A stretch of 61,716 nt of DNA. It comes from Magnetococcales bacterium. Lineage in GTDB: Bacteria > Pseudomonadota > Magnetococcia > Magnetococcales > DC0425bin3. Under the pieces are notes generated by a model. It saw only the letters and a list, made by a program, of their open reading frames with translations. It was not told the DNA's origin and searched no databases. The DNA is taken from positions 1 to 61,716 of the forward strand of contig JADGCO010000014.1 of the NCBI GenBank assembly GCA_015228935.1, in the 5' to 3' direction. A program made the translations under genes and the position numbers. This document shows, one piece after another, positions 1 through 61,716 of the stretch (within the stretch, counting starts at the first letter, position 1; the number at the start of each line of letters is the position of its first letter).

Positions 1-1
1 A

Positions 2-64
2 AATTGGAGTCTGCGGTTTGTGGACGCCCAGTCACTGGAAGAGATATTCGCAGACCAGGTATGA
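2..64 (+). CDS. 3' end of an upstream CDS (partial)
   Basis: An open frame runs in from the left edge and stops at a TGA at 62-64, giving about 20 residues ending in ...SLEEIFADQV. It looks like ordinary protein sequence, but it is too short to assign. It is in the same frame as the next gene, so the TGA is all that separates the two. A read-through or a nonsense split of one longer gene cannot be excluded. Confidence 0.3.
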   Translation, partial: NWSLRFVDAQSLEEIFADQV

Positions 65-79
65 TATTCAGACTCATCC

Positions 80-874
80 TTGGAAAAATATCAAAATATA
101 TGCATATCTGACATGACTCACAGAGAGATTTACCATCGACTCGTTTGCGAAGAAAATCAGGATATATTGTATCCTTTGATCCAAGAGGCATGCACGTCTA
201 TCGGATATAAATTTCTGGACATGAAAATATGCAGTTCAGATGGTTTCAAATACATAGAGTGTGACATCGACACTGAAGAAAAATTCCAGGGAGTCATGAT
301 TGGTTTTATTCTTGACATCAGGAATATTATACCAGAATATGACAAAGAAAGTTACTATTTACCTGTTGTCATGTTTTGCACAACATATCAAGAAAATATC
401 AAAAAACTCCTTAACAAGGAAATCACGATAAAGCATGAGCTGATGCATGTAAGAGACGTTCTTGACATGATTGAAAAAGATCCAAAATACACTGAAAAAG
501 TCGCAAAATACAGCATGAACAACGATACTATTTCTGTCAAGAATTTGCCGAAAAGTATCGAATTTGAAATATTCAGGCTGTTCAATCTTGAGCCGCAAGC
601 ATCAGAAGAAGATTATAAAAATGGGGAGAATTATGTGTTGATACCATTAAAAAACGGGGAAATTTATCGGATTGACGACATACCTTTGGATAAATACATC
701 CGCATCGCGATTGCTTCTGATATTGAAAGAGTCAAGAATATTTACCTGAATAAATTCCCACGGAATCCCATGGTCAAGAAAATAATCCTTCACCACATAA
801 GGCAAGCTGTGAAACGCCATGGTAAAAAAATTTTTGGAAGTGATTTGCCACATGTTTTAAAAAATTTACAATGA
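80..874 (+). CDS. hypothetical protein with an HExxH motif
   Basis: I do not recognise this 264-residue protein. It has no signal peptide or membrane segment. Around residue 119 it carries HELMH, an exact HExxH zinc-peptidase motif in a predicted helix (KHELMHVRD), so a minimal metallopeptidase is possible. This is inference from a short motif that also occurs by chance. The first possible start is TTG at 80, with ATG at 113 as alternative; neither has a clear ribosome-binding site. A TGA at 62-64 limits the start upstream. The gene is AT-rich compared with the genes that follow, which suggests transfer. It is convergent with the exonuclease gene next door. Confidence 0.6.
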   Translation: MEKYQNICISDMTHREIYHRLVCEENQDILYPLIQEACTSIGYKFLDMKICSSDGFKYIECDIDTEEKFQGVMIGFILDIRNIIPEYDKESYYLPVVMFCTTYQENIKKLLNKEITIKHELMHVRDVLDMIEKDPKYTEKVAKYSMNNDTISVKNLPKSIEFEIFRLFNLEPQASEEDYKNGENYVLIPLKNGEIYRIDDIPLDKYIRIAIASDIERVKNIYLNKFPRNPMVKKIILHHIRQAVKRHGKKIFGSDLPHVLKNLQ

Positions 875-917
875 ACATTCAAGCGAAAACCAAAAAAGCC
901 TCTGTTCACTATAAACT

Positions 918-1541
918 TTATTCACGAGATGGAGAATCTACAATCCCCAGTCGCTCCATCACCAGAAAAATTTCCCGGCTGATCCAGGCATCGGTGGCGG
1001 CGTATTCGACCTGGTAGGGTTGCAGGTCTGGGGTTTCCCAATTGGAGCATTGTGCCCGTTTGGAGATTCGGAAACCAAACAGGGTGGCGGCCATGCTGCG
1101 CAAGCCACGGCTTTCCATGCCGGCCCGTTCGGCCACGACCCCCAGATCCATGAAACCCCGCGGCTCGAAGGCAAAGAGTGCCTGCAACTGGCGAATATCC
1201 TGATCCAGTCCCACGCCCACCTTGAGAATGCCTTCGTGGTTCAGAATACGCGCAAGCGGAATGAAATCCTCGATGCGATGCAACTGGAAGAGGATGACTT
1301 CGTTGGCACCGGCGAGCTGAATCAACGAGGGCTGGTGGGAAACTCCCTTGCGAAAAGCCGGTCGGGTTTCGGTATCGAACCCCAACACCCGCTCCTGACC
1401 CAGGGTGACAAGCGCCGCATCGATCTCTTCAGCCGAATGGACAAGACGCACCGGCCCGTTCCATCGTTTGATGGGCAGGCGGTTGATCTCCTCTCTGGTC
1501 AATTTGCGGGCATACTGCTCGGGTATGCCGGTGGCACTCAT
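918..1541 (-). CDS. RNase D-like 3'-5' exonuclease (DEDDy)
   Basis: This is a single-domain DEDD-superfamily 3'-5' exonuclease of about 207 residues. Visible motifs are exo I (GFDTET), exo II (the VGVGLDQDIRQL region) and exo III (YAATDAW, the DEDDy type). Full RNase D proteins are about 370 residues with HRDC domains, which are absent here, so it belongs to the short RNase D-like class that trims RNA 3' ends. I chose the ATG at 1541 because AAGGA lies six bases upstream. The longer reading from a TTG at 1559 has no such site. It stands alone, convergent with the gene to its left. Confidence 0.85.
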   Translation of the reverse strand: MSATGIPEQYARKLTREEINRLPIKRWNGPVRLVHSAEEIDAALVTLGQERVLGFDTETRPAFRKGVSHQPSLIQLAGANEVILFQLHRIEDFIPLARILNHEGILKVGVGLDQDIRQLQALFAFEPRGFMDLGVVAERAGMESRGLRSMAATLFGFRISKRAQCSNWETPDLQPYQVEYAATDAWISREIFLVMERLGIVDSPSRE

Positions 1542-1658
1542 GAACCATCCTTTCGCCAAGGGTGAACCCGTGACTTGTTGGTATCACAAAAGGGTGTCCG
1601 AGGCAATTCCGGGAGTCAACTCAGGCCAGGAAAAAGAGAAACGGGCACCCAATTGGTA

Positions 1659-3395
1659 TCATGCGGTTTGGAGTTGGCGTCCTTCTTTCAGCATGGCGGT
1701 CAGATCATCGGCAGGAACAGCGGCACTGAACAAGAATCCTTGCATTTCATTGCAGCGCAAATCCCGCAGGATGGCCAATTGGTCTTCCGTTTCCAGGCCT
1801 TCCACGACCACTGTCTGGTCCAGGCTGTGGGCCATGGCAATGATGGCACTGACGATGGCGGCATCACCCGGATTGTTGCTGATGTCACGGACAAAGGATC
1901 GGTCTATTTTCAGGGTTTTGAAGGGAAACTGCCGCAACTGGCTCAGAGACGAATATCCGGTGCCAAAATCATCAATGGAGAGTTTCACTCCCAATTGACT
2001 GATTCTGTTCAAAATTTTTACCGCCCGCTGCACATCCTCCATGATGGCGCTTTCGGTGATTTCCAGATCGAGCTGCGAAGGATCGATTTGATATTGCGTC
2101 AGCAGGTTTTCCACGATGGCGGCCAGGTCCTGCTTTCTGAATTGGACAGCCGAAAGGTTGACACCCACCCGGATCAGAGGCAGACCCATTTCCCGCCAGG
2201 CAGCGATTTGTTTACAGGCGGTTTGCAGGACCCACTCACCGATGGGCACAATCAACCCGGACTCTTCGGCCACCGGAATAAAATCACCCGGGGGAATCAG
2301 ATTGCCATCCTTGAACCAGCGCACCAGGGCTTCGGCACCGATCACCTTGCCGGTCTTGAGATCCACCTGGGGCTGATAGTAAAGACGCATCTCCCCCCGT
2401 TCCACGGCATGGCGCAAACGATTTTCCAGATCGAACCGGCGTCGGGCGGTTTCCGTCATTTCGGCGGAGAAAAACTGATAGCTGTTGCGGCCTTTTTTCT
2501 TGGCATGGGCCAGGGCCGTGAAGGTGTTTTTCACGACTTCCTGGGCTTCAACCCCATCCTGGGGAAAAAGTGTGATGCCCATGGCGGCAGAAATTTCGAC
2601 TTCCTGGCCATCCAGACGTAACGGCAGGGAGAGTCCTTCATAAACCTTGCGTGCCACGACCCCGGCATTGCGCACCGCGCCGGAGCCATCGTCAATTTCA
2701 GTGAGCAGCAAGGCAAACTCATCGGCACCGATTCGTGCCACGCTGTCGCTGGTTCGCAGGCAATGGATCAATCTTTTTGAAACTTCGACGAGCAGACGGT
2801 CCCCGAAAGCCGGACCAAGAGAGTCGTTGATCAACTTGAAGCGGTCCAGGTCCAGGAACATGGTCCCCACACTGCGATTCCGGCGCTTGGCCTGGGTCAG
2901 GGACTGCTGCAACCGGTCTTCGAAAAGCAGCCGATTGGCCAACCCGGTCAGAGGATCCAGACCCGAATTGTTGGTTTGTTCCTGGCTTTTGACTGGCAGG
3001 AAATCGACCAGGCGGGTCAGTTGCCCGACATAGAACCGCACCCTGTCCTGGCCTTTGGCCGGCAACAACGCATTGACCCGCAAACGTGCCCGCAGGATGG
3101 TGCCATCCTTGTCATGCGGCCTGAGATCCCCCTGCCAGAAGCCGCTGAACCAGATCTCTTCGAGCATGTCGTCAAAAAAGTCGGCATCCTCGCCCCATTG
3201 GCGCAAAAAACGCAGAATATTGCGACCTTCCAGATCGGCGGGACCGTATCCCAACAAACGACAAAGTGCCTGATTCACCCGACGAATGTTGCCCAACGAA
3301 TCCACCACCAGGACCCCATCCTGCGTGTCGCTGAGGATCACTTCCAGCAGGCGGGTATTGAAAAAACCCGATTTGATTTTCAAGGTGTCATGCAT
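1659..3395 (-). CDS. PAS-GGDEF-EAL c-di-GMP protein
   Basis: This soluble 578-residue protein has an N-terminal PAS domain (about 15-135), a GGDEF domain (about 145-310) and an EAL domain (about 325-570). The cyclase signature reads GADEF instead of GGDEF (VARIGADEF), so cyclase activity may be weak or the domain may only bind GTP. The phosphodiesterase domain looks intact: EALVRW, NLSAVQF, LEITES, IDDFGTGYSSL, LKIDRSFV and VVEGLE are all present. Net c-di-GMP breakdown is therefore more likely than synthesis. Its ATG overlaps the 3' end of the M48 protease gene by 8 bases (ATGCATGA) behind a GGAGGGG site, so the two are probably translationally coupled. Confidence 0.92.
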   Translation of the reverse strand: MHDTLKIKSGFFNTRLLEVILSDTQDGVLVVDSLGNIRRVNQALCRLLGYGPADLEGRNILRFLRQWGEDADFFDDMLEEIWFSGFWQGDLRPHDKDGTILRARLRVNALLPAKGQDRVRFYVGQLTRLVDFLPVKSQEQTNNSGLDPLTGLANRLLFEDRLQQSLTQAKRRNRSVGTMFLDLDRFKLINDSLGPAFGDRLLVEVSKRLIHCLRTSDSVARIGADEFALLLTEIDDGSGAVRNAGVVARKVYEGLSLPLRLDGQEVEISAAMGITLFPQDGVEAQEVVKNTFTALAHAKKKGRNSYQFFSAEMTETARRRFDLENRLRHAVERGEMRLYYQPQVDLKTGKVIGAEALVRWFKDGNLIPPGDFIPVAEESGLIVPIGEWVLQTACKQIAAWREMGLPLIRVGVNLSAVQFRKQDLAAIVENLLTQYQIDPSQLDLEITESAIMEDVQRAVKILNRISQLGVKLSIDDFGTGYSSLSQLRQFPFKTLKIDRSFVRDISNNPGDAAIVSAIIAMAHSLDQTVVVEGLETEDQLAILRDLRCNEMQGFLFSAAVPADDLTAMLKEGRQLQTA

Positions 3396-4674
3396 CCCGG
3401 TCCCCTCCGGAAATGTGTCGGTCGGCGCGGATCATCTCCTCCATGGCCATGCGAATCCTGCCAACCCGCTCTGCCAGCGGGGGATGGGAATGATTCATGA
3501 AGACATAAAACGGATGCGGAGTCATATGCGACAGATGATCTTTTGCCAATTTTTTCAGCGCGTCAACAAGTGATTCGCCATCACCGCAGGTCCGGGCCGC
3601 AAACCGGTCGGCGGCATATTCGTGTTGCCGCGAACGCCATTTTAACAGCGGGGTCAACAACAATTCCACGGGTGTCATCAGCAAGGCAAAAAAAATCAGT
3701 CCTGCATGCACGGAAGGAACAGTCACATGGAAGGCCTTGTAAAGATCGGGCACCGTCAGACACAGTGACAGGAGGTAGAGCATCATACCCAGATTCAAGA
3801 TACCAAGGAGCAGGGATTCATGGAGATGGCGCTGACGCCAATGGCCCACCTCATGAGCCAGGATTGCCTTCAGCTCTGATGATGTATACCCCTGGATCAG
3901 GGTATCAAACAAGACTATACGACGAAACCGACCGAAACCGGTAAAAAAAGCATTGGCCTTGGTGGAACGCCGTGAACCATCCATCACCACAATATCGGCC
4001 ACGGGAAATCCGACCGAACGGGTATAGGTCAACAGGGTCTCCTTCAACTCCCCCTCCGGCAGGGGAGAAAACCGGTTGAACAGGGGCATCAACCAGATGG
4101 GCACAATGATTTGCATGAGCAGGGCAAATCCGGCCATCACCCCCCATCCTGCCAGCCAGGCCCCCGGTCCGAAACGTTCAAAAAGCAGAAGAATTCCAGC
4201 CAGCAGAGGCCCACCCAACACCAGCATGAGAAACAGTCCCTTGACGGAATCCAGGATGAAGGTTCCGATAGAGGTACGGTTGAAACCAAACCGGGCCTCC
4301 AGAACAAAGGTGGCATAAATGGTGAAAGGAAGAGAAAGGAATCGGCTTGCCAAGAGCAGGGTACCGATATAAAACAGACCCGATGCCAGGGGGCTCCATT
4401 GCAGCGTGCGCACGGTTGCATCCAACCAGGAAAAGCCGTGACCGAACCAAAACCCTGCCAAAATCGCCAGATCAAAAACGGCCTGCACCATATGCAGATG
4501 GGTCTGTGCCCGTATGTAGGTCTGGTGACGAAGGTATTGTTTGCCGTCGATGTCCTTGGCAAACTCTTCTGGAATGCCCTGGCGCAGGGATCGCAGGTTG
4601 AGTCCCTGTGCGACCAGATCAATGACCAGTCCAACCCCCAACGCCGTCAGGATCATCCAACCATGCAGATTCAT
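3388..4674 (-). CDS. M48 family (Ste24/CAAX-type) zinc metallopeptidase
   Basis: This is an integral membrane zinc peptidase of 428 residues, normal for Ste24-like M48A proteins. Several hydrophobic segments flank the zinc site AHEVGH (about residue 275), and the third ligand lies in HEYAADRFA (about residue 358). Family members cleave membrane or prenylated proteins; in bacteria they are linked to membrane-protein quality control. The start has GGTGGAG upstream. The 3' end overlaps the PAS-GGDEF-EAL gene, so the two form an operon, although no functional link is evident. Confidence 0.92.
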   Translation of the reverse strand: MNLHGWMILTALGVGLVIDLVAQGLNLRSLRQGIPEEFAKDIDGKQYLRHQTYIRAQTHLHMVQAVFDLAILAGFWFGHGFSWLDATVRTLQWSPLASGLFYIGTLLLASRFLSLPFTIYATFVLEARFGFNRTSIGTFILDSVKGLFLMLVLGGPLLAGILLLFERFGPGAWLAGWGVMAGFALLMQIIVPIWLMPLFNRFSPLPEGELKETLLTYTRSVGFPVADIVVMDGSRRSTKANAFFTGFGRFRRIVLFDTLIQGYTSSELKAILAHEVGHWRQRHLHESLLLGILNLGMMLYLLSLCLTVPDLYKAFHVTVPSVHAGLIFFALLMTPVELLLTPLLKWRSRQHEYAADRFAARTCGDGESLVDALKKLAKDHLSHMTPHPFYVFMNHSHPPLAERVGRIRMAMEEMIRADRHISGGDRDA

Positions 4675-4801
4675 TATGTCTCCACCCCCTGGTCACCACA
4701 CCCTGGCCGGCAATTTACGCCAAACCAAAAAGAAACGCTGATTTTTTGAGCCATTTAAAGCATAATTACGCCATCATCACCAGCCACTTCGAGGAACGAC
4801 A

Positions 4802-5698
4802 TTGAAAAAAGGAATTATTTTGGCTGGCGGTAGCGGTTCCCGCCTGCACCCTGCCACCCTGCCCATTTCCAAACAGCTTCTGCCGATCTACGACAAGCCG
4901 ATGATTTATTATGGCCTGTCGGTACTCATGCTGGCGGATGTGCGCCATATCCTGATCATTTCCACCCCCAAGGACCTGCCCCGCTTTCGGCAATTGCTGG
5001 GCGATGGCCCATCTCTCGGGTTGCAACTGGAGTATGCCGAGCAGGCCCATCCGGGAGGTCTTGCTCAGGCTTTCATCATTGGTCGGGAATTTATTGGCGA
5101 CGATGCAGTCAGTCTGATCCTGGGAGACAACATTTTTTTTGGTCACGCCCTGCAACACAAGCTCCAAAGCTGCTCCAGCCGCAACTCGGGTGCAACCATC
5201 TTTGCCTATCCGGTCAAGGATCCTACCCGGTATGGCGTGGTCGAAGTGAATGACAAAGGCGTGGCCCTCACCCTGGAAGAAAAACCCGCCCGTCCCCGTT
5301 CCAATCTGGCCGTCACCGGTCTGTACTTCTATGATAATCAAGTTGTTGACATAGCCAATAAAATACTCCCATCTCCTCGCGGTGAACTGGAAATCACCGA
5401 TGTCAACAAAACCTATCTGCAACAGGGTCAATTGCAGGTCGAAATGTTGGGACGCGGCCACGCCTGGCTGGATGCCGGAACCGAACAATCCATGTTGGAA
5501 GCCGCCAATTTTGTTGCTGCCATCGAGGGACGGCAGGGATTGCGCATCGGCTGTATCGAAGAGGTCGCCTGGCGCAAGGGGTGGATCTCCACCCAGGATT
5601 TGATCGCATGTGGACGCCGCATCCCCTCTTCGGGGTACGGCCAGTATCTGCTCGATCTTGCCCAAAACTCTCAATCCGTGCCACGTTCATCCGATTGA
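4802..5698 (+). CDS. rfbA: glucose-1-phosphate thymidylyltransferase
   Basis: This enzyme makes dTDP-glucose from glucose-1-phosphate and dTTP, the first step to dTDP-L-rhamnose for surface polysaccharide. The 298-residue length fits RmlA. It shows the nucleotidyltransferase start KGIILAGGSGSRLHP, then PISKQLLPIYDKPMIYY, LGDNIFFG, and EKP followed by a Y-D-N stretch. The start is TTG, supported by GAGGA about seven bases upstream; no ATG fits the conserved N-terminus. The other rml genes are not in the window, so this is either a dispersed pathway or a spare copy. Confidence 0.93.
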   Translation: MKKGIILAGGSGSRLHPATLPISKQLLPIYDKPMIYYGLSVLMLADVRHILIISTPKDLPRFRQLLGDGPSLGLQLEYAEQAHPGGLAQAFIIGREFIGDDAVSLILGDNIFFGHALQHKLQSCSSRNSGATIFAYPVKDPTRYGVVEVNDKGVALTLEEKPARPRSNLAVTGLYFYDNQVVDIANKILPSPRGELEITDVNKTYLQQGQLQVEMLGRGHAWLDAGTEQSMLEAANFVAAIEGRQGLRIGCIEEVAWRKGWISTQDLIACGRRIPSSGYGQYLLDLAQNSQSVPRSSD

Positions 5699-5770
5699 CA
5701 TCCAGGTCACGCACTCACACAATTTCGGGTTCAACTCCTTTGCCATAATAGTCTGGGACTCATAATCGTC

Positions 5771-6724
5771 ATGGTAAAAAAAATATTCTCCCTCGCCATC
5801 CGGGTCGCCTTGGTTGGTGTGTGTCTGGTCTTTCTGTTGTGGGAACTGGACATGGAGCAAATGATGGCCACGTTTCGCACATTCGATCCCTGGCGCATGG
5901 CGATGATGGAGTTGGTCGTTCTGGCAACCCTGCTGGTCCCAACCCTGCGTCTGATGTTTCTGACCAGACATCGCATCAAGTTTCCTCTCTCCATGCAGGC
6001 CGTTGTTCTCTGTCTCGGTCTGAACAATATTTTTCCGGCCAAACTGGGTGAGTTGGCCAAGGTTTCCTTCCTCCGCCAAAAAGCCGATATTCCCATGAGT
6101 CATGGCCTGGGAATCGTTTTTTGGGAACGTTTTTTTGATTTGAATGCCGTCCTGCTCTTTGGGGTTATCACCGCCTACCTCCTGGATAAATCCCTCCTGC
6201 TGGTTCCCCTGACCATGGTGGTTGGAATTTTTTGGGTCTTTCTGGTCTTGAATAATTATTTTCCAAATATTTCACGTTTATTGTTGCGTCTGATTCCCCT
6301 GCCAATCTTGAAAAATTTTGTCGCTGCCATACTGGATCACCTTCAGGAACGTTTCGAATGGAAATTTTTATGGGTATTGGGCTGGTATACCCTGCTTGCA
6401 TGGATGGCATACTCTGTGATGGTCTTCATTTTCCTGCTCTGGATTGCCGGACTGAATCTGACCGTTGCCCAGGTTGCTGCGGTATTTGTCATGTCTTCCA
6501 TAGGAGTATCCCTGCCCTCATCGCCCGGGGGCCTGGGCGTTTATGAAGCGGCTATCGTTCTTTCCCTGGGATGGTTTGGCGTGGCCAAGGAGACGGCCCT
6601 GGTGGTCGGTCTGGCCATGCATCTGCTTCAGATGTTGCCGGTCATCATCGGCAGTCTGGCTATTTTGTTTGCCACCAAACTGGATCGGAATGAACTTTTG
6701 CGGATTAAACCCAGACAATCGTGA
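5771..6724 (+). CDS. lysylphosphatidylglycerol synthase TM-domain (UPF0104) family membrane protein
   Basis: This integral membrane protein of 317 residues has about eight hydrophobic segments and the family signature SLPSSPGGLGVYEAA near residue 255. The family (PF03706) includes the flippase half of MprF and stand-alone proteins near polysaccharide or lipid genes. Here there is only the membrane half, with no aminoacyl-transferase domain. The location after rfbA suggests lipid-linked sugar or phospholipid handling, which is inference. A DUF420 gene follows after 12 bases and cheR after that, so the three may be co-transcribed. Confidence 0.8.
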   Translation: MVKKIFSLAIRVALVGVCLVFLLWELDMEQMMATFRTFDPWRMAMMELVVLATLLVPTLRLMFLTRHRIKFPLSMQAVVLCLGLNNIFPAKLGELAKVSFLRQKADIPMSHGLGIVFWERFFDLNAVLLFGVITAYLLDKSLLLVPLTMVVGIFWVFLVLNNYFPNISRLLLRLIPLPILKNFVAAILDHLQERFEWKFLWVLGWYTLLAWMAYSVMVFIFLLWIAGLNLTVAQVAAVFVMSSIGVSLPSSPGGLGVYEAAIVLSLGWFGVAKETALVVGLAMHLLQMLPVIIGSLAILFATKLDRNELLRIKPRQS

Positions 6725-6736
6725 GGTCAAAACGGC

Positions 6737-7165
6737 GTGTATCCCCTTCTTGCCTTGTTGCCCCATCTGGAGGCTGTGGTCGTCGGTGTGACCTTGGTGG
6801 TCCTGCTGGTCGGCTTTATCGCCATCCGCACCCAACAGGTTGCCCTGCACAAAAAATGTATGCTTGGAGCCTCCGTGCTTTCCGTCGTTTTTCTGGTTCT
6901 CTACTTGACGGATCATGCCATGACCGGCATGCGACCCTTTCCAGGAACCGGCTGGTTGCGTCCGACTTTTTTCACCATCCTGATCACGCACGTTGGCGCT
7001 GCCATCTCCCTTCTGCCACTGCTTTTTTTGACCTTGCGCCACGCTTTGCACCAACGATGGCCGGAACATCACCGGCTGGCTCATCGGACCCTGCCCATCT
7101 GGTTCTATGTCACATCGACCGGCCTTGTGGTCTATCTGATGACCCACCATCTGCCCCATTCTTGA
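6737..7165 (+). CDS. DUF420 family membrane protein
   Basis: This small protein of 142 residues has four membrane segments and family-typical conserved histidines (ALHKKCML, LTDHAM, ITHVG, HHRLAHRTLPIW). It matches DUF420/YozB-type proteins. Some relatives help assemble cytochrome oxidase, but no oxidase genes are nearby, so the role here is open. The start is GTG at 6737. It lies 12 bases after the UPF0104-like gene and 25 bases before cheR, as part of one rightward run. Confidence 0.78.
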   Translation: MYPLLALLPHLEAVVVGVTLVVLLVGFIAIRTQQVALHKKCMLGASVLSVVFLVLYLTDHAMTGMRPFPGTGWLRPTFFTILITHVGAAISLLPLLFLTLRHALHQRWPEHHRLAHRTLPIWFYVTSTGLVVYLMTHHLPHS

Positions 7166-7190
7166 ATATTGCATATCTGGATACCTGCCC

Positions 7191-8063
7191 ATGAACGCAT
7201 TCGACAACTCTTCTGGCGCTTCCTCTGGACTCTCCGACAAGGATTTCAAGCGACTGAGCGATTTCATCTATCAACAGGCCGGTATTCTGATGCCGATGTC
7301 CAAGAAGACCATGCTCACTGCCCGAATCCAAAAGCGCCTGCGCACCCTGGGCATGCACTCTTTCCCGGAATATGTGGAAATGGTCCTCGATCCCCGCCAC
7401 AAGGGAGAGGAACTGATCAACTTCATCGATGCCGTCACAACCAACAAAACAGACTTTTTCCGGGAACCCAACCATTTTGACTATCTGAAAGGAACCGTGC
7501 TGCCGGAACTGCTGCAAACCACGGGGGCTGGCCTGCAACGCCGACTCATGGTCTGGAGCGCGGCCTGCTCCACGGGAGAAGAACCCTATACCTTGGCCAT
7601 GGTGATCAAAGAGTTCGGCGAAACAACAGGAAAAAATTTCAACGCCAACATTCTGGCCACCGATCTCTCCACCAAGGTTCTTAAAAAAGCCGCCATGGGC
7701 GTTTATGAAATGGAAAAGGTGGCCCCCGTACCCATGCACTTGAAAAAAAAGTATATGTTGAAAAACAAAAACCCCCACAAACCCATGGTCAAAATGGGCC
7801 AGGATTTGCGCTCCATGATCCGGTTTCAGCAACTGAATTTCATGGACAATGATTATGGCCTCAAAGAACGCATCGATGTCATTTTCTGTCGTAACGCCAT
7901 CATCTATTTTGATCGCCCCACCACCCAGGCCATCATCAATAAATTCTGCCGCTATCTGATACCGGGGGGATACCTCTTTGTCGGCCATTCAGAAACCCTG
8001 AACAACTTGAAAGTACCCGTAGTCCAGGTCGCACCCACCATCTATCAGCTACCAAAAAATTAA
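7191..8063 (+). CDS. cheR: CheR-type chemotaxis protein methyltransferase
   Basis: This enzyme transfers methyl groups from S-adenosylmethionine to glutamates of chemoreceptors. The 290-residue protein has the N-terminal CheR helical domain (about 15-70), then the SAM-binding Rossmann domain with TTNKTDFFREP, WSAACSTGEEPYT (SAM loop) and DVIFCRNAIIYFD. The end, GYLFVGHSETL, is typical. No cheA, cheB or receptor gene is in the window, so it may serve a remote cluster. A MITE-like repeat starts two bases after its stop codon. Confidence 0.93.
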   Translation: MNAFDNSSGASSGLSDKDFKRLSDFIYQQAGILMPMSKKTMLTARIQKRLRTLGMHSFPEYVEMVLDPRHKGEELINFIDAVTTNKTDFFREPNHFDYLKGTVLPELLQTTGAGLQRRLMVWSAACSTGEEPYTLAMVIKEFGETTGKNFNANILATDLSTKVLKKAAMGVYEMEKVAPVPMHLKKKYMLKNKNPHKPMVKMGQDLRSMIRFQQLNFMDNDYGLKERIDVIFCRNAIIYFDRPTTQAIINKFCRYLIPGGYLFVGHSETLNNLKVPVVQVAPTIYQLPKN

Positions 8064-8064
8064 G

Positions 8065-8219
8065 TAACTATTCAGCATCTCCATTTAAAACGTTTGAAAA
8101 ACTGGGATGGGGGTCCAGGGGGAAGGGCTGTGCCCTTCCCCCTGGCAGGGTTTGGGGCGGAACCCCAACAAGGTCTTTTATATCAAATCCTTTTTTTTGC
8201 AAGGGTTCTGAATAGATAC
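8065..8219 (+). repeat. MITE-like palindromic repeat, copy 1
   Basis: This is a noncoding element of about 155 bases with a GC-rich core hairpin (GGGGGAAGGGCTGTGCCCTTCCCCC) followed by a second GGGGCGGAACCCC block. The ends form an inverted pair, CTATTCAG near 8069 and CTGAATAG near 8208. The core matches, in reverse orientation, the repeats at 24446-24609 and 45539-45703, but the terminal repeats differ. It sits directly after the cheR stop codon and could also act as its terminator. Confidence 0.6.
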
Positions 8220-8273
8220 AAAATTAATAATAAATGAAAGCACCGCAACTGCGGCGCTATTCCAGGCCAATCC

Positions 8274-10541
8274 TCATTCGTGCAATGCTGGAGCATCCGG
8301 CAAAGTGAGCGGCGTGGACACAGGCAACGCCTCTCCCGCAACCGTAAAAGCCCGACTCAAAGGAAAGTGCAAGGAAGGCCACTCTCCTTTGACCAGATTG
8401 GTCACTTCCGCTCCTCGAAATACCAAATATCCGTAAGGACCATAATGAGGTATTTTACGGGCCAAGGTCATCCAGGTTTCCGGTGTACCTGTCAATACCC
8501 GTACCAGGGTTAGTTCGGGTTGCCCCGGATGGGTCAAAACCAGCACAAGGCTGTGATCGTGGCGGGAATAACTTTGACCAGCAATACGCACCTTGTCGGC
8601 CTCCAGAATAACGCCGAGTTGGTCCAGGGTTTTTGTCAGGAGTGGATCGAAACGACTGCTCGTGCCAGTCAACCAGACCACCCCCTCACTCGGTAAGGAA
8701 ATCTGTTCACCTTTCTCGGAAACCAAAACCGGTTCCCCCTTCCCGGATTCCAAAACCGGTTCCCTCTTCTCGGCTGTCAAAGGCGGCTCCCTCTTCCCGG
8801 ATTCCAAAATCTGCCCCGAGGTGATGGAAACCGATACTCCCCACTGTTTTCCCACCTCCTGGATGACCGGCAACAGGGACTGGTCTTCGTCCCCTTCATG
8901 CAAAATCAAGCTGTTTCTGGCCGCAAATGCCCGGGAAAGAGTGGGGGGTTGTTCCGCCGCATGCAGGCGTCGCAACAGGTCGAACCGGGGATCCACATCC
9001 AGCCGCAGGGGAGTTTGCGCAAACTCCCAAACAAAATTTTGTTCCAGCTCCGTAAAACGAATTTTTTCCATCCGGATGGCATCGACACCTGCCAGGGTTA
9101 TGGCAACCGGTACGGTCCATTGCAGGGCTGGTGGTGTCTGGGCAAGGGTTAATGTCAATTGCTGGCGTTGGTTGGCCGTCCGGGTCACTTTGGCCTGCAC
9201 CAGAGAAAGAGTCGGTATCCCGGTCCGGGTGAGCCATTGCTGAAAAAAATCTTCAAAATGACGGCCCGTTACAGCGTCGAATGCCTGACGCAGGTCGGTA
9301 TAAGAGGCTTTGCGGAAACGATTGTCCCGGAAAAAACGCTGCAATCCCGCCAAAAAAAGCTTGTCGCCCATCTCCTGCCGCAACATGTGAAAAAACATCA
9401 TCGCCTTGTCATAACCAACGGCCTGGGAAACGTTGTCGTGGCGTCCCAGAAAGCGATTCAGGGGAAAATCGTTGTCATCCTGGACAAAGCTGGTCAATTT
9501 TCCCAGGGCCTGCCGCCGAAAGAGCCAGGCTTTGCCTTTTTCCTCCCGTCCATGATGATCCGCCAGATAGGCCGTCAACCCTTCACTCCAGTTGCCTTCC
9601 TGAAGGTTGACAAAGACCCCATTCCCCCACCAGTTATGAAGAATTTCATGGGGATAGGAAGTTTCAAGAATGAAGGGCAGGCGCAACACCCGGCTGCCCA
9701 GCAGGGTAAAAGAGGGCATCCCGTAGCCGCTCTCCCAAAAATTTTCCACGACGGCAAACTTGGGGTAGGGATAAGGCCCGAGCAGGGCAGCATAGCGACG
9801 CAGATAGTGCCGGGCCAGGGCCAGAAAACGTTCGGCCAGGGCCGGATCCGCTTCCCGCAGAAAGACCATGAGTTCAACGCCATCGGCCTGGCTGGCATAT
9901 TCAATCCAGGGTGCGGCGATGAGGTGGAGTTCATCCGTGGGTTGGGCGACGTGCCAGCGCGTCAGGAATTGGCTCTCCGGGGTGACTCCCGGAACCCTCT
10001 CTCTGGATCCCTGGGAGACAACCTGCCAGCCCGGCGGCACTGACACACTGAGATCATAGGTAACCAGGGACTCTGCAAATTCAGGCACCCAACCAGAACC
10101 ATCCGCCAAAAACACCCCTTTATCGCTGATATGGCCCGGCGTGGTCTCATGCCCACCGCGATAGGATTTTGCCTGTGCAGTCAATGGATGATGGATTGTG
10201 CCCTGATAGTGCAGGGTCAACATCAGGGGTCCTCGGTTGTCGCCGGGAAGATCAATCGTGTAACGACGCAAATGGGAAGGATCGGCCCCCACATTCGCAA
10301 CTGGATGCACGGGTGGTTCGGCGGCAATGATTTCCAGATTGGCATGCAGCCAAAAACCGATTTGTTCCAGCGCCGCAACATCCGGAATCCGCACGGTATC
10401 GCGTCCTTCCAAAAAATGGCGGGCCGGATCCAACGCCACCTCAACCTGATGATGCAACAGGCCCGTGACCGGCTCGGCCCGGGATAAATCAATATTTAAC
10501 ATACTGAAAAAAAACAGAAAAAATATCATCATCCGGACCAT
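8274..10541 (-). CDS. secreted M1 family aminopeptidase-like protein
   Basis: This is a gluzincin-type zinc peptidase of about 755 residues, probably periplasmic. The ATG at 10541 is preceded by AGGA with good spacing and opens a signal peptide (MVRMMIFFLFFFSM...SRAEP). The open frame extends further upstream but there only shadows other sequence. The zinc site HEILH (298-302) is followed by NWSEGLTAYLAD with the third ligand E near 320, as in M1 enzymes. The usual substrate motif GxMEN is replaced by SGYGMPSF. Near residues 575-610 there is an insert of four nine-residue repeats rich in Glu, Lys and Pro, encoded by a 27-base tandem repeat. No neighbour suggests a substrate. Confidence 0.85.
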   Translation of the reverse strand: MVRMMIFFLFFFSMLNIDLSRAEPVTGLLHHQVEVALDPARHFLEGRDTVRIPDVAALEQIGFWLHANLEIIAAEPPVHPVANVGADPSHLRRYTIDLPGDNRGPLMLTLHYQGTIHHPLTAQAKSYRGGHETTPGHISDKGVFLADGSGWVPEFAESLVTYDLSVSVPPGWQVVSQGSRERVPGVTPESQFLTRWHVAQPTDELHLIAAPWIEYASQADGVELMVFLREADPALAERFLALARHYLRRYAALLGPYPYPKFAVVENFWESGYGMPSFTLLGSRVLRLPFILETSYPHEILHNWWGNGVFVNLQEGNWSEGLTAYLADHHGREEKGKAWLFRRQALGKLTSFVQDDNDFPLNRFLGRHDNVSQAVGYDKAMMFFHMLRQEMGDKLFLAGLQRFFRDNRFRKASYTDLRQAFDAVTGRHFEDFFQQWLTRTGIPTLSLVQAKVTRTANQRQQLTLTLAQTPPALQWTVPVAITLAGVDAIRMEKIRFTELEQNFVWEFAQTPLRLDVDPRFDLLRRLHAAEQPPTLSRAFAARNSLILHEGDEDQSLLPVIQEVGKQWGVSVSITSGQILESGKREPPLTAEKREPVLESGKGEPVLVSEKGEQISLPSEGVVWLTGTSSRFDPLLTKTLDQLGVILEADKVRIAGQSYSRHDHSLVLVLTHPGQPELTLVRVLTGTPETWMTLARKIPHYGPYGYLVFRGAEVTNLVKGEWPSLHFPLSRAFTVAGEALPVSTPLTLPDAPALHE
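8710..8817 (-). repeat. four tandem 27-bp repeats inside the M1 peptidase gene
   Basis: Four head-to-tail 27-base units begin at 8710, 8737, 8764 and 8791. They keep the reading frame and encode a nine-residue motif of the form (L/V)(E/V)SGK(R/G)EP. The third unit has diverged most. Such in-frame minisatellites expand or contract by slippage, so the copy number may vary between strains. The repeat lies in a charged linker, away from the zinc site. Confidence 0.85.
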
Positions 10542-10664
10542 GGGAATGTCCTGCTCTCTGGAGTTGGAAATCACGACCAAACGAAAGCATATCATGGATA
10601 CGGAAAAATCATGATAGAATGGCGTGAGAATCCGGCATACAAAAAAAATCCTGGGAGATCCGAC

Positions 10665-10910
10665 ATGCAACTGATCGATGTGCGCGAAGCCAACGGCCAA
10701 CTCACCGAGTTGGTCAAGAAAGCTGTCAAAGGTGAAGAGGTGATTCTGACCGAGGATGGCCAACCGTGCGTCAAACTGGTCGTCATGGAACCGGTCCTGG
10801 ATCCCGCCCTGGCAAGGCAACCCAGAAAACCCGGCAGCGCAATAGGAAAAATTCTCTATATAGCCCCTGATTTTGATGCACCATTGGAGGATTTCAAGGA
10901 TTATATGTAA
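10665..10910 (+). CDS. type II antitoxin, Phd/YefM-like
   Basis: This is a small DNA-binding antitoxin of 81 residues. It has the typical N-terminal pattern MQLIDVREANGQLTELVKKAV, then GEEVILTEDGQPCVKLV. The C-terminal third (about 50-81) would bind and block the toxin. The ATG at 10665 has GGGAG upstream; the longer frame from 10611 would add an atypical tail. The stop overlaps the start of the PIN toxin gene by one base (TAATG). Such pairs usually repress their own promoter. It is divergent from the M1 peptidase gene. Confidence 0.9.
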   Translation: MQLIDVREANGQLTELVKKAVKGEEVILTEDGQPCVKLVVMEPVLDPALARQPRKPGSAIGKILYIAPDFDAPLEDFKDYM

Positions 10911-11302
10911 TGCAGATTCTGCTGGATACCCATGTGTTTTTGTGGTGGATCAACAGTCCCAACCACTTGTCAGGCCATGCCAGGGATTTGCTGTCCAATC
11001 CGCAAAACAGCTTTATCCTCAGTCTGGTCAGTGTCTGGGAATTGGCAATCAAGATCAGGCTTGGAAAACTCCATTTTTCTGAACCTCTCGACCAGTTTGT
11101 ATCCTGTGAAGTGACAGGCAATCAATTCCATCATCTGGACATCAAACTCCAGCATGTCACCAGGGTTGCCACTTTGCCGTTGCATCACCGGGATCCATTT
11201 GACCGGTTGCTCATTGCCCAATCCCTGGTGGAAGAGATGCCGATTTTATCCGCTGATGGCACTTTTGATTCCTATGGTGTCACACGGCTTTGGTCATCAT
11301 AA
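10910..11302 (+). CDS. PIN domain toxin (VapC-like)
   Basis: This is a likely RNA-cleaving toxin of 130 residues, the partner of the Phd-like antitoxin just upstream. PIN acidic residues are visible at D6 (LLDTHVFLWW), E43 (VSVWELAIK) and D94/D98 (HRDPFDRLLIAQ), plus a late D in ILSADGTFD. The short W-rich start is typical of PIN toxins paired with Phd antitoxins. The genes share one base, as usual for coupled toxin-antitoxin pairs. Confidence 0.9.
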   Translation: MQILLDTHVFLWWINSPNHLSGHARDLLSNPQNSFILSLVSVWELAIKIRLGKLHFSEPLDQFVSCEVTGNQFHHLDIKLQHVTRVATLPLHHRDPFDRLLIAQSLVEEMPILSADGTFDSYGVTRLWSS

Positions 11303-11376
11303 TCGATACGCAGGCAGGGGCGGAGCAGCCCGATCCATCCGGCTGGATGCCGATCAAGATAGGAGAATTGACGACG

Positions 11377-12894
11377 ATGATGCAGCGCAAAGGTGGTTAC
11401 AAAATGGGCTGGCTTGGACTCTGGATCGTGCTGGGCGGCATGCTGGCAAACCCGTTACCGCTGACGGCTGAAGAAGCCGCCATACCGGATCAGCTCGCAT
11501 CCGGGACCACCCTGGCTGATTTTCAAAAGCGGGAACGCACGGTTGCGGCCCTGCTGGAATCCTATCACCGTTTGCTGGGTGTCCGGGGTCAGAAAGCGGA
11601 TGTTTCCGAGCAGGAGATCCGGTCTCTTCTGGAAAAAGCCAAAGCCCAGGTGGCCCATGACAAACTGGCCGAGGGACATGCCACCCTGGAGGAGACCTAT
11701 ATAAAAATTCGCACGGCCATCAAAAGCCTGCAAACCGCAAAAAGCCCCCTGGCTGCGGACAACAAGGATGCCGGTGCCTCGGAAAAAATTGTGGCTGAGC
11801 GTGAGTATACCCGCCTGCGCAGCAGTTTTCAGGCCTTGCAGGAGGCCCGGCAACGGATCAGTCGGGAAAAAGGGGTTGATCCACGCGCCTGGGCAGACAA
11901 CAAACAGGTGCAAACCTGGGATCAGGAAGCCCTTTCCCTGGCCAAAAAGGAGCGTTTTGTCGAGGCCAGGAACGTGCTGAATCAGGCTTATGTCCTGACC
12001 CGGAGTGCGGTCCATGCCTTGCGGTCGGGAACGGGCGAAAAACACGCGCCCTTGCCCCTGCCGGCTGAGGATACCGAAAAAAACCGGCAGGATTATGCCA
12101 AACGGGTACGCAGCATGGAGGCTCTTCTGGCCACTTATACGGAAATTGCCCGCGCCAAGGGCCAGAACGAGGATGCCGAAACCCTGGCCAAGCGGGTGCG
12201 AACCGTGCTGGAACAGGCTGCCACTTCCGCTTCAGAGGGTCACATCAACCAAGCCATGCTGACCCTCGACAGTGCCTACCTGGAAATCAAGCAGTCCTTG
12301 ATCCATCTACGCAAGGGAGACTCTCCGACCGTCGAAAAGGCCATCTGGGGAGATGAAAATTCCCCCAAGGCCCAGGCAGACTTCCAAAAAAAGATGGCGT
12401 CCTTGCGTGCCCTGACCGCCGCGCATCAACGCATCAGTCAGGAAAAAAACCTGCAGGCCGCCGAACAGGCCATCCAGGATCAGGTGCAAAAGGAGATGGC
12501 TGCGGCAACCAGGCTTGCCGAACAGGGAGAAACGGCTCGGGGCCGCATGCTGCTTGACCAGGCTTATGTCCAGATGCGGGATGCCGTGGAACATCTTCGG
12601 CAGGGCGAGACCCTGGTGCGTTCCCTGCATTTTGCCAGCAAGGAAGAGGAATATCACTATGAGGTGGACCGCAACGACTCCTACCTGATGTTGACGCGCC
12701 TGCTCATGGCCAACAAGCCCCCGGCAGTGGCCAAAAGCGTCGAGTCCCTGCTTCCGGAGTCCGCCCGCTTGCGGCAGCAGGCCGAAGCCGAGGCGGCGGC
12801 TGGCCAGTTTGCGCAGAGCGTTACCTCCATGGAACAGGCCACCGAGGTTCTCATTCGTGCCTTGCGGCTGGCCGGGGTGCCGATTCCGGGATAG
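11377..12894 (+). CDS. secreted helical protein with four to five tandem ~90-residue repeats
   Basis: I do not recognise this family. The protein, about 505 residues, begins with a probable signal peptide (MGWLGLWIVLGGMLANPLPLTAEEA), followed by at least four repeats of about 90-110 residues and a partial fifth. Each repeat is predicted helical and follows one plan: F/Y-x-K/R...L-x-A-x-x-R-I...K-G, a stretch with AxxxAxxG, then an ending close to L-D-Q-A-Y-x-x-x-R-x-A-V-x-x-L-R. It probably acts in the periplasm as a coiled or solenoid scaffold, which is inference. The start is uncertain: ATGs at 11377 and 11380 follow GGAG at a rather long distance, and the frame stays open to 11290. Confidence 0.72.
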   Translation: MMQRKGGYKMGWLGLWIVLGGMLANPLPLTAEEAAIPDQLASGTTLADFQKRERTVAALLESYHRLLGVRGQKADVSEQEIRSLLEKAKAQVAHDKLAEGHATLEETYIKIRTAIKSLQTAKSPLAADNKDAGASEKIVAEREYTRLRSSFQALQEARQRISREKGVDPRAWADNKQVQTWDQEALSLAKKERFVEARNVLNQAYVLTRSAVHALRSGTGEKHAPLPLPAEDTEKNRQDYAKRVRSMEALLATYTEIARAKGQNEDAETLAKRVRTVLEQAATSASEGHINQAMLTLDSAYLEIKQSLIHLRKGDSPTVEKAIWGDENSPKAQADFQKKMASLRALTAAHQRISQEKNLQAAEQAIQDQVQKEMAAATRLAEQGETARGRMLLDQAYVQMRDAVEHLRQGETLVRSLHFASKEEEYHYEVDRNDSYLMLTRLLMANKPPAVAKSVESLLPESARLRQQAEAEAAAGQFAQSVTSMEQATEVLIRALRLAGVPIPG

Positions 12895-12916
12895 CAGGCT
12901 GGGGTGATCATTAATT

Positions 12917-12970
12917 GCTTGCCACGGCAGGTCGAGCGCGGCGTAGAAATTCTTGTTTCGGTTTACCTGG
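12917..12970. repeat. short degenerate repeat / gene remnant, copy 1
   Basis: About 50 bases here match 14270-14322 (shared blocks GTCGAGCG, AGAAAT and GTTTACC). Read on the minus strand, this copy encodes a stretch like VNRNKNFYAALDLPWQ; the other copy has a stop in the same stretch. It looks like two leftovers of one repeated gene flanking the addiction-module block. I cannot name the source gene. Confidence 0.35.
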
Positions 12971-12975
12971 GCGCA

Positions 12976-13326
12976 TCAAGCGGCACAGAGCGGAACGATA
13001 TTCTCCAGACCCGGAAGCGCATTTTTTGCAACGGCAAGATCGTAGCGGTTTTGGAGAGCGAGCCAGAATTCAGGGGTGGTACCCAAAACCCTGGCCAGTC
13101 GTAAGGCCGAATCGGCAGTGATGGCACGTTTGCCGCGAATAATCTGGCTGATGCGCAAGGCTGGCACGCCCATGGTCTTGGCAAGACGGTACTGCGTGAT
13201 GGCCAACGGTCTCATGAAATCTTCCAATAAAATTTCACCGGGATGCGTGAGTGGGACTGTTGCCGCCAGCGTATCGACCACATCGGAAAAATCAATACGG
13301 TCCAAATCCTCGCGCCGAATCGTCAT
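12976..13326 (-). CDS. HigA-family addiction module antidote (XRE/HTH)
   Basis: This is a DNA-binding antitoxin of 116 residues. It opens with MTIRREDLDRIDFSDV and has the HigA signature HPGEILLEDFMRPLAITQYRLAKTMGV, then the HTH core RISQIIRGKRAITADSALRLARVLGTTPEFWLALQNRYDL. I prefer the ATG at 13326 because AGGA and GGGAGG lie just upstream; the frame stays open to 13380. A HigB toxin normally precedes HigA in the operon, but none is visible in 13327-13446. It is therefore an orphan or acts with a remote toxin. Confidence 0.88.
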   Translation of the reverse strand: MTIRREDLDRIDFSDVVDTLAATVPLTHPGEILLEDFMRPLAITQYRLAKTMGVPALRISQIIRGKRAITADSALRLARVLGTTPEFWLALQNRYDLAVAKNALPGLENIVPLCAA

Positions 13327-13446
13327 GATTCCTGCCTCCCACAATTTACCGCGTGCCCGCTCGAGTACATCGAATGGCACCGTGCGTACCCGGAGTCCCT
13401 GAAACCTTCTTCGAAAAAGATAGATTCAGTAGAACACTGTCGCCTT

Positions 13447-13764
13447 TCACCTCGGCACGAGCTTGATCTCCAAGCGGCAGCCAACGGCGTCTGCATATCG
13501 GCGCAGAGTGGCAATAGACGGAGAATGTTTGGCCTTGCCACCTCCCGCTTCCAATCGTGATACGGATGGAATCTTGCTCCCCATCTTTTCCGCCACTTGG
13601 GCCTGTGTCATTCCGGCATTCTTTCGCGCCGCAAACAATTCGTCAAACAATCGGAACTCGTCATCCAAGGCGTCGTGTGCCGTCTTGAACTCTGGGTCAA
13701 TCATCCATTCAGCCATCGTTGCGTCCACATCGAACGCGACCGGTTCGTATTGCTCATTGCCCAT
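13447..13764 (-). CDS. XRE-family antitoxin, partner of the RelE/HigB-like toxin
   Basis: This helix-turn-helix protein of 105 residues has an N-terminal acidic region (about 1-45), an HTH domain (MTQAQVAEKMGSKIPSVSRLEAG) and a C-terminal strand (GCRLEIKLVP). The layout fits antitoxins that follow Gp49/HigB-like toxins. Its start overlaps the 3' end of the toxin gene by 11 bases, giving the toxin-first order of the higBA type. It probably represses the pair's promoter upstream of 14083. Confidence 0.88.
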   Translation of the reverse strand: MGNEQYEPVAFDVDATMAEWMIDPEFKTAHDALDDEFRLFDELFAARKNAGMTQAQVAEKMGSKIPSVSRLEAGGGKAKHSPSIATLRRYADAVGCRLEIKLVPR

Positions 13765-14083
13765 GTTTCACCTCTTTCATCCTCCGAACGGCAGTTGCCA
13801 GTTCAGTTGGTGGTGTCTTGTCCGTTTTTTTGATAAACCCGTGCAGAATGATAATCTTTCGTCTAACGAGAAAACAGAAGAAGGCTCTTCCGATACCCTC
13901 TCGTCCCTTGGCGCGGATCTCAAATAACCCATTACCAATCGCACGAGTGAATGGCATCCCCAGATTTGGCCCGTTAGATTGCATCCTTTGCGCAATGCGG
14001 ATAAACACAGCACGGACACCTCGGGGCCATGCGTAGATTTCCTGCCTCACTTCACCACTGAAAAACTCAAGATCCCATTTCAT
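13754..14083 (-). CDS. RelE/ParE-superfamily toxin (phage Gp49/HigB-like)
   Basis: This is a small basic mRNA-interferase-type toxin of 109 residues. It has the Gp49-like features WDLEFFSGEVRQEIYAWP, LGMPFTRAIGNGLFEIRAKGREGIGRAFFCFL and ILHGFIKKTDKTPPTEL, including the RxxY/F-like strand and a K-K-x-x-K-T-P motif. I chose the ATG at 14083 over the TTG at 14101 because the protein then begins at MKWDLEFF. The antitoxin gene overlaps its end. It lies at the edge of an AT-rich island. Confidence 0.88.
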   Translation of the reverse strand: MKWDLEFFSGEVRQEIYAWPRGVRAVFIRIAQRMQSNGPNLGMPFTRAIGNGLFEIRAKGREGIGRAFFCFLVRRKIIILHGFIKKTDKTPPTELATAVRRMKEVKHGQ

Positions 14084-14269
14084 AGGGAAACGATTTACCA
14101 AATATGTTAACGCACGTCAACAAATTTTCCTTGACATCCGCCCCTCGGCCACCCCGCGTTCGAGCCTGAACCAGAATGTGAGAAAAATATTGAAAATGTT
14201 ATTTAATTTAACGATTTCCCCAATTTTCCTGACCATGCTGGCCGAAAGGATGATCTGGGCCCATTTTTT

Positions 14270-14322
14270 CTTGCTGCGGCAAAGTCGAGCGATGCGCAGA
14301 AATCTTTATATCAGTTTACCAA
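14270..14322. repeat. short degenerate repeat / gene remnant, copy 2
   Basis: This matches 12917-12970 (blocks GTCGAGCG, AGAAAT and GTTTACC). On the minus strand it reads like NxYKDFCASLDFAAARKNG but contains a stop. It lies between the RelE-like toxin gene and the AT-rich island. The surrounding stretch 14084-14326 has no intact gene. Confidence 0.35.
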
Positions 14323-14326
14323 CTGG

Positions 14327-14974
14327 TTACACATCTATATCTCCAATATCTTTCTTGATTTCTTCAAAAAAGCAGCATCGCGAACAATGGTTGGTGAATT
14401 TATCATCAAATTCAATATTTAGATCATCTTTCGACAAAGTTCCATCAATAAACGCACAAAATCTCCCACCATTTTTTCCACCAAAAACTCCGTCATGTTC
14501 GCATGATATCCCAGCAGGACATCTATCTTCTTTTCCGCATGCGTTATACTCCCAGCAATTTTTTTTATTATTTACATTGATACAGCCTGATTTCCGCATA
14601 ACATGATTTATTTTTTTAGAAATAACTAATTTTTCTAATGTGCTTTTGTTGCTCAATTTTATTTCTTGGGTGATCTCATTAAAAATACTAACAAAATTTT
14701 CTAGTTTAATATGTGATCCAGAAGCAATATTTTTAAAAACCTTACCTCGCGAATATATAACAACACTATTAAAATTTATTTTAACAAAACATTTTGTACC
14801 AACTGGAAACATATTGTCAATCTCAAACAAACAAGTGCTTGATGTAATTTCTCTAAGATATCCAACTGTTTTGTAAGCTCCCTCATAAATAATGTCGGCC
14901 TCATATATTTTATCGCAAATAAATGATCCATCTATTCCGAGATATACATCGTCATCATTATAAGCTATTCCCAT
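14327..14974 (-). CDS. PilZ-like protein with Cys-rich (two-CW type) C-terminus
   Basis: This 215-residue protein comes from an AT-rich tract. Residues about 25-120 look like a degenerate PilZ-type beta barrel (YKTVGYLREITSSTCLFEI, FPVGTKCFVKINF), but the RxxxR c-di-GMP motif is not visible. The C-terminal half has the repeated cysteine pattern NCWEYNACGKEDRCPAG, followed by CEHDG, CAFIDG and CSRCCFFEE. This resembles the two-CW domain of bacterial signalling proteins and probably binds metal. AAGGAAG precedes the ATG. It shares strand, composition and signalling flavour with the STAS-like gene 103 bases upstream, so they may act together. Confidence 0.65.
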   Translation of the reverse strand: MGIAYNDDDVYLGIDGSFICDKIYEADIIYEGAYKTVGYLREITSSTCLFEIDNMFPVGTKCFVKINFNSVVIYSRGKVFKNIASGSHIKLENFVSIFNEITQEIKLSNKSTLEKLVISKKINHVMRKSGCINVNNKKNCWEYNACGKEDRCPAGISCEHDGVFGGKNGGRFCAFIDGTLSKDDLNIEFDDKFTNHCSRCCFFEEIKKDIGDIDV

Positions 14975-15077
14975 TTATTCTCTTCCTTGGTATATTTCTA
15001 AAATCTACGCTAAACATGAGCAGGCATCTACTGTAAACATATATATAAACACAAGCACCATGATTATCTTTAAATAA

Positions 15078-15641
15078 TCACGGAGGAAAAAATTCTAAAT
15101 TATACTCACAAATACCAATTTGAGAAACTAATAAATCTTCATGATACCCATGATTTAGAATAACTTTTTTTTCTTTATTTTGATCTTTGACAATCAAGTC
15201 GAATGTTGACTTATCTCCAATAACGCTTAAATTTTTATTATTACAGACTAGATTGTTTGCTTTTCTATAGGCAAAAGGATCTATTCTAACTGTTTCTCCA
15301 TTACAAATCCTGCAAACTCTTTCCGGTATATCACAAAAACAGCTAGTAATATTTAGTTTGTGCAAAAGACCTAAATTGACCAAAGTTCTATAGGTCCCAT
15401 TTCTCGCATTTCTCATTGATATTTTGTATTTTCTTTCCTTAGAATTATTCATATAATATAGAAGTATACCAATTAATTTGCTATCAATTGATTGTAATTT
15501 AGATAAATCTATTATATATTTATATCCATCTTTGTTTGTTTTTTCAATTAAATTTAAAACTTCATTGCATTCTATAAAATTAGATTTTTCTGATAGCGTA
15601 ATAACGTGCAATTTTTTATCTTTACATTCATAGTTAATCAT
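15078..15641 (-). CDS. STAS-like protein with Cys cluster
   Basis: This 187-residue protein comes from an AT-rich tract. Residues 1-110 look like a STAS/anti-sigma-antagonist-like domain (YKYIIDLSKLQSIDSKLIGILLYYM, then VNLGLLHKLNI). The usual phosphorylated serine position is covered by QSIDSKL. A cysteine cluster follows (CFCDIPERVCRIC, about 115-127). The last 60 residues (CNNKNLSVIGDKSTFDLIV...) form a second small domain I do not recognise. With the PilZ-like neighbour it suggests a two-gene regulatory unit; the partner and output are unknown. Confidence 0.6.
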   Translation of the reverse strand: MINYECKDKKLHVITLSEKSNFIECNEVLNLIEKTNKDGYKYIIDLSKLQSIDSKLIGILLYYMNNSKERKYKISMRNARNGTYRTLVNLGLLHKLNITSCFCDIPERVCRICNGETVRIDPFAYRKANNLVCNNKNLSVIGDKSTFDLIVKDQNKEKKVILNHGYHEDLLVSQIGICEYNLEFFPP

Positions 15642-16067
15642 ATCACATATCCATTAACTTTAAAGTGGTACGGTTTCTGAACAGATCTACAGCCATGTTA
15701 AAAAACATTAATCATCACAGATATACATTTATATACATCAACCTGCAACGAATCACAATAACAATTATTTATTACTCAATTTAAATCTTTCACTTGTTGC
15801 CGAGAGAGAGAGAGAGAGAGAGAGAGAGTTAACGCATTGTAAATAAATATATTTAATAAAATTCACTCCATGCAGATGAAACATTTTCCACACCAAATTA
15901 AATTTATTTATTACAAATTATTGCAAGAAAAAACTGAAAAATGGCCCGTAAACCAGGCAATATGAATCATATTTAATGATATTCTAGCAATTTATATATT
16001 ATAATATAAAAAAATATTTTGATTTGCATGATTTTCAAAAAATTAAAATTGTATAATCATCATAAAC
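15642..16067. other. AT-rich gene-free stretch with a (GA)n microsatellite
   Basis: There is no supported gene in this 426-base AT-rich stretch. It contains an uninterrupted (GA) dinucleotide run of about 14 units at 15802-15828, followed by GTTAACGC. The run could vary in length by slippage. It is about 160 bases upstream of the STAS-like gene and could affect that gene's promoter spacing, but I see no convincing promoter hexamers. Confidence 0.6.
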
Positions 16068-17978
16068 TTAATATTTATTATTGTTAATTGACCACAGGCT
16101 CTGCAATACCCTGTCCAGAACCGCCGACCAGTCACCCTGCCGGGATTGGCGAACGAGCCGCATGCCGGGATACCAGGGTGATGCCTCCCCCTCTCGCAAC
16201 CAACGCCAATCAGGGGAAAAGGGGAGCAGGACCCAAACGGGTTTGCCCATGGCCCCGGCCAGATGCGCCACCGCCGTATCGACCGTGATGATCAAATCGA
16301 GATTGGCGACGATGGCCGCCGTGTCGGAAAAATTCTTCAATTCCGGTCCAAAATCGAAGAAATTGCCAAGTCGGGCAAGGCAATCGATCTCATCGATCCG
16401 GGGTTCCTTGACCAATCCATAAAAAGCCACCTCCGGCACCGCCAACAGGCCTGCCATGGCCTGAGCCGGCAACGAACGGTAACGATCATGCCGGTAACTC
16501 TTCGATCCACGCCAAACCAGACCAATCTGTCTGGAATATCCGCTTGGCATGCGCTTCTGCCAGGACTCGACCAGAGCAGCCTCCGGGACAATATAGGGCA
16601 ACTGGGCCGGAATGGTCTCCATGTCCGTACCGAATATGCCAGGCAAAGAGAGCAAAGGCACCTGGCAGTCAAACTCCGGCAAGGAATCTCCTTGTGAAAG
16701 TACAAGATCGATTCCCTCCTGCGCTGACAGAAGTCGGGTCAAAGGCGGCTGACACTGAACCAGAACCTCCCCACCCCGTTTTTTGACCAGTGGGGCATAA
16801 CGAATGAATTGCAAGGTGTCCCCCAACCCCTGCTCGGCATGCAACAAAATCCGCTTCCCCAGCAAACTCTCTCCCTGCCAGAGCGGTTGGCTGAATTGGT
16901 CGCCAGGGGGGCGTGCGCCGGCCTGATACCAACGCCAGGCATATTCCTGCCAACCGGCCAGAAACTGCCCGGCTGCCAGCCAGGCCATCGCCCGGTTGAC
17001 ATGGGCATCGGCATACTCTGGATCCAGTTCCAAGGCTCTCTGAAAACAGGCCAGGGCCTCTTCGGGTCTTCCCAGCAATTGCAGAAGCGTGCCCAGATTG
17101 TTGTGCGCTTCCGGATAATCCGGGGCCATGGCCAGGGTCCGCAGAAAAGCCCGCCTGGCCCCTTCAAGATCCCCCTGATCCTGGAATAAACAGCCCAGAT
17201 TGTTGCAGGCTCTGAAATAATCCGGAACCAGAGCCAAAACCCGCTCATAGCAATCAGTGGCCTCGGCCTGGTTGCCCTGGTCGCGCAAGGCATTGCCCAG
17301 ATTGAACCAGGCATCCGGATCATCCGGTCGTTTGGCGAGAATTTGCCGACAGCATTGGATCGCACCCGGTAAATCACCTTGCTGGCGCAGGAGAGATCCC
17401 AGATTGAGCAACGCTTCCGGCCACTCCGGTCGCAGCCGCAACGCCTCCTGAAAGGCTTGCTTGGCCCCAATCCCCTCCCCCATTCTGCACAAGACCAGGC
17501 CCAGATTGTTGTGGGCCTCGGGATAATCCGGTTGCAGGATAATTGCCCTCTGCAACTGACTCCTGGCCTCGCTCAGATCATTCAACTCCATCAGGGCCAG
17601 ACCAAGATTGTTGCAGGCCTCCGCATAATCCGGCTTGACAGCCAGGGCCTGACGATAACAGGTCACCGCCCCCTCCAGTTCCCCCATCCTGGCCAAAACC
17701 AGGCCCAGGTTGGCATAATAGATGGGATGCCCCGGCCAGGCGGCAATGGCCCTGGCTATCCACTGCATGGCCTGCACCTGATCCCCCCGTTGATGATCAA
17801 TCAAGCCAAGCAGGTGCAAGGCATCCGGATGGTCGGGATGGCCCTGCAATACCTGCCGATAGCAACTCTCTGCCAGGGCCAGATCACCCGCATGATGATG
17901 CCGCAATCCCTCCTGCACCAGCAGATCCGGCAATTGTGCCGCTGGCAGACCGTCGCCGGATGAATCATGGGATGTCAT
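16068..17978 (-). CDS. TPR protein with C-terminal glycosyltransferase-like domain
   Basis: This 636-residue protein has about ten TPR units in residues 20-340 (repeats of the type PDYAEACNNLGLALMELND) and a C-terminal GT-B-like domain of the GT9/GT41-related class. The latter shows GLGDTLQFIRYAPLVKKRG, IGLVWRGSKSYRHDRYRSL, and LDLIITVDTAVAHLAGAMGKPVWVLLPFSPDWRWL. Such proteins are common near flagellin or surface-sugar genes, and some glycosylate proteins in the cytoplasm. The acceptor cannot be read from the sequence. AAGGA lies just upstream of the ATG. The gene is GC-rich like the backbone, sitting between two AT-rich islands. Confidence 0.85.
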   Translation of the reverse strand: MTSHDSSGDGLPAAQLPDLLVQEGLRHHHAGDLALAESCYRQVLQGHPDHPDALHLLGLIDHQRGDQVQAMQWIARAIAAWPGHPIYYANLGLVLARMGELEGAVTCYRQALAVKPDYAEACNNLGLALMELNDLSEARSQLQRAIILQPDYPEAHNNLGLVLCRMGEGIGAKQAFQEALRLRPEWPEALLNLGSLLRQQGDLPGAIQCCRQILAKRPDDPDAWFNLGNALRDQGNQAEATDCYERVLALVPDYFRACNNLGCLFQDQGDLEGARRAFLRTLAMAPDYPEAHNNLGTLLQLLGRPEEALACFQRALELDPEYADAHVNRAMAWLAAGQFLAGWQEYAWRWYQAGARPPGDQFSQPLWQGESLLGKRILLHAEQGLGDTLQFIRYAPLVKKRGGEVLVQCQPPLTRLLSAQEGIDLVLSQGDSLPEFDCQVPLLSLPGIFGTDMETIPAQLPYIVPEAALVESWQKRMPSGYSRQIGLVWRGSKSYRHDRYRSLPAQAMAGLLAVPEVAFYGLVKEPRIDEIDCLARLGNFFDFGPELKNFSDTAAIVANLDLIITVDTAVAHLAGAMGKPVWVLLPFSPDWRWLREGEASPWYPGMRLVRQSRQGDWSAVLDRVLQSLWSINNNKY

Positions 17979-18208
17979 ATTTTTCCTTTTATTATAAAGC
18001 CGGAATCCGACAAAATAACGGCTCGGACACGAATCTCTTCCAGCGTTTCACGGTTCAGTTTGCACCCATCGGTATCGGTCGTGTTCATGCCCTGAAGTAT
18101 AGCATATGTCAGCTATCCAATTTAAGGATCAGTACACTGCGTGGGTTCCAGATGCGTGTTCGTGGTGCCAGGGGGGTGTGTGCTTTTTGGACGGACCGAA
18201 CAGACGGC

Positions 18209-18237
18209 TTGTGCAGGACCAGGGAATGTGGTATACT
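18209..18237 (+). promoter_or_regulatory. possible sigma-70 promoter for the STAND gene
   Basis: TTGTGC at 18209-18214 and TATACT at 18232-18237 are separated by 17 bases. The -10 box matches five of six consensus positions and the -35 box only three. Transcription would begin about 95 bases before the ATG at 18339. The rest of the gene-free stretch 17979-18338 holds no other feature I can support. Confidence 0.3.
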
Positions 18238-18338
18238 TCTCCAGGAGGGTGGTTGGGACGGTGGTGAAGATGGCCGTAGCCAAAATTCGGTTCCCGGCAG
18301 TTCATCCACATAAGTAAAAATTGAAAACGGATATATCA

Positions 18339-21300
18339 ATGTCAAGATCAAAAACGTTCAGATTGTTTCTTAGTTCAACCTTCAATGATCTTCGGGCTGA
18401 AAGAGATAAACTCCAGGTGGAGGTGTTTCCCAAGCTTAGAAAGTATTGTGAGGATAGAGGGTTTAGTTTTCAGCCAATTGATCTTAGATGGGGAGTAAGC
18501 AGTGAAGCGGGTAATGATCAAAAAACCATGCAGATCTGTATTGATGAAGTAAAACGATGCAAAAATGCGCTAAATCCTCATTTTGCCATCATGCTGGGTG
18601 AGAGATATGGCTGGATACCGCTTCCGGCTGAAGTGGAAGCTGAAGAGTTTGATCTGGTCAAAAAGGCCGTATTGGCTAAATATCCAGGCGATTCAAAAGA
18701 GAAATCGTATATAGAGCTTTGGTACAAAAAAGATGAAAATGCCATTCCTGCAGAGTACAAACTGCAACCAAGGATAGAGTTAGAACACCAGAATTGGGAT
18801 TATTGGGGTGACGTGGAAAGCACTCTGAGAGAAGCATTTAGCTCCATCGTCAACAAAGAACTGAAAGATAAACTAAGCGATGAACAAAAATTTAAATATA
18901 CAAAGTCTGCTACCGAGCAAGAAATAATCGAGGGGCTTTTTAATAATGAAAATATAGCCAAAGAAAATATTTTCTTTTACAAAAGAAATTTTGAGAATAT
19001 AGACAGTTTAAGTGAAGGAGAAATTGCTATACTTGAAGAAAAAGACAGAGCCTATAGAAAAGAGGTAGAAAATTATAACGCAACAAATCCAGATAAAAAG
19101 AAAGCAGCCTATGAGATAACCGTCAAACACTTCAGTGACTTCAAGAATAAAGAAAATAAACTGGATGACAAAATTAGGCCGTGCCATCACGAACTGACTA
19201 ATAAAATTATATCCGATCTGCCAGAACAAAACGTAAAAATATATAATATAAAATTGGACGTTGGATTAGCGCGAACCCAGGATAGTGTAACTGAAGGCTA
19301 TCTGCAAAAATTTTCAGATGATTTTTACAAGAATATCCTTGCATCAATAAAAAAAGAGATAGATGCTTATCAGGAAGTCGATATTCAAACCAGAGAACTT
19401 AATGAACAGCAAAACTTCTTAATTGAAAAGGCCAAGATATTTGTCGGACGCGAGAAATTGTTGCAACAAATAGATGACTATATTGGCAGTGAAGAGTCCA
19501 ATGCGCCACTGATAATTTATGCGGACTCTGGATCAGGAAAATCAGCTTTAATGGCAAAGGTTGTTAAAAATACAATAGAAAGCTCTTTGAATGATGGAAC
19601 AACTATCGCCTATCGATTTGTAGGAATTAGTGAACTATCAAACAGCCCTATCAATCTTCACAATTCATTGTGTGCCGAGCTTGTAACAAACGAAGCCTTA
19701 AGAGAGTTGTGCGTTACTTATATAGATGAAAATGAACTGAAGCCAGATCATGTGTTAATTGATCTTAAAGAATTAAGCAAAATGTTGGCTTATTTGATTG
19801 AAAATTTCCCTGAAGATCAAAAGCTGATACTCTTTATTGATGCACTGGATCAATTCGTGATTAATGATCCTCTTGACTGGCTGCCCAGAATACTGCCAAG
19901 CAATGCTAAAATCATTATCTCAACATTGCCTGATACTTATCAAGGAATTAAGTACCTGCCAAGACTCAAACAAAGATATGCGAATCGTGAGGAAAGCTTT
20001 TTGTTTCTGGAAAAGTTTGCTGCAGATGAAGCAAGCCACATGATTGATGAGTACCTTAAGTCATTTAAAAGAACCCTGAATAAAACACAAAAACAAAAAG
20101 TGCTGAAGGCCTTTAGCCAGAGCGGCTCACCACTTTACCTGAAAATCCTGCTTGAAGAAGTCAGTGAGTGGAAAAGCTATACAAGTGTGGGAAGTGAAAC
20201 CTATCCCAAAGAACTGGATGATTTAATTGCACGATTATTTGAACGTCTACACACCAACTCTTACCATTCCCATCCATTAATTAAATTTGCTTTTGCTTAT
20301 ATCGCCTGTTCAAAGGGTGGACTGCCTGAGCCAGAGCTGTTTGATATTCTATCTCAGAATAAGGCCATCATGGATGATGTCTCCAATGAATTCTACCCAC
20401 GACCAGAGCGACTTCCTACCGCCGTCTGGGCAAGGCTTTTTTCTCAAGTATCGCAATATCTTACTGTCAAAAAAGTTGATGGACTCGATAAGATTAGCTT
20501 CTTTCATAGAAAATTTAATGAAGGTGCCTATAAGCTGCTTGAAAACAGAGAAGTTGCACATGCTAATCTGGTCAACTTCTATGAAGCAGTTTATAACAAA
20601 ACACTCAACGTGGATACTTCTGAAGAGTCGGCCCTAACCGAACTCCCTTACCAACTGATTATGTCCAAACAAAATGAAAAGTCCCTTACCCTTTTAACGG
20701 ACTTTGAGTTTTTGATGAAAAAATTCAAGCTTAATAAAACCGGGGATGTGCTGGAAAATTATGCGTTAGCAAAAGCAATGGGTATAAATCAGGAGACAAC
20801 ACAAAATAATCTAAATGAAAAATTTTACATCTATGATAACTTCTTAATCTCAAACAAACACCTATTAGAGCAAGGTGATAATGATTGGGATAGTTCAAAG
20901 ATATTCTTTCAACTTTCAATTGAACATGCAAATAATTCTCAACTTACTATTGATGCTGAAGAGTATGAGAAACAGGGAAAGATTGCTTTTAATTATCTTA
21001 GAAATATTAATAGAGATGAGGGGATTTACATCTCTCCATTAAAAGATATTTTAAAATCTCATAATGATAGAGTTGAAGGTTTGGTTAAATTAAAAAATGG
21101 AGGATTTTTATCGTATTCCAGGGATGAAAAAATTATAATTTGGAGTGATGATGCTCATGAAATGGCAGTATTAAATGGTCATGAGGGTTCCATAGATGGA
21201 GTGATTGAGTTGGGTAGTGGGTATTTGCTATCCTGGAGCGAGCAAGATGAAACTGTAAGAATGTGGAATCTAGATGGTGAAGGAGTTTATAAGCTAGATA

Positions 21301-24131
21301 AGATAAAAGTAGTCGGTGTTATAGAGAAAAATAATGACAATATTTTAATAAAATCCCTCGGATCATCTGAAGATAGACGTTTTCATTTGCTTCATTTACT
21401 AGATCCTTATGAAAATACATTGAAGACTTTTAAAAAGCACAATGATGAAATCGGTGGTGTTTTAGAGTTGCGCAATGGAGATAATTTATCATGGTCAGAA
21501 GATGGGCCGTTGAGAATTTGGGATAATAATCTGAAAGAAAAGGTCGTATTTAGTGAACACAAGACAGGAGTAAGAGGTGCAATAGGGCTGAGCAATAATA
21601 ATATTGTGTCTTTTTCAGAAAAGCAACTTTTAATATGGAATTTAGACAAAGAGATTGTGGCAAAAATTAAGTTTGATAACTCAATCACGTTGGTGAAGCA
21701 ACTTAAAAATACGAGCATAGTAGTCTGTTTAGTTAATCTTATAAAAGTTCTTAATCAAGATGGAGATTTAATTGCATCATTTTTTGAGCATAAAGATCTC
21801 GTTGAAAATGTTGTAGAGTTAGGTGATGATAGGTTGCTTTCTTATTCGAGAGATAAGACAATAAGAATTTGGAATCTAAATGGTGAAGAACTTGCCTGTC
21901 TTAAAGGTCATCATGATGGTATTGCTGGAGTCTTGTTACTTCATAATGGTGATATCGCATCATATTCTTACGACAATACGATTAGAATATGGGGGCAGGA
22001 TGGATCGGAATTGGCTGTATTAGAGGCTCATGAAAACTATATCGATTATTTAATTGAGTTAGAAAGTAATGTGTTGGTCTCTAGCGGTAGAGATAGTGAG
22101 ATAAAGGTTTGGAATATAGCTAATTTAAAATATGCTAAAAGCGATAAAAAACGTATTCCGATAGAGAAAGAAGGAATTATAGTTCAAGGTAACGAGATAT
22201 TTTCCATTCACGAAGGAAGCTTTTATCGCTGGAATCAACATAATAGTGATAGCAATGCATTTCTAGGGCATAAAAAGTCTGTAGTTGGTGTTGTTAAAAC
22301 CACGTTTGACACAGTAATATCTTATGCTGAAGATTACACATTAAGAGAATGGGATTTTAATGGAGTGCAATTATCTATATTAGATGGGCTTTATGAAAAT
22401 GTAAAAGGCGTTTTAGAATATTCACCAAATAAAATGATCGCTTGGTCTGATCATAATGCATTTATTTGGGATGCTAAACAGAATATTTCAACAAATTTTT
22501 TTGGCCTTGAAGGCGGAGAATTAAAAAAAGCCATCGCTTTAAAGAACGGTAATATTGTTTGCATTTTTGATCGTAGTAAGTATGTATACTGCTATACAAG
22601 AAATGGTGAAATTCAATTTGTGGCCAAAGGGCATAATCATCGTCTACGTGATGTAATTGAATTGAGTAATGGTAATTTAATCTCATCATCATCAGATAAT
22701 ACATTAAGGTTGTGGAATAAAGATGGTGATGAACTGGCTGTTTTTGAAGGGCATGAACATGTCGTTTTTGGTGCAATTGAATTAAGTGATGAAACTATAT
22801 TGTCATGGTCTTATGATAAAACATTAAGGACTTGGAATAGTGAAGGTAGAGAATTAGCTGTTTTTGAAGGACATGGTGATGGTATTAATGGGGCCTTAGA
22901 ATTAAGGAATAAATCAATCTTATCATGGGCAGGAGACAATACGCTGATTCTTTGGAACAATGAAGGGGATCAGATTTTAAAATTTGAAGGACATGACGCT
23001 GCCATCACGGGTGCTTTAGAGCTTAGAGATGGAAATATATTGTCCTGGTCTCAGGATAGTACACTAAGATTGTGGAATTTAGAAGGGAGAGAGTTAGCTG
23101 TTTTTAAAGGACATGAAGGAAGTGTTGCTGCTGCAATAGAAACAGATGATGGGATTTTATCGTGTTCAAAGACCTCGGTTGGCACATTAATATTATGGGA
23201 TAAATCAGGAAATGTACTCAAAATTTATGATGAACATAATAATTTTGTACAAGGAATAAATAAAATTAATGAATTAATTATATCCTATGATAGTAGCGGG
23301 GTTATGATTGTTAGGGATAATCATGGAGTTCAGCAGAAAAAATTAGAAGAAAATGGCGAAGCTGTAAAAAGTATTTTAGAACTAGAAAACGGAAAATTAT
23401 TATATTTTTCTTCATATGGTTTACGCGAGTTGGATATTGAAAAGATGACATCCAAAAAAATAATAGGGGATCATGTTGCTGGTATTGAGGGTTTGATCAA
23501 ATTGGCAAATGGGAACGTACTATCATATTCAGTAGATGCCACATTAAAGTTATGGGATATTCACGGGAAAGAGATCTCAGAAATGAAAGGTCATACCTTT
23601 CAGATTCTTGGAGCAATTGAGTTATCAAATGGGAATATTTTATCATATTCATTTGATAATTCTCTTAAGATATGGACGACTGAGGGCGATGAATTAGTGA
23701 CTTTAGAAGGTCATAATCAAGCGGTTCGTGGTGCGGCAGAACTAGATGGCAACGTAATTTTATCGTGGTCTGATGATAAAACAATTAGGCTTTGGACATT
23801 TAATGGTGAGGAAATTGCGTGTTTTGATAAAGATGATACGGACAGTTGGAAAAAGCACCCAGAATATTATGAAAAAGCAAAATGGTATCATATCGGTTAC
23901 GGTAGCCATGTAGCAATCAGTTACGATGGTCATGCAGTATATGTGAATAACAATTGTCTAATTTTGAATATGGAAAATAATTTGAAGTGGTACTCAAAAT
24001 ACACACCTGAAATTCTTGCAAAAATAAATAATTTTATTGCTATATTTGATGGAAATAAAATTAAATTTTTAGAGGTAGTCAAGCACAAAATTAAATTGCG
24101 CGACCTTCGTGGCCTGTGGATTTTTGGATAA
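18339..24131 (+). CDS. giant DUF4062-STAND NTPase-WD40 protein
   Basis: This protein of 1930 residues has an N-terminal DUF4062-like domain (about 1-110; FRLFLSSTFNDLRAERD, then PIDLRWGVSSEAG, then AIMLGERYGW). A helical linker follows, then a STAND/NACHT-type NTPase (about 360-800) with Walker A ADSGSGKSAL and Walker B LILFIDALDQF. The region about 905-1850 holds around twenty WD40-like blades (pattern GH...GxIEL..GNxLSWSxDxTLRLW). The plan resembles NWD1/TEP1/NPHP3-type proteins and bacterial STAND defence sensors: WD40 senses, STAND oligomerises, and the N-terminus signals or kills. No catalytic effector is obvious, so DUF4062 may be it. The ATG at 18339 is preferred over the TTG at 18321. 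The gene is AT-rich and probably acquired. Confidence 0.88.
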   Translation: MSRSKTFRLFLSSTFNDLRAERDKLQVEVFPKLRKYCEDRGFSFQPIDLRWGVSSEAGNDQKTMQICIDEVKRCKNALNPHFAIMLGERYGWIPLPAEVEAEEFDLVKKAVLAKYPGDSKEKSYIELWYKKDENAIPAEYKLQPRIELEHQNWDYWGDVESTLREAFSSIVNKELKDKLSDEQKFKYTKSATEQEIIEGLFNNENIAKENIFFYKRNFENIDSLSEGEIAILEEKDRAYRKEVENYNATNPDKKKAAYEITVKHFSDFKNKENKLDDKIRPCHHELTNKIISDLPEQNVKIYNIKLDVGLARTQDSVTEGYLQKFSDDFYKNILASIKKEIDAYQEVDIQTRELNEQQNFLIEKAKIFVGREKLLQQIDDYIGSEESNAPLIIYADSGSGKSALMAKVVKNTIESSLNDGTTIAYRFVGISELSNSPINLHNSLCAELVTNEALRELCVTYIDENELKPDHVLIDLKELSKMLAYLIENFPEDQKLILFIDALDQFVINDPLDWLPRILPSNAKIIISTLPDTYQGIKYLPRLKQRYANREESFLFLEKFAADEASHMIDEYLKSFKRTLNKTQKQKVLKAFSQSGSPLYLKILLEEVSEWKSYTSVGSETYPKELDDLIARLFERLHTNSYHSHPLIKFAFAYIACSKGGLPEPELFDILSQNKAIMDDVSNEFYPRPERLPTAVWARLFSQVSQYLTVKKVDGLDKISFFHRKFNEGAYKLLENREVAHANLVNFYEAVYNKTLNVDTSEESALTELPYQLIMSKQNEKSLTLLTDFEFLMKKFKLNKTGDVLENYALAKAMGINQETTQNNLNEKFYIYDNFLISNKHLLEQGDNDWDSSKIFFQLSIEHANNSQLTIDAEEYEKQGKIAFNYLRNINRDEGIYISPLKDILKSHNDRVEGLVKLKNGGFLSYSRDEKIIIWSDDAHEMAVLNGHEGSIDGVIELGSGYLLSWSEQDETVRMWNLDGEGVYKLDKIKVVGVIEKNNDNILIKSLGSSEDRRFHLLHLLDPYENTLKTFKKHNDEIGGVLELRNGDNLSWSEDGPLRIWDNNLKEKVVFSEHKTGVRGAIGLSNNNIVSFSEKQLLIWNLDKEIVAKIKFDNSITLVKQLKNTSIVVCLVNLIKVLNQDGDLIASFFEHKDLVENVVELGDDRLLSYSRDKTIRIWNLNGEELACLKGHHDGIAGVLLLHNGDIASYSYDNTIRIWGQDGSELAVLEAHENYIDYLIELESNVLVSSGRDSEIKVWNIANLKYAKSDKKRIPIEKEGIIVQGNEIFSIHEGSFYRWNQHNSDSNAFLGHKKSVVGVVKTTFDTVISYAEDYTLREWDFNGVQLSILDGLYENVKGVLEYSPNKMIAWSDHNAFIWDAKQNISTNFFGLEGGELKKAIALKNGNIVCIFDRSKYVYCYTRNGEIQFVAKGHNHRLRDVIELSNGNLISSSSDNTLRLWNKDGDELAVFEGHEHVVFGAIELSDETILSWSYDKTLRTWNSEGRELAVFEGHGDGINGALELRNKSILSWAGDNTLILWNNEGDQILKFEGHDAAITGALELRDGNILSWSQDSTLRLWNLEGRELAVFKGHEGSVAAAIETDDGILSCSKTSVGTLILWDKSGNVLKIYDEHNNFVQGINKINELIISYDSSGVMIVRDNHGVQQKKLEENGEAVKSILELENGKLLYFSSYGLRELDIEKMTSKKIIGDHVAGIEGLIKLANGNVLSYSVDATLKLWDIHGKEISEMKGHTFQILGAIELSNGNILSYSFDNSLKIWTTEGDELVTLEGHNQAVRGAAELDGNVILSWSDDKTIRLWTFNGEEIACFDKDDTDSWKKHPEYYEKAKWYHIGYGSHVAISYDGHAVYVNNNCLILNMENNLKWYSKYTPEILAKINNFIAIFDGNKIKFLEVVKHKIKLRDLRGLWIFG

Positions 24132-24445
24132 CCGGGACGCAATCTGGTGGAATCCATCCAATGAGTAACGACCAACAGGGACTGGTGGGCCAACCGACCT
24201 GATTTGAAACGTCCACTTTCGCCGACATGACCACCCCTGATGCACCGGAAAATTTCGGCAATTCAAATCAGCGCGGTTGGTCCACTAGAGCTTATCCGTA
24301 CCTGGAAATTGACTTGACGATGGGGTCCACTTCTATTAGCGCGAACCTTTCGAGGAAACCAAGCTGGCAGAGACATCGTCGCGATCCCAACGGCGATTTT
24401 GGCTTCCCCTGAATCCTCTTTTCGTGGCTGACTCGGTCATGGCTC
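24132..24445. other. GC-rich remnant between the two island genes
   Basis: This stretch of about 314 bases has no intact gene, and its base composition differs from both AT-rich neighbours. It could be the end of a decayed mobile element; on the minus strand the open frame around 24069-24266 reads like degraded coding sequence. I cannot identify the source. It marks the 3' boundary of the STAND gene. Confidence 0.3.
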
Positions 24446-24609
24446 AGAGGCTGTCCATTAACCCTCGGATAAAAAAATTGGAAAGAAAGATTTTATTGGG
24501 GCTCCGCCCCAAACCCCGCCAAGAGGAAGGGCACAGCCCTTCCTCCTGGACCTCCATCCCAGTTTTTCATTCGTTTTTTTTGAAATTAACAAGTTATTAG
24601 ACAGCCTCT
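24446..24609 (+). repeat. MITE-like palindromic repeat, copy 2
   Basis: This element of about 164 bases is bounded by AGAGGCTGTC at 24446 and its inverse GACAGCCTCT ending at 24609. Next to the ends it has ATTAACC and the matching AATTAACAAG. The centre contains GGGGCTCCGCCCC and a long hairpin around AGGAAGGGC...GCCCTTCCT. It is nearly identical to 45539-45703. It lies between the convergent STAND and TrkA-N/RyR genes. It has no coding capacity, so it would need a transposase in trans. Confidence 0.75.
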
Positions 24610-24642
24610 CAAGGCCGCCATTTGCAGCAATCCTTCTATTTA

Positions 24643-26610
24643 TTAATTACCGCCTATGAACTTGTCTAGACTTGGAATTCTCATAATGGTTTCTATATCA
24701 TCAGATTTATAATCATGCTGATGATTTTTTGAAACAATGTCTAGTTCGTCCCAACCAACAAGACATGGATGGAGCTTTCTAATTTTATCCTTGACGATTT
24801 TATTCGTCGCGCCCTCCGGGATACCCAGCTTTTTCCAGCCATTGAGAATATGGAAAGCATTCCAACGTTTATGTTCAACTTTTCCTAGCTGGACTATTTC
24901 TTCTTCTGAAAGCTTGAGAGCATAATCATGATCTCTTAATCCCATTGCATCCCAGTTAATGGCCATTTTCGGATAATTGAAAAACTTATCCGATACTGAT
25001 TTTTTTAGCGCATTATAGTCATTATTTATTTTTGATTCCGCAATAAGCTTGTTGATCAGATATTTTTTCACCTCATTATGTTCCATCAAATATCGATTTG
25101 AATCTTTCAAAAAAACATCAAGATCATTCCATTGTTCTTCTACCGTTTTGTTTTCCTTGTTATATCCATGAAGTTGATTGTATTGACTATTATTTAGTTT
25201 AGCTTTTTTATCCAACTCTTCATTAATGACGATCTGGTAACTACAAGTATGATCGATTTCGCCAAACGTTCTCACCTTTTTAAAGACTGTGTGTTTATCA
25301 AGCTTCTTATCATTTTGAATTACCCTTGCGGTGTTTGCAAAGCTATTTGAATATATCGCGATATCAATATCATTTGATAGTATTTCATCATTATATTTTT
25401 TCAGGATCTTCATTAAGTTTGAAAGCGACTCAAATTCATTCTCGTAAGCAATAATGATTTGCTGATATTCACCAATATCCTTTTGCACAAAGTCACCATC
25501 ATCTATGAACTCAATATCCCAATATTCATTAAATGATGTATTTTTTCTTTGATTTTTATCGATTCCTATATTGTATTGCTTGATAAATTCATCAAGAATA
25601 TTAGCATTCTCATCTTTATCAGTATCATATACGACAGTAACTTTTATGGGATTTTCGTTATAAAAGTGCCCCAAATGCAAAGCATGCACTAAAATACTCT
25701 CACCAAGCTTACCAAAACCGAAAATTGCGATTTTCACATTTATTTTAGAATCCTTTATCTTCTGAGAATCAGTAAAAATATTGCTTCCTAACAGATTCTG
25801 CCTGTCACCAAATAATATCCGAGCGGAATTCGCATTAACACTGAATATTTTTACATCCAGTTTATGACTCTCTTGAAAATCCCTTGCCATAAAAAAATCA
25901 TAGAACTCATTATGGATCAAATGAACGTAACAGAGAATTTTATTTTCTATCTTTGCTTGAAAAGCTGTCAGGGTGGAAACGATCTCCATATTGGTTGAAT
26001 CATTACTTGTTAAAATTATCACATATTTAGCGCTTTGCGTCTTTGCTTTTCCGAGAATTTCTTCATTTGTCGCATCGCCAAAAATAATTATCGCCTTTTT
26101 ACTTTTCAATAAATCCACATTTGAGTTGTTTTTATTAGTCTCAATAAACACAAACAGTTTTCCATGATCGGGATGTGAAAAATCTTCCGCTCTTTTCATC
26201 CAGTCCAGTCCCAGAGCTTTGCCTTTACTGCCGGCCCCAATAATTACAATATGATCTTTCCCTTTTCTGAAAAGATTGATTTTATCGATAAATATATGAG
26301 CAACAGCCAGCATGACGGCCCAAAATGTCGCTATAGCTGATAACCAGCGACCTAATTCCAGCACCCATGGTATACGTGTATCAATGTTCGGTGTCTGAAG
26401 TTCAAATCCGAAAACTCTTATTGAGTGATAAACATAATCATGCCAATTGCCGTGGAGAGAATTTTCTTCAAACATCATTTTAAATCCAACGATATCGCAG
26501 ACAAATGCTACCACCATCAAGAGAAAAAGGCCAAAGCTCCAATCGTTTTCATTGAAAAATACATTCAGTTTCTTAAAATACTGATTAATTTTAAAAGGGC
26601 TCTTTTTCAT
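24643..26610 (-). CDS. membrane TrkA-N (RCK-like) protein with C-terminal RyR domain
   Basis: This 655-residue protein has two N-terminal membrane segments (about 25-48 and 92-112), a Rossmann domain with IVIIGAGSKGKALG (about 122), a second with IAIFGFGKLGES (about 300), and a C-terminal RyR-type domain (about 570-640). The last shows LGKVEHKRWNAFHILNGWK and HPCLVGWDELD. No K+-channel TVGYG filter is visible between the membrane helices, so it may be a sensor rather than a channel. RyR and TrkA-N domains occur together in bacterial conflict and nucleotide-signalling systems, as far as I recall. A GGAGGGG site precedes the ATG. It is convergent with the STAND gene and shares its AT-rich composition. 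Confidence 0.82.
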   Translation of the reverse strand: MKKSPFKINQYFKKLNVFFNENDWSFGLFLLMVVAFVCDIVGFKMMFEENSLHGNWHDYVYHSIRVFGFELQTPNIDTRIPWVLELGRWLSAIATFWAVMLAVAHIFIDKINLFRKGKDHIVIIGAGSKGKALGLDWMKRAEDFSHPDHGKLFVFIETNKNNSNVDLLKSKKAIIIFGDATNEEILGKAKTQSAKYVIILTSNDSTNMEIVSTLTAFQAKIENKILCYVHLIHNEFYDFFMARDFQESHKLDVKIFSVNANSARILFGDRQNLLGSNIFTDSQKIKDSKINVKIAIFGFGKLGESILVHALHLGHFYNENPIKVTVVYDTDKDENANILDEFIKQYNIGIDKNQRKNTSFNEYWDIEFIDDGDFVQKDIGEYQQIIIAYENEFESLSNLMKILKKYNDEILSNDIDIAIYSNSFANTARVIQNDKKLDKHTVFKKVRTFGEIDHTCSYQIVINEELDKKAKLNNSQYNQLHGYNKENKTVEEQWNDLDVFLKDSNRYLMEHNEVKKYLINKLIAESKINNDYNALKKSVSDKFFNYPKMAINWDAMGLRDHDYALKLSEEEIVQLGKVEHKRWNAFHILNGWKKLGIPEGATNKIVKDKIRKLHPCLVGWDELDIVSKNHQHDYKSDDIETIMRIPSLDKFIGGN

Positions 26611-26801
26611 TTTCCCCTCCTCTCGATAAGACGGCCTTGATCATCGACTCGGCCAAAGGTACCCCATTATGCGGTATGGGACAAGAGTTCCGGTACTGAC
26701 CGATGCCGACATTTTGCCTGTCCCCAGCAAAAACCCTATCCGCCCCAAATTTGGCCCCATTGCCATGCTCAACACACTTCTCCGAGTCCCATGGTACCCC
26801 G

Positions 26802-27029
26802 ATGGAGAATCTCAAGTCTCCCATCAGCAAGGTGGCTGCCGCTCTGAAAATTCGCAGCGAGGGCCTCGGCCTGCGATTGCCCTGCATTGAGAATTGCTGG
26901 CCATTGACACAAGACCGAGGAATATGGCAAATTTTGTCTCGAATGAGGGACCAGTTCCAATTTTCCCGAAGGGTTTTCTTGAGGGTGAAGGAGCTTTTTC
27001 CTAAGGGGCATCCTGTTCAGGAGGTGTAA
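26802..27029 (+). CDS. possible small ORF or gene remnant
   Basis: This 75-codon frame reads MENLKSPISKVAAALKIRS at its start and ends in a basic segment. It stops one base before the ATG of the zinc-ribbon gene, so that gene's AGGAGGT site lies inside it. That spacing would suit coupling. It is more GC-rich than the rest of the island and has no clear ribosome-binding site of its own. It could equally be a fragment of a backbone gene cut by the island. The rest of 26611-26801 holds nothing I can support. Confidence 0.25.
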   Translation: MENLKSPISKVAAALKIRSEGLGLRLPCIENCWPLTQDRGIWQILSRMRDQFQFSRRVFLRVKELFPKGHPVQEV

Positions 27030-27030
27030 A

Positions 27031-27243
27031 ATGCCTGTGTCAGCTTTAAGCGGTGCAGTCATCTATAAAGATGACGGTAAATCAACCGTCGTGTATCAAG
27101 AAAAATGTGAGAGTTGTGGTTATGTGAGTGGCTCCACAAAAGGCACAACATTCACAAGCGCTCAAACGACCGGAAGTGTATTTTCAACGGGTTTTGTGTG
27201 TCCAAAATGCAAAGTTCGTCAAAAAGTTCTGATTAGACACTAG
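27031..27243 (+). CDS. small zinc-ribbon protein
   Basis: This 70-residue protein has two CxxC knuckles (CESCGYVSG at about 24-27 and CPKCKVRQK at about 58-61), a typical zinc ribbon, and a Thr/Ser-rich loop between them. There is no signal peptide, so it is cytoplasmic. A very strong ribosome-binding site, AGGAGGT, lies six bases upstream. I do not know its partner. It lies inside the AT-rich island, after the divergent TrkA-N/RyR gene. Confidence 0.7.
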   Translation: MPVSALSGAVIYKDDGKSTVVYQEKCESCGYVSGSTKGTTFTSAQTTGSVFSTGFVCPKCKVRQKVLIRH

Positions 27244-27324
27244 TGTTCGGTTAAGAGAGGGGATGCCGTCAGCAACCCATTGTCTCATAATCTGCTTTCA
27301 GAGGTTTTAGCCTGAGGTGTTGAT

Positions 27325-27774
27325 ATGGGTATTTTTAGTTTGTTGAAAAGAATGGCTGGATCTGGTAATGACAAAAATAATGGTATAGATCGCGAAAAAG
27401 AAAGGTGCTTGATAAAAATTCAGATAAGAAAGGGCGAATTTATTATTCTATCTAAATACTATTACCAAGGCTTAACATCATATAAAAGTTATTTAAATTA
27501 TTTAGCTCTCAATCGCGAAAAGGTTTCGGAAGTAATGGAGAAAGCAAATGAAAAATCATCCAGTGGTTGCATTCTTGATGATACTTATGTAATATTTTAT
27601 TATGATGATACACACTTTCTCCTTATGCCATTTGAGGTTTTTTCTGGCACGGAAGATATGAAACTCTCTTTGAGAAATGCAAAAATTTGGAATAGGGATA
27701 ATATTATTAGAATACTTAAATTTTATCCAGAATTTAAAGAATATGATGCGTCAATGTTGACTGAAATGTACTAA
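27325..27774 (+). CDS. hypothetical protein
   Basis: I do not recognise this 149-residue AT-rich protein. It has no membrane segment. It opens with a basic amphipathic stretch (MGIFSLLKRMAGSG), followed by a mixed alpha/beta region with many Tyr, Lys and Asp residues (IKIQIRKGEFIILSKYYYQGL, LDDTYVIFYYDDTHFLLMPF). GAGGTG precedes the ATG at proper spacing. It follows the zinc-ribbon gene by 81 bases and ends exactly where base composition returns to that of the backbone, so it is the last gene of the island. Confidence 0.6.
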   Translation: MGIFSLLKRMAGSGNDKNNGIDREKERCLIKIQIRKGEFIILSKYYYQGLTSYKSYLNYLALNREKVSEVMEKANEKSSSGCILDDTYVIFYYDDTHFLLMPFEVFSGTEDMKLSLRNAKIWNRDNIIRILKFYPEFKEYDASMLTEMY

Positions 27775-27778
27775 ATCC

Positions 27779-27889
27779 ATGCGTTGGATGGCCGACATAA
27801 TTGATATGGGCATTGGCAACAAACGCATTGACTTGATCACCCGCGAGGGATCATTCTGGGCTGCCATCGCGGGCAAAACTGCCGCATGA
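27779..27889 (+). pseudogene. 36-codon GC-rich remnant at the island edge
   Basis: An open frame of 36 codons with backbone-like composition begins right after the AT-rich gene and stops 30 bases before acetolactate synthase. It reads like the C-terminal end of a normal protein (MGIGNKRIDLITREG, ending IAGKTAA). I read it as the tail of a gene cut when the island inserted. I cannot identify the parent. It has no ribosome-binding site. Confidence 0.3.
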
Positions 27890-27919
27890 TTCCTGCTTTT
27901 CCAGATTCCGGAGATCCCC

Positions 27920-29554
27920 ATGAAAGCCGCTGAACTTTTTGTAAAATGTCTTGAAAATGAAGGCGTTACCGTCATGTTTGGCATTCCGGGGGAAGAAAAT
28001 CTCGACATCATGGATGCCCTGTTGGAGAGTCCGATCCGCTTCATGACGACCCGGCACGAACAAGGTGCCGCCTTCATGGCGGATGTATACGGGCGGTTGA
28101 CCGGACGGGCCGGGGTGTGCCTGGCCACCCTGGGACCCGGAGCCACCAACCTGATCACCGGGGTTGCCGACGCCAACATGGACCACGCCCCATTGGTGGC
28201 CATTGCCGGCCAGGCCGCCACCACCCGCCTCCACAAGGAGAGTCACCAGGTTTTGGATCTGGTCAATCTGTTTCGTCCCATCTCCAAATACACGACCCAA
28301 ATCCTGGATCCGGGCGTCATCCCCGAGGTGGTGCGCAAGGCCTTCAAGGTCTCCCAGACCGAAAAACCCGGCTGTGCCTTCATCGACTTTCCCGAAAACA
28401 TTGCCGAAATGGAGATCGCCGGCAAGGCCCCGCTCAAGGCACAACAACACCGCCAGCCCGTCCCGCCCCAGGAAAAGATATCCCAGGCCGCCCGGATCAT
28501 TTCGGATGCCCACTATCCCATCATCATGGCTGGCAACGGGGTGATCCGCGGTCGGGCAGCGGACCAACTGGTCGATTTTGCCGAAAAATTGAATATTCCG
28601 GTCGCCACCACCTTCATGGCCAAAGGCGTGATCCCCTTTTCCCATGACCTCTGCCTGGGGGCTGTGGGTCTGCAAGCCACGGATTATGTCTCCTGCGGTT
28701 TCGACCGGGCCGATGTGATCATCTGTGTCGGTTATGATATCGTCGAATATCATCCCTACCTGTGGCACAAGGAACGCAACCGGAAAATCATCCACATTGA
28801 CGCCAGTCCGGCGGAAGTGGACGAAAATTATGTCGTGGAAGTGGGCGTTGTCGGGGATATCGGGGCCGCATTGAAGGGCATCGCCGCCGAGGCCAAAAGC
28901 CGTCGGCAACGACTCGCCGATACCCTGCGCCAAACCATCGTCTCCGAAATCGGCCAATATGCCCAGGATACCGGTTTCCCCGTCAAACCCCAAAAAATCA
29001 TCTGGGATTTACGCCAGGCTCTCGACCCGGAAGATGTCGTGGTCTCCGACGTGGGTGCCCACAAAATGTGGATGGCTCGCATGTTCAAGGCCGAACGCCC
29101 CAATACCTGCATTATTTCCAATGGTTTTGCCGCCATGGGCATTGCGGTTCCCGGGGCCATGGCCGCCAAGCTCGTCCGACCCGACCGCGCTGCCGTGGCC
29201 GTCACCGGCGACGCCGGTTTCCTCATGAACTCCCAGGAAATCGAAACCGCCATGCGCTGTGGCCTGCCTATCGTCATCCTGATCTGGAATGACGCCAGGT
29301 ACGGCCTGATTCAATGGAAACAGATGAACCATTTTGGTCGCGAAAGCCACATCGCCTTCACCAATCCCGACTTTGTCAAATATGCCGAAAGCTTCGGTGC
29401 CAAAGGGTACCGGGTGGAAGCCGCCCAGGACTTGCTCCCCATCCTTAAACAAGCCCTGGCCGAAAAAACCGTGACCATCATCGACTGCCCGGTCGATTAC
29501 GCTGAAAACATCAAACTGACCGAAAAACTGGGGCATCTCGTCTGCCCGATCTGA
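27920..29554 (+). CDS. acetolactate synthase-like TPP enzyme (catabolic type)
   Basis: This thiamine-pyrophosphate enzyme of 544 residues condenses two pyruvates to acetolactate. It shows the N-terminal PYR domain with catalytic E in TTRHEQGAAFMADVYGRLTG (about 51), the central domain (190-330), and the C-terminal PP domain with the motif GDAGFLMNSQEIETA...NDARYGLI. Length and motif context fit the AlsS-like class, which works without a regulatory small subunit; no ilvN-like gene follows. A biosynthetic or other benzoylformate-decarboxylase-like role is not excluded. GGAGA sits five bases before the ATG. It is the first backbone gene after the AT-rich island. Confidence 0.85.
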   Translation: MKAAELFVKCLENEGVTVMFGIPGEENLDIMDALLESPIRFMTTRHEQGAAFMADVYGRLTGRAGVCLATLGPGATNLITGVADANMDHAPLVAIAGQAATTRLHKESHQVLDLVNLFRPISKYTTQILDPGVIPEVVRKAFKVSQTEKPGCAFIDFPENIAEMEIAGKAPLKAQQHRQPVPPQEKISQAARIISDAHYPIIMAGNGVIRGRAADQLVDFAEKLNIPVATTFMAKGVIPFSHDLCLGAVGLQATDYVSCGFDRADVIICVGYDIVEYHPYLWHKERNRKIIHIDASPAEVDENYVVEVGVVGDIGAALKGIAAEAKSRRQRLADTLRQTIVSEIGQYAQDTGFPVKPQKIIWDLRQALDPEDVVVSDVGAHKMWMARMFKAERPNTCIISNGFAAMGIAVPGAMAAKLVRPDRAAVAVTGDAGFLMNSQEIETAMRCGLPIVILIWNDARYGLIQWKQMNHFGRESHIAFTNPDFVKYAESFGAKGYRVEAAQDLLPILKQALAEKTVTIIDCPVDYAENIKLTEKLGHLVCPI

Positions 29555-29706
29555 ATGGGTTTCGTATAAAATTTGTATAAATTCTTCATGAATTCCGTGA
29601 TTTCAGATCCCTGGACCTGAATGTTTCGTTATGCCAGAATGACGCCGCCTTAATCTTCAACGCAGCATCTTGGCAATTCACCACCTGTTCCATGGGAGAT
29701 TCTGGA

Positions 29707-30531
29707 ATGCTCCAAAGAAAGCTTTTGGAAAGAATTCCTTTTTTCAAGGATTTCTCGGATGAACACAAGGACGAGATCGTCGAACACAGCCAAGCGGAAC
29801 TCCTGAAGGTACCTGCCAACCAATCCATCCTGAACGAGGGCGATCTGGGAGATACCTGTTTCATCCTTTTGCGTGGTGCTGCCAACGTCTACAAAAGGCC
29901 TTTCTCCAACCCCCTGGCCTTTCTCAAACCCGGGCAGGTCTTCGGTGAGGTGTCGTTTTTGACTCCGCGTGTGCGTGTCACGAGCGTGGTGGCCGAAGAT
30001 GAATGCATCCTCTTGCGTTTCAACAATAAATTTCTCCTCAACCTGACCCCAAGCTGTCGTGACCGGTTCAAGGATCAAATGATCCTGGTCCTGGTGCAAA
30101 ACCTCGAATCCCTGCGCGAAACCATCGAAAAATACAAGGCTCCCGTCATCATCGAGCATAAAAATCCGTTCGAAGAAGCCAAAAAAATGGGCGAAGGGGA
30201 TGTTAAAAACGATCTCATTTTCGAGGACGATGATGGATACAAGATTTTTTATCTGGGACGCCGGATGGCCCGCATCGAAAAAGAGGGCAAATCCACTGAA
30301 GTCCCCCTGGTTCCCCTGACCGACAACATTCCCGGAAAGTTTGTCAATATACTGAAAAAACAGGGAAAACTTCCGGAAGATTACATGTTTGGCAAGGATT
30401 TTCTCATCCCCAGATCCGCTGCAAGCGCCTGGAAACGTACTTTGGTCGCCGAGGACAGTAAAGCCTTGAAGGTGGAACGGGAAATCCAGGATTATCTGAG
30501 CAAGGACGGACTCCCCTCGGCTCTGGGCTGA
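29707..30531 (+). CDS. cyclic nucleotide-binding domain protein
   Basis: This soluble protein of 274 residues has an N-terminal cNMP-binding fold (about 5-115: NEGDLGDTCFILLRGAANVY, PGQVFGEVSFL) and a C-terminal half I do not recognise (IFYLGRRMARIEKEGKS...). The phosphate-binding cassette has GEVSFL but then TPRVRVTSV instead of the usual R-x-A-x-A, so ligand binding is uncertain. There is no HTH, so it is not a CRP-type regulator. The ATG at 29707 has GGGAG upstream; an ATG at 29692 has none. It follows the synthase gene by 150 bases and converges with the sigma-54 regulator gene. Confidence 0.78.
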   Translation: MLQRKLLERIPFFKDFSDEHKDEIVEHSQAELLKVPANQSILNEGDLGDTCFILLRGAANVYKRPFSNPLAFLKPGQVFGEVSFLTPRVRVTSVVAEDECILLRFNNKFLLNLTPSCRDRFKDQMILVLVQNLESLRETIEKYKAPVIIEHKNPFEEAKKMGEGDVKNDLIFEDDDGYKIFYLGRRMARIEKEGKSTEVPLVPLTDNIPGKFVNILKKQGKLPEDYMFGKDFLIPRSAASAWKRTLVAEDSKALKVEREIQDYLSKDGLPSALG

Positions 30532-30609
30532 TCCCCGGTTTGAGTCCGGTTGTTCCCTGATGCCCTCCCAGGTCGATCTTGCCGGGACTCTCTGCTCCAT
30601 ATCCCCCTC

Positions 30610-32151
30610 TTACTCTTTTTTGCCTCGTCCCGGGTCCCAGGGATATTTTTTCAGCCAGTTGGCAAACGTGGTGGCATTGGGCAGCCCAACCATGCGGGTG
30701 GCCTGGGCCTTGTTGTTGTGGCTTTCGGCCAGGGCACGGTGCAGATAGTGGTCGGCCACCTCGGTCAATAGATCCGTCAACCGAAACCCGGCACCCAGAG
30801 GGCGGTTGAGGATTTGTTCGTTGCTCCCACCACTCACATACTCCGGCAACATGGCATCCCGTATATCACGACCACGAATGATCTCTCCCGGGGTCCAAAC
30901 TGCGGCACGATTCAAGGTATTCTGCAATTCACGAATGTTTCCGGGCCAACGCTGTTCCTGGAGAAGTTTGCGGGCATTTTCGGTCAGGGACTTGCGGCGA
31001 AATCCCGGCTGGTCACGACACTCCTGATTGATCTGTTCCAGAATCCGGTCGGTGAGGAGTTCAATGTCCCGTCCCCTGGCCCGCAACGGTGGCAGAAGCA
31101 GCAGGGCCACGGCAATGCGATGAAAAAGATCCTCACGAAAACGCCCGGCGACCATCTCTTCGAGGAGATTTTTATTGGTGGCCGCAATCAGGCGAAAGGT
31201 GACAGGTTGCGGTGCGCAGGAACCAACCGGCGTGATTTCCTGTTCCTGCAATACACGCAATAATTTGACCTGAATGGAAAGAGGCAACTCGCCAATTTCG
31301 TCGAGAAAGACCGTTCCTCCATCGGCCTGGGCAAAATACCCTTTGCGGGTGGTCAAGGCACCGGTAAAGGCCCCTTTTTCATGGCCAAACAACTCAGATT
31401 CCACCAGATTGTCCGGAATGGCCCCGCAATTGATGGCCACAAAGGGTCCCGCCCGCAACGCACTCGTACTGTGAATGGCCCGGGCCAAAAGCTCCTTGCC
31501 AGTCCCGGACTCACCCTGGATCAAAACCGGGATCTGCCGGGCAGCCACCAGGGTAGCCTTTTCCACCACCCGCCGCATGGCATCGCATTGGAAGGCAATG
31601 GACTTGAATTCCGGATGGGCATGCTGGAACCCCTCCTGGGCCAGGCGAATCAACTGTTGATCCTGGGTCCGCAACAAATCCGGTACCATGTCGGTACTGA
31701 TGGCAAATGGAATACTGACATCCCGGATTTCCCAGGCAGGCGTCATTTCCAACAGCCGCGCATTGGGAAAGCCGGCCTTGGCCAGCAAAACCCAGATGGC
31801 CGCCATGGCCCCGGTGCCGGTTCCCAGATAAAAACAGAGTTGGTCCGGGCCACCCATCCGATTGGCCACCGGTTCCACGGCCCGCAAGGCCGCCCGACAA
31901 ATCTCCCCATAATCCCCCGGATCCACAAGGGGCATCCAATGCAGGGTCACCACGGCAGCCGTGCGTTCGCCCAGCCAGGCTGAAAAGTCCCGCGCCGCAT
32001 CTTCCCTCTGGCCGGCCAGCAGATGAACCTCGTGAAATTCCCGTTCGCGCAATACCCGCGCCAGAGGTCCCGGCTCCGTACTCTTGCCTTTCTGAAGCGC
32101 TTCCAGATCTGCCTCCCCAATCCAAGAAAAGACAATGGATACCGGATTCAT
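30610..32151 (-). CDS. sigma-54 activator with N-terminal CARF-like domain (RtcR-like)
   Basis: This sigma-54-dependent activator of 513 residues has an N-terminal CARF-like Rossmann domain (about 1-165; [23 protein letters not shown] is the nucleotide-loop region). The AAA+ domain (about 190-425) has GESGTGKE (Walker A), GAFTGA (sigma-54 contact) and [13 protein letters not shown] (Walker B). A Fis-type HTH lies at the end ([21 protein letters not shown]). RtcR, the known member, drives the rtcBA RNA-repair operon, but no rtcA or rtcB is in the window. The ATG at 32151 lies within the first unit of a repeat array and has TGGGG upstream. It is divergent from pstC. Confidence 0.88.
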
Positions 32152-32335
32152 GGTTTGCCCCACTCCCTGACGGATATCGAATTCATGATTTGTCCCACGA
32201 CCCGCTGGTTACCGGATTCATGATCTGACCAGCCCACAGAACGACCACATCCACTCCAAGCCATGGCATGACCTGAAGACCGGTTGCTGGAGAATTCTTC
32301 ATGGCCTGGCCCTGAAGAGCGGTTGCTGAAGGATT
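32141..32335. repeat. array of about five degenerate 35-39 bp direct repeats
   Basis: Units with CCGGATTCATG-like cores sit with their CAT at 32149, 32184 and 32219, exactly 35 bases apart. Two further related units have cores near 32290 and 32330 (CCGGTTGCTGGAGAATTCTTCATGG and the copy CGGTTGCTGAAGGATTCTT). The first unit contains the start codon and ribosome-binding site of the CARF regulator. The array fills the regulator side of the regulator-pstC intergenic region. It could be operators for the regulator or a slippage product. The rest of 32336-32645 is AT-rich without a clear feature. Confidence 0.6.
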
Positions 32336-32645
32336 CTTGTGCTAAATGCAAAATCTCTTGCCCATTTTTGCCCAACAGAGACAAATGTTCATTTTGCATG
32401 GAAATCTTTCGTTTGGGTATCAGGATCATATAAATTATCGCAACATATTGTATTCAATACATATAATGTCAATATTCTCCGGAATTCCCTGCCCGGAAAT
32501 ACCGGGCCATGGCGTTTTTTCATGGTAATGGCATTTATTTTGCTTTATGTTTATGCAGTTGGATATACAAAATGAAAATAACGAAAAAAATGGAGCAGTG
32601 TCCAGCCATCATGTCGGTTGGCAGGTTCCTGCAAACGGTTTGCCC

Positions 32646-34025
32646 ATGTCCTCCCAAACAGCCTTGTATCCTTTGTTTCTCCTCTCTCTGGCCGCTTTTT
32701 TTCTGGGATATGTCAAGGCCAATGCCCTGGTCACGGAGAATTCGAAAGCGGTCGGCTCCAGACCTCCCTATCATGGTTGGTACTGCCTCTTCTGGACCCT
32801 GTTGCCGGGCATGATCCTGTTTGTCCTGTGGCACGTTTTGCAGGGAACACTGCTGGATCGCCTGTTTCTGGCCTCCATGGCGGACCAGATCGGCAATCTG
32901 TCCCCGGAAGAGACCCAGCTCTGGATGGCCAGAATCCGGCGGATTGCCGGCGGGGGGATGGCCATGGAGTCGCAGGCAGACCTGCTGACTGTTGCCGCTG
33001 AATATCACCGGACGGCGCAATACAGCGGGCTGCTCTTGACCATCCTGGTAACTGCCCTCTCGGCCTGGGGTCTGCACCGGAGTTGGCGGAAAATCTCCCC
33101 TGAATTGCCGGCCCGGCACTTTGTGGAAAAGACCGTCCTGGTGATTCTGGGCATCGGCTCTGCCCTGTCGTTTTTGATCACCCTGGGAATTGTCCTCTCC
33201 CTCCTGTTCGAGGCCTTGCGCTTTTTTCAAAAGGTCCCTTTTGGCGACTTTTTTCTTGGCTTGCACTGGAGTCCGCAAACCGCGATTCGTACCGATCAAG
33301 TGGGCGGCAGTGGTGAATTCGGGGCCATTCCGCTCTTCGCCGGCACCTTCATGATCATGCTGATCGCCCTCTCCATGGCCGCCCCGGTTGGTTTGGCGGC
33401 GGCGGTCTATCTGGCGGAGTTTGCCCGGCCTCGTGTGCGCGCCCTGGCCAAACCGGCCCTGGAAATTCTGGCCGGCATCCCCACGGTGGTTTACGGATTT
33501 TTCGCGGCCCTGATCGTGGCCCCGGCCATTGCCCGTATGGGTGGCTGGCTGGGATTGAATGTGGCTTCGGAGAGCGCCCTGGCCGCCGGACTTGTCATGG
33601 GAATCATGATCATTCCCTTTGTCTCCTCCCTGACCGACGATGTCATCAGTGCCGTCCCCCAGGCTCTGCGCGACGGCTCCCTGGCCCTGGGTGCCACGCA
33701 TGCCGAAACCGTCCTGCGCGTCGTCCTGCCCGCCGCCTTGCCCGGCATCGTTGGTGCCTTGCTGCTGGCGGTTTCCCGGGCAGTGGGCGAAACCATGATT
33801 GTCGTGATGTCCGCCGGTCTGGCCGCCAATCTGACGGGCAATCCATTGAACTCCATGACCACCGTAACGGTGCAGATCGTCACCCTGCTGGTGGGCGATC
33901 AGGAGTTCGACAGTCCGAAAACCCTCGCCGCCTTTGCCCTGGGCTTGACCCTGTTTTTCATCACTTTGACCCTGAATGTCGTCGCCCTGGCCGTGGTCAG
34001 AAAATATCACGAAGAAGAGCATTGA
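32646..34025 (+). CDS. pstC: phosphate ABC transporter permease PstC
   Basis: This inner-membrane permease works with PstA to import phosphate delivered by PstS. The protein has about 459 residues, longer than the roughly 320 of E. coli PstC because of an N-terminal extension with extra membrane helices, a form common in alphaproteobacteria. The permease core shows the EAA-type loop (PQALRDGSLALGATHAETVLRVVLPAALPGI). I chose the ATG at 32646, where the protein begins MSSQTALYPLFLLSLAAFFLGY. The frame is open to 32547 but that part is not protein-like, and neither start has a good ribosome-binding site. It is the first gene of pstCAB-phoU-pstS. Confidence 0.93.
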   Translation: MSSQTALYPLFLLSLAAFFLGYVKANALVTENSKAVGSRPPYHGWYCLFWTLLPGMILFVLWHVLQGTLLDRLFLASMADQIGNLSPEETQLWMARIRRIAGGGMAMESQADLLTVAAEYHRTAQYSGLLLTILVTALSAWGLHRSWRKISPELPARHFVEKTVLVILGIGSALSFLITLGIVLSLLFEALRFFQKVPFGDFFLGLHWSPQTAIRTDQVGGSGEFGAIPLFAGTFMIMLIALSMAAPVGLAAAVYLAEFARPRVRALAKPALEILAGIPTVVYGFFAALIVAPAIARMGGWLGLNVASESALAAGLVMGIMIIPFVSSLTDDVISAVPQALRDGSLALGATHAETVLRVVLPAALPGIVGALLLAVSRAVGETMIVVMSAGLAANLTGNPLNSMTTVTVQIVTLLVGDQEFDSPKTLAAFALGLTLFFITLTLNVVALAVVRKYHEEEH

Positions 34026-34027
34026 AC

Positions 34028-35305
34028 ATGGACCTGAAAGACCCCATCGTCCAGAAACGTCTGCAACGCCGCCATGCCGCCAACCGCCGCTTCCGCTGGT
34101 ATGGCCTGGCCGGACTCACCCTGGCCCTCTCTGCCCTGGTATTCCTGCTGGGGGCCATGGTCTTTAATGGCATCTCTGCCTTGCGCCAGGCCAGAGTCCT
34201 GTTGACCGTTCACTTTGACCCGGCCCAGGTCGATCCGGAAGGCAACCACGCCCCGGCCTCACTCGCCAAGGGCAACTATGATGCCCTGGTGCGACAGGCT
34301 CTCAAGAATCTCTTTCCGGATGTCACGGTCCGGGCCGATATACGGCGTCTCAAGGATCTGGTCAGTGTCGGGGCAGCTTTCAAACTTCAGGAGATGCTCC
34401 AGCAAGATCCCACCCTGCTGGGAAAAACCCTCGATATCTGGGTACCAGTCACCGACAAAGTGGACATGTGGCTCAAAAACAAGGTACCCCACAATCTCCC
34501 CGAAAGTGAGCGCCATATCAAAGACAAGGAAGTGGCCTGGATCGATTTTCTCGTGGCCCGGAGCCGTCTGCAAATCAAATTCAATGACCAGTTTTTCACC
34601 CACGGGGATTCCCGGGAACCGGAACTCGCCGGCATCCGGGGTGCCATTCAGGGGTCACTATTGACCATCCTGGTCACCTTCATCATCTCTTTTCCTCTGG
34701 GGGTGGCGACGGCTGTCTATCTCGAAGAGTTTGCCCGCAAGGGACGTTGGGCCGACTTTATCGAAGTCAACATCAACAATCTGGCCGCTGTCCCTTCAAT
34801 CGTCTTTGGCCTGCTGGGGTTGGCTCTCTACCTCAACACCATGCATCTGCCCCGCTCCGTGCCCCTGGTGGGGGGATTGACCCTGGCCATGATGACCCTG
34901 CCGACGATGGTCATTGCCACCCGGTCGGCCTTGCGCAGTGTTCCCCAGCCACTGCGGGATGCGGCCCGTGCCCTGGGAGCCAGCCCGCTCCAGGTGGTCA
35001 TGCATCATGTGCTGCCCCTGGCCCTGCCAGGCATGCTGACCGGTACCATCATCGCCATGGCCCAATCCCTGGGTGAAACCGCCCCGCTCCTGATGATCGG
35101 CATGGTGGCGTTTATCATGGAAGTACCCAACTCCGTCCTGGATCCTTCTGCCGTCATGCCGGTACAAATCTTTCTCTGGGCCGACAGTCCGGAACGGGGA
35201 TTCCTGGAAAAAACCGCCGGAGCCACTCTGGTCCTGTTGTGTTTTCTGATCACCATGAATGCCCTGGCCGTCTATTTGCGCAACCGTTTCGAAAAAAGGT
35301 GGTAG
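34028..35305 (+). CDS. pstA: phosphate ABC transporter permease PstA
   Basis: This is the second membrane subunit of the Pst importer, 425 residues, again longer than the classical form. After the first membrane helix comes a periplasmic domain of about 170 residues (about 50-220), then the permease core with the loop PQPLRDAARALGASPLQVVMHHVLPLALPGML. Long PstA proteins pair with long PstC proteins. The ATG lies two bases after the pstC stop, so translation is coupled. An in-frame TTG at 34022 overlaps that stop and is less likely. Confidence 0.93.
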   Translation: MDLKDPIVQKRLQRRHAANRRFRWYGLAGLTLALSALVFLLGAMVFNGISALRQARVLLTVHFDPAQVDPEGNHAPASLAKGNYDALVRQALKNLFPDVTVRADIRRLKDLVSVGAAFKLQEMLQQDPTLLGKTLDIWVPVTDKVDMWLKNKVPHNLPESERHIKDKEVAWIDFLVARSRLQIKFNDQFFTHGDSREPELAGIRGAIQGSLLTILVTFIISFPLGVATAVYLEEFARKGRWADFIEVNINNLAAVPSIVFGLLGLALYLNTMHLPRSVPLVGGLTLAMMTLPTMVIATRSALRSVPQPLRDAARALGASPLQVVMHHVLPLALPGMLTGTIIAMAQSLGETAPLLMIGMVAFIMEVPNSVLDPSAVMPVQIFLWADSPERGFLEKTAGATLVLLCFLITMNALAVYLRNRFEKRW

Positions 35306-35314
35306 GATTGAACC

Positions 35315-36124
35315 GTGACCGACATGATCGATTCATACAATCCGCAAAACAACACCATTCCGGCATCCCCGCTGAAAATGAAGACCGAAAATGTTGATGT
35401 CTTCTATGGGGAAAAGCAGGCCGTCAGCACGGTCAGCATGCCCATTTACGATTGCCAGGTGACGGCCCTGATCGGCCCCTCCGGCTGTGGAAAAAGCACG
35501 GTCTTGCGCTGCCTGAACCGCATGAACGACACCATCGAGGGGTGCCGCATCACGGGGTCCATCCTGATGGATGGCCAGGACATCTATGATCCCAAGGTGG
35601 ATGTCGTGCAATTGCGCGCCCGGGTGGGCATGGTGTTTCAAAAACCCAATCCCTTTCCCAAATCCATTTTTGAAAATGTCGCCTATGGACCGCGCATTCA
35701 TGGCATTTTCAGTCACCGGGATGAGTTGGAAGAAATTGTCCTGACCAGCCTGGAAAAAGCCGGACTCCTGGAAGAGGTCAGGGACCGCCTCAAGGAACCG
35801 GGTACCAGTCTCTCCGGCGGCCAGCAACAACGTCTCTGCATTGCCCGTGCCATCGCCGTCAATCCTGAAGTGGTGCTGATGGATGAACCCTGTTCGGCCC
35901 TGGATCCCATCGCTACGGCCCGCATCGAAGAACTGATCGACGAACTCAGTGCCAATTATGCCATCGTCATCGTCACCCACTCCATGCAGCAGGCCGCCCG
36001 GGTTTCGCATTATACCGGTTTTTTCCACATGGGCGAGCTGGTGGAGTTCGACCAGACGGAAACCATCTTCACCAATCCCGAACATGAACGCACCAAAGGT
36101 TATGTCACCGGTCGTTTTGGATAA
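35315..36124 (+). CDS. pstB: phosphate ABC transporter ATP-binding protein PstB
   Basis: This is the ATPase subunit of the Pst importer, 269 residues. It has Walker [10 protein letters not shown] (about 52), the signature [16 protein letters not shown], Walker [14 protein letters not shown] and the switch His in IVTHSMQQA. The phrase LRCLNRMND and a Q-loop with [12 protein letters not shown] are typical of PstB rather than other ABC ATPases. The GTG at 35315 has AGGA eight bases upstream; an ATG at 35324 would be too far from it. Confidence 0.95.
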
Positions 36125-36128
36125 AGCC

Positions 36129-36917
36129 ATGAAAAAAATTACCGCCGAACAGCATACCCACCACTCCTTCGACGAGGATTTGCGGCGTCTGGACACCATG
36201 CTGCTGGAGATGTTCGATCAGGTCATCGCCCTGCTCCAGGATGCCATCAAGGCCATGACCGAGGTCGATCAGGAACTGGCCTCTGCCGTGGTCAAACGCG
36301 ACCGGGCCATTGACGAACTCGAAATTCGCGTGGAAAACCAGGCCGTGCGCATACTGGCCTTGCGTGAACCCAAGGCCGTTGATCTGCGCTGGGTCATTGC
36401 CGCCCTGGAGTCATCCTCCGATCTCGAACGCATGGGCGACATGGCCAAAAACATTGCCAAACGGGTGGCCATCCTGGCCCACTTTGTCCCCATCGAAGGC
36501 ATCGAGGGCATCGTGCCCATGGCCCGCCTGATTCTGGATTCCCTGGCCAAACTCCGCCAGGCCTGGGCCGAAAAAAACTCCACCCTGGCCCTCGAAACCT
36601 GGACCGGCGATGCCGATGTGGATACCCATTTTGACGTCACCTTTAAAAATCTCCTTTTTTCAATGATCTATACACCACAGAACATTACCCCCAGCACCCA
36701 TCTGTTGTTCATCGCCAAAAATCTGGAAAGAATCGGCGATCATGTCACCAACATAGCCGAGGCCCTGTATTATCTTGAAACCGGTCGCAAACTTGACAGC
36801 GTCCGTCCCAAAACCGATGCCCACTACAGCACGCTCATTCCCCAAAACGCGACATTGCCCAACTCCCAAACCACGGCATCGCCCAACCCTGCTTCCAGTG
36901 AGCCACCTGCCAAATAA
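36129..36917 (+). CDS. phoU: phosphate signalling protein PhoU
   Basis: PhoU is a cytoplasmic helical bundle that links the Pst transporter to PhoR and limits phosphate uptake. This 262-residue copy contains two PhoU repeats, each with the E/D-x-x-x-D metal motif: SSDLERMGDMAKNIAKR (about 98) and AKNLERIGDHVTNIAEA (about 200). The last 40 residues are a Pro/Thr/Ser-rich tail beyond the usual fold. It begins four bases after pstB. No phoB or phoR is in the window, so the partner kinase is elsewhere. Confidence 0.93.
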   Translation: MKKITAEQHTHHSFDEDLRRLDTMLLEMFDQVIALLQDAIKAMTEVDQELASAVVKRDRAIDELEIRVENQAVRILALREPKAVDLRWVIAALESSSDLERMGDMAKNIAKRVAILAHFVPIEGIEGIVPMARLILDSLAKLRQAWAEKNSTLALETWTGDADVDTHFDVTFKNLLFSMIYTPQNITPSTHLLFIAKNLERIGDHVTNIAEALYYLETGRKLDSVRPKTDAHYSTLIPQNATLPNSQTTASPNPASSEPPAK

Positions 36918-37037
36918 AGTCCGCCCGGATTGAACAATAATATTCTTGTCACCTGAAAACCTATCTCTTGAAATAATAAAGAAGATCATGGCATACCTGT
37001 TTACGGGGAGACCCCCGATCAAAACCAAGGAGATTGT

Positions 37038-38078
37038 ATGAGTTTGTTATCGAAACACGTTTTTTTGGCTTCGACCTGTCTGGTTGCCACCCTGACACTT
37101 GCTTCAGAAGCGTTGGCCCGGGAACAGATTCGCATTGTCGGCTCTTCCACTGTTTTCCCGTTTTCCACCCGCGTGGCCGAACAGTTCGGCAAAACCACAA
37201 AATTCAAGACCCCTGTCGTTGAATCGACCGGTACGGGTGGTGGCATCAAGCTTTTTTGCGGCGGGGTTGGCGAGACGCATCCCGACATAGCCAATGCCTC
37301 GCGCCGGATCAAGGAGAGCGAGGTCAAAACCTGTGCCGGCAATGGCATCACCGCCATCACCGAAGTCAAAATCGGCTTTGACGGCATCGCCATCGCCAAC
37401 AGCAAAAAGTCCCCCCGCATTAAACTGAACCTGCGGGACATTTTCCTGGCCCTGGCCAAAGAGGTTCCGGTCAACGGCAAACTGACCGCCAATCCCCACA
37501 AGACCTGGAAAGAGGTCAATCCGGAACTGCCTGCCACCCAGATTCGCGTCCTGGGACCGCCCCCCACCTCTGGGACCCGCGATGCTTTTGTCGAACTGGC
37601 CATGGAGGGAGGCTGTAAAACCTTTCCGGAAATCGCCGCCATCAAGGATGAAAAACAGTTCAAAGCCGTCTGTCAAACTCTGCGCGAAGATGGCGCTTAT
37701 GTCGAAGCCGGTGAAAACGACAACCTGATCGTACAAAAACTCTCTGCCGACATCTCTTCCATAGGTGTTTTCGGCTACAGTTTTCTGGAACAAAACCTCG
37801 ACAACATCCAGGGCAGTATCGTCGGCGGTCAGGAACCAACCCTGGAAAACATTTCCAGTGGCAAATACCCCATCTCCCGCTCCCTGTTCGTCTACATCAA
37901 GAACGCCCATGTCGGAACGGTGCCGGGCATCAAGGAATTCGTCGATGAATTCACAAGTGATCGGGCCTGGGGCGAAGAAGGCTATCTGACCGACAAGGGC
38001 CTGATTCCCCTCCCCGCCAGTGAAAGATCCAAATACCGGCAGGATGCCATCAGTATGAAAAAGCTGGAGATGAAATAA
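37038..38078 (+). CDS. pstS: periplasmic phosphate-binding protein PstS
   Basis: This is a phosphate-binding protein of 346 residues with a signal peptide ending near SEALARE. Phosphate-binding motifs are VGSSTVFPF, ESTGTGGGIKLFCGG, NASRRIKESE and GPPPTSGTRDAFVE. The SD site AGGAG precedes the ATG. In most operons pstS comes first and is the strongest expressed gene. Here it is last, after a 120-base gap following phoU. That gap may hold its own promoter, but I see no convincing Pho box in it. Confidence 0.93.
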   Translation: MSLLSKHVFLASTCLVATLTLASEALAREQIRIVGSSTVFPFSTRVAEQFGKTTKFKTPVVESTGTGGGIKLFCGGVGETHPDIANASRRIKESEVKTCAGNGITAITEVKIGFDGIAIANSKKSPRIKLNLRDIFLALAKEVPVNGKLTANPHKTWKEVNPELPATQIRVLGPPPTSGTRDAFVELAMEGGCKTFPEIAAIKDEKQFKAVCQTLREDGAYVEAGENDNLIVQKLSADISSIGVFGYSFLEQNLDNIQGSIVGGQEPTLENISSGKYPISRSLFVYIKNAHVGTVPGIKEFVDEFTSDRAWGEEGYLTDKGLIPLPASERSKYRQDAISMKKLEMK

Positions 38079-38161
38079 CCGGTCATCCGTCACTGCATGA
38101 CGGACCCTTCCGCAGCGGGAGCCTGCAACAGTCGGCATTCACTCCCAAATATATCATGCAT

Positions 38162-38203
38162 GGCTCACCAGTCCCGGTCGCGATACGGATTGGTGAGCCT
38201 TTT
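38162..38203 (+). terminator. intrinsic terminator of the pst operon
   Basis: A 9-bp perfect stem, GGCTCACCA at 38162-38170 and TGGTGAGCC at 38191-38199, is followed by TTTT on the plus strand. It lies 84 bases after the pstS stop and inside the last codons of the convergent Sel1 gene, whose stop codon is part of the left arm. The loop is long at 20 bases, which weakens the call. Confidence 0.5.
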
Positions 38204-40321
38204 GATGACCTGACCGGAGAAAAAATCCTGAAAAGCCGGCTGGCGCAAAAAATCCAAAAAATCAGCATGTTCCTCATATTCGTCCAATTCATCTTCAGCA
38301 GACCCTTCATCAGACAATTCATTGTTTTCATTATTATTTATTTTATCCTCAGACCCGTTTTCCCTGTTTTTTTCCGGATTTAGTTTATTTTCAGTTCGGT
38401 TTTCCGGTGGAACATGATCTGGCACCGTTGCCGCAAAGGTCGTCAATTCCTGTCGCACATTCAAGGATGCCGGATTGGTTGCCACAAGCTTCAACACGTT
38501 CTCAGCCGACTGGATGCCTCCCTGCCGGGCAGTTTCCAAAAACAATCTGGCTTTTTCCAAATTTTGTCGGGTCCCGATTCCTCCGGCCAGGAGCAGGCCG
38601 GTGAGATAGGCGGCTTCGGGACTGTTCCTGGCCGCAAAACGTCGCAACCAGCGATAGGCTGCAACAGGTCGAGTGGATTCCTCTGCACCGGAACCGATGC
38701 CCAGATGCAGTAAACTCAGACGAATCCCGGCTGCCGCCTCCAGGCGATAGGCTGCCACCTCCAGCCATTGTCTGGCCTTGACCGGGTTGGTCCGCACGCC
38801 ATGTTTTCCCAGGCGATAGAGATCGCCCAGAATCAAGGCACAGGTTTTGGACCCGGCATCGGCACCTTTGCGCATGAAATGCATGGCCAGACCGGTATTG
38901 GGTCGGGATTGAATTCCTGCAAGGCGCAAGATGCCATGGAGGCAAAGACTCTCTTCATCGCCAAATCTGACACCCAGTCGGACCAATCTGGATACATTTT
39001 TCCAATCAACAGGTTTTTCGACTTGCGCCATTTCCAAATATGCCAGACGGAAAGCAGAAACACCATCCTTCATGTCAACAGCCTTGGTCAACCACTTTTT
39101 GGCTTCTCTGGTATCTTTCTCCACCCCCACAACGCCATCTGAATAAGCCCAACCAAGGATGGTTGCTGCTTGAGCATGGCCGGATTCAGCCGCTGTACGC
39201 AACCGAAACAAAGCATTCGCAGTTTCTTGCACAGTACCTTGTCCATACAAACTGAGTCCATCCGCCATAACATGCCCTGCTGGATACCCTTTCTCACGAC
39301 TTTTATTGAACCAATAAAAAGCTCGCACAGGATTGGACGGCACCTTAAAATGGCCATGATAATATAAAGTTCCGATCTCTAATTCCAGATTGTCATAACT
39401 CGGCTTTTCCAACAGACACTGCAATGTCTTTTGCAAAACTATGTCATGATTCAAATGTTTGCCAGATATTCCCCGCCAATTTAATCTGGCTAATAATCGA
39501 CATGAACTCAATGATCCTTTTTGTAATGCATATTCATACCACGCTTTAGCCTTGACCATATTTCTTGGTAAATCAAAACCTTGTAAATATTTTTTGCCTA
39601 TTTTTTCAGCTGCGGCTGCATGACCATTTCTGGCAGCCTTTTCCATCCAGACTAAGCTTTTCCTTATATCAAAAGGCAATACATTATCTCCAGTATCATG
39701 CAGTCCCATAAAATATTGTGCATCCGCATCCTCTCCTTCAGCGGCTTGGCGAATGAGGCTCATACCTTGCTCCTTGTCTGTTGGCAAGGAATGTCCATAA
39801 TAATATTCACTTCCCAGTATATATGCCGCACTTTCCTTGCCAACCAATAATGCCTGATTTTCCATTTGTTGTGATTTTTCAATATTTTGTTCAACTCCCC
39901 AACCCATTCGATACAGGATTGCCAAATGAATCATGCTGCGCCAGGACCCACGGGAAACAGCCTCCTGGATCCATGGCAATCCATCAGCAACCAGATCAGC
40001 ATCCAAGATTGGCCGAATGTATGTAAATCCAAGATAATCCATGGCCATAAGATGTCCCTGTTGTGCCGCCTTGCGCAACCAATACCGACATGTACTCATA
40101 TCTCCCCGGCCATCCAATTCCAGGTACAGAGATTTACCCAACTGATATTGTGCCTCCGCATTCCCAGACTCAGCCAAGCGCACTCCCTCCGTGAATAAAA
40201 TGTATTGACCATTCATCTTCAAAAATTCACGCTGTTCTCCCAAGGCTGTATTAGCATGAAAAAAGAATGAGCAGATAAACAATTTAGCAATAATAGCACT
40301 ATATATAATTGATAAATTCAT
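38165..40321 (-). CDS. secreted Sel1-repeat (SEL1-like) protein
   Basis: This 718-residue protein has a signal peptide (MNLSIIYSAIIAKLFICSFFFHANTALG) and about a dozen Sel1-like repeats across residues 45-610. The repeats follow the pattern A...G..A...LG..Y..G.....D...A..W...A...G. An acidic Asn/Glu-rich tail follows (about 640-680) and the end reads RQPAFQDFFSGQVIKRLTNPYRDRDW. Sel1 proteins act as protein-interaction scaffolds, and some serve as immunity proteins for type VI effectors. It lies directly downstream, on the same strand, of a protein with the effector-type N-terminal domain, so that possibility is worth testing. GGAGG precedes the ATG. Confidence 0.85.
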   Translation of the reverse strand: MNLSIIYSAIIAKLFICSFFFHANTALGEQREFLKMNGQYILFTEGVRLAESGNAEAQYQLGKSLYLELDGRGDMSTCRYWLRKAAQQGHLMAMDYLGFTYIRPILDADLVADGLPWIQEAVSRGSWRSMIHLAILYRMGWGVEQNIEKSQQMENQALLVGKESAAYILGSEYYYGHSLPTDKEQGMSLIRQAAEGEDADAQYFMGLHDTGDNVLPFDIRKSLVWMEKAARNGHAAAAEKIGKKYLQGFDLPRNMVKAKAWYEYALQKGSLSSCRLLARLNWRGISGKHLNHDIVLQKTLQCLLEKPSYDNLELEIGTLYYHGHFKVPSNPVRAFYWFNKSREKGYPAGHVMADGLSLYGQGTVQETANALFRLRTAAESGHAQAATILGWAYSDGVVGVEKDTREAKKWLTKAVDMKDGVSAFRLAYLEMAQVEKPVDWKNVSRLVRLGVRFGDEESLCLHGILRLAGIQSRPNTGLAMHFMRKGADAGSKTCALILGDLYRLGKHGVRTNPVKARQWLEVAAYRLEAAAGIRLSLLHLGIGSGAEESTRPVAAYRWLRRFAARNSPEAAYLTGLLLAGGIGTRQNLEKARLFLETARQGGIQSAENVLKLVATNPASLNVRQELTTFAATVPDHVPPENRTENKLNPEKNRENGSEDKINNNENNELSDEGSAEDELDEYEEHADFLDFLRQPAFQDFFSGQVIKRLTNPYRDRDW

Positions 40322-40422
40322 TTATTAGCCTCCATTATATCATGGAAAACATTTCCGGGTTTTTAATATTGGTTTATTAAACAACCCGGAAATGAGTCTA
40401 TGGATTTACCTGCGAGATACCT

Positions 40423-41604
40423 TTACTCACCCTCTTTTATTTTTGGGGACACAGGCGATCCTGGAGAGGTTGAAGGCGTCGAAGGTTTTGGACGCCATTT
40501 TGATTTTAGTTTGTTGAATTCGGTGTTCAGACACTCTAAATCTGTTCCTTGACCCTTTTTGCTGCATATTTCCAGAGCAGACCTGTTAAAAACCTGCTCC
40601 AGATAGTCATCCTTCTGGTCATCAGGAACCGTTGGAAGAGTATATACACCAAGAACCTCCGATGGTGTCACTTCTCCATTCGCAACTGCCTGATTGTTGG
40701 ACCAAGCATTATTAACTGCTCCTTTGGTCATCTTTTTATAGACCTTGTTAACCCCACCCGCAGACAAGATCCCTAATACACCATACTTCAGCCCCTTTCT
40801 GATTACTTCCTTGGTTGCCTCTTTTCCCGTTGGAGAAGAGCCTGGAGTATTTTGTGCCAGGATCATTAGCCCGCCATTGTCGTGTGATTCAACCGACTGG
40901 CCTTCATTTTGTTGAATAGCAGTCTCACCCTGATCACCCGCATACCCGAACTTGTTGGAATCCTGGCCGGAGTTCTCATACGCATTCAGGTAGGCATTGG
41001 TTCCGTCAACATCATACGGATCATCGGCACGAGAAGCCATGATCCTGGCCAAGCCGGGATTTATGGACAACAACCCGTTCGATGCCGAATAAGAGGATGT
41101 GCCAAGTGGTGACTTGCTGGGCCTGAATTTGGCCACGGCATCCGGGGCTTGTTGCCCAGAATACAGGGTTTGTCCTGTCCTGGACTGATTGGAGTGACCA
41201 AGAAAGCCGTTCAACTCACCCAACGTTTTGTTGACAGATTTTCCTGTATCCCAGTATGAGGGATCATCTTTTCGTGCCGGAGCCTTCAACCCCAAGAAAC
41301 TTCTGGAGAAGGTATGGGCATCATTCAGATTGCTCTCCATGCGGTTCAATGTCGTTGGATCTTTCTGTGACATGGCTGTCCCCAAATCCTGCCGCAGATA
41401 CTCCATATGCTGGGGATCTCCGGTCATATGAGCCACCAAAAACTCCGGGGTTGGATTCAGTCCGGTAACACGTTGCACCTGTTGCCTCGCCCGGTTGGCT
41501 GCCAGATATTGATCGTATTCGGTTTTGGCCTCGGTGATTCCTTTCCTGCTCCCATTCAGAATGTTGGAAACCTGATTTTTGATGCCGTCGTCAAACTTGT
41601 ACAC
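40423..41604 (-). CDS. effector-family protein sharing the N-terminal domain of the Tlde1-like toxins
   Basis: The first 140 residues of this 393-residue protein match the N-terminal domain of the two proteins at 57122-58210 and 59338-60570. Shared features are an N..N/S..K motif, EYDQYLAAN, GLNP, LVxHxTGDPxHMEYL, and the FLGLKAP/YFGMDAP region. The C-terminal part differs: a Ser/Gly-rich linker, a hydrophobic stretch (GLKYGVLGILSAGGV, about 285), then a region with C-x10-C and a Pro-rich end. I do not recognise the C-terminal domain; it may be a different toxin or a neutral version. I start at GTG 41604, with GGGAG seven bases upstream, because it aligns with the starts of its relatives. Confidence 0.75.
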   Translation of the reverse strand: MYKFDDGIKNQVSNILNGSRKGITEAKTEYDQYLAANRARQQVQRVTGLNPTPEFLVAHMTGDPQHMEYLRQDLGTAMSQKDPTTLNRMESNLNDAHTFSRSFLGLKAPARKDDPSYWDTGKSVNKTLGELNGFLGHSNQSRTGQTLYSGQQAPDAVAKFRPSKSPLGTSSYSASNGLLSINPGLARIMASRADDPYDVDGTNAYLNAYENSGQDSNKFGYAGDQGETAIQQNEGQSVESHDNGGLMILAQNTPGSSPTGKEATKEVIRKGLKYGVLGILSAGGVNKVYKKMTKGAVNNAWSNNQAVANGEVTPSEVLGVYTLPTVPDDQKDDYLEQVFNRSALEICSKKGQGTDLECLNTEFNKLKSKWRPKPSTPSTSPGSPVSPKIKEGE

Positions 41605-41779
41605 TTTCCGTCTCCCTGGTTGCAACACATTTTACCCGGCAAGGGATGAAGACTTCAATCCACTACCGGAGGTCGGAGTGAAGCCACACTGAAACATCTT
41701 AAATATTACTGTCTGACAAAACAGACCCTTGCCTCGCATTTTATTTCACGAAGCTTCAGCAAATTCCTGCCCAGAAAAC

Positions 41780-41807
41780 AAAAAACCCCACAGTTTCCCG
41801 AGGGGTT
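41780..41807 (-). terminator. intrinsic terminator reading leftward
   Basis: On the minus strand AACCCC, a 12-base loop and GGGGTT are followed by a run of T. It lies about 175 bases upstream of the effector-family gene and would block leftward transcripts from entering it. The gene-free stretch 41605-42190 holds otherwise only the repeated segment at 42017-42100, which matches 43263-43345. Confidence 0.5.
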
Positions 41808-42190
41808 GAATCAAATACAAACAGACGGCACCTGCCAGACAACAAGAAACAGTTCCCGATAGTCGTGGCAAGGATACACCGGTTTTGAGCCCCCCATCAA
41901 GAAAAATAAATGATCGATTCCAAAATAATCAGCCCTTGATCACCGACAGGCTATGCCGGCACATCTTCGTATGCTATGCCTGTTTTTTTTGCAGATTTTG
42001 GTAGACGGAATAAGTGAAATGCCGGACAATCTGCAACCAGAGGCGATGTTTCCGCCTGGCTTGGCACCATCGCATCGGAGAGTGAAAACGTGCCATTGGA
42101 ACCTCATCGCCCGCACGGCTCCTTGAAAACTGCAAGTCGGTAAATTACAATTTCCTTTCTGTAGGTTGGAACAGGGAGGAACAAGCGTTC

Positions 42191-43162
42191 TTGAATGCTC
42201 TCGCAACAAAAACCTGCTGGCACTGTCTGGTCGGCGCAACGCTGAAAATGCTGTTGGAACCCGTCGGCATCGATGTGCGTTCAGAAGTCCAGGTTGTCTC
42301 TCTCCCGCCCAAGGCAGACCTGATCCTGATCCAGCGCCATACAGGTGGGTGGACAGAAGAACAGCGTCTGTTCCTGGCTGACGGATTGCGGGATCTCGAT
42401 GCAGACCATATTCTGATCGAAATGAAGGTCACCGAAAACCTGCATGAAGGTGTTCTGTCCCAGATCACGGTCTATGACACCTTGTACCTGAAAACCGCCG
42501 GTCTGGAGCGGCAGCAGTTGCGGAGCGTCATCATCAGTTCCACGACTCCTCATAAGGATTTTCTTGAGCAGTTTGCCTTTGAACCTGTTGGACCAAGAGG
42601 CGTTTATGAAAGCAAGCCACGATGGGGTGGTGCCGTTCGTCTGATTTTGCTGAACGAACTGGCGGATGAAGCCCGGAACGCTCCTTTAAAGTGTTTTTCC
42701 AGCCGCATGGAAGAGCGGAAAAAAGCGTTCGAGACAGTCAAACGTGCAGGGTTGTTCAGGCTCTCTGTTGCATTTGAACGAATCATGGTCGGCCTGTGGA
42801 GGTTGCTGATGAAAGGTGCATTGGACATTCCAGAAATAGAGGGTATCACCCCCGAGGACGTTGCCCAACTTGGGAAAGAATGGTTCGAATCGATGGTGGA
42901 GATGACACCTGATGAGGAACTTTTTTCTTTGCCAAAATTTGGGCATCACTTGGAGTTGAAGCTTCAGGAAGGCCGCCAGGAAGGTGGAGCCACCATTTTG
43001 CTCCAAATCCTCCATCACCGTTTTCCTGATTTGCCGACTTGGGTCGAGTCTAAAGTGTCTATCTCCGATCTCGACGCACTACGCATATGGACAGATCGAG
43101 CAATAGATGCATGCTCACTGCAGGACATTTTTGACGACAAGACGGATGGTGGAACGACATAA
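42191..43162 (+). CDS. Rpn/PD-(D/E)XK nuclease-like protein with DUF4351 domain
   Basis: This 323-residue protein has an N-terminal half that looks like the PD-(D/E)XK fold found in Rpn/transposase-like nucleases (KADLILIQ, then ADHILIEMKVTENL with an E-x-K). Residues about 275-318 match DUF4351 (LLQILHHRFPDLPTWVESKVSISDLDALRIWTDRAIDACSLQDIF pattern). Such proteins are abundant, often multicopy, and linked to recombination. The start is TTG, supported by GGGAGGAA nine bases upstream. A decayed partial copy of this gene and its upstream region follows at 43263-43515. Confidence 0.65.
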   Translation: MNALATKTCWHCLVGATLKMLLEPVGIDVRSEVQVVSLPPKADLILIQRHTGGWTEEQRLFLADGLRDLDADHILIEMKVTENLHEGVLSQITVYDTLYLKTAGLERQQLRSVIISSTTPHKDFLEQFAFEPVGPRGVYESKPRWGGAVRLILLNELADEARNAPLKCFSSRMEERKKAFETVKRAGLFRLSVAFERIMVGLWRLLMKGALDIPEIEGITPEDVAQLGKEWFESMVEMTPDEELFSLPKFGHHLELKLQEGRQEGGATILLQILHHRFPDLPTWVESKVSISDLDALRIWTDRAIDACSLQDIFDDKTDGGTT

Positions 43163-43262
43163 ACGCGGGGCAACCGTGAACACTTTTGACTCGTCTGGCC
43201 AGATTCTGGGTATTTTTATAGAACCTCCTTACGGATTTTGATGAACTACAAGGGTGCAATAC

Positions 43263-43515
43263 TGGACAATCCGTAACCAGATGCGCTATTTCCGCGTGGC
43301 TTGTGTCATCTGCCTGGACGGTGAGTACGTGCCATCGGAACCCTTGCTCTCGAACGGTTGCCGCTTGCGGTGCCATCCGTCTGATTCTTCTGAACGAACT
43401 GGTGGATGAATCCCAGAATGCTCCTTTAAAGTGTTTTTCAAGTCGGCATGAGGAGCGGGCAAAAGCATTCGCGACAGTCAAACGTGCAGGATTGTTCAGA
43501 CTCTCTCCGGCGAAA
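43263..43515 (+). pseudogene. decayed partial copy of the DUF4351 gene
   Basis: Positions 43263-43345 repeat the region before the preceding gene (42017-42100). 43368-43515 then encodes a stretch almost identical to its residues about 151-195 (RLILLNEL, ESQNAPLKCFSSR, AFATVKRAGLFRL). The start, the nuclease motifs and the DUF4351 end are missing, so it is a deletion remnant of a tandem copy. It abuts the 3' end of the convergent radical SAM gene. Confidence 0.75.
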
Positions 43516-43553
43516 CGATGTAAACACAACGTATTGATCGGTTCGTTTTTTCT

Positions 43554-44462
43554 TCAACACTTGATCGCCGACAAACAACGCCGACACATTTGCGCCAAGG
43601 TAGCGTCGATCATGCGTTGGCGTCCGGGAGAGCGCAACAACTCCTCCAGGGGTGTCCGGGCCACATTGCCATAACTGAATCTTTGCATGAAATCATGGCA
43701 ACAAACATACATATTGCCACCCACACCAAAATGAAGATTGCCATCCAGTCGTTTGTCAATACACCCCTTGACGCAGGACAATTCAATTTTATTATCAATG
43801 AAGGGACGCAACTCCCCGCCCCGATCCGACAGCGGAAACAGGGTGACCTGGTAGCCATAATGGGCAAACTCCGTCGCCAACTCCGCGTGACGTGCCCGGT
43901 GGTCGGCATCCTGCTGCCCCAGAACCATGAGAATGGCCGTCAGATTTTTCGGTTTTATATGCGATCCCAAACGGTGCAGATTGTCCCGCAATTTTTCCGC
44001 CTGTCCGGAGGAACCACCCGTCATCCGCCGATACATATCCGGCTCGACCGTCGGTACATCGATGAGAAAATAACTCGAAAAAAGCGGCAGATTGTCAAAC
44101 AAATAATCAAGAATGGCCGGGGTCAGGTTGGTGCCGTTGGTAATGTTCCAGTAGCGCAAGCGCCTGGCCTTGATCTGCTCAAGACGCTCGATAAAATGAG
44201 GATCGATGGTGGGTTCGGCATAGGAAGAGTGGGTGATCAGATTGATTTTGACCGGCAGGGCCAAAACCTGGTCGAGAATATGGGTGTATGCATCCATGGC
44301 CATGATCCGGGAGGGAAAAGCATCCCAGTGACCATAGAAACAGTATTGACAACGGCGGTTACAAAAGTTGATGGTCTCGATCTGGACATTGATTTTGGCA
44401 CTCAGGCCCAGATCCGCCGGGGCAGGAGCGGGGTTTTCCGAACTGATTTCCGGTTCTGACAT
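43554..44462 (-). CDS. radical SAM protein with SPASM-like C-terminus
   Basis: This 302-residue protein has the radical SAM cluster motif CNRRCQYC (about 33-40), which binds a 4Fe-4S cluster and S-adenosylmethionine. The C-terminal cysteines CVKGC, CCHDF and CRRC fit a SPASM-type auxiliary cluster domain. Such enzymes modify peptides or small molecules; no precursor peptide gene is seen nearby. The start follows a Pro/Ala-rich tail. It lies 36 bases downstream of the peptide ABC transporter operon on the same strand, so it may be its last gene. That could tie it to a transported peptide, which is speculation. Confidence 0.82.
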   Translation of the reverse strand: MSEPEISSENPAPAPADLGLSAKINVQIETINFCNRRCQYCFYGHWDAFPSRIMAMDAYTHILDQVLALPVKINLITHSSYAEPTIDPHFIERLEQIKARRLRYWNITNGTNLTPAILDYLFDNLPLFSSYFLIDVPTVEPDMYRRMTGGSSGQAEKLRDNLHRLGSHIKPKNLTAILMVLGQQDADHRARHAELATEFAHYGYQVTLFPLSDRGGELRPFIDNKIELSCVKGCIDKRLDGNLHFGVGGNMYVCCHDFMQRFSYGNVARTPLEELLRSPGRQRMIDATLAQMCRRCLSAIKC

Positions 44463-44498
44463 GGCATGACTTTCATTTTTAGATTGTTGCTCTGATAC

Positions 44499-45452
44499 CT
44501 ATTGAAAGAGATGGCAAACCACAGTCCGCCCATCCGCAAGCGCGGCTGGTTTGGGAATCTCCTCTCTGCACCGGGACGTCACATCCGGGCATCTGGCCGC
44601 AAAACGACATCCAGGTCCCAAATTGACTGGAGAGGGAATTTCTCCCTGCACAAGGGGCCGGAGACGTTGTCGCTCAACTCCCGGATCGGGTACCGGATTG
44701 GCCGCCACCAACAAACGGGTATAGGGGTGCATCGGTTCAAAAAATATGCGATCCGCCGGGCCGCACTCCACAATGCCGCCCAGATACATGACGGCCATGC
44801 GGTCGGACACATGCCGCACCATGGAAAGATCGTGGGCAATGAACAGCATGGCCAAACCGAGGGAGGCTTTCAATTCATCCAACAGACGGACAATCTGGGC
44901 CTGCACGGAGACATCCAGGGCCGATACCGGTTCGTCACACACCAGAAAACGCGGCTCCACGGCCAGGGCACGGGCAATACCAAGGCGCTGGCGTTGGCCA
45001 CCGGAAAACTCGTGTGGATACCGCGACAGATGATCTGGATGCAAACCCACCCGCTCCAGCCAGAATGCCACCCGCTCCCGCACGGCAGCCTCGCCCCGCA
45101 CCAAACCCTGCAAGCGCAACCCCTCGCCAACCAGATCCAGGACCGTCATACGCGGATTCAGGGAAGAGAACGGGTCCTGGAAAATCATCTGCATGCGCCG
45201 ACCCAGGCGTTGGAAATCCGCCGTCGTCAAACGGTCCGGCAATCTATTCCCTTCAAACAAAATCTCACCCGAGGTTTTCTCCAGCAGACCCACCACGACC
45301 CGGGCCAGGGTGGACTTGCCCGAACCGCTTTCGCCGACAAGACCCATCACTTCATGGGGTCGAATGGCCAGGGAAACCCGATCCACGGCATGCAGGATGC
45401 GTTGGCGTCCCAGACGAAACTGTTTGCTGACATGGTTGATTTCCAGGATCAC
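44499..45452 (-). CDS. peptide ABC transporter ATP-binding protein (DppF/OppF-like)
   Basis: This ATPase subunit of 317 residues has Walker A GESGSGKST (about 41), signature FSGGQRQRLGIARALA, Walker B FLVCDEPVSALD and the switch His. The C-terminal oligopeptide-type extension (PDPGVERQRLRPLVQGEIPSPVNLGPGCRFAARCP) with its four cysteines marks the Opp/Dpp family. The start is GTG at 45452. It follows the dppD-like gene after a 240-base gap filled by a MITE-like repeat, an unusual break within such operons. Confidence 0.92.
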   Translation of the reverse strand: MILEINHVSKQFRLGRQRILHAVDRVSLAIRPHEVMGLVGESGSGKSTLARVVVGLLEKTSGEILFEGNRLPDRLTTADFQRLGRRMQMIFQDPFSSLNPRMTVLDLVGEGLRLQGLVRGEAAVRERVAFWLERVGLHPDHLSRYPHEFSGGQRQRLGIARALAVEPRFLVCDEPVSALDVSVQAQIVRLLDELKASLGLAMLFIAHDLSMVRHVSDRMAVMYLGGIVECGPADRIFFEPMHPYTRLLVAANPVPDPGVERQRLRPLVQGEIPSPVNLGPGCRFAARCPDVTSRCREEIPKPAALADGRTVVCHLFQ

Positions 45453-45538
45453 GGTACATTATCCGCTGATTGCACAATTGAGGCTGGAGGATGAAGGCTG
45501 GGGAAATGACATATTCCCTGTTGATAACGACTTGTACG

Positions 45539-45703
45539 AGAGGCTACCCATTAACTTTCGGATAAAAAAAGTGGGGAAGAAAGATTTTATTGGGGCTCCG
45601 CCCCAAACCCCGCCAAGAGGAAGGGCACAGCCCTTCCTCCTGGACCTCCTTCCCAGTTTTTCATTCGTTTTTTTTGAAATTAACAAGTTATTAGTCAGCC
45701 TCT
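45539..45703 (+). repeat. MITE-like palindromic repeat, copy 3
   Basis: This element of about 165 bases is nearly identical to 24446-24609, with ends AGAGGCT at 45539 and AGCCTCT at 45697-45703. It lies between the two ATPase genes of the peptide transporter operon. Its right end supplies the last two codons and the stop codon of the dppD-like gene. The strong internal hairpins could also lower expression of the downstream ATPase gene. No clear target-site duplication is visible. Confidence 0.75.
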
Positions 45704-46696
45704 GAGTCCATGGATACGTGGTGCCACCGGATGGTACAACCAGCAACGTGCCGAATGCCCCTCGCCCACCTGAAACAGTCCGGGTCGATGTTCCCGGCAA
45801 AGACGCATCGCCTGCGGACAACGTGGATAAAATCCACACCCCGGCGGCGGATGCATCAGGTCAGGCGGGGTCCCCTCGATGGGTTGCGGCGGATGTTTGC
45901 AGGCCGGATCGGGATCGGGAATGGCCCGACGCAGGCCCACCGTATAGGGATGGGCCGCCCGAATAAAGATATCTGCCACCGGACCCTGCTCCACCACCTG
46001 CCCGGCATAGAGGACCGCCACCTGATCGGCCATGCGCGCCACAACACCCAGGTCATGGGTGATCAACACCAGGGCCATCCCCCGGTCCCGTTGCAACGCG
46101 GCCAATAAATCCAGAATCTGGGCCTGAATGGTCACATCCAGGGCCGTGGTGGGTTCATCGGCAATCAACACCCGCGGCTGACAGGCCAGACTCATGGCAA
46201 TCATGGCCCGTTGCAACATGCCGCCGGAAAATTCGAAGGGATATTGGCGCAGACGCCGGTCAACCTCGCCGATCCCGGTCATGGCCAGGAGTTCCGCAGC
46301 CCGTTGCCAGGCAGCCCGCCGACTCATCCGCAAGTGAACCTGCAAGGGTTCGGCAATCTGCCAGCCAATCGGCATGGTGGGATTGAGGGCGCTCATGGGA
46401 TCCTGAAAAATCATGGCCATCTCGACACCCCGCAAGCGCCGCCGGGCATCGGGCGACAGACGCAGAATATCACGACCATCCAGTTCCAGGGCATGAGCCA
46501 CAACCCGCCCCGGTGGCTGCGGAATCAAACCCATGACCGCCAGCATGGAGGCCGATTTGCCACAACCCGACTCCCCCACAACCGCCAGCGTCGTCCCCGC
46601 CGCAACCTGCAAATCAACCCCCCGCACCGCATGAACCACTCCGCCCCGCAAGGCAAACCCCACCTCCAGGCCGGTGATTTTCAAGAGCGGGGTCAT
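45695..46696 (-). CDS. peptide ABC transporter ATP-binding protein (DppD/OppD-like)
   Basis: This ATPase subunit of 333 residues has Walker A GESGCGKS (about 41), signature FSGGMLQRAMIAMSLA, Walker B VLIADEPTTALDVT, and the Opp-type cysteine region CGFYPRCPQAMRLC near the end. Its ATG overlaps the permease stop by four bases (ATGA). The final residues and stop codon come from a MITE-like repeat, so the original end of the protein was probably replaced. The ATPase core is intact. Confidence 0.92.
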   Translation of the reverse strand: MTPLLKITGLEVGFALRGGVVHAVRGVDLQVAAGTTLAVVGESGCGKSASMLAVMGLIPQPPGRVVAHALELDGRDILRLSPDARRRLRGVEMAMIFQDPMSALNPTMPIGWQIAEPLQVHLRMSRRAAWQRAAELLAMTGIGEVDRRLRQYPFEFSGGMLQRAMIAMSLACQPRVLIADEPTTALDVTIQAQILDLLAALQRDRGMALVLITHDLGVVARMADQVAVLYAGQVVEQGPVADIFIRAAHPYTVGLRRAIPDPDPACKHPPQPIEGTPPDLMHPPPGCGFYPRCPQAMRLCREHRPGLFQVGEGHSARCWLYHPVAPRIHGLRG

Positions 46697-48099
46697 GACT
46701 GCCGCTCGCTGCGGGTATCCAGGGCATCCCGCAAACCGTCCCCAAACAGGTTGAAGGCCAGGACCGTCATGCTGATGAACATGGCCGGAAACAGCAATTC
46801 ATGGGGATGGTTGAGCATGGTTTTCACCCCCTGCTGACAAAGAGAACCCCAGGACGGGGTCGGCGGCACCACCCCCATACCGATGAACGACAAAAACGCC
46901 TCAGTAAAGATGGCGGAAGGCACGGCAAAGGTCAGCGTCACCAGGATCACCCCCAGGACATTGGGCAACAGGTGATGCAGGAGAATATATCCCCGCCCGC
47001 CACCCAGCAGACGGGCCGCCTGGACAAACCCCTGTTCCCGGATCTGCATCACCTGCCCCCGGACCAGGCGGGCCGCGCCGGGCCATCCCAGTAAAATCAT
47101 GGCCACCAACAAAGGCAGAATGCCACTCTCACCGGATTCGATGCCGAAGGCGATGCGCAATAAAATCATGAAAAGCAAAAACGGCAGGGCAACGACAAAA
47201 TCGGCAATCCGCATCAGCCATTCATCGAGCCATCCCCCGGCATAACCGGCAATCCCGCCATACAGCGCCCCCAGAAAAATACTGCACAAGGGGGCAAAAA
47301 TGCCGATAAACAGGGAGGTCTGGGCACCACGCATGAGACGGGCCAGCAGGTCCCGCCCCAGATAATCCTGACCCAAAGGGTGAAACGGAAGGGTCATCTG
47401 CACCCCGACCTGGACATCCGGCTGGATACGGATGGCCTGGGGCAGGGTGATGGCCGTCACCGGACGCACGACCAACGTGGCAAACCGGGTCGCCCCATCC
47501 ACCCCATCGGTGGCCACCACCGAATAGTGATAGGTCACCGGTTCAAGGCGCAAACGGTCGGCAAATCCAACCCGATTGCCGGTCGAAATTTCACCGAGTG
47601 GCGTTCCCAGATCCGTCGCATCACTTGGTGGAAACGAATTGCGATAAATCAAGTACCCCGAACTGCCCGGAACCGGCGTCCAGGTCAACCGGACCTCCTG
47701 GGTGGTCGGCGGAGCGGCGAGTGCCAGATTTTGTGGGGCAGCCAGATCGTTGGCCGGCTGATTGCCCCGCTCCGGATGTCCGGCGATCACCTCCCCGAAC
47801 CACAAGGATTCCAAAGGGGGGATCACCAGGGCACTCTCCGGCCAGCCGGGCGAGCGGGAAATGCGATCCAGATCCTGCAAGTCGGGATCCATGCGCCACA
47901 GCCAGGGACCCGCCACGGTAAACAGAAGCAATCCGATGATGATCCACAGGGAGACCGTGGCCTGGCGATTGGCCCGCAAGTGGTGCCAGACATCCCCCCA
48001 GAAAGAACGGGAGGGACGGGCCAGAACCGGTACGACAGAACGCACCGGTTCCGGTTGAAAATCGCCTGCTCCAGGGCTGAATGCTGGGATATTCGACAT
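46693..48099 (-). CDS. peptide ABC transporter permease (DppC/OppC-like) with fibronectin III-like insert
   Basis: This permease of 468 residues is far longer than the usual 280-300. After an N-terminal tail and one membrane helix (about 50-68) comes an insert of about 130 residues. It resembles a fibronectin type III domain (PQNLALAAPPTTQEVRLTWTPVPGSSGYLIYRN, TYHYSVVATDG) and would lie in the periplasm. The permease core follows from about 215, with the loop EQGFVQAARLLGGGRGYILLHHLLPNVLG. I start at the ATG 48099, six bases after the upstream permease stop; the frame is open to 48135. No binding protein gene is near, and the insert may take over substrate contact, which is inference. Confidence 0.85.
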   Translation of the reverse strand: MSNIPAFSPGAGDFQPEPVRSVVPVLARPSRSFWGDVWHHLRANRQATVSLWIIIGLLLFTVAGPWLWRMDPDLQDLDRISRSPGWPESALVIPPLESLWFGEVIAGHPERGNQPANDLAAPQNLALAAPPTTQEVRLTWTPVPGSSGYLIYRNSFPPSDATDLGTPLGEISTGNRVGFADRLRLEPVTYHYSVVATDGVDGATRFATLVVRPVTAITLPQAIRIQPDVQVGVQMTLPFHPLGQDYLGRDLLARLMRGAQTSLFIGIFAPLCSIFLGALYGGIAGYAGGWLDEWLMRIADFVVALPFLLFMILLRIAFGIESGESGILPLLVAMILLGWPGAARLVRGQVMQIREQGFVQAARLLGGGRGYILLHHLLPNVLGVILVTLTFAVPSAIFTEAFLSFIGMGVVPPTPSWGSLCQQGVKTMLNHPHELLFPAMFISMTVLAFNLFGDGLRDALDTRSERQS

Positions 48100-48104
48100 G
48101 ACGC

Positions 48105-49037
48105 TCAACCCGGGCGAATACGCGGATCGACCCAACCGTAGAGAATATCCACGGCAATGACCATGGCCACCAGGAATGCCCCATAAAAAACCGTGGTGCC
48201 CATGATGACCGTATAATCCAACTGCTGGACAGCCTGCACAAAATAGCGACCCAGACCGGGAATGGCAAAGACCAGTTCGACGACAAAACCGCCCGTGGTG
48301 ATCGTAGCAACGGCCGGTCCCAGGACCGTGACCATGGGCAGGATGGCATTGCGCAGGTGATGCCGCAAAAAAATCCGGCTGTCACTCAACCCTTTGGCCC
48401 GTGCCGTGCGCAAAAAATCGGCTCCTCGGGTCTCCAGCATGGAGGAACGCAACAAACGGGTCAGATAAGCCATGGTTCCCAGACCCAGGACCAGGGCCGG
48501 AACCACGACATGTTGCGGCGTCCCCCAGCCGGCCACGGGAAAAATGGTACTCCCGAACCATTGATTGATCCGGATCAGCAACAGTTGTCCCCAGGCCGCA
48601 AAGACAAAACCTGGCACCGAAATGCCGAGGATCACCAGAAACATGATGATCCAATCGGGCAGGCGGTTGTGATAACGTGCGGTGATCCCCCCCCAGAGAA
48701 GCGCCCCGGCCACGGCAAAGACCAGAGCCACCACCCCCAGAATGGCCGACACGGGAAAATGTTCCCGGATGATGTCGTTGACCCGGCGATTTTTCTGGGT
48801 AAAAGAGATGCCAAAGTCCCCGCGCAGCATGTTGCCCAGATAGAGGACATATTGCCGATACAAGGGCTGGTCAAGGCCATACTGCCGGGCAAGATTGGCG
48901 CGGATGGCCGGGGAGACCACCTTGTCATTCAGCAGGGGATCACCCGGAACGGCATGCATGGCCGCAAACGTGGCCGTGGCAATGAACCAGATGGTCACCA
49001 ATCCCGATACGATCCGGCGACCGATGAAACGCACCAT
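48105..49037 (-). CDS. peptide ABC transporter permease (DppB/OppB-like)
   Basis: This permease of 310 residues has the typical OppB start MVRFIGRRIVSGLVTIWFIATATF, then HAVPGDPL, GLDQPLYRQYVLYLGNMLRGDFGISF and the loop ETRGADFLRTARAKGLSDSRIFLRHHLRNAILP. I start at ATG 49037, since the frame upstream to 49217 is not protein-like. It is the first gene of the leftward operon with the dppC-, dppD- and dppF-like genes. The upstream stretch 49038-49346 has no gene, so the binding protein usually encoded here is missing. Confidence 0.92.
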   Translation of the reverse strand: MVRFIGRRIVSGLVTIWFIATATFAAMHAVPGDPLLNDKVVSPAIRANLARQYGLDQPLYRQYVLYLGNMLRGDFGISFTQKNRRVNDIIREHFPVSAILGVVALVFAVAGALLWGGITARYHNRLPDWIIMFLVILGISVPGFVFAAWGQLLLIRINQWFGSTIFPVAGWGTPQHVVVPALVLGLGTMAYLTRLLRSSMLETRGADFLRTARAKGLSDSRIFLRHHLRNAILPMVTVLGPAVATITTGGFVVELVFAIPGLGRYFVQAVQQLDYTVIMGTTVFYGAFLVAMVIAVDILYGWVDPRIRPG

Positions 49038-49335
49038 GCGAACACCAGAAATCCCGTTCAATTCAAACCAAAGGACCCAACATTCCCTGACCACCACCCA
49101 GGACCAGCCTGGAGGCTGGAGTCTGAAGGCAGGATTGACAGCATGCCATTGGCACAACCGCAACGTCCAGGTTCCCCATGAACCCACATCGGCCAGCCGG
49201 AGACCGGCCAGCACCATGCCACCGGAATTTTCTGTGAACCCTCACCAGTCCGTTGGATACCCACTCTCCCCGGACCATCGGCAATGCCAGATTGAGATTA
49301 TTGGCGGATGACACGCCTTGTTGCCACGGTGATCC

Positions 49336-49341
49336 TATAAT
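49336..49341 (+). promoter_or_regulatory. possible -10 box for the SulP gene
   Basis: TATAAT is a perfect -10 hexamer just upstream of the SulP gene. No good -35 box lies 16-18 bases before it. Transcription from here would begin near 49348 and so would favour a start codon at 49359 or later. The rest of the divergent intergenic stretch 49038-49346 shows nothing else I can support. Confidence 0.25.
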
Positions 49342-49370
49342 AAATATTGGCAACTGGCATGATTGGTGAC

Positions 49371-51647
49371 ATGATTCGGCAAACAAACTCTGACCAGGGA
49401 AATCCAACCCCCATGCACACAGCTTCCCGCTCTCAAAATGCCCTCGGTGATTTATGGGGAGGCATGGCCGCCATGCTTGTGGCCTTGCCGTCGGCCATTG
49501 CCTACGGGGTGGCCGCCTATGCCGATCTGGGACGGGATTATGTGGCCTTTGGTGCCATGAGCGGACTGCTCGGCACGGTGATTCTGGGTTTGATCGCCCC
49601 CGGTCTGGGAGGTGCGCCCCGTCTGATCACTGCCCCCTGTGCCCCGGCGGCAGCGGTCCTGGCCGCCCTGACAACCCGCCTCCTGGCCGGCGAAATCGCC
49701 ATTGCCGGCCCCTTTCCACCCGAACGGGTCCTCCTGTTGATCACCATGGTCGGGCTTTTGGCGGCCATTCTGCAATTTTTGTTTGGAGCCATGGGCGGCG
49801 GACGCATCATCAAATACATCCCCTTTCCCGTTGTGTCGGGATATTTGAGCGGCGTGGGCATCATCATCTTCTTGAGTCAGATTCCCAAGCTGATGGGCTT
49901 TCCCAAAGGGACCGACCCCTGGCTGGGAATCCTCGATCCCAACCTGTGGCAATGGACCGGTATTCTGGTGGGCCTGGTCACCATCCTGGGCATGGCCCTG
50001 GGACCCCGTTTGACCAGGGCACTTCCCGCCCCCATTCTCGGGCTTATGGCCGGAATGCTCGCCTATTTTGCACTGGCTCTGTTCAATCCCGCCTTGCGCC
50101 AATTGGCAGGCAACACCCTGTTGATCGGTCCCATCAATTTCGAAATCGGCACCATGCAGTCCGGTCTTCAGAGTCGTTGGGCTGCCATCGGCCATTTTCA
50201 GTTTGCCGATATCGCGGCTCTGCTGATCCCGGCTCTGACCCTGGCGGTTCTTCTCTCCATCGACACCCTCAAGACCTGCGTCGTGGTCGATGCCATGACC
50301 CGCTCCCGTCACCAATCCAACCGGGAACTCGTGGCCCAGGGCATTGGCAACCTGGTCACCAATCTCCTGGGTGGCATGCCCGGGGCCGGCACCATGGGAG
50401 CCACCCTCGTCAACATCAACAGCGGCGGTCGCACCCGTCTCTCCGGCATCCTTGAAGGGGCGTTTTCGCTGGCCGTACTCCTGCTCTTCAGTACCCTGAT
50501 CGGCTGGGTTCCTGTCCCGGCCCTGGCCGGCATTCTGATGGTCGTGGCCTTCAAAATGTTCGACTGGCGCAGTTTCCAGCTTCTGCGCCAACGCTCCACC
50601 CTGCTCGACTTTTTCGTCATTGCTGCCGTCATCGTGGTGGCCGTGCGCTTCAACCTCATTGCCGCCTCCGGTGCCGGTGTCGCCCTGGCCATCATTCTGT
50701 TTTTGCGCGAACAGGTCAAGAGTTCCGTGGTCCGCCGCCGTCTCACCGGATTGCAAATCTCCTCCAAACGCAACCGGCTCCCGGAAGAGAAAGAAATCCT
50801 CTCCAGCCACGGACACTCCATCACCCTTTGCGAACTCCAGGGAAACCTGTTCTTCGGGACCACGGATCAGCTCTACACCCGTCTGGAACCGGACCTGACC
50901 CATTGCGACTGTCTCATCCTGGATCTGCGCAACGTCCGCTCCGTCGATTTTACCGCCATCCACATGCTGGAACACATTCAGGGCATGTTGCAGGAACGCG
51001 GTGCCACCCTGGTATTCAGTGATCTGCCCGGCAGTTCCCATACAGGTCGCGACCTGGCCACCTATTTTGCCCAGACGGGATTGGTCAGTTCCTCCGGAAA
51101 TCTGAAAATTTTCTCCACCCTGGATCAGGCCCTGGAGTGGGCGGAAGACAGGCTCATCAACAAGCAAATCCAGACCCTTCCGGAAGAGCAAACCCGTCCT
51201 CTCAAATTGAGAGAGATCGACCTGATGCAAGGCTTCAAGGATGAAGGCGATCTCCTGGAACTTCTGAAACAAACCGTCATCGAGCGTTCTTATGCCCCTG
51301 GAGAGACCATTTTTCGTCGGGGGGATGCGGGTGATGAAATCTGTCTCATCCGGCAGGGAACGGTACGCATTCTCATCACCCTGGAAGACAACAAGAGCCT
51401 GACCCTGGCCTTCTTCGGACGAGGCAATTTCTTTGGTGACATGGCTTTTCTGGATCGGGGCAAACGGTCTACCGATGCCGTGGCCGAAACCGCCTGTGAT
51501 ATATTTCTCATCTCCCGCCAGCACTTCGACAATCTGGTTCTCAAATATCCGATTCTTGGCCAAAAAGTGTTTGCCCGTCTGGCGCGTGCCCTGGCCATTC
51601 GTCTGCGCTATACGAATGCCGAACTTCTGGCCCTGCGGGAAGGTTGA
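49371..51647 (+). CDS. SulP/SLC26 anion transporter with STAS and cyclic nucleotide-binding domains
   Basis: This membrane transporter of about 758 residues has a SulP membrane domain (about 20-450: DLWGGMAAMLVALPSAIAYG, PAPILGLMAGML), a STAS domain (about 475-590: DCLILDLRNVRSVDFTAIHMLEH) and a C-terminal cNMP-binding domain (about 625-745: ERSYAPGETIFRRGDAGDEICLIRQG, FFGDMAFLDRGKRSTDAVA). Substrates in the family are sulfate, bicarbonate or dicarboxylates; none can be chosen from sequence. The cNMP domain suggests gating by a nucleotide. The start is unresolved among TTG 49347 and ATG 49359, 49371 and 49413. Confidence 0.9.
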   Translation: MIRQTNSDQGNPTPMHTASRSQNALGDLWGGMAAMLVALPSAIAYGVAAYADLGRDYVAFGAMSGLLGTVILGLIAPGLGGAPRLITAPCAPAAAVLAALTTRLLAGEIAIAGPFPPERVLLLITMVGLLAAILQFLFGAMGGGRIIKYIPFPVVSGYLSGVGIIIFLSQIPKLMGFPKGTDPWLGILDPNLWQWTGILVGLVTILGMALGPRLTRALPAPILGLMAGMLAYFALALFNPALRQLAGNTLLIGPINFEIGTMQSGLQSRWAAIGHFQFADIAALLIPALTLAVLLSIDTLKTCVVVDAMTRSRHQSNRELVAQGIGNLVTNLLGGMPGAGTMGATLVNINSGGRTRLSGILEGAFSLAVLLLFSTLIGWVPVPALAGILMVVAFKMFDWRSFQLLRQRSTLLDFFVIAAVIVVAVRFNLIAASGAGVALAIILFLREQVKSSVVRRRLTGLQISSKRNRLPEEKEILSSHGHSITLCELQGNLFFGTTDQLYTRLEPDLTHCDCLILDLRNVRSVDFTAIHMLEHIQGMLQERGATLVFSDLPGSSHTGRDLATYFAQTGLVSSSGNLKIFSTLDQALEWAEDRLINKQIQTLPEEQTRPLKLREIDLMQGFKDEGDLLELLKQTVIERSYAPGETIFRRGDAGDEICLIRQGTVRILITLEDNKSLTLAFFGRGNFFGDMAFLDRGKRSTDAVAETACDIFLISRQHFDNLVLKYPILGQKVFARLARALAIRLRYTNAELLALREG

Positions 51648-51659
51648 CAGCGGAACCCA

Positions 51660-52001
51660 TCAATCCGTCATTTCAGTCCAATATTGGATTTCCAGGGCCA
51701 TGGCTTTGCCGGGCCGGGCACCCAGAGCGATAAGCCCACTGGTTTCCAGGCGGTGTTTGTTATTGTTGACAAAAATGATGTTGCGGTCTTTTCCCAACAG
51801 ATAGGTGCCATTCCGGCTCCTGTCTGCCAAATAGAAATGTCCCTGATCGAGAATGATGGTTGCATGGTGCTTGGAGACCAGGACCTCTGGTATCACCAGA
51901 TCCCGATCCGCCTGACGGCCAATGGTGAGCTGAGGCCGTGGTGCCCCCACACCGTAACGACGTGCCCTGTATTGGACAATCAAGGTATATTGTCGATCCA
52001 T
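51660..52001 (-). CDS. FHA domain protein
   Basis: This small single-domain protein of 113 residues would bind phosphothreonine peptides. The FHA core is complete: LTIGRQADRDLVI, SKHHATI, and DRSRNGTYL. I start at ATG 52001 with GGGAAGAG upstream. The frame runs on to 52436, but that part overlaps the divergent transporter gene in a shadow frame. No serine/threonine kinase is in the window, so the partner is unknown. It is convergent with the SulP gene, leaving only 12 bases between them. Confidence 0.88.
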   Translation of the reverse strand: MDRQYTLIVQYRARRYGVGAPRPQLTIGRQADRDLVIPEVLVSKHHATIILDQGHFYLADRSRNGTYLLGKDRNIIFVNNNKHRLETSGLIALGARPGKAMALEIQYWTEMTD

Positions 52002-52188
52002 GGAACTCTTCCCTGTCGGCGTCCCTCTTTCCCGCGCCGTATGATATTCTATTGTGATCAGTATCCATGATTCCAAAGTCGATGGCTCCGGAACCCATGC
52101 AACAAAGACTCCATTGTTGAACAGACACCTGGACAAATCCGAATGGCTGCCGGCAAGGCTGGGCCTGATTCGGCGATATTGGACCGGT

Positions 52189-53085
52189 ATGCCACCCAAT
52201 CTCCATGGTATTGTCTGGATTCTGCTCTCCGGGGCCACTTTTTCCGTGGTGGGTGCCCTGGTCAAGGTGATTGGTCGGGATTTGCATCCGTTGCAAATCG
52301 TCTTTTTTCGCTGCCTCTTTGGCTTATGCTGGCTTGCCCCGTTCATATGGCGGCAGGGCGGGGAGATTTTGCGTTCGAGCCACCAGGGCATGCATCTGAT
52401 CCGCGCCCTGGTGGGGACCTGCGCCATGATCGCCACTTTTTATGCCTATGCGGTCCTGCCCTTGGCGGATGTCACCGCTCTTTCATTTACCACGCCGTTG
52501 TTCATGATACCCCTGGCGCTGCTCTTTCTGGGCGAACCCCATGATCCCCGGCGCTGGCTGGCCACCCTGATCGGCTTTGGCGGCATCCTGGTCATGGTGC
52601 GCCCGGGTGTCCATGGTTTCGATCCGCTGATTTTGATTGGCGTGATCAGCCCATTTTTGATTGCCATCGTCACCACCGTCATCAAAAAAATGACGGCCAC
52701 GGAAAAAACCATGACCATCCTGGGCCGTTATGCTGTCGCCTCCACCCTCCTCTCTTTGCCACCGGCCTGGATCTTCTGGCAATGGCCTGAGCCGCGAATT
52801 TTGTGGCTGTTGCTCCTGATGAGTGGCATTGCCACCGTGGCGCAGTCGGCCCTGGTGCAGGCCTACGCCCTGGGTGAGGCCACCATTGTCGCCCCTTTCG
52901 ACTATGCGCGGATTTTGATCGCCGGTTTGATCGGTTACTGGTATTTTCATGAGGTACCCGATTTGCAAACCATATTGGGTGGTCTCATCATCATCGTGAG
53001 CAACCTTTGGATGATCCGATACACGACCCGGAAAAAAAATTCCGACCAAAACATTGCCATTTTGCCCAAAAATGGCCCATCCTAG
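52189..53085 (+). CDS. DMT superfamily (EamA) transporter
   Basis: This inner-membrane protein of about 298 residues has ten membrane segments and two EamA repeats (about 5-140 and 150-285; LHPLQIVFFRCLFGLCWLAPF, FTTPLFMIPLALLFLGE, DYARILIAGLIGYWYFHE). The family exports metabolites such as amino acids or S-adenosylmethionine; the substrate is unknown. I prefer the ATG at 52189, which gives the usual length. The frame opens at a GTG at 52054 without a better ribosome-binding site. The hydrolase gene follows after 69 bases. Confidence 0.85.
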   Translation: MPPNLHGIVWILLSGATFSVVGALVKVIGRDLHPLQIVFFRCLFGLCWLAPFIWRQGGEILRSSHQGMHLIRALVGTCAMIATFYAYAVLPLADVTALSFTTPLFMIPLALLFLGEPHDPRRWLATLIGFGGILVMVRPGVHGFDPLILIGVISPFLIAIVTTVIKKMTATEKTMTILGRYAVASTLLSLPPAWIFWQWPEPRILWLLLLMSGIATVAQSALVQAYALGEATIVAPFDYARILIAGLIGYWYFHEVPDLQTILGGLIIIVSNLWMIRYTTRKKNSDQNIAILPKNGPS

Positions 53086-53154
53086 GGGGAGGTTTTTCTG
53101 CCCCATGCCGGATTTTCCCACATCCTCTCCCCTCTGCGGATTTGATCTCGACCG

Positions 53155-53952
53155 ATGAAACTGGAAATTCTCTCTGCCCAACCCACAGGCCCCAAGCGTC
53201 CTTTCAACCTGCTTTTTGTGCATGGCATGTGTGTGGGGGCATGGGTTTGGTCGCCGCATTTTCTGCCCTGTTTTGCGGATTGGGGATATGCCGCCCATGC
53301 CCTCAGCCTGCGGGGTCATGGCCGCAGTCCCGGGGCGGAGCGGATTGGCTGGTATTGCCTGGCGGATTATGCCAGTGACATTGAAACCGCCCTGCGGGAA
53401 TTGGACGGACCGACCATACTGGTGGGACACTCGCTGGGGGGGGCCGTGGTTCAGGAATACATGCGCCGCTCCGGGGGCAAGGCCGCCGGGATGGTTTTGA
53501 TGGCTTCGGTTCCCCCTTATGGGTTGACCCCGGCGGTGTGGCGCATGTTTTTTGAAAATCCGGCCTTGTGGTGGGAACTGGCCGTGTTGATGTTTGCCGG
53601 AGCGCGTCGGGTTCACCAACGCACCGTGCGTGAGGGGCTTTTTTCCCCCGGCTTTCCGGATCAGGATTTTCGTCACTTCGTCCAGGAAGCGGGCAACGAA
53701 TCCTGGGTGGTGGGGATGGAACTCATGGGTTGGCGGCCTTTTGCTCCCCTGCCCAATTCACTGCCCCATGTCCTGGTCATAGGCGCGGCCAATGACCGGT
53801 TCGTTCCCGTCTCCGAAGTGCATCTGAGTGCCGCATGGTACGGAACGCAAGCCGTCATTCTGCCCGATACCGCCCACGCCATCATGCTGGAACCCCGCTG
53901 GCAACACGCCGCCAATGCCATTCATGGCTGGCTGGAAAAATTGGAAAAGTAG
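53155..53952 (+). CDS. alpha/beta hydrolase
   Basis: This hydrolase of 265 residues has the nucleophile elbow GHSLGG (Ser about 93), the oxyanion strand LLFVHGMCVGAWVW, an acid in GAANDRFVP (about 213) and the catalytic His in DTAHAIML (about 240). The triad is complete. It could be an esterase, lipase or acyltransferase-like enzyme; the substrate is not readable. No signal peptide is present. It may be co-transcribed with the EamA transporter upstream. Confidence 0.88.
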   Translation: MKLEILSAQPTGPKRPFNLLFVHGMCVGAWVWSPHFLPCFADWGYAAHALSLRGHGRSPGAERIGWYCLADYASDIETALRELDGPTILVGHSLGGAVVQEYMRRSGGKAAGMVLMASVPPYGLTPAVWRMFFENPALWWELAVLMFAGARRVHQRTVREGLFSPGFPDQDFRHFVQEAGNESWVVGMELMGWRPFAPLPNSLPHVLVIGAANDRFVPVSEVHLSAAWYGTQAVILPDTAHAIMLEPRWQHAANAIHGWLEKLEK

Positions 53953-53985
53953 CTTTTCTCCACTCTCCCATGTTTGTCGCCTGGT

Positions 53986-55155
53986 TTATTTCATTTGCGG
54001 AAGTTTTATTTCATCATCCAAATCCCGAATATCGGGAGGAGTTCTTGTCGGATGTTCCTTGATTTCCCTTCCGTCAGGAGTTGTCCTGGGCTTTCCACTT
54101 CCTGTCCAGGTACCATCTGGAGCCTGTACCGGTTTTCCTCCAACCCAGGTTCCATCTGGAGCCAGTTCTGGTTTACCCTCCCCGATCCAAGTTCCATCTG
54201 GAGCTTGCTGCGGTGTCCCTCCGACCCAGGTTCCGTCCGGAGCCCGTTGTGGTGTACCCACAACCCACTTTGGACGCTTTTTTTTCCGTTCCTTCTTCCT
54301 GGCTTCTTCTTCTTCAAGTTGCCTGGTCCGGCTCAGTTCCTTCTGAGTTTTAACCTGTTTACCGGTTTCCACCACAAATTCTGCCAAGGCCCCGACGGCT
54401 TTCCAGAGTTCAAGATTTTTGGGACCGGTGACGGTCGTCACCTGTCCATCGACAAAATATCCTTCATAGGTTCTTCCGTTGACAAATTTGAAGACCCCAA
54501 TGCCCGTCAGTTTACCTTTAACCACATCTCCCGCATAAATATTTCCATTGGAAAATTTGTAGATCCCTTTGCCTGTCATTTGATTGTCTACAAAATCTCC
54601 TTCATAGACATCTTTATTGGCAAACTTGTAGATTCCTTTCCCTGCCATCGTATCGTCAATAAAATCCCCTTCGTAGACATCTTTATTGATAAATTTAAAA
54701 ATTCCCTTGCCATGCAATCTGCCGTCAACGATTTCCCCTTCATAAACATTCCCATTTTCAAACTCGTAAATCCCTTTTCCATTTATTCTGCTGCTGGCTG
54801 ACACTTCTTCCTTGATTTTTCCATTGGCGGGTTTGAACAATCCTTTTCCGTACATGCATTGGATGCGACCCGTCTGTTTTTTTGCTTTGCGATCACCAAA
54901 ATCCACCGCGCTGTTTATTTCAGAAACATGTTTTGAAATAATTGTATAATTCAGGCATTCCTGATTGGCCATGGAAACGAATTCGATATTCAATTTTTCA
55001 TTTGGCAGCCGAGCCGGGACGACGGCTGTGATCTCCCACATGTTTTGTCCAATTAACCGCATTCCTGGGGAGATTGTGGCACACCCTGCTGACAAAGACA
55101 GACAAGATCCCAGGGCAACCATCCCGATCAATTTGCATGCCTGATGATTGGTCAT
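53986..55155 (-). CDS. MORN-repeat lipoprotein with tandem APDGTW repeats
   Basis: This 389-residue protein has a lipoprotein signal with lipobox LSAGC (Cys about 25). A domain I cannot name follows (about 25-120), then about six MORN repeats (about 125-245) of the form GKGIYKFANKDVYEGDFVD. The C-terminal third has a basic coiled-coil stretch (TRQLEEEEARKKERKKKRPK) and then tandem 13-14-residue repeats with core APDGTWVGG (about 310-385). It is probably anchored to a membrane facing the periplasm. It lies at the downstream end of the toxin/immunity array on the same strand, where a further immunity gene would be expected. GGAGTGAGTAGGT precedes the ATG. Confidence 0.82.
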   Translation of the reverse strand: MTNHQACKLIGMVALGSCLSLSAGCATISPGMRLIGQNMWEITAVVPARLPNEKLNIEFVSMANQECLNYTIISKHVSEINSAVDFGDRKAKKQTGRIQCMYGKGLFKPANGKIKEEVSASSRINGKGIYEFENGNVYEGEIVDGRLHGKGIFKFINKDVYEGDFIDDTMAGKGIYKFANKDVYEGDFVDNQMTGKGIYKFSNGNIYAGDVVKGKLTGIGVFKFVNGRTYEGYFVDGQVTTVTGPKNLELWKAVGALAEFVVETGKQVKTQKELSRTRQLEEEEARKKERKKKRPKWVVGTPQRAPDGTWVGGTPQQAPDGTWIGEGKPELAPDGTWVGGKPVQAPDGTWTGSGKPRTTPDGREIKEHPTRTPPDIRDLDDEIKLPQMK

Positions 55156-55210
55156 ACCTACTCACTCCTGTTCTTGCGTTCGCGATTCAATCTTTCCCGG
55201 ATATCCTTTT

Positions 55211-55330
55211 TCAGTACTTGACATACAAAGGGATATCCTTTCCATGCTTCTTGAACCAGTCGGTAAAGTCATCCATTTTTCCAGAGTTGCTCAAGACTCT
55301 GATCCAATTGACTATAAAATCTTCGAAAAA
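55211..55330 (-). pseudogene. orphan toxin tip E, fused to a fragment of the upstream array gene
   Basis: On the minus strand 55211-55281 encodes KMDDFTDWFKKHGKDIPLYV plus the last residues and stop of the Tlde1-like toxins. Just before it, 55282-55328 matches a piece of the 246-residue array protein gene (61226-61274; KFVVNGIRILSN region). The toxin's catalytic part and the rest of both genes are absent. This is a recombination scar joining two array genes. No immunity gene follows it; the MORN lipoprotein comes next. Confidence 0.75.
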
Positions 55331-55387
55331 AAACACTATATTGGCAAAAATAATAATCAAATATGTTTATTCTAACTTTGCATAATA

Positions 55388-55750
55388 TCATAACACCCTA
55401 ACGATGCCTGTATTTACAAAATATGCTACAGGAATAAACACAAAAACATACATCAAGCATATAATTATAAACCCGCAAAAATTACATATAACTCTCATAA
55501 AAATCCGCCTTTTCATACAATAAAATAATACATAAGCACCGAAAAATAAAGATGATACTGAAATAAATTGGCAACTAAAATTTGAACTTTTACAAATATC
55601 AAATTTACCTCTGCTGATATCATCTCCAAAATAATAATACATGAGATATATTTCTAACAATACTATCAAACACATCGCAAAAATATCTAAAAAAATTATA
55701 AAATATTTTAATAATTTTGCACCATTAAATTTATTCGGCTTACACATCAT
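55388..55750 (-). CDS. probable immunity protein D, small membrane protein
   Basis: This AT-rich protein of about 120 residues has about four hydrophobic segments. It shares the array's pattern G-K-F-D-x-C, six residues, C-Q-F, then C-M-K-R-R-I...R-V-x-C-x-x-C-G-F, with the immunity proteins at 55999, 56667 and 58812. It follows the decayed toxin tip D. By position and membrane topology it should protect against a periplasmic peptidoglycan-acting toxin. The ATG at 55750 has AAAGG six bases upstream; the frame opens at 55780. Confidence 0.7.
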   Translation of the reverse strand: MMCKPNKFNGAKLLKYFIIFLDIFAMCLIVLLEIYLMYYYFGDDISRGKFDICKSSNFSCQFISVSSLFFGAYVLFYCMKRRIFMRVICNFCGFIIICLMYVFVFIPVAYFVNTGIVRVL

Positions 55751-55807
55751 GCCATGCCTTTCATATAAAACATGGACCAATCCAAGAGGCCTACATTCTT
55801 AAATTTA

Positions 55808-55955
55808 TTACTTTCTATCCATGTTATACTTGACATACAAAGCAAAATCCTAACCATGCTTCTTAAATTAATCAACAAAGTCGTCCATTTTGTCTGTTAG
55901 ATCAATGCACCCTGCTGAACCGGGAGTCCACCCTTAATGCGTCGTAAACCAATAA
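55808..55955 (-). pseudogene. decayed toxin tip D
   Basis: The minus strand encodes GWTPGSAGCIDLTDKMDDFV and the rest of the toxin's C-terminus, with two in-frame stops (after DDFVD and after KKHG) and a one-base loss before GWTPG. It ends like the toxin at 59338 (KY....RK). It is therefore a dead remnant of a displaced toxin 3' end, left in front of immunity gene D. Confidence 0.8.
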
Positions 55956-55998
55956 AGATAATGAATATTCACCCTGTTAAAAGCATACCAATAACATC

Positions 55999-56391
55999 TT
56001 AAAATGACATCTCACCAATATAATAAGACATCGGCGACACCACGTAATGTACAATGATAAAAAATAATATAACACCACAAATCACACATAGATGCCGATA
56101 TTTTATCTTCCTTGATATACATGTATATATCACCGCACCTGAAATTATTGCATTTACTGTAGAATAAAACTGACAAATATAATGTTTATTACTGCAAAAA
56201 TCATATTTTCCTTCGGTTGCATTTAATATATCAGGCCTTAAATATGCTATATAGACACTATAAATAAATATTAAAAATATCAAAATAATAACCAGCAATG
56301 AAATTCGATCCGTAATAATCAATATATACCAAGCCACTGATTTTAATAATTTCATTAATTTTAAAGAATAATATCCATAATTAACCTTCAT
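55999..56391 (-). CDS. probable immunity protein C, small membrane protein
   Basis: This AT-rich protein of about 130 residues has four hydrophobic segments and the family pattern GKYDFCSNKHYICQF...CISRKIKYRHLCVICG. It is the most diverged of the four homologues (RHLC instead of RIPC). It sits downstream of toxin tip C. The ATG at 56391 has AAGGA nine bases upstream and is preferred over 56421. Confidence 0.7.
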   Translation of the reverse strand: MKVNYGYYSLKLMKLLKSVAWYILIITDRISLLVIILIFLIFIYSVYIAYLRPDILNATEGKYDFCSNKHYICQFYSTVNAIISGAVIYTCISRKIKYRHLCVICGVILFFIIVHYVVSPMSYYIGEMSF

Positions 56392-56504
56392 GATAAAATA
56401 TCCTTCACAAACTTTAACCATCTATCAAACAAGTCTCTTGAACATCTTCCAATAATGAATTTATCCAAGAGACTTGTGAAGTCTACATGATCTTCGATTT
56501 ACAT

Positions 56505-56645
56505 TCAGTACCTGACGAACAAAGGAACATCTTGACCGTGCTTTTTGAACCAGTCGGCAAAGTCATCCATCTCTCCTATCAGATCAATACATCCTACCGA
56601 ACCAGGAGTCCACCCTTCATAAATCAGAAACTACAAACGATTATT
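56505..56645 (-). pseudogene. orphan toxin tip C with lost catalytic histidine
   Basis: The minus strand encodes the last part of the toxin (GWTPGSVGCIDLIGEMDDFA...) with an intact end and stop. Just upstream, the catalytic stretch reads NRL-stop-FLIYEG where the active toxins have NRSGFTIHGG. The histidine has become tyrosine and a TAG interrupts the frame. The 5' nine-tenths of the gene is missing. The end matches the toxin at 57122 (LFVRY). Confidence 0.8.
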
Positions 56646-56666
56646 AATATTTAATAGCTAGAAAAT

Positions 56667-57029
56667 CTAATGAATTTTACTTAATAACTCAGCTATTGGC
56701 CTAATAAAATAGTAGTAAATAATTAAATAAATAGTAAATCCACATATTATACAAGGAATTCTAATTAAAATTTGTCTTTTTAGACAACCAAACAGCGTGA
56801 TACCGATAAAAAACAATGTCGAAACCACCATAAATACACAAGGATAATTATTATAAACACAAAGATCAAATTTTAAATAATAATGACCAAATCCAAATTT
56901 ATAGGTAAAATCTATTGAGAATAATAAAACAAACCATATCAAAAGAAAGTCAAGCATCACTAAAACAGATCTTGAGAAATATTTTAATAATTTAATATTG
57001 CTTATCGATATAAACATTTCATATAACAT
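56667..57029 (-). CDS. probable immunity protein B, small membrane protein
   Basis: This AT-rich protein of about 120 residues has four hydrophobic segments and the array pattern KFDLCVYNNYPCVF...CLKRQILIRIPCIICGF. It follows the intact toxin at 57122-58210 by 92 bases on the same strand, the order expected for a toxin and its immunity gene. The start is uncertain: ATG 57029 is preferred, TTG 57044 is possible. Its base composition is far more AT-rich than the toxin gene's 5' part. Confidence 0.7.
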   Translation of the reverse strand: MLYEMFISISNIKLLKYFSRSVLVMLDFLLIWFVLLFSIDFTYKFGFGHYYLKFDLCVYNNYPCVFMVVSTLFFIGITLFGCLKRQILIRIPCIICGFTIYLIIYYYFIRPIAELLSKIH

Positions 57030-57121
57030 ATCATTATCTTTCAAAAAAGTCTCTTGAATATCTTCTGAAAAAGAATTTATTCAAGAGACTTATAAAATCC
57101 TACGTGATCTTCGGTTTACAT

Positions 57122-58210
57122 TCAGTACCTGACAAACAAAGGAACATCTTGACCGTGCTTTTTGAACCAATCAGCAAAGTCATCCATTTGGTCCGTCAGA
57201 TCGATACAACCGGCTGACCCTGGAGTGCTTCCCCCATGAATCGTAAATCCCGAACGATTATAGGTTTCCACACCTGGTGCAGGTTTCAACCAAACACGAC
57301 GACGACCCCAGGGTCCGGTACCTCCCGGCCAAGTCCCTTTATCGATCAATGACAAAGCTTTCTGGGTTAATGAAAGATCGTCATACGATTGATAATTCTC
57401 CTGATTAACATTCCATTTACCCTCTGGAATTGGTCCAGCCCCCGGTTGATTCTGATACATCGGATTTTGAAACTCTCCTGCCCCTGAAACTCCTTTCCAG
57501 GACTTGACTTTCTTACCATCTTCCCAATGAGCAAGTTCATTTCCGTTATACGTCATAAAACTCCTGAGACCTGGCTCAGGTGGAACAATAGTATGTTCCA
57601 AGATCCGATCTCCATCATCCACCACATAAGTCGGTTGGATCGACCCAGAAGCATTTGACATCCAGGCTGGATTGGCCCCTCCTGTGTCACTATCAATTTC
57701 TTGAGGAGGCAGTGTCGGCGTTGGCTGCTGCTGGGTCTGTGACATCCTGGCAGCCTGTTGTGGTCTGGATTGGGTCTGGGTGTTGTTTTGATTCCCTTGC
57801 CCGCCCAGAAACTGGCCCAACTCGTTGAAGGTTTTCCAGGCCGACTTGTGCAGATACATGCTGTCTGGATCAGACTGGCGGGAAGGCGCATCCATACCGA
57901 AATACTTTCGGTAAAAATCATGCGTATCCTCCAGATTTTTCGTGATACGACGCAAGGTGGTCGAGTCGCGTTGCCGCATGGTCAGATCAATATCATCCCC
58001 AAGATATTCCATATGCACCGGATCTCCGGTTGCATGCACCACCAAACTTTCATTGGCGGGATTCAGACCGGTCAGCCATCGCAAGCGTTGGCGTGTCTCA
58101 TTGGCAGCCAGATATTGGTCATATTCCGTGTTGGCATTGTTCATCTTGTTGCTGCCGGTTTCCAGAATTTGATAGACCCGGTTCCTATGCTCATCTTCGT
58201 CGAAACCCAT
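57122..58210 (-). CDS. Tlde1/DUF2778-like toxin B (L,D-transpeptidase fold)
   Basis: This 362-residue protein has a shared N-terminal domain (1-135), a Gln-rich linker (about 140-190) and a C-terminal DUF2778/Tlde1-like domain (about 230-362). The toxin domain shows GVSGAGEFQNPMYQNQPGAGPIPEGKW, a WxGG...RVWLKPAPG stretch and the catalytic motif FTIHGG...GSAGCIDL with His and Cys ten residues apart. Tlde1 proteins are type VI effectors that cut or exchange peptidoglycan stem peptides; that delivery route is inferred, since no secretion gene is in the window. The ATG at 58210 has GGAG six bases upstream; the frame runs on to 58309. Immunity gene B follows. Confidence 0.82.
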   Translation of the reverse strand: MGFDEDEHRNRVYQILETGSNKMNNANTEYDQYLAANETRQRLRWLTGLNPANESLVVHATGDPVHMEYLGDDIDLTMRQRDSTTLRRITKNLEDTHDFYRKYFGMDAPSRQSDPDSMYLHKSAWKTFNELGQFLGGQGNQNNTQTQSRPQQAARMSQTQQQPTPTLPPQEIDSDTGGANPAWMSNASGSIQPTYVVDDGDRILEHTIVPPEPGLRSFMTYNGNELAHWEDGKKVKSWKGVSGAGEFQNPMYQNQPGAGPIPEGKWNVNQENYQSYDDLSLTQKALSLIDKGTWPGGTGPWGRRRVWLKPAPGVETYNRSGFTIHGGSTPGSAGCIDLTDQMDDFADWFKKHGQDVPLFVRY

Positions 58211-58755
58211 CTTCTTCTCCAAGTTATCATGGTCGATCCAGGTCCGCAAGCCAAATGCAGCATGCTGCAAGGCATTGCAGAAGACATGGCGGGGCCAAAG
58301 CCCCGCCATGGATTGTTACACTGACAGGCGTTGCCAGTTACAGACGTTGGCGGATTTCGGCCACCATTTGCGGCTTGATTTTGCTTTCCCAATTGCTGAG
58401 CAGGGCCTGTCGGTCTTCCGGGGGAGGTTGTGGTTGCCCCCGGTTGGGCATACCGGCATCTGGATTGTTGCCCGGTCCCTCTCTGTCTGGTGCTGGTTTG
58501 CGACCCATGGCACGATCCAGACGCCCGGAACGTGCCATTTCTCCCAGTTGGTTATAATCCTCCTGCACCTGTTTGGGATCGAAGCGTTGCAGGCGGGCCA
58601 TGTGGGTACCGGCGATATCCAACGCCTTGTAGAAGGCCATTTCCCGTTGTTGATCGGTGAATCTGGCCACACCGACCGACTCGGCCAGGGAGATCAGTTC
58701 TCCCATGATTTCCATGCCACCCTGCATGGCAATTTCGCCCGGAATGTGCATGCCG
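57740..58755. repeat. ~1-kb direct repeat, matching 60100-61115
   Basis: The region from the toxin B linker through the N-terminal domain, the hairpin and most of the truncated array gene repeats at an offset of 2360 bases with very few differences. Outside these limits the two copies diverge sharply in the toxin domains and at the deletion scar. This points to recent duplication or ongoing gene conversion of the N-terminal half, with the toxin half exchanged. Confidence 0.85.
58285..58310. other. perfect 11-bp hairpin upstream of toxin B
   Basis: CATGGCGGGGC and its exact inverse GCCCCGCCATG flank a CAAA loop. It lies between the truncated array gene and the toxin start, 75 bases before the ATG. 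The same hairpin precedes toxin A at 60645-60670. No T-run follows on the minus strand, so it may be an mRNA stabiliser, attenuator or protein target rather than a terminator. Confidence 0.7.
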
Positions 58756-58797
58756 CTCCCATTGACCACAAACTTTTCGTTCAAAAGCTGCTCTATT
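58338..58797 (-). pseudogene. truncated copy of the 246-residue array gene
   Basis: This is the 3' part of the gene at 60698-61438, nearly identical from the GMHIPGEIAMQGG stretch to the stop. The first 60 or so codons are gone, and an internal block of about 42 codons is deleted so that KFVVNG joins directly to SGMHIPG. The left-over open frame has 148 codons. Immunity gene A ends 15 bases upstream of the scar. It arose when the array unit was duplicated and then deleted. Confidence 0.8.
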
Positions 58798-58811
58798 GGC
58801 CAAAATGATGA

Positions 58812-59198
58812 TCAAGGCCTTAAAAAAAGAGCTATCGGCATAATTAGACAAGCATAGATTAATACAAACAAGACAAAACCACAAATTATACATGGAATGC
58901 GAATTATGATTTTTTTTGTTAAACAAATATACACAATAAATCCACAAACAATCAAAGACGATATCGCGATAAATTGACAAATATATTCGCGGTTATCACA
59001 TAAATCAAATTTACCTCTATTCTTGTCTTCGTAAAAAAATGTCAAATATACTCCAACAGCATTTATAATGGTAAATAACATGATTGACCATGACAAAACA
59101 AGATCAGTCAAAACAATAATTGACCGAGATAAATTATCAATAAATCCCGATTTTCTTTTTGATTGATTATTTACATTGAATACCATCTCTCCACCCAT
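58812..59198 (-). CDS. probable immunity protein A, small membrane protein
   Basis: This AT-rich protein of 128 residues has four hydrophobic segments and the family pattern GKFDLCDNREYICQF...CLTKKIIIRIPCIICGF. It lies 140 bases downstream of toxin A on the same strand. With three homologues in the array it defines an immunity family with four conserved cysteines, perhaps paired as disulfides or binding metal. ATG 59198 and ATG 59186 are both possible starts. Confidence 0.72.
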   Translation of the reverse strand: MGGEMVFNVNNQSKRKSGFIDNLSRSIIVLTDLVLSWSIMLFTIINAVGVYLTFFYEDKNRGKFDLCDNREYICQFIAISSLIVCGFIVYICLTKKIIIRIPCIICGFVLFVLIYACLIMPIALFLRP

Positions 59199-59337
59199 CT
59201 AAAAAGTCTGTAAAATTTATATACAAAACCATTTCATCCGTAACATAAAAATTCAACTTCCACAATAAAAAAATCAGGTCCCTGGATATTAATTGAAAAA
59301 AGTAAACCAACCCAAGGGACCTGCATGATTTCACCGG

Positions 59338-60570
59338 TTACTTTCTATTTTTTCCATATTTGACATACAAAGGAACATCCTGACCATGCTTCATAAACCA
59401 ATCAGCAAAGTCATCCATTTTGTCTGTCAAATCAATGCACCCTGCTGAACCAGGAGTCCACCCCCCATGAATCGTAAACCCGGAACGATTATAGGTCTCC
59501 ACTCCTGGCGCAGGTTTCAACCAAACACGATGATCACCCCATGATACTGTTCCCCCTGGCCATTTTCCTATATTTTTCTTGAGGATTTTATCAACTTTTA
59601 AAGCTCTAAGCCCTCCTCCAATCCACGACGTAGCTTGCTCTGACATGGTAAGATCATTAAACTTCTGGTGATTTTTTTGTTTGACATCCCACTTACCCTC
59701 AGGTATTGGGCCCATCGCTGCCATGTCTTGATATTTTGCATCTTGAAACTCATCTTTTCCCGACACACCCGCCCAGCTTTTGACCTTCTTGCCATCCACA
59801 AAATGCGCAAGTTCATCCCCATTGAAGGCCAGCCAACTTTTGACTCCTGGCTCTGGTGGCTCTGCAACACCAGGAAACACAGATACCACTCGGGTCGTTT
59901 TGGGTACGGACATCATCTGGCTCAATGATTGACCAACATTTCGTACAGACTCCTTCACCTGGTTGACAATCCGATTGCCTGCTTCCGTCATGTAAGCTGC
60001 ATGCATCGCCCCGGGCACTCTGGACAACCCAGTTGATCCACCCCCTCCTGTACTGTACTCCTGAGGAGGCAGTGTCGGCATCGGCTGCTGTTGGGTCTGG
60101 GTCATCATGGCAGCCTGTTGCGGCCAGGATTGGGTCTGGGTGTTGTTTTGATTCCCTTGCCCGCCCAGAAACTGGCCCAACTCATTGAAGGTTTTCCAGG
60201 CTGACTTGTGAAGATACATGCTGTCCGGATCAGACTGGCGGGAAGGCGCATCCATACCGAAATACTTTCGGTAAAAATCATGCGTATCCTCCAGATTTTT
60301 CGTGATACGACGCAAGGTGGTCGAGTCGCGTTGCCGCATGGTCAGATCAATATCATCCCCAAGATATTCCATATGCACCGGATCTCCGGTTGCATGCACC
60401 ACCAAACTTTCATTGGCGGGATTCAGACCGGTCAGCCATCGCAAGCGTTGGCGTGTCTCATTGGCAGCCAGATATTGGTCATATTCCGTGTTGGCATTGT
60501 TCATCTTGTTGCTGCCGGTTTCCAGAATTTGATAGACCCGGTTCCTATGCTCATCTTCGTCGAAACCCAT
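59338..60570 (-). CDS. Tlde1/DUF2778-like toxin A (L,D-transpeptidase fold)
   Basis: This 410-residue protein is nearly identical to toxin B over residues 1-170 and then diverges. Its linker is longer (about 170-265). The toxin domain has GVSGKDEFQDAKYQDMAAMGPIPEGKW, an extra helical stretch (IGGGLRALKVDKILKKN), then WGDHRVWLKPAPG and the catalytic FTIHGG...GSAGCIDL. The end is extended (KYGKNRK). Same fold and same likely target, but a different sequence variant, as expected for polymorphic toxins. The ATG at 60570 has GGAG six bases upstream. Immunity gene A follows. Confidence 0.82.
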   Translation of the reverse strand: MGFDEDEHRNRVYQILETGSNKMNNANTEYDQYLAANETRQRLRWLTGLNPANESLVVHATGDPVHMEYLGDDIDLTMRQRDSTTLRRITKNLEDTHDFYRKYFGMDAPSRQSDPDSMYLHKSAWKTFNELGQFLGGQGNQNNTQTQSWPQQAAMMTQTQQQPMPTLPPQEYSTGGGGSTGLSRVPGAMHAAYMTEAGNRIVNQVKESVRNVGQSLSQMMSVPKTTRVVSVFPGVAEPPEPGVKSWLAFNGDELAHFVDGKKVKSWAGVSGKDEFQDAKYQDMAAMGPIPEGKWDVKQKNHQKFNDLTMSEQATSWIGGGLRALKVDKILKKNIGKWPGGTVSWGDHRVWLKPAPGVETYNRSGFTIHGGWTPGSAGCIDLTDKMDDFADWFMKHGQDVPLYVKYGKNRK

Positions 60571-60644
60571 CTTCTTCTCCAAGTTATCATGGTCGATCCA
60601 GGTCCGCAAGCCAAATGCAGCATGCTGCAAGGCATTGCAGAAGA

Positions 60645-60670
60645 CATGGCGGGGCCAAAGCCCCGCCATG
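60645..60670. other. perfect 11-bp hairpin upstream of toxin A
   Basis: CATGGCGGGGC-CAAA-GCCCCGCCATG lies between the stop of the 246-residue gene and the toxin A start. It is identical to the hairpin at 58285-58310. Its conservation within the duplicated block cannot be separated from the recent duplication itself. Confidence 0.7.
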
Positions 60671-60697
60671 GATTGTTACACTGACAGGCGTTGCCAG

Positions 60698-61438
60698 TTA
60701 CAGACGTTGGCGGATTTCGGCCACCATTTGCGGCTTGATTTTGCTTTCCCAATTGCTGAGCAGGGCCTGTCGGTCTTCCGGGGGAGGTTGTGGTTGCCCC
60801 CGGTTGGGCATACCGGCATCTGGATTGTTGCCCGGTCCCTCTCTGTCTGGTGCTGGTTTGCGACCCATGGCACGATCCAGACGCCCGGAACGTGCCATTT
60901 CTCCCAGTTGGTTATAATCCTCCTGCACCTGTTTGGGATCGAAGCGTTGCAGGCGGGCCATGTGGGTACCGGCGATATCCAACGCCTTGTAGAAGGCCAT
61001 CTCTCGTTGTTGATCGGTGAATCTGGCCACACCGACCGACTCGGCCAGGGAGATCAGTTCTCCCATGATTTCCATGCCACCCTGCATGGCAATTTCGCCC
61101 GGAATGTGCATGCCACGCGACCTGGCATCCGAGAGGATGCGTTCCACGAGCATGTAGGTGGACTCGGCCACGACCTGAATCGGATCTTCATTGCGCATGC
61201 GTTCCAGAATCGCGGCAACAACTTGCGGGTTGCTCAGGATTCTGATCCCATTGACCACAAACTTTTCGTACAAAAGCTGTTCTTCCTCGGTGGGTGCTTC
61301 ATGGTCGTCCATATCCGCCGAAGAATCCAGGCCGGAAGGTGTGGACATTCCAGACGCAAAACCTCCTGTCCTATTGGCCGGTTGCATGTTTGGGGTGGAG
61401 AGACCCTGTCCACCCATATTGGACATGCCTGGTGTCAA
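60698..61438 (-). CDS. hypothetical protein preceding the toxin genes
   Basis: I do not recognise this 246-residue protein. It starts with a Gly/Met/Asn/Pro-rich low-complexity region (1-50) and has a helical core (55-175: KFVVNGIRILSNPQVVAAIL, GEIAMQGGMEIMGELISLAE). A Pro/Arg-rich linker follows, then a charged helix at the end (LLSNWESKIKPQMVAEIRQRL). It has no signal peptide or cysteine. It always precedes the toxin N-terminal domain in this array, so it may be a chaperone, adaptor or structural carrier. The first possible start is TTG 61438, which overlaps the TGA of a short upstream frame; the ATG at 61426 is an alternative. Confidence 0.7.
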   Translation of the reverse strand: MTPGMSNMGGQGLSTPNMQPANRTGGFASGMSTPSGLDSSADMDDHEAPTEEEQLLYEKFVVNGIRILSNPQVVAAILERMRNEDPIQVVAESTYMLVERILSDARSRGMHIPGEIAMQGGMEIMGELISLAESVGVARFTDQQREMAFYKALDIAGTHMARLQRFDPKQVQEDYNQLGEMARSGRLDRAMGRKPAPDREGPGNNPDAGMPNRGQPQPPPEDRQALLSNWESKIKPQMVAEIRQRL

Positions 61439-61629
61439 CCCATCTTCGCAGCTTTTCCCATTTTTCGAGCTGCTTTTGAGATGATTTCAAGCAAAAACGG
61501 TCGTTTCATGAAAAGTGTATATAATAAAATCAAGTAGTTGAAAAATTCCTGGCGGTCAAAACTCGGTTTGTAGTGCCATAATCGTAAACAATCACTTGAC
61601 AACGATGTGGTTTCAGCTATTTTGACCGT

Positions 61630-61680
61630 ATGTACATTCGACGCACGACCATCAAGAGCCGCCAGCAAATGGTTCAATAA
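61630..61680 (+). pseudogene. possible IS1634-like transposase start
   Basis: A 16-codon frame begins MYIRRTTIKSR, which resembles the N-terminus of IS1634-family transposases, and then stops at 61678. If real, it is a frameshifted or truncated element at the right edge. Only the window beyond 61716 could show whether more follows. The stretch 61439-61629 has no gene I can support. Confidence 0.3.
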
Positions 61681-61716
61681 ATGTAGTTGGTTTTTTTTTT
61701 ATACTTGCCAGCCATT

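What the first reader, a model, noticed from the sequence alone, without database searches (positions are those of the whole stretch)
24643..26610. RyR domain on a two-helix TrkA-N protein lacking a K+ filter
The membrane part has two helices but no TVGYG-like sequence, and the first Rossmann motif is GAGSKG. It may sense a nucleotide and permeabilise the membrane rather than control K+ flux.
Basis: partly seen in the sequence, partly recalled or inferred. Interest (0 to 1): 0.55.

Follow-up and report, generated by a model that had tools for sequence, protein, structure and literature searches.

The report
RyR membrane effector paired with NADase
This bacterial membrane protein carries the same small-molecule-binding domain as animal ryanodine receptors and sits beside an immune-type NAD-cleaving enzyme, so the pair is most likely a defence system in which an alarm molecule made from NAD opens a leak in the membrane; this has not been tested in the laboratory.

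Summary
Window 24643-26610 (minus strand, 655 aa) has two N-terminal hydrophobic helices, no TVGYG, two Rossmann (TrkA/RCK-like) domains and a C-terminal RyR (Repeat12) domain: below Pfam's cut-off, but 4e-8 to a solved RyR1 chimera from the single sequence. The convergent gene 18321-24131 is a DUF4062-NACHT-WD40 protein, the only DUF4062 match in this genome; a 2026 preprint reports DUF4062 to be a TIR-like NADase, also in human TEP1. The pairing recurs: of 14 RyR-channel-like loci, 4 have a DUF4062 gene, 3 a TIR gene and 1 a broken DUF4062 gene beside them; 1 of 20 control TrkA loci has a TIR gene nearby. Another 2026 preprint shows phage RyR-domain proteins binding the TIR products 2'/3'cADPR; the matching His, Trp and His are invariant in 14 of 14 loci here. 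Best reading: a Thoeris-like two-gene immune system in which an ADP-ribose-type signal gates a filter-less 2TM-RCK membrane effector. Signal, conductance and defence are inferred, not shown. AlphaFold models failed (pLDDT 38 and 44), so the pore is unresolved. A 2025 preprint on TIR systems could not be read and may overlap.

The parts
24643..26610 (-). 2TM - two Rossmann/RCK-like domains - RyR protein, 655 aa
26482..26538 (-). transmembrane segment 1 (residues 25-43)
   Evidence: hydropathy
26383..26448 (-). loop between the helices in the pore-loop position (residues 55-76, contains SIRVFGFELQTP); no K+ filter
   Evidence: function inferred
26287..26343 (-). transmembrane segment 2 (residues 90-108)
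   Evidence: hydropathy
25951..26250 (-). TrkA_N/RCK-like Rossmann domain 1 (residues 121-220), GAGSKG at 26221-26238
   Evidence: Pfam 6e-13
25585..25734 (-). second Rossmann domain (residues 293-342), GFGKLG at 25702-25719
   Evidence: Pfam F420_oxidored 1.9e-4; alignment
24682..25143 (-). RyR (Repeat12) region, residues about 490-643; EHKRW at 24862-24876 and His614 at 24769-24771
   Evidence: N-terminal limit set by eye from the alignment
18339..24131 (+). partner gene: DUF4062 - NACHT/STAND - WD40 protein (ORF opens at TTG 18321, first ATG 18339), convergent with the RyR gene
18360..18623 (+). DUF4062 TIR-like domain
   Evidence: Pfam 2.2e-8; only DUF4062 match in the genome; with L001 matches TEP1 TIR 11gz at 8e-15
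18906..18926 (+). SATEQEI motif, probable place of the catalytic Glu of the TIR-like domain
   Evidence: S[AI]TE.E[IV] in 4 of 4 DUF4062 partners with an open frame; equivalence to TEP1 E1008 / KpSwz E97 inferred
19479..19859 (+). STAND/NACHT ATPase (NPHP3_N-type) with Walker A ADSGSGKS at 19521-19544
21423..24131 (+). WD40 propeller region, putative sensor
   Evidence: identity to the L001 partner is 53% overall and 68% in the first 355 residues

Best explanation
The two convergent genes at 18321-26610 form a two-part immune (abortive-infection-type) system. Inferred mechanism: (1) the WD40 region of the STAND protein recognises a phage-related trigger; (2) its NACHT ATPase oligomerises and activates the N-terminal DUF4062 TIR-like NADase; (3) NAD+ is turned into ADP-ribose or a cyclic ADP-ribose isomer; (4) that molecule binds the RyR domain of the membrane protein through His580, Trp583 and His614; (5) the RCK-like ring transmits binding to the two-helix membrane part, which opens and dissipates ion gradients, stopping growth. 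Shown here: the domains, the conserved RyR ligand residues, the lack of a K+ filter, and the recurring TIR/DUF4062 partnership. Not shown: the signal, the pore, its selectivity, and defence.
For: RyR homology 4.3e-8 from the single protein, 1.2e-18 and 5.5e-30 with relatives. Ligand residues invariant in 14 of 14 loci. Partner genes: open DUF4062 frames in window, L001, L092, L093; TIR with S.WC..E in L016, L027, L096; the L096 TIR also matches PADLOC ThsB models at up to 1.1e-12; broken DUF4062-NACHT frames beside L091. Control: 7 of 14 case loci against 1 of 20 non-RyR TrkA loci hold a TIR or DUF4062 gene (Fisher p 0.004; cases collapsed to lineages 5 of 7, p 0.001). The sole DUF4062 match of the genome lies beside its sole match to the RyR protein. 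Gene order differs (convergent in the window, channel first in L001, NADase first in L016, L092, L093, L096), so the pairing is not one inherited arrangement. Cassette G+C 0.357 against 0.516 in the rest of the window. External: DUF4062 is a TIR-like NADase in antiphage defence (PMC13174449); RyR-domain proteins bind 2'/3'cADPR (PMC13232231).
Against: The DUF4062 enzymes described make linear ADP-ribose and act by NAD depletion without a partner, so a signalling role is not established. No PADLOC match for the window RyR protein or for the four other channel proteins scanned (L092, L096, L016, L038); no locus was tested for defence. Three of 14 loci (L026, L038, L039) have a patatin and a SLOG-like/SLATT-like gene instead of TIR/DUF4062; L028 has an nSTAND gene on a 7.3 kb contig; L094 and L095 have none seen, on contigs of 5.3 and 8.1 kb. 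Case loci are related to each other and so are the controls, so the p-values are rough. L001 and L016 give no Pfam RyR match. The loop between the helices is not conserved, and L016 shows three hydrophobic segments rather than two. The AF2 model is too poor to show a pore (pLDDT 37.7).
Confidence: 0.58

Rival explanations
1. The DUF4062-STAND protein is the killer by NAD+ depletion, and the RyR membrane protein is its brake: it binds or hydrolyses ADPR/cADPR products or tethers the enzyme.
For: The DUF4062 system described acts by NAD depletion without a partner (PMC13174449). Phage RyR-domain proteins act as sponges or as a hydrolase (PMC13232231).
Against: A brake does not obviously need a membrane part and two RCK-like domains, which are kept in the family. 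The hydrolase acid (Asp117 of RyDEP) is not secure: the matching place is Asp633 here but Asn in the 74%-identical L001. In L027 the locus also has caspase-like genes, which in my view suits an effector locus.
Confidence: 0.15
2. It is a housekeeping RCK-type ion-flux regulator that responds to NAD(H) redox state through its Rossmann domains; the neighbours are incidental.
For: TrkA_N 6e-13; family-profile match to the RCK of GsuK 4gx0, a K+ channel that ADP and NAD+ activate (abstract start of PMC3510474 in the listing). Glycines 125 and 298 of the two Rossmann domains are kept wherever present.
Against: No K+ filter. Rossmann positions 127, 130 and 157 vary while the RyR site is invariant. 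Rare: 4 of 398 phylum genomes at 1e-10, a search that missed G006 and G060; none of the 3 other genomes of its family. Recurrent TIR/DUF4062 neighbours.
Confidence: 0.12
3. The RyR protein is a membrane-anchored adaptor that docks the STAND complex at the membrane, with no conduction.
For: The loop between the TM helices is not conserved across the family, and a pore could not be modelled.
Against: The 2TM-RCK layout is that of ligand-gated channels, and a filter-less member of that layout conducts, CASTOR. Ligand residues are invariant.
Confidence: 0.13

Closest known systems
Thoeris antiphage systems (TIR ThsB plus signal-gated effector)
   Same: NAD-cleaving TIR or TIR-like protein paired with a separate protein that carries a sensor domain for the product (inferred here); canonical TIR partners in L016, L027, L096.
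   Different: Effector is a 2TM-RCK protein with a RyR sensor; in the window the enzyme is a DUF4062-STAND-WD40 protein. Signal not tested.
Swarozyc (DUF4062 NADase, PMC13174449)
   Same: DUF4062 TIR-like domain.
   Different: Window protein has NACHT and WD40 in place of the small portal-binding auxiliary domain, and a partner gene.
Human TEP1 / NWD1 / NPHP3
   Same: DUF4062-NACHT-WD40 layout (window, L001); L092 and L093 have DUF4062-NACHT with NPHP3-type TPRs.
   Different: Bacterial, with an adjacent RyR membrane gene.
RyDEP and other phage RyR-domain proteins (PMC13232231); animal RyR Repeat12
   Same: RyR homology by sequence and profile; His, Trp, His ligand residues.
   Different: Fused here to a membrane/RCK part; catalytic Asp not securely kept.
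GsuK and CASTOR (RCK-gated channels)
   Same: RCK-like domains under a 2TM unit; CASTOR also lacks TVGYG.
   Different: No sequence homology found to K+ pores; RyR domain added. CASTOR did not appear among the structure-database rows shown.

Membership tests
RyR / Repeat12 domain (PF02026) | significant sequence match | tested here: met
   Single protein 4.3e-8 to RyR1 chimera 6uhi; family profiles 1.2e-18 and 5.5e-30; Pfam cut-off itself not reached (17.6 of 27.4 bits); 12 of 14 members match PF02026 at E<=0.1
RyR / Repeat12 domain (PF02026) | ligand residues His75, Trp78, His100 of RyDEP | tested here: met
   His580, Trp583, His614 in 14 of 14; equivalence by motif spacing and alignment with RyR1, RyDEP sequence itself not seen
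RyDEP hydrolase | catalytic Asp117 | tested here: inconclusive
   Asp633 here, Asn in L001, shifted in others
K+ channel with RCK domains | TVGYG-type filter | tested here: not met
   None in the window protein; 11 of 12 family members with an N-terminus lack one between the helices, L026 has SFGFG; 14 of 20 control TrkA proteins have TVGYG or TLGYG, at residues 222-290, in longer membrane parts
K+ channel with RCK domains | pore homology | tested here: not met
   hhalign probability 1.2%, P 0.043; no Ion_trans_2; structural test failed for lack of a model
TrkA_N/RCK domain | Pfam match | tested here: met
   6e-13; 12 of 14 members at E<=0.1
DUF4062 TIR-like NADase (partner) | DUF4062 domain | tested here: met
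   TEP1 11gz 8e-15
DUF4062 TIR-like NADase (partner) | catalytic Glu | tested here: inconclusive
   S[AI]TE.E[IV] in 4 of 4 open frames; which Glu equals TEP1 E1008 not verified
Swarozyc | small C-terminal portal-binding auxiliary domain | tested here: not met
   NACHT and WD40 instead
Thoeris | canonical TIR gene beside the effector | tested here: not met
   Not seen beside it in the window (DUF4062 instead); met in 3 relatives
Thoeris | cADPR-type product activates the effector | not testable with these tools
   needs biochemistry

The most novel reading that the evidence does not exclude
A bacterial immune system in which a TEP1-like TIR enzyme makes an ADP-ribose-type messenger that opens a RyR-domain channel: a prokaryotic counterpart of the disputed animal axis 'cyclic ADP-ribose gates the ryanodine receptor', and a possible cellular source of the phage RyR-domain sponges that block such signals.
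Probability: 0.35. Interest if true: 0.9.

Novelty: new variant of a known kind. Interest (0 to 1): 0.72.

Why it matters
If right, it adds an ion-channel-like effector to TIR immunity and gives the RyR domain a second role: sensor of NAD-derived alarm molecules on the host side, opposite the phage RyR sponges and hydrolase reported in 2026. It would also make an old question testable in bacteria: whether a RyR domain bound to a cyclic ADP-ribose isomer can open a channel. The sensor parts swap (WD40, TPR, nSTAND) while enzyme type and RyR effector stay, as in known modular immune systems.

Tried and rejected
AlphaFold models of the RyR protein (pLDDT 37.7) and of the DUF4062 region (44.4) from two-row alignments were too poor; no structure search was run on them. 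The low-confidence model shows a short helix (56-66) between the TM helices; I do not use it as evidence.

A K+ channel reading was rejected for the lack of a filter and of pore homology. A viral origin was looked for in viral contigs with three proteins and in the phage collection with the window protein (tblastn, E 1e-5): no relative found.

Literature: ten searches ran. No title or abstract start in their listings (at most 20 rows each) describes a RyR-TrkA membrane effector beside TIR or DUF4062; full texts were not read for this. The most likely places, a 2015 nucleotide-systems paper, a 2020 follow-up and the 2025 TIR-systems preprint, are not held, so prior description cannot be excluded. 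From memory only, the 2015 paper discusses RyR and SLOG domains in conflict systems. Two further look-ups gave nothing used: PMC7159879 (passages) and PMC12627627 (no occurrence of the terms).

Searches drew nearly the same phylum sample (G668=G270, G522=G122, G466=G066 by coordinates), so they are one sample of about 398 genomes, not two. Dropped before the 14-locus count: G181 (RelA/SpoT-TPR-RyR, no TrkA), G041 (RyR protein in a phage-like region), G843 and G868 (short RyR-only frames). Matches to the TrkA part only were not counted as members.

Full report
What is there. The finding lies on the minus strand, 24643-26610, 655 aa. Hydropathy gives two segments, 25-43 and 90-108. TrkA_N covers 121-220 at 6e-13; a second Rossmann motif follows at 293-342; RyR is at 587-643 with E 0.0048, below the Pfam cut-off. 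Searched alone against solved structures the protein finds an RyR1 chimera at 4.3e-8 and bacterial RyR 4n05 at 5.3e-4. With L001 alone the profile is weaker, 2.5e-4; with three relatives it is 1.2e-18 for the chimera, 3.3e-9 for bacterial RyR 6uag, 2.2e-6 for human RyR3 Repeat12 9l90, and 1.9e-5 for the RCK of GsuK 4gx0. With eight rows the best RyR match is 5.5e-30. L001 and L016 have no Pfam RyR match at E<=1.

The neighbour. The gene at 18321-24131 on the plus strand ends 511 bases short of the end of the RyR gene. It carries DUF4062 (2.2e-8), a NACHT/STAND ATPase and WD40 repeats. It is the only DUF4062 match in the 4.7 Mb genome, and the RyR gene is the only match to itself there. Its first 355 residues with those of L001 match the TIR domain of human TEP1, 11gz, at 8e-15. 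A 2026 preprint (PMC13174449; abstract, part 1 of the Results, Discussion, legends and passages read) reports that DUF4062 is a TIR-like NADase, acts in antiphage defence with KpSwz E97, and is active in TEP1 with E1008. An S[AI]TE.E[IV] motif at the place where I expect that Glu is present in 4 of 4 partners with an open frame; the equivalence is my inference. Genes and spacer have G+C 0.357 against 0.516 for the rest of the window, which suits a transferred cassette.

Relatives. Fourteen loci hold the RyR protein (12 with an N-terminus available): the window; L001, a Thioploca MAG, 72% identical; L016, Fusobacterium vincentii, 22%; G270, G122, G066; G060, G006; G820 twice, G819, G817, G827; G897. 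They are rare: 4 of 398 phylum genomes at 1e-10 including the window's own (which missed G060 and G006), and 7 of 398 hold any RyR domain above the Pfam cut-off, the window's own not among them. Of those 7, five are channel-like, G181 is RelA/SpoT-TPR-RyR and G041 lies in a phage-like region.

Partners. L001: DUF4062-NACHT-WD40 gene next, same strand. L016: TIR-WD40 gene 3 bases upstream (TIR_2 2e-10, ThsB_TIR 1.8e-7). L027 (G122): caspase-domain genes on both sides and a convergent TIR-nSTAND1-WD40 gene. L092 and L093: DUF4062-NACHT-TPR gene directly upstream; the L093 channel frame is broken. L091: pieces of the same kind of gene, 72-78% identical to L092 over its N-terminal half, in broken frames. 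L096 (G897): TIR-TPR gene directly upstream (TIR_2 8.6e-23). L026, L038, L039: patatin genes (1.6e-24, 6.7e-24, 1.8e-23) and a gene of 569-604 aa that I read as SLOG-like by eye at its N-terminus; in L026 it has a sub-threshold match to SLATT_3, a 'SMODS and SLOG-associating 2TM effector domain' (1.6e-4, 22.4 of 26.3 bits), in L038 none. L028: nSTAND1 gene on a 7.3 kb contig. L094 and L095: short contigs, no partner seen. The three TIR partners keep S.WC..E (3 of 3).

Control. I took the 20 best non-RyR TrkA hits with up to 8 kb on each side (several cut by contig ends, the shortest 3.1 kb) and scanned them and the 14 case loci with profiles made from five TIR proteins of the own genome and two DUF4062 partners. 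A TIR or DUF4062 gene is found in 7 of 14 cases and 1 of 20 controls (a TIR gene in L104); Fisher p 0.004. Cases collapsed to seven lineages give 5 of 7 against 1 of 20, p 0.001; the controls, all from one order, were not collapsed. Two of the seven positives are the seeds of the DUF4062 profile; Pfam also finds them. Case stretches differ in length from control stretches. The p-values are therefore rough. The own genome has 16 TIR_2 matches, so a TIR nearby is not by itself rare in such genomes.

The sensor. Twelve columns are invariant in all 14 rows; seven lie in the RyR region: Trp494, Lys515, Glu579, His580, Arg582, Trp583, His614. In the first Rossmann motif Gly125 is kept in 12 of 12 rows that have it, Gly127 in 8 and Gly130 in 9 of 12; Gly298 of the second is invariant. 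A 2026 preprint (PMC13232231; abstract, two results sections, legends, passages and part 1 of the references read) shows that phage RyR-domain proteins bind 2'cADPR and 3'cADPR, six of eight homologues tested, and names His75, Trp78, His100 and Asp117 of RyDEP as contacts. I map the first three to His580, Trp583, His614. Asp117 maps near Asp633, which is Asn in L001; this suggests binding rather than hydrolysis, but the mapping is uncertain.

The membrane part. Eleven of 12 members with an N-terminus lack a TVGYG-like motif between the helices, L026 having SFGFG; L016 shows three hydrophobic segments. By contrast 14 of 20 control TrkA proteins of the same order have TVGYG or TLGYG, though in longer membrane parts. 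Profile comparison with seven of those pore regions gives 1.2% probability, P 0.043. The plant channel CASTOR shows that a 2TM-RCK unit without TVGYG can conduct, there Ca2+ (PMC6697748, three passages). The window protein has Glu70, Asp in L001, in the loop; whether it lines a pore is unknown. AF2 gave no usable model.

How it most likely works. The STAND protein senses a trigger, its TIR-like domain turns over NAD+, the product binds the RyR domain, and the membrane part opens. Shown: parts, conservation, partnership. Inferred: every step of the mechanism. The chief doubt is that the DUF4062 enzymes described make linear ADP-ribose and kill by depletion; ADP-ribose itself could be the ligand, or the RyR protein could be a brake.

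Novelty. It works like a Thoeris system but fails its membership test in the window, since the enzyme is DUF4062, and it is not Swarozyc, since the auxiliary domain differs and a partner is present. I rate it a new variant of a known kind. No title or abstract start listed by the ten paper searches describes it, but the key 2025 preprint was not readable.

Noticed in passing
window 57122-60669: Two genes of 395 and 443 aa that share an identical first 181 residues and each match YkuD/Tlde1 (L,D-transpeptidase) models (57122-58309, 59338-60669), with small hydrophobic ORFs of 125-140 aa around them (55388-59198): may be duplicated effector-immunity pairs. A 401 aa ORF at 40423-41628 is similar by eye but has no Pfam match.
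   Followed up: partly
window 10910-11302 and 12976-13380: PIN-domain protein and an HTH_3 protein, both toxin-antitoxin-like, in the same region.
   Followed up: no
L029:7541-10063: A RelA/SpoT - TPR - RyR protein with no TrkA match: RyR fused to a nucleotide-synthetase-type domain.
   Followed up: no
L040 about 9234-10175: RyR match in a region whose neighbours look phage-like by eye (SSB, exonuclease, integrase): possible prophage member of the RyDEP kind.
   Followed up: no
L026, L038, L039: Recurring three-gene set: RyR membrane protein, patatin phospholipase, and a SLOG-like (by eye) 569-604 aa protein, with a sub-threshold SLATT_3 match in L026. A different signal source may feed the same effector.
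   Followed up: partly
L027:8766-10970, L091, L092, L093, L096: Extra C-terminal region after the RyR domain that looks SLOG-like by eye; absent from the window protein, L001 and L016.
   Followed up: no
L091:13354-13569: A second RyR-like remnant (36% to the L092 channel) near the broken DUF4062 gene.
   Followed up: no
G000 (whole genome): Sixteen TIR_2 matches in one 4.7 Mb genome.
   Followed up: no
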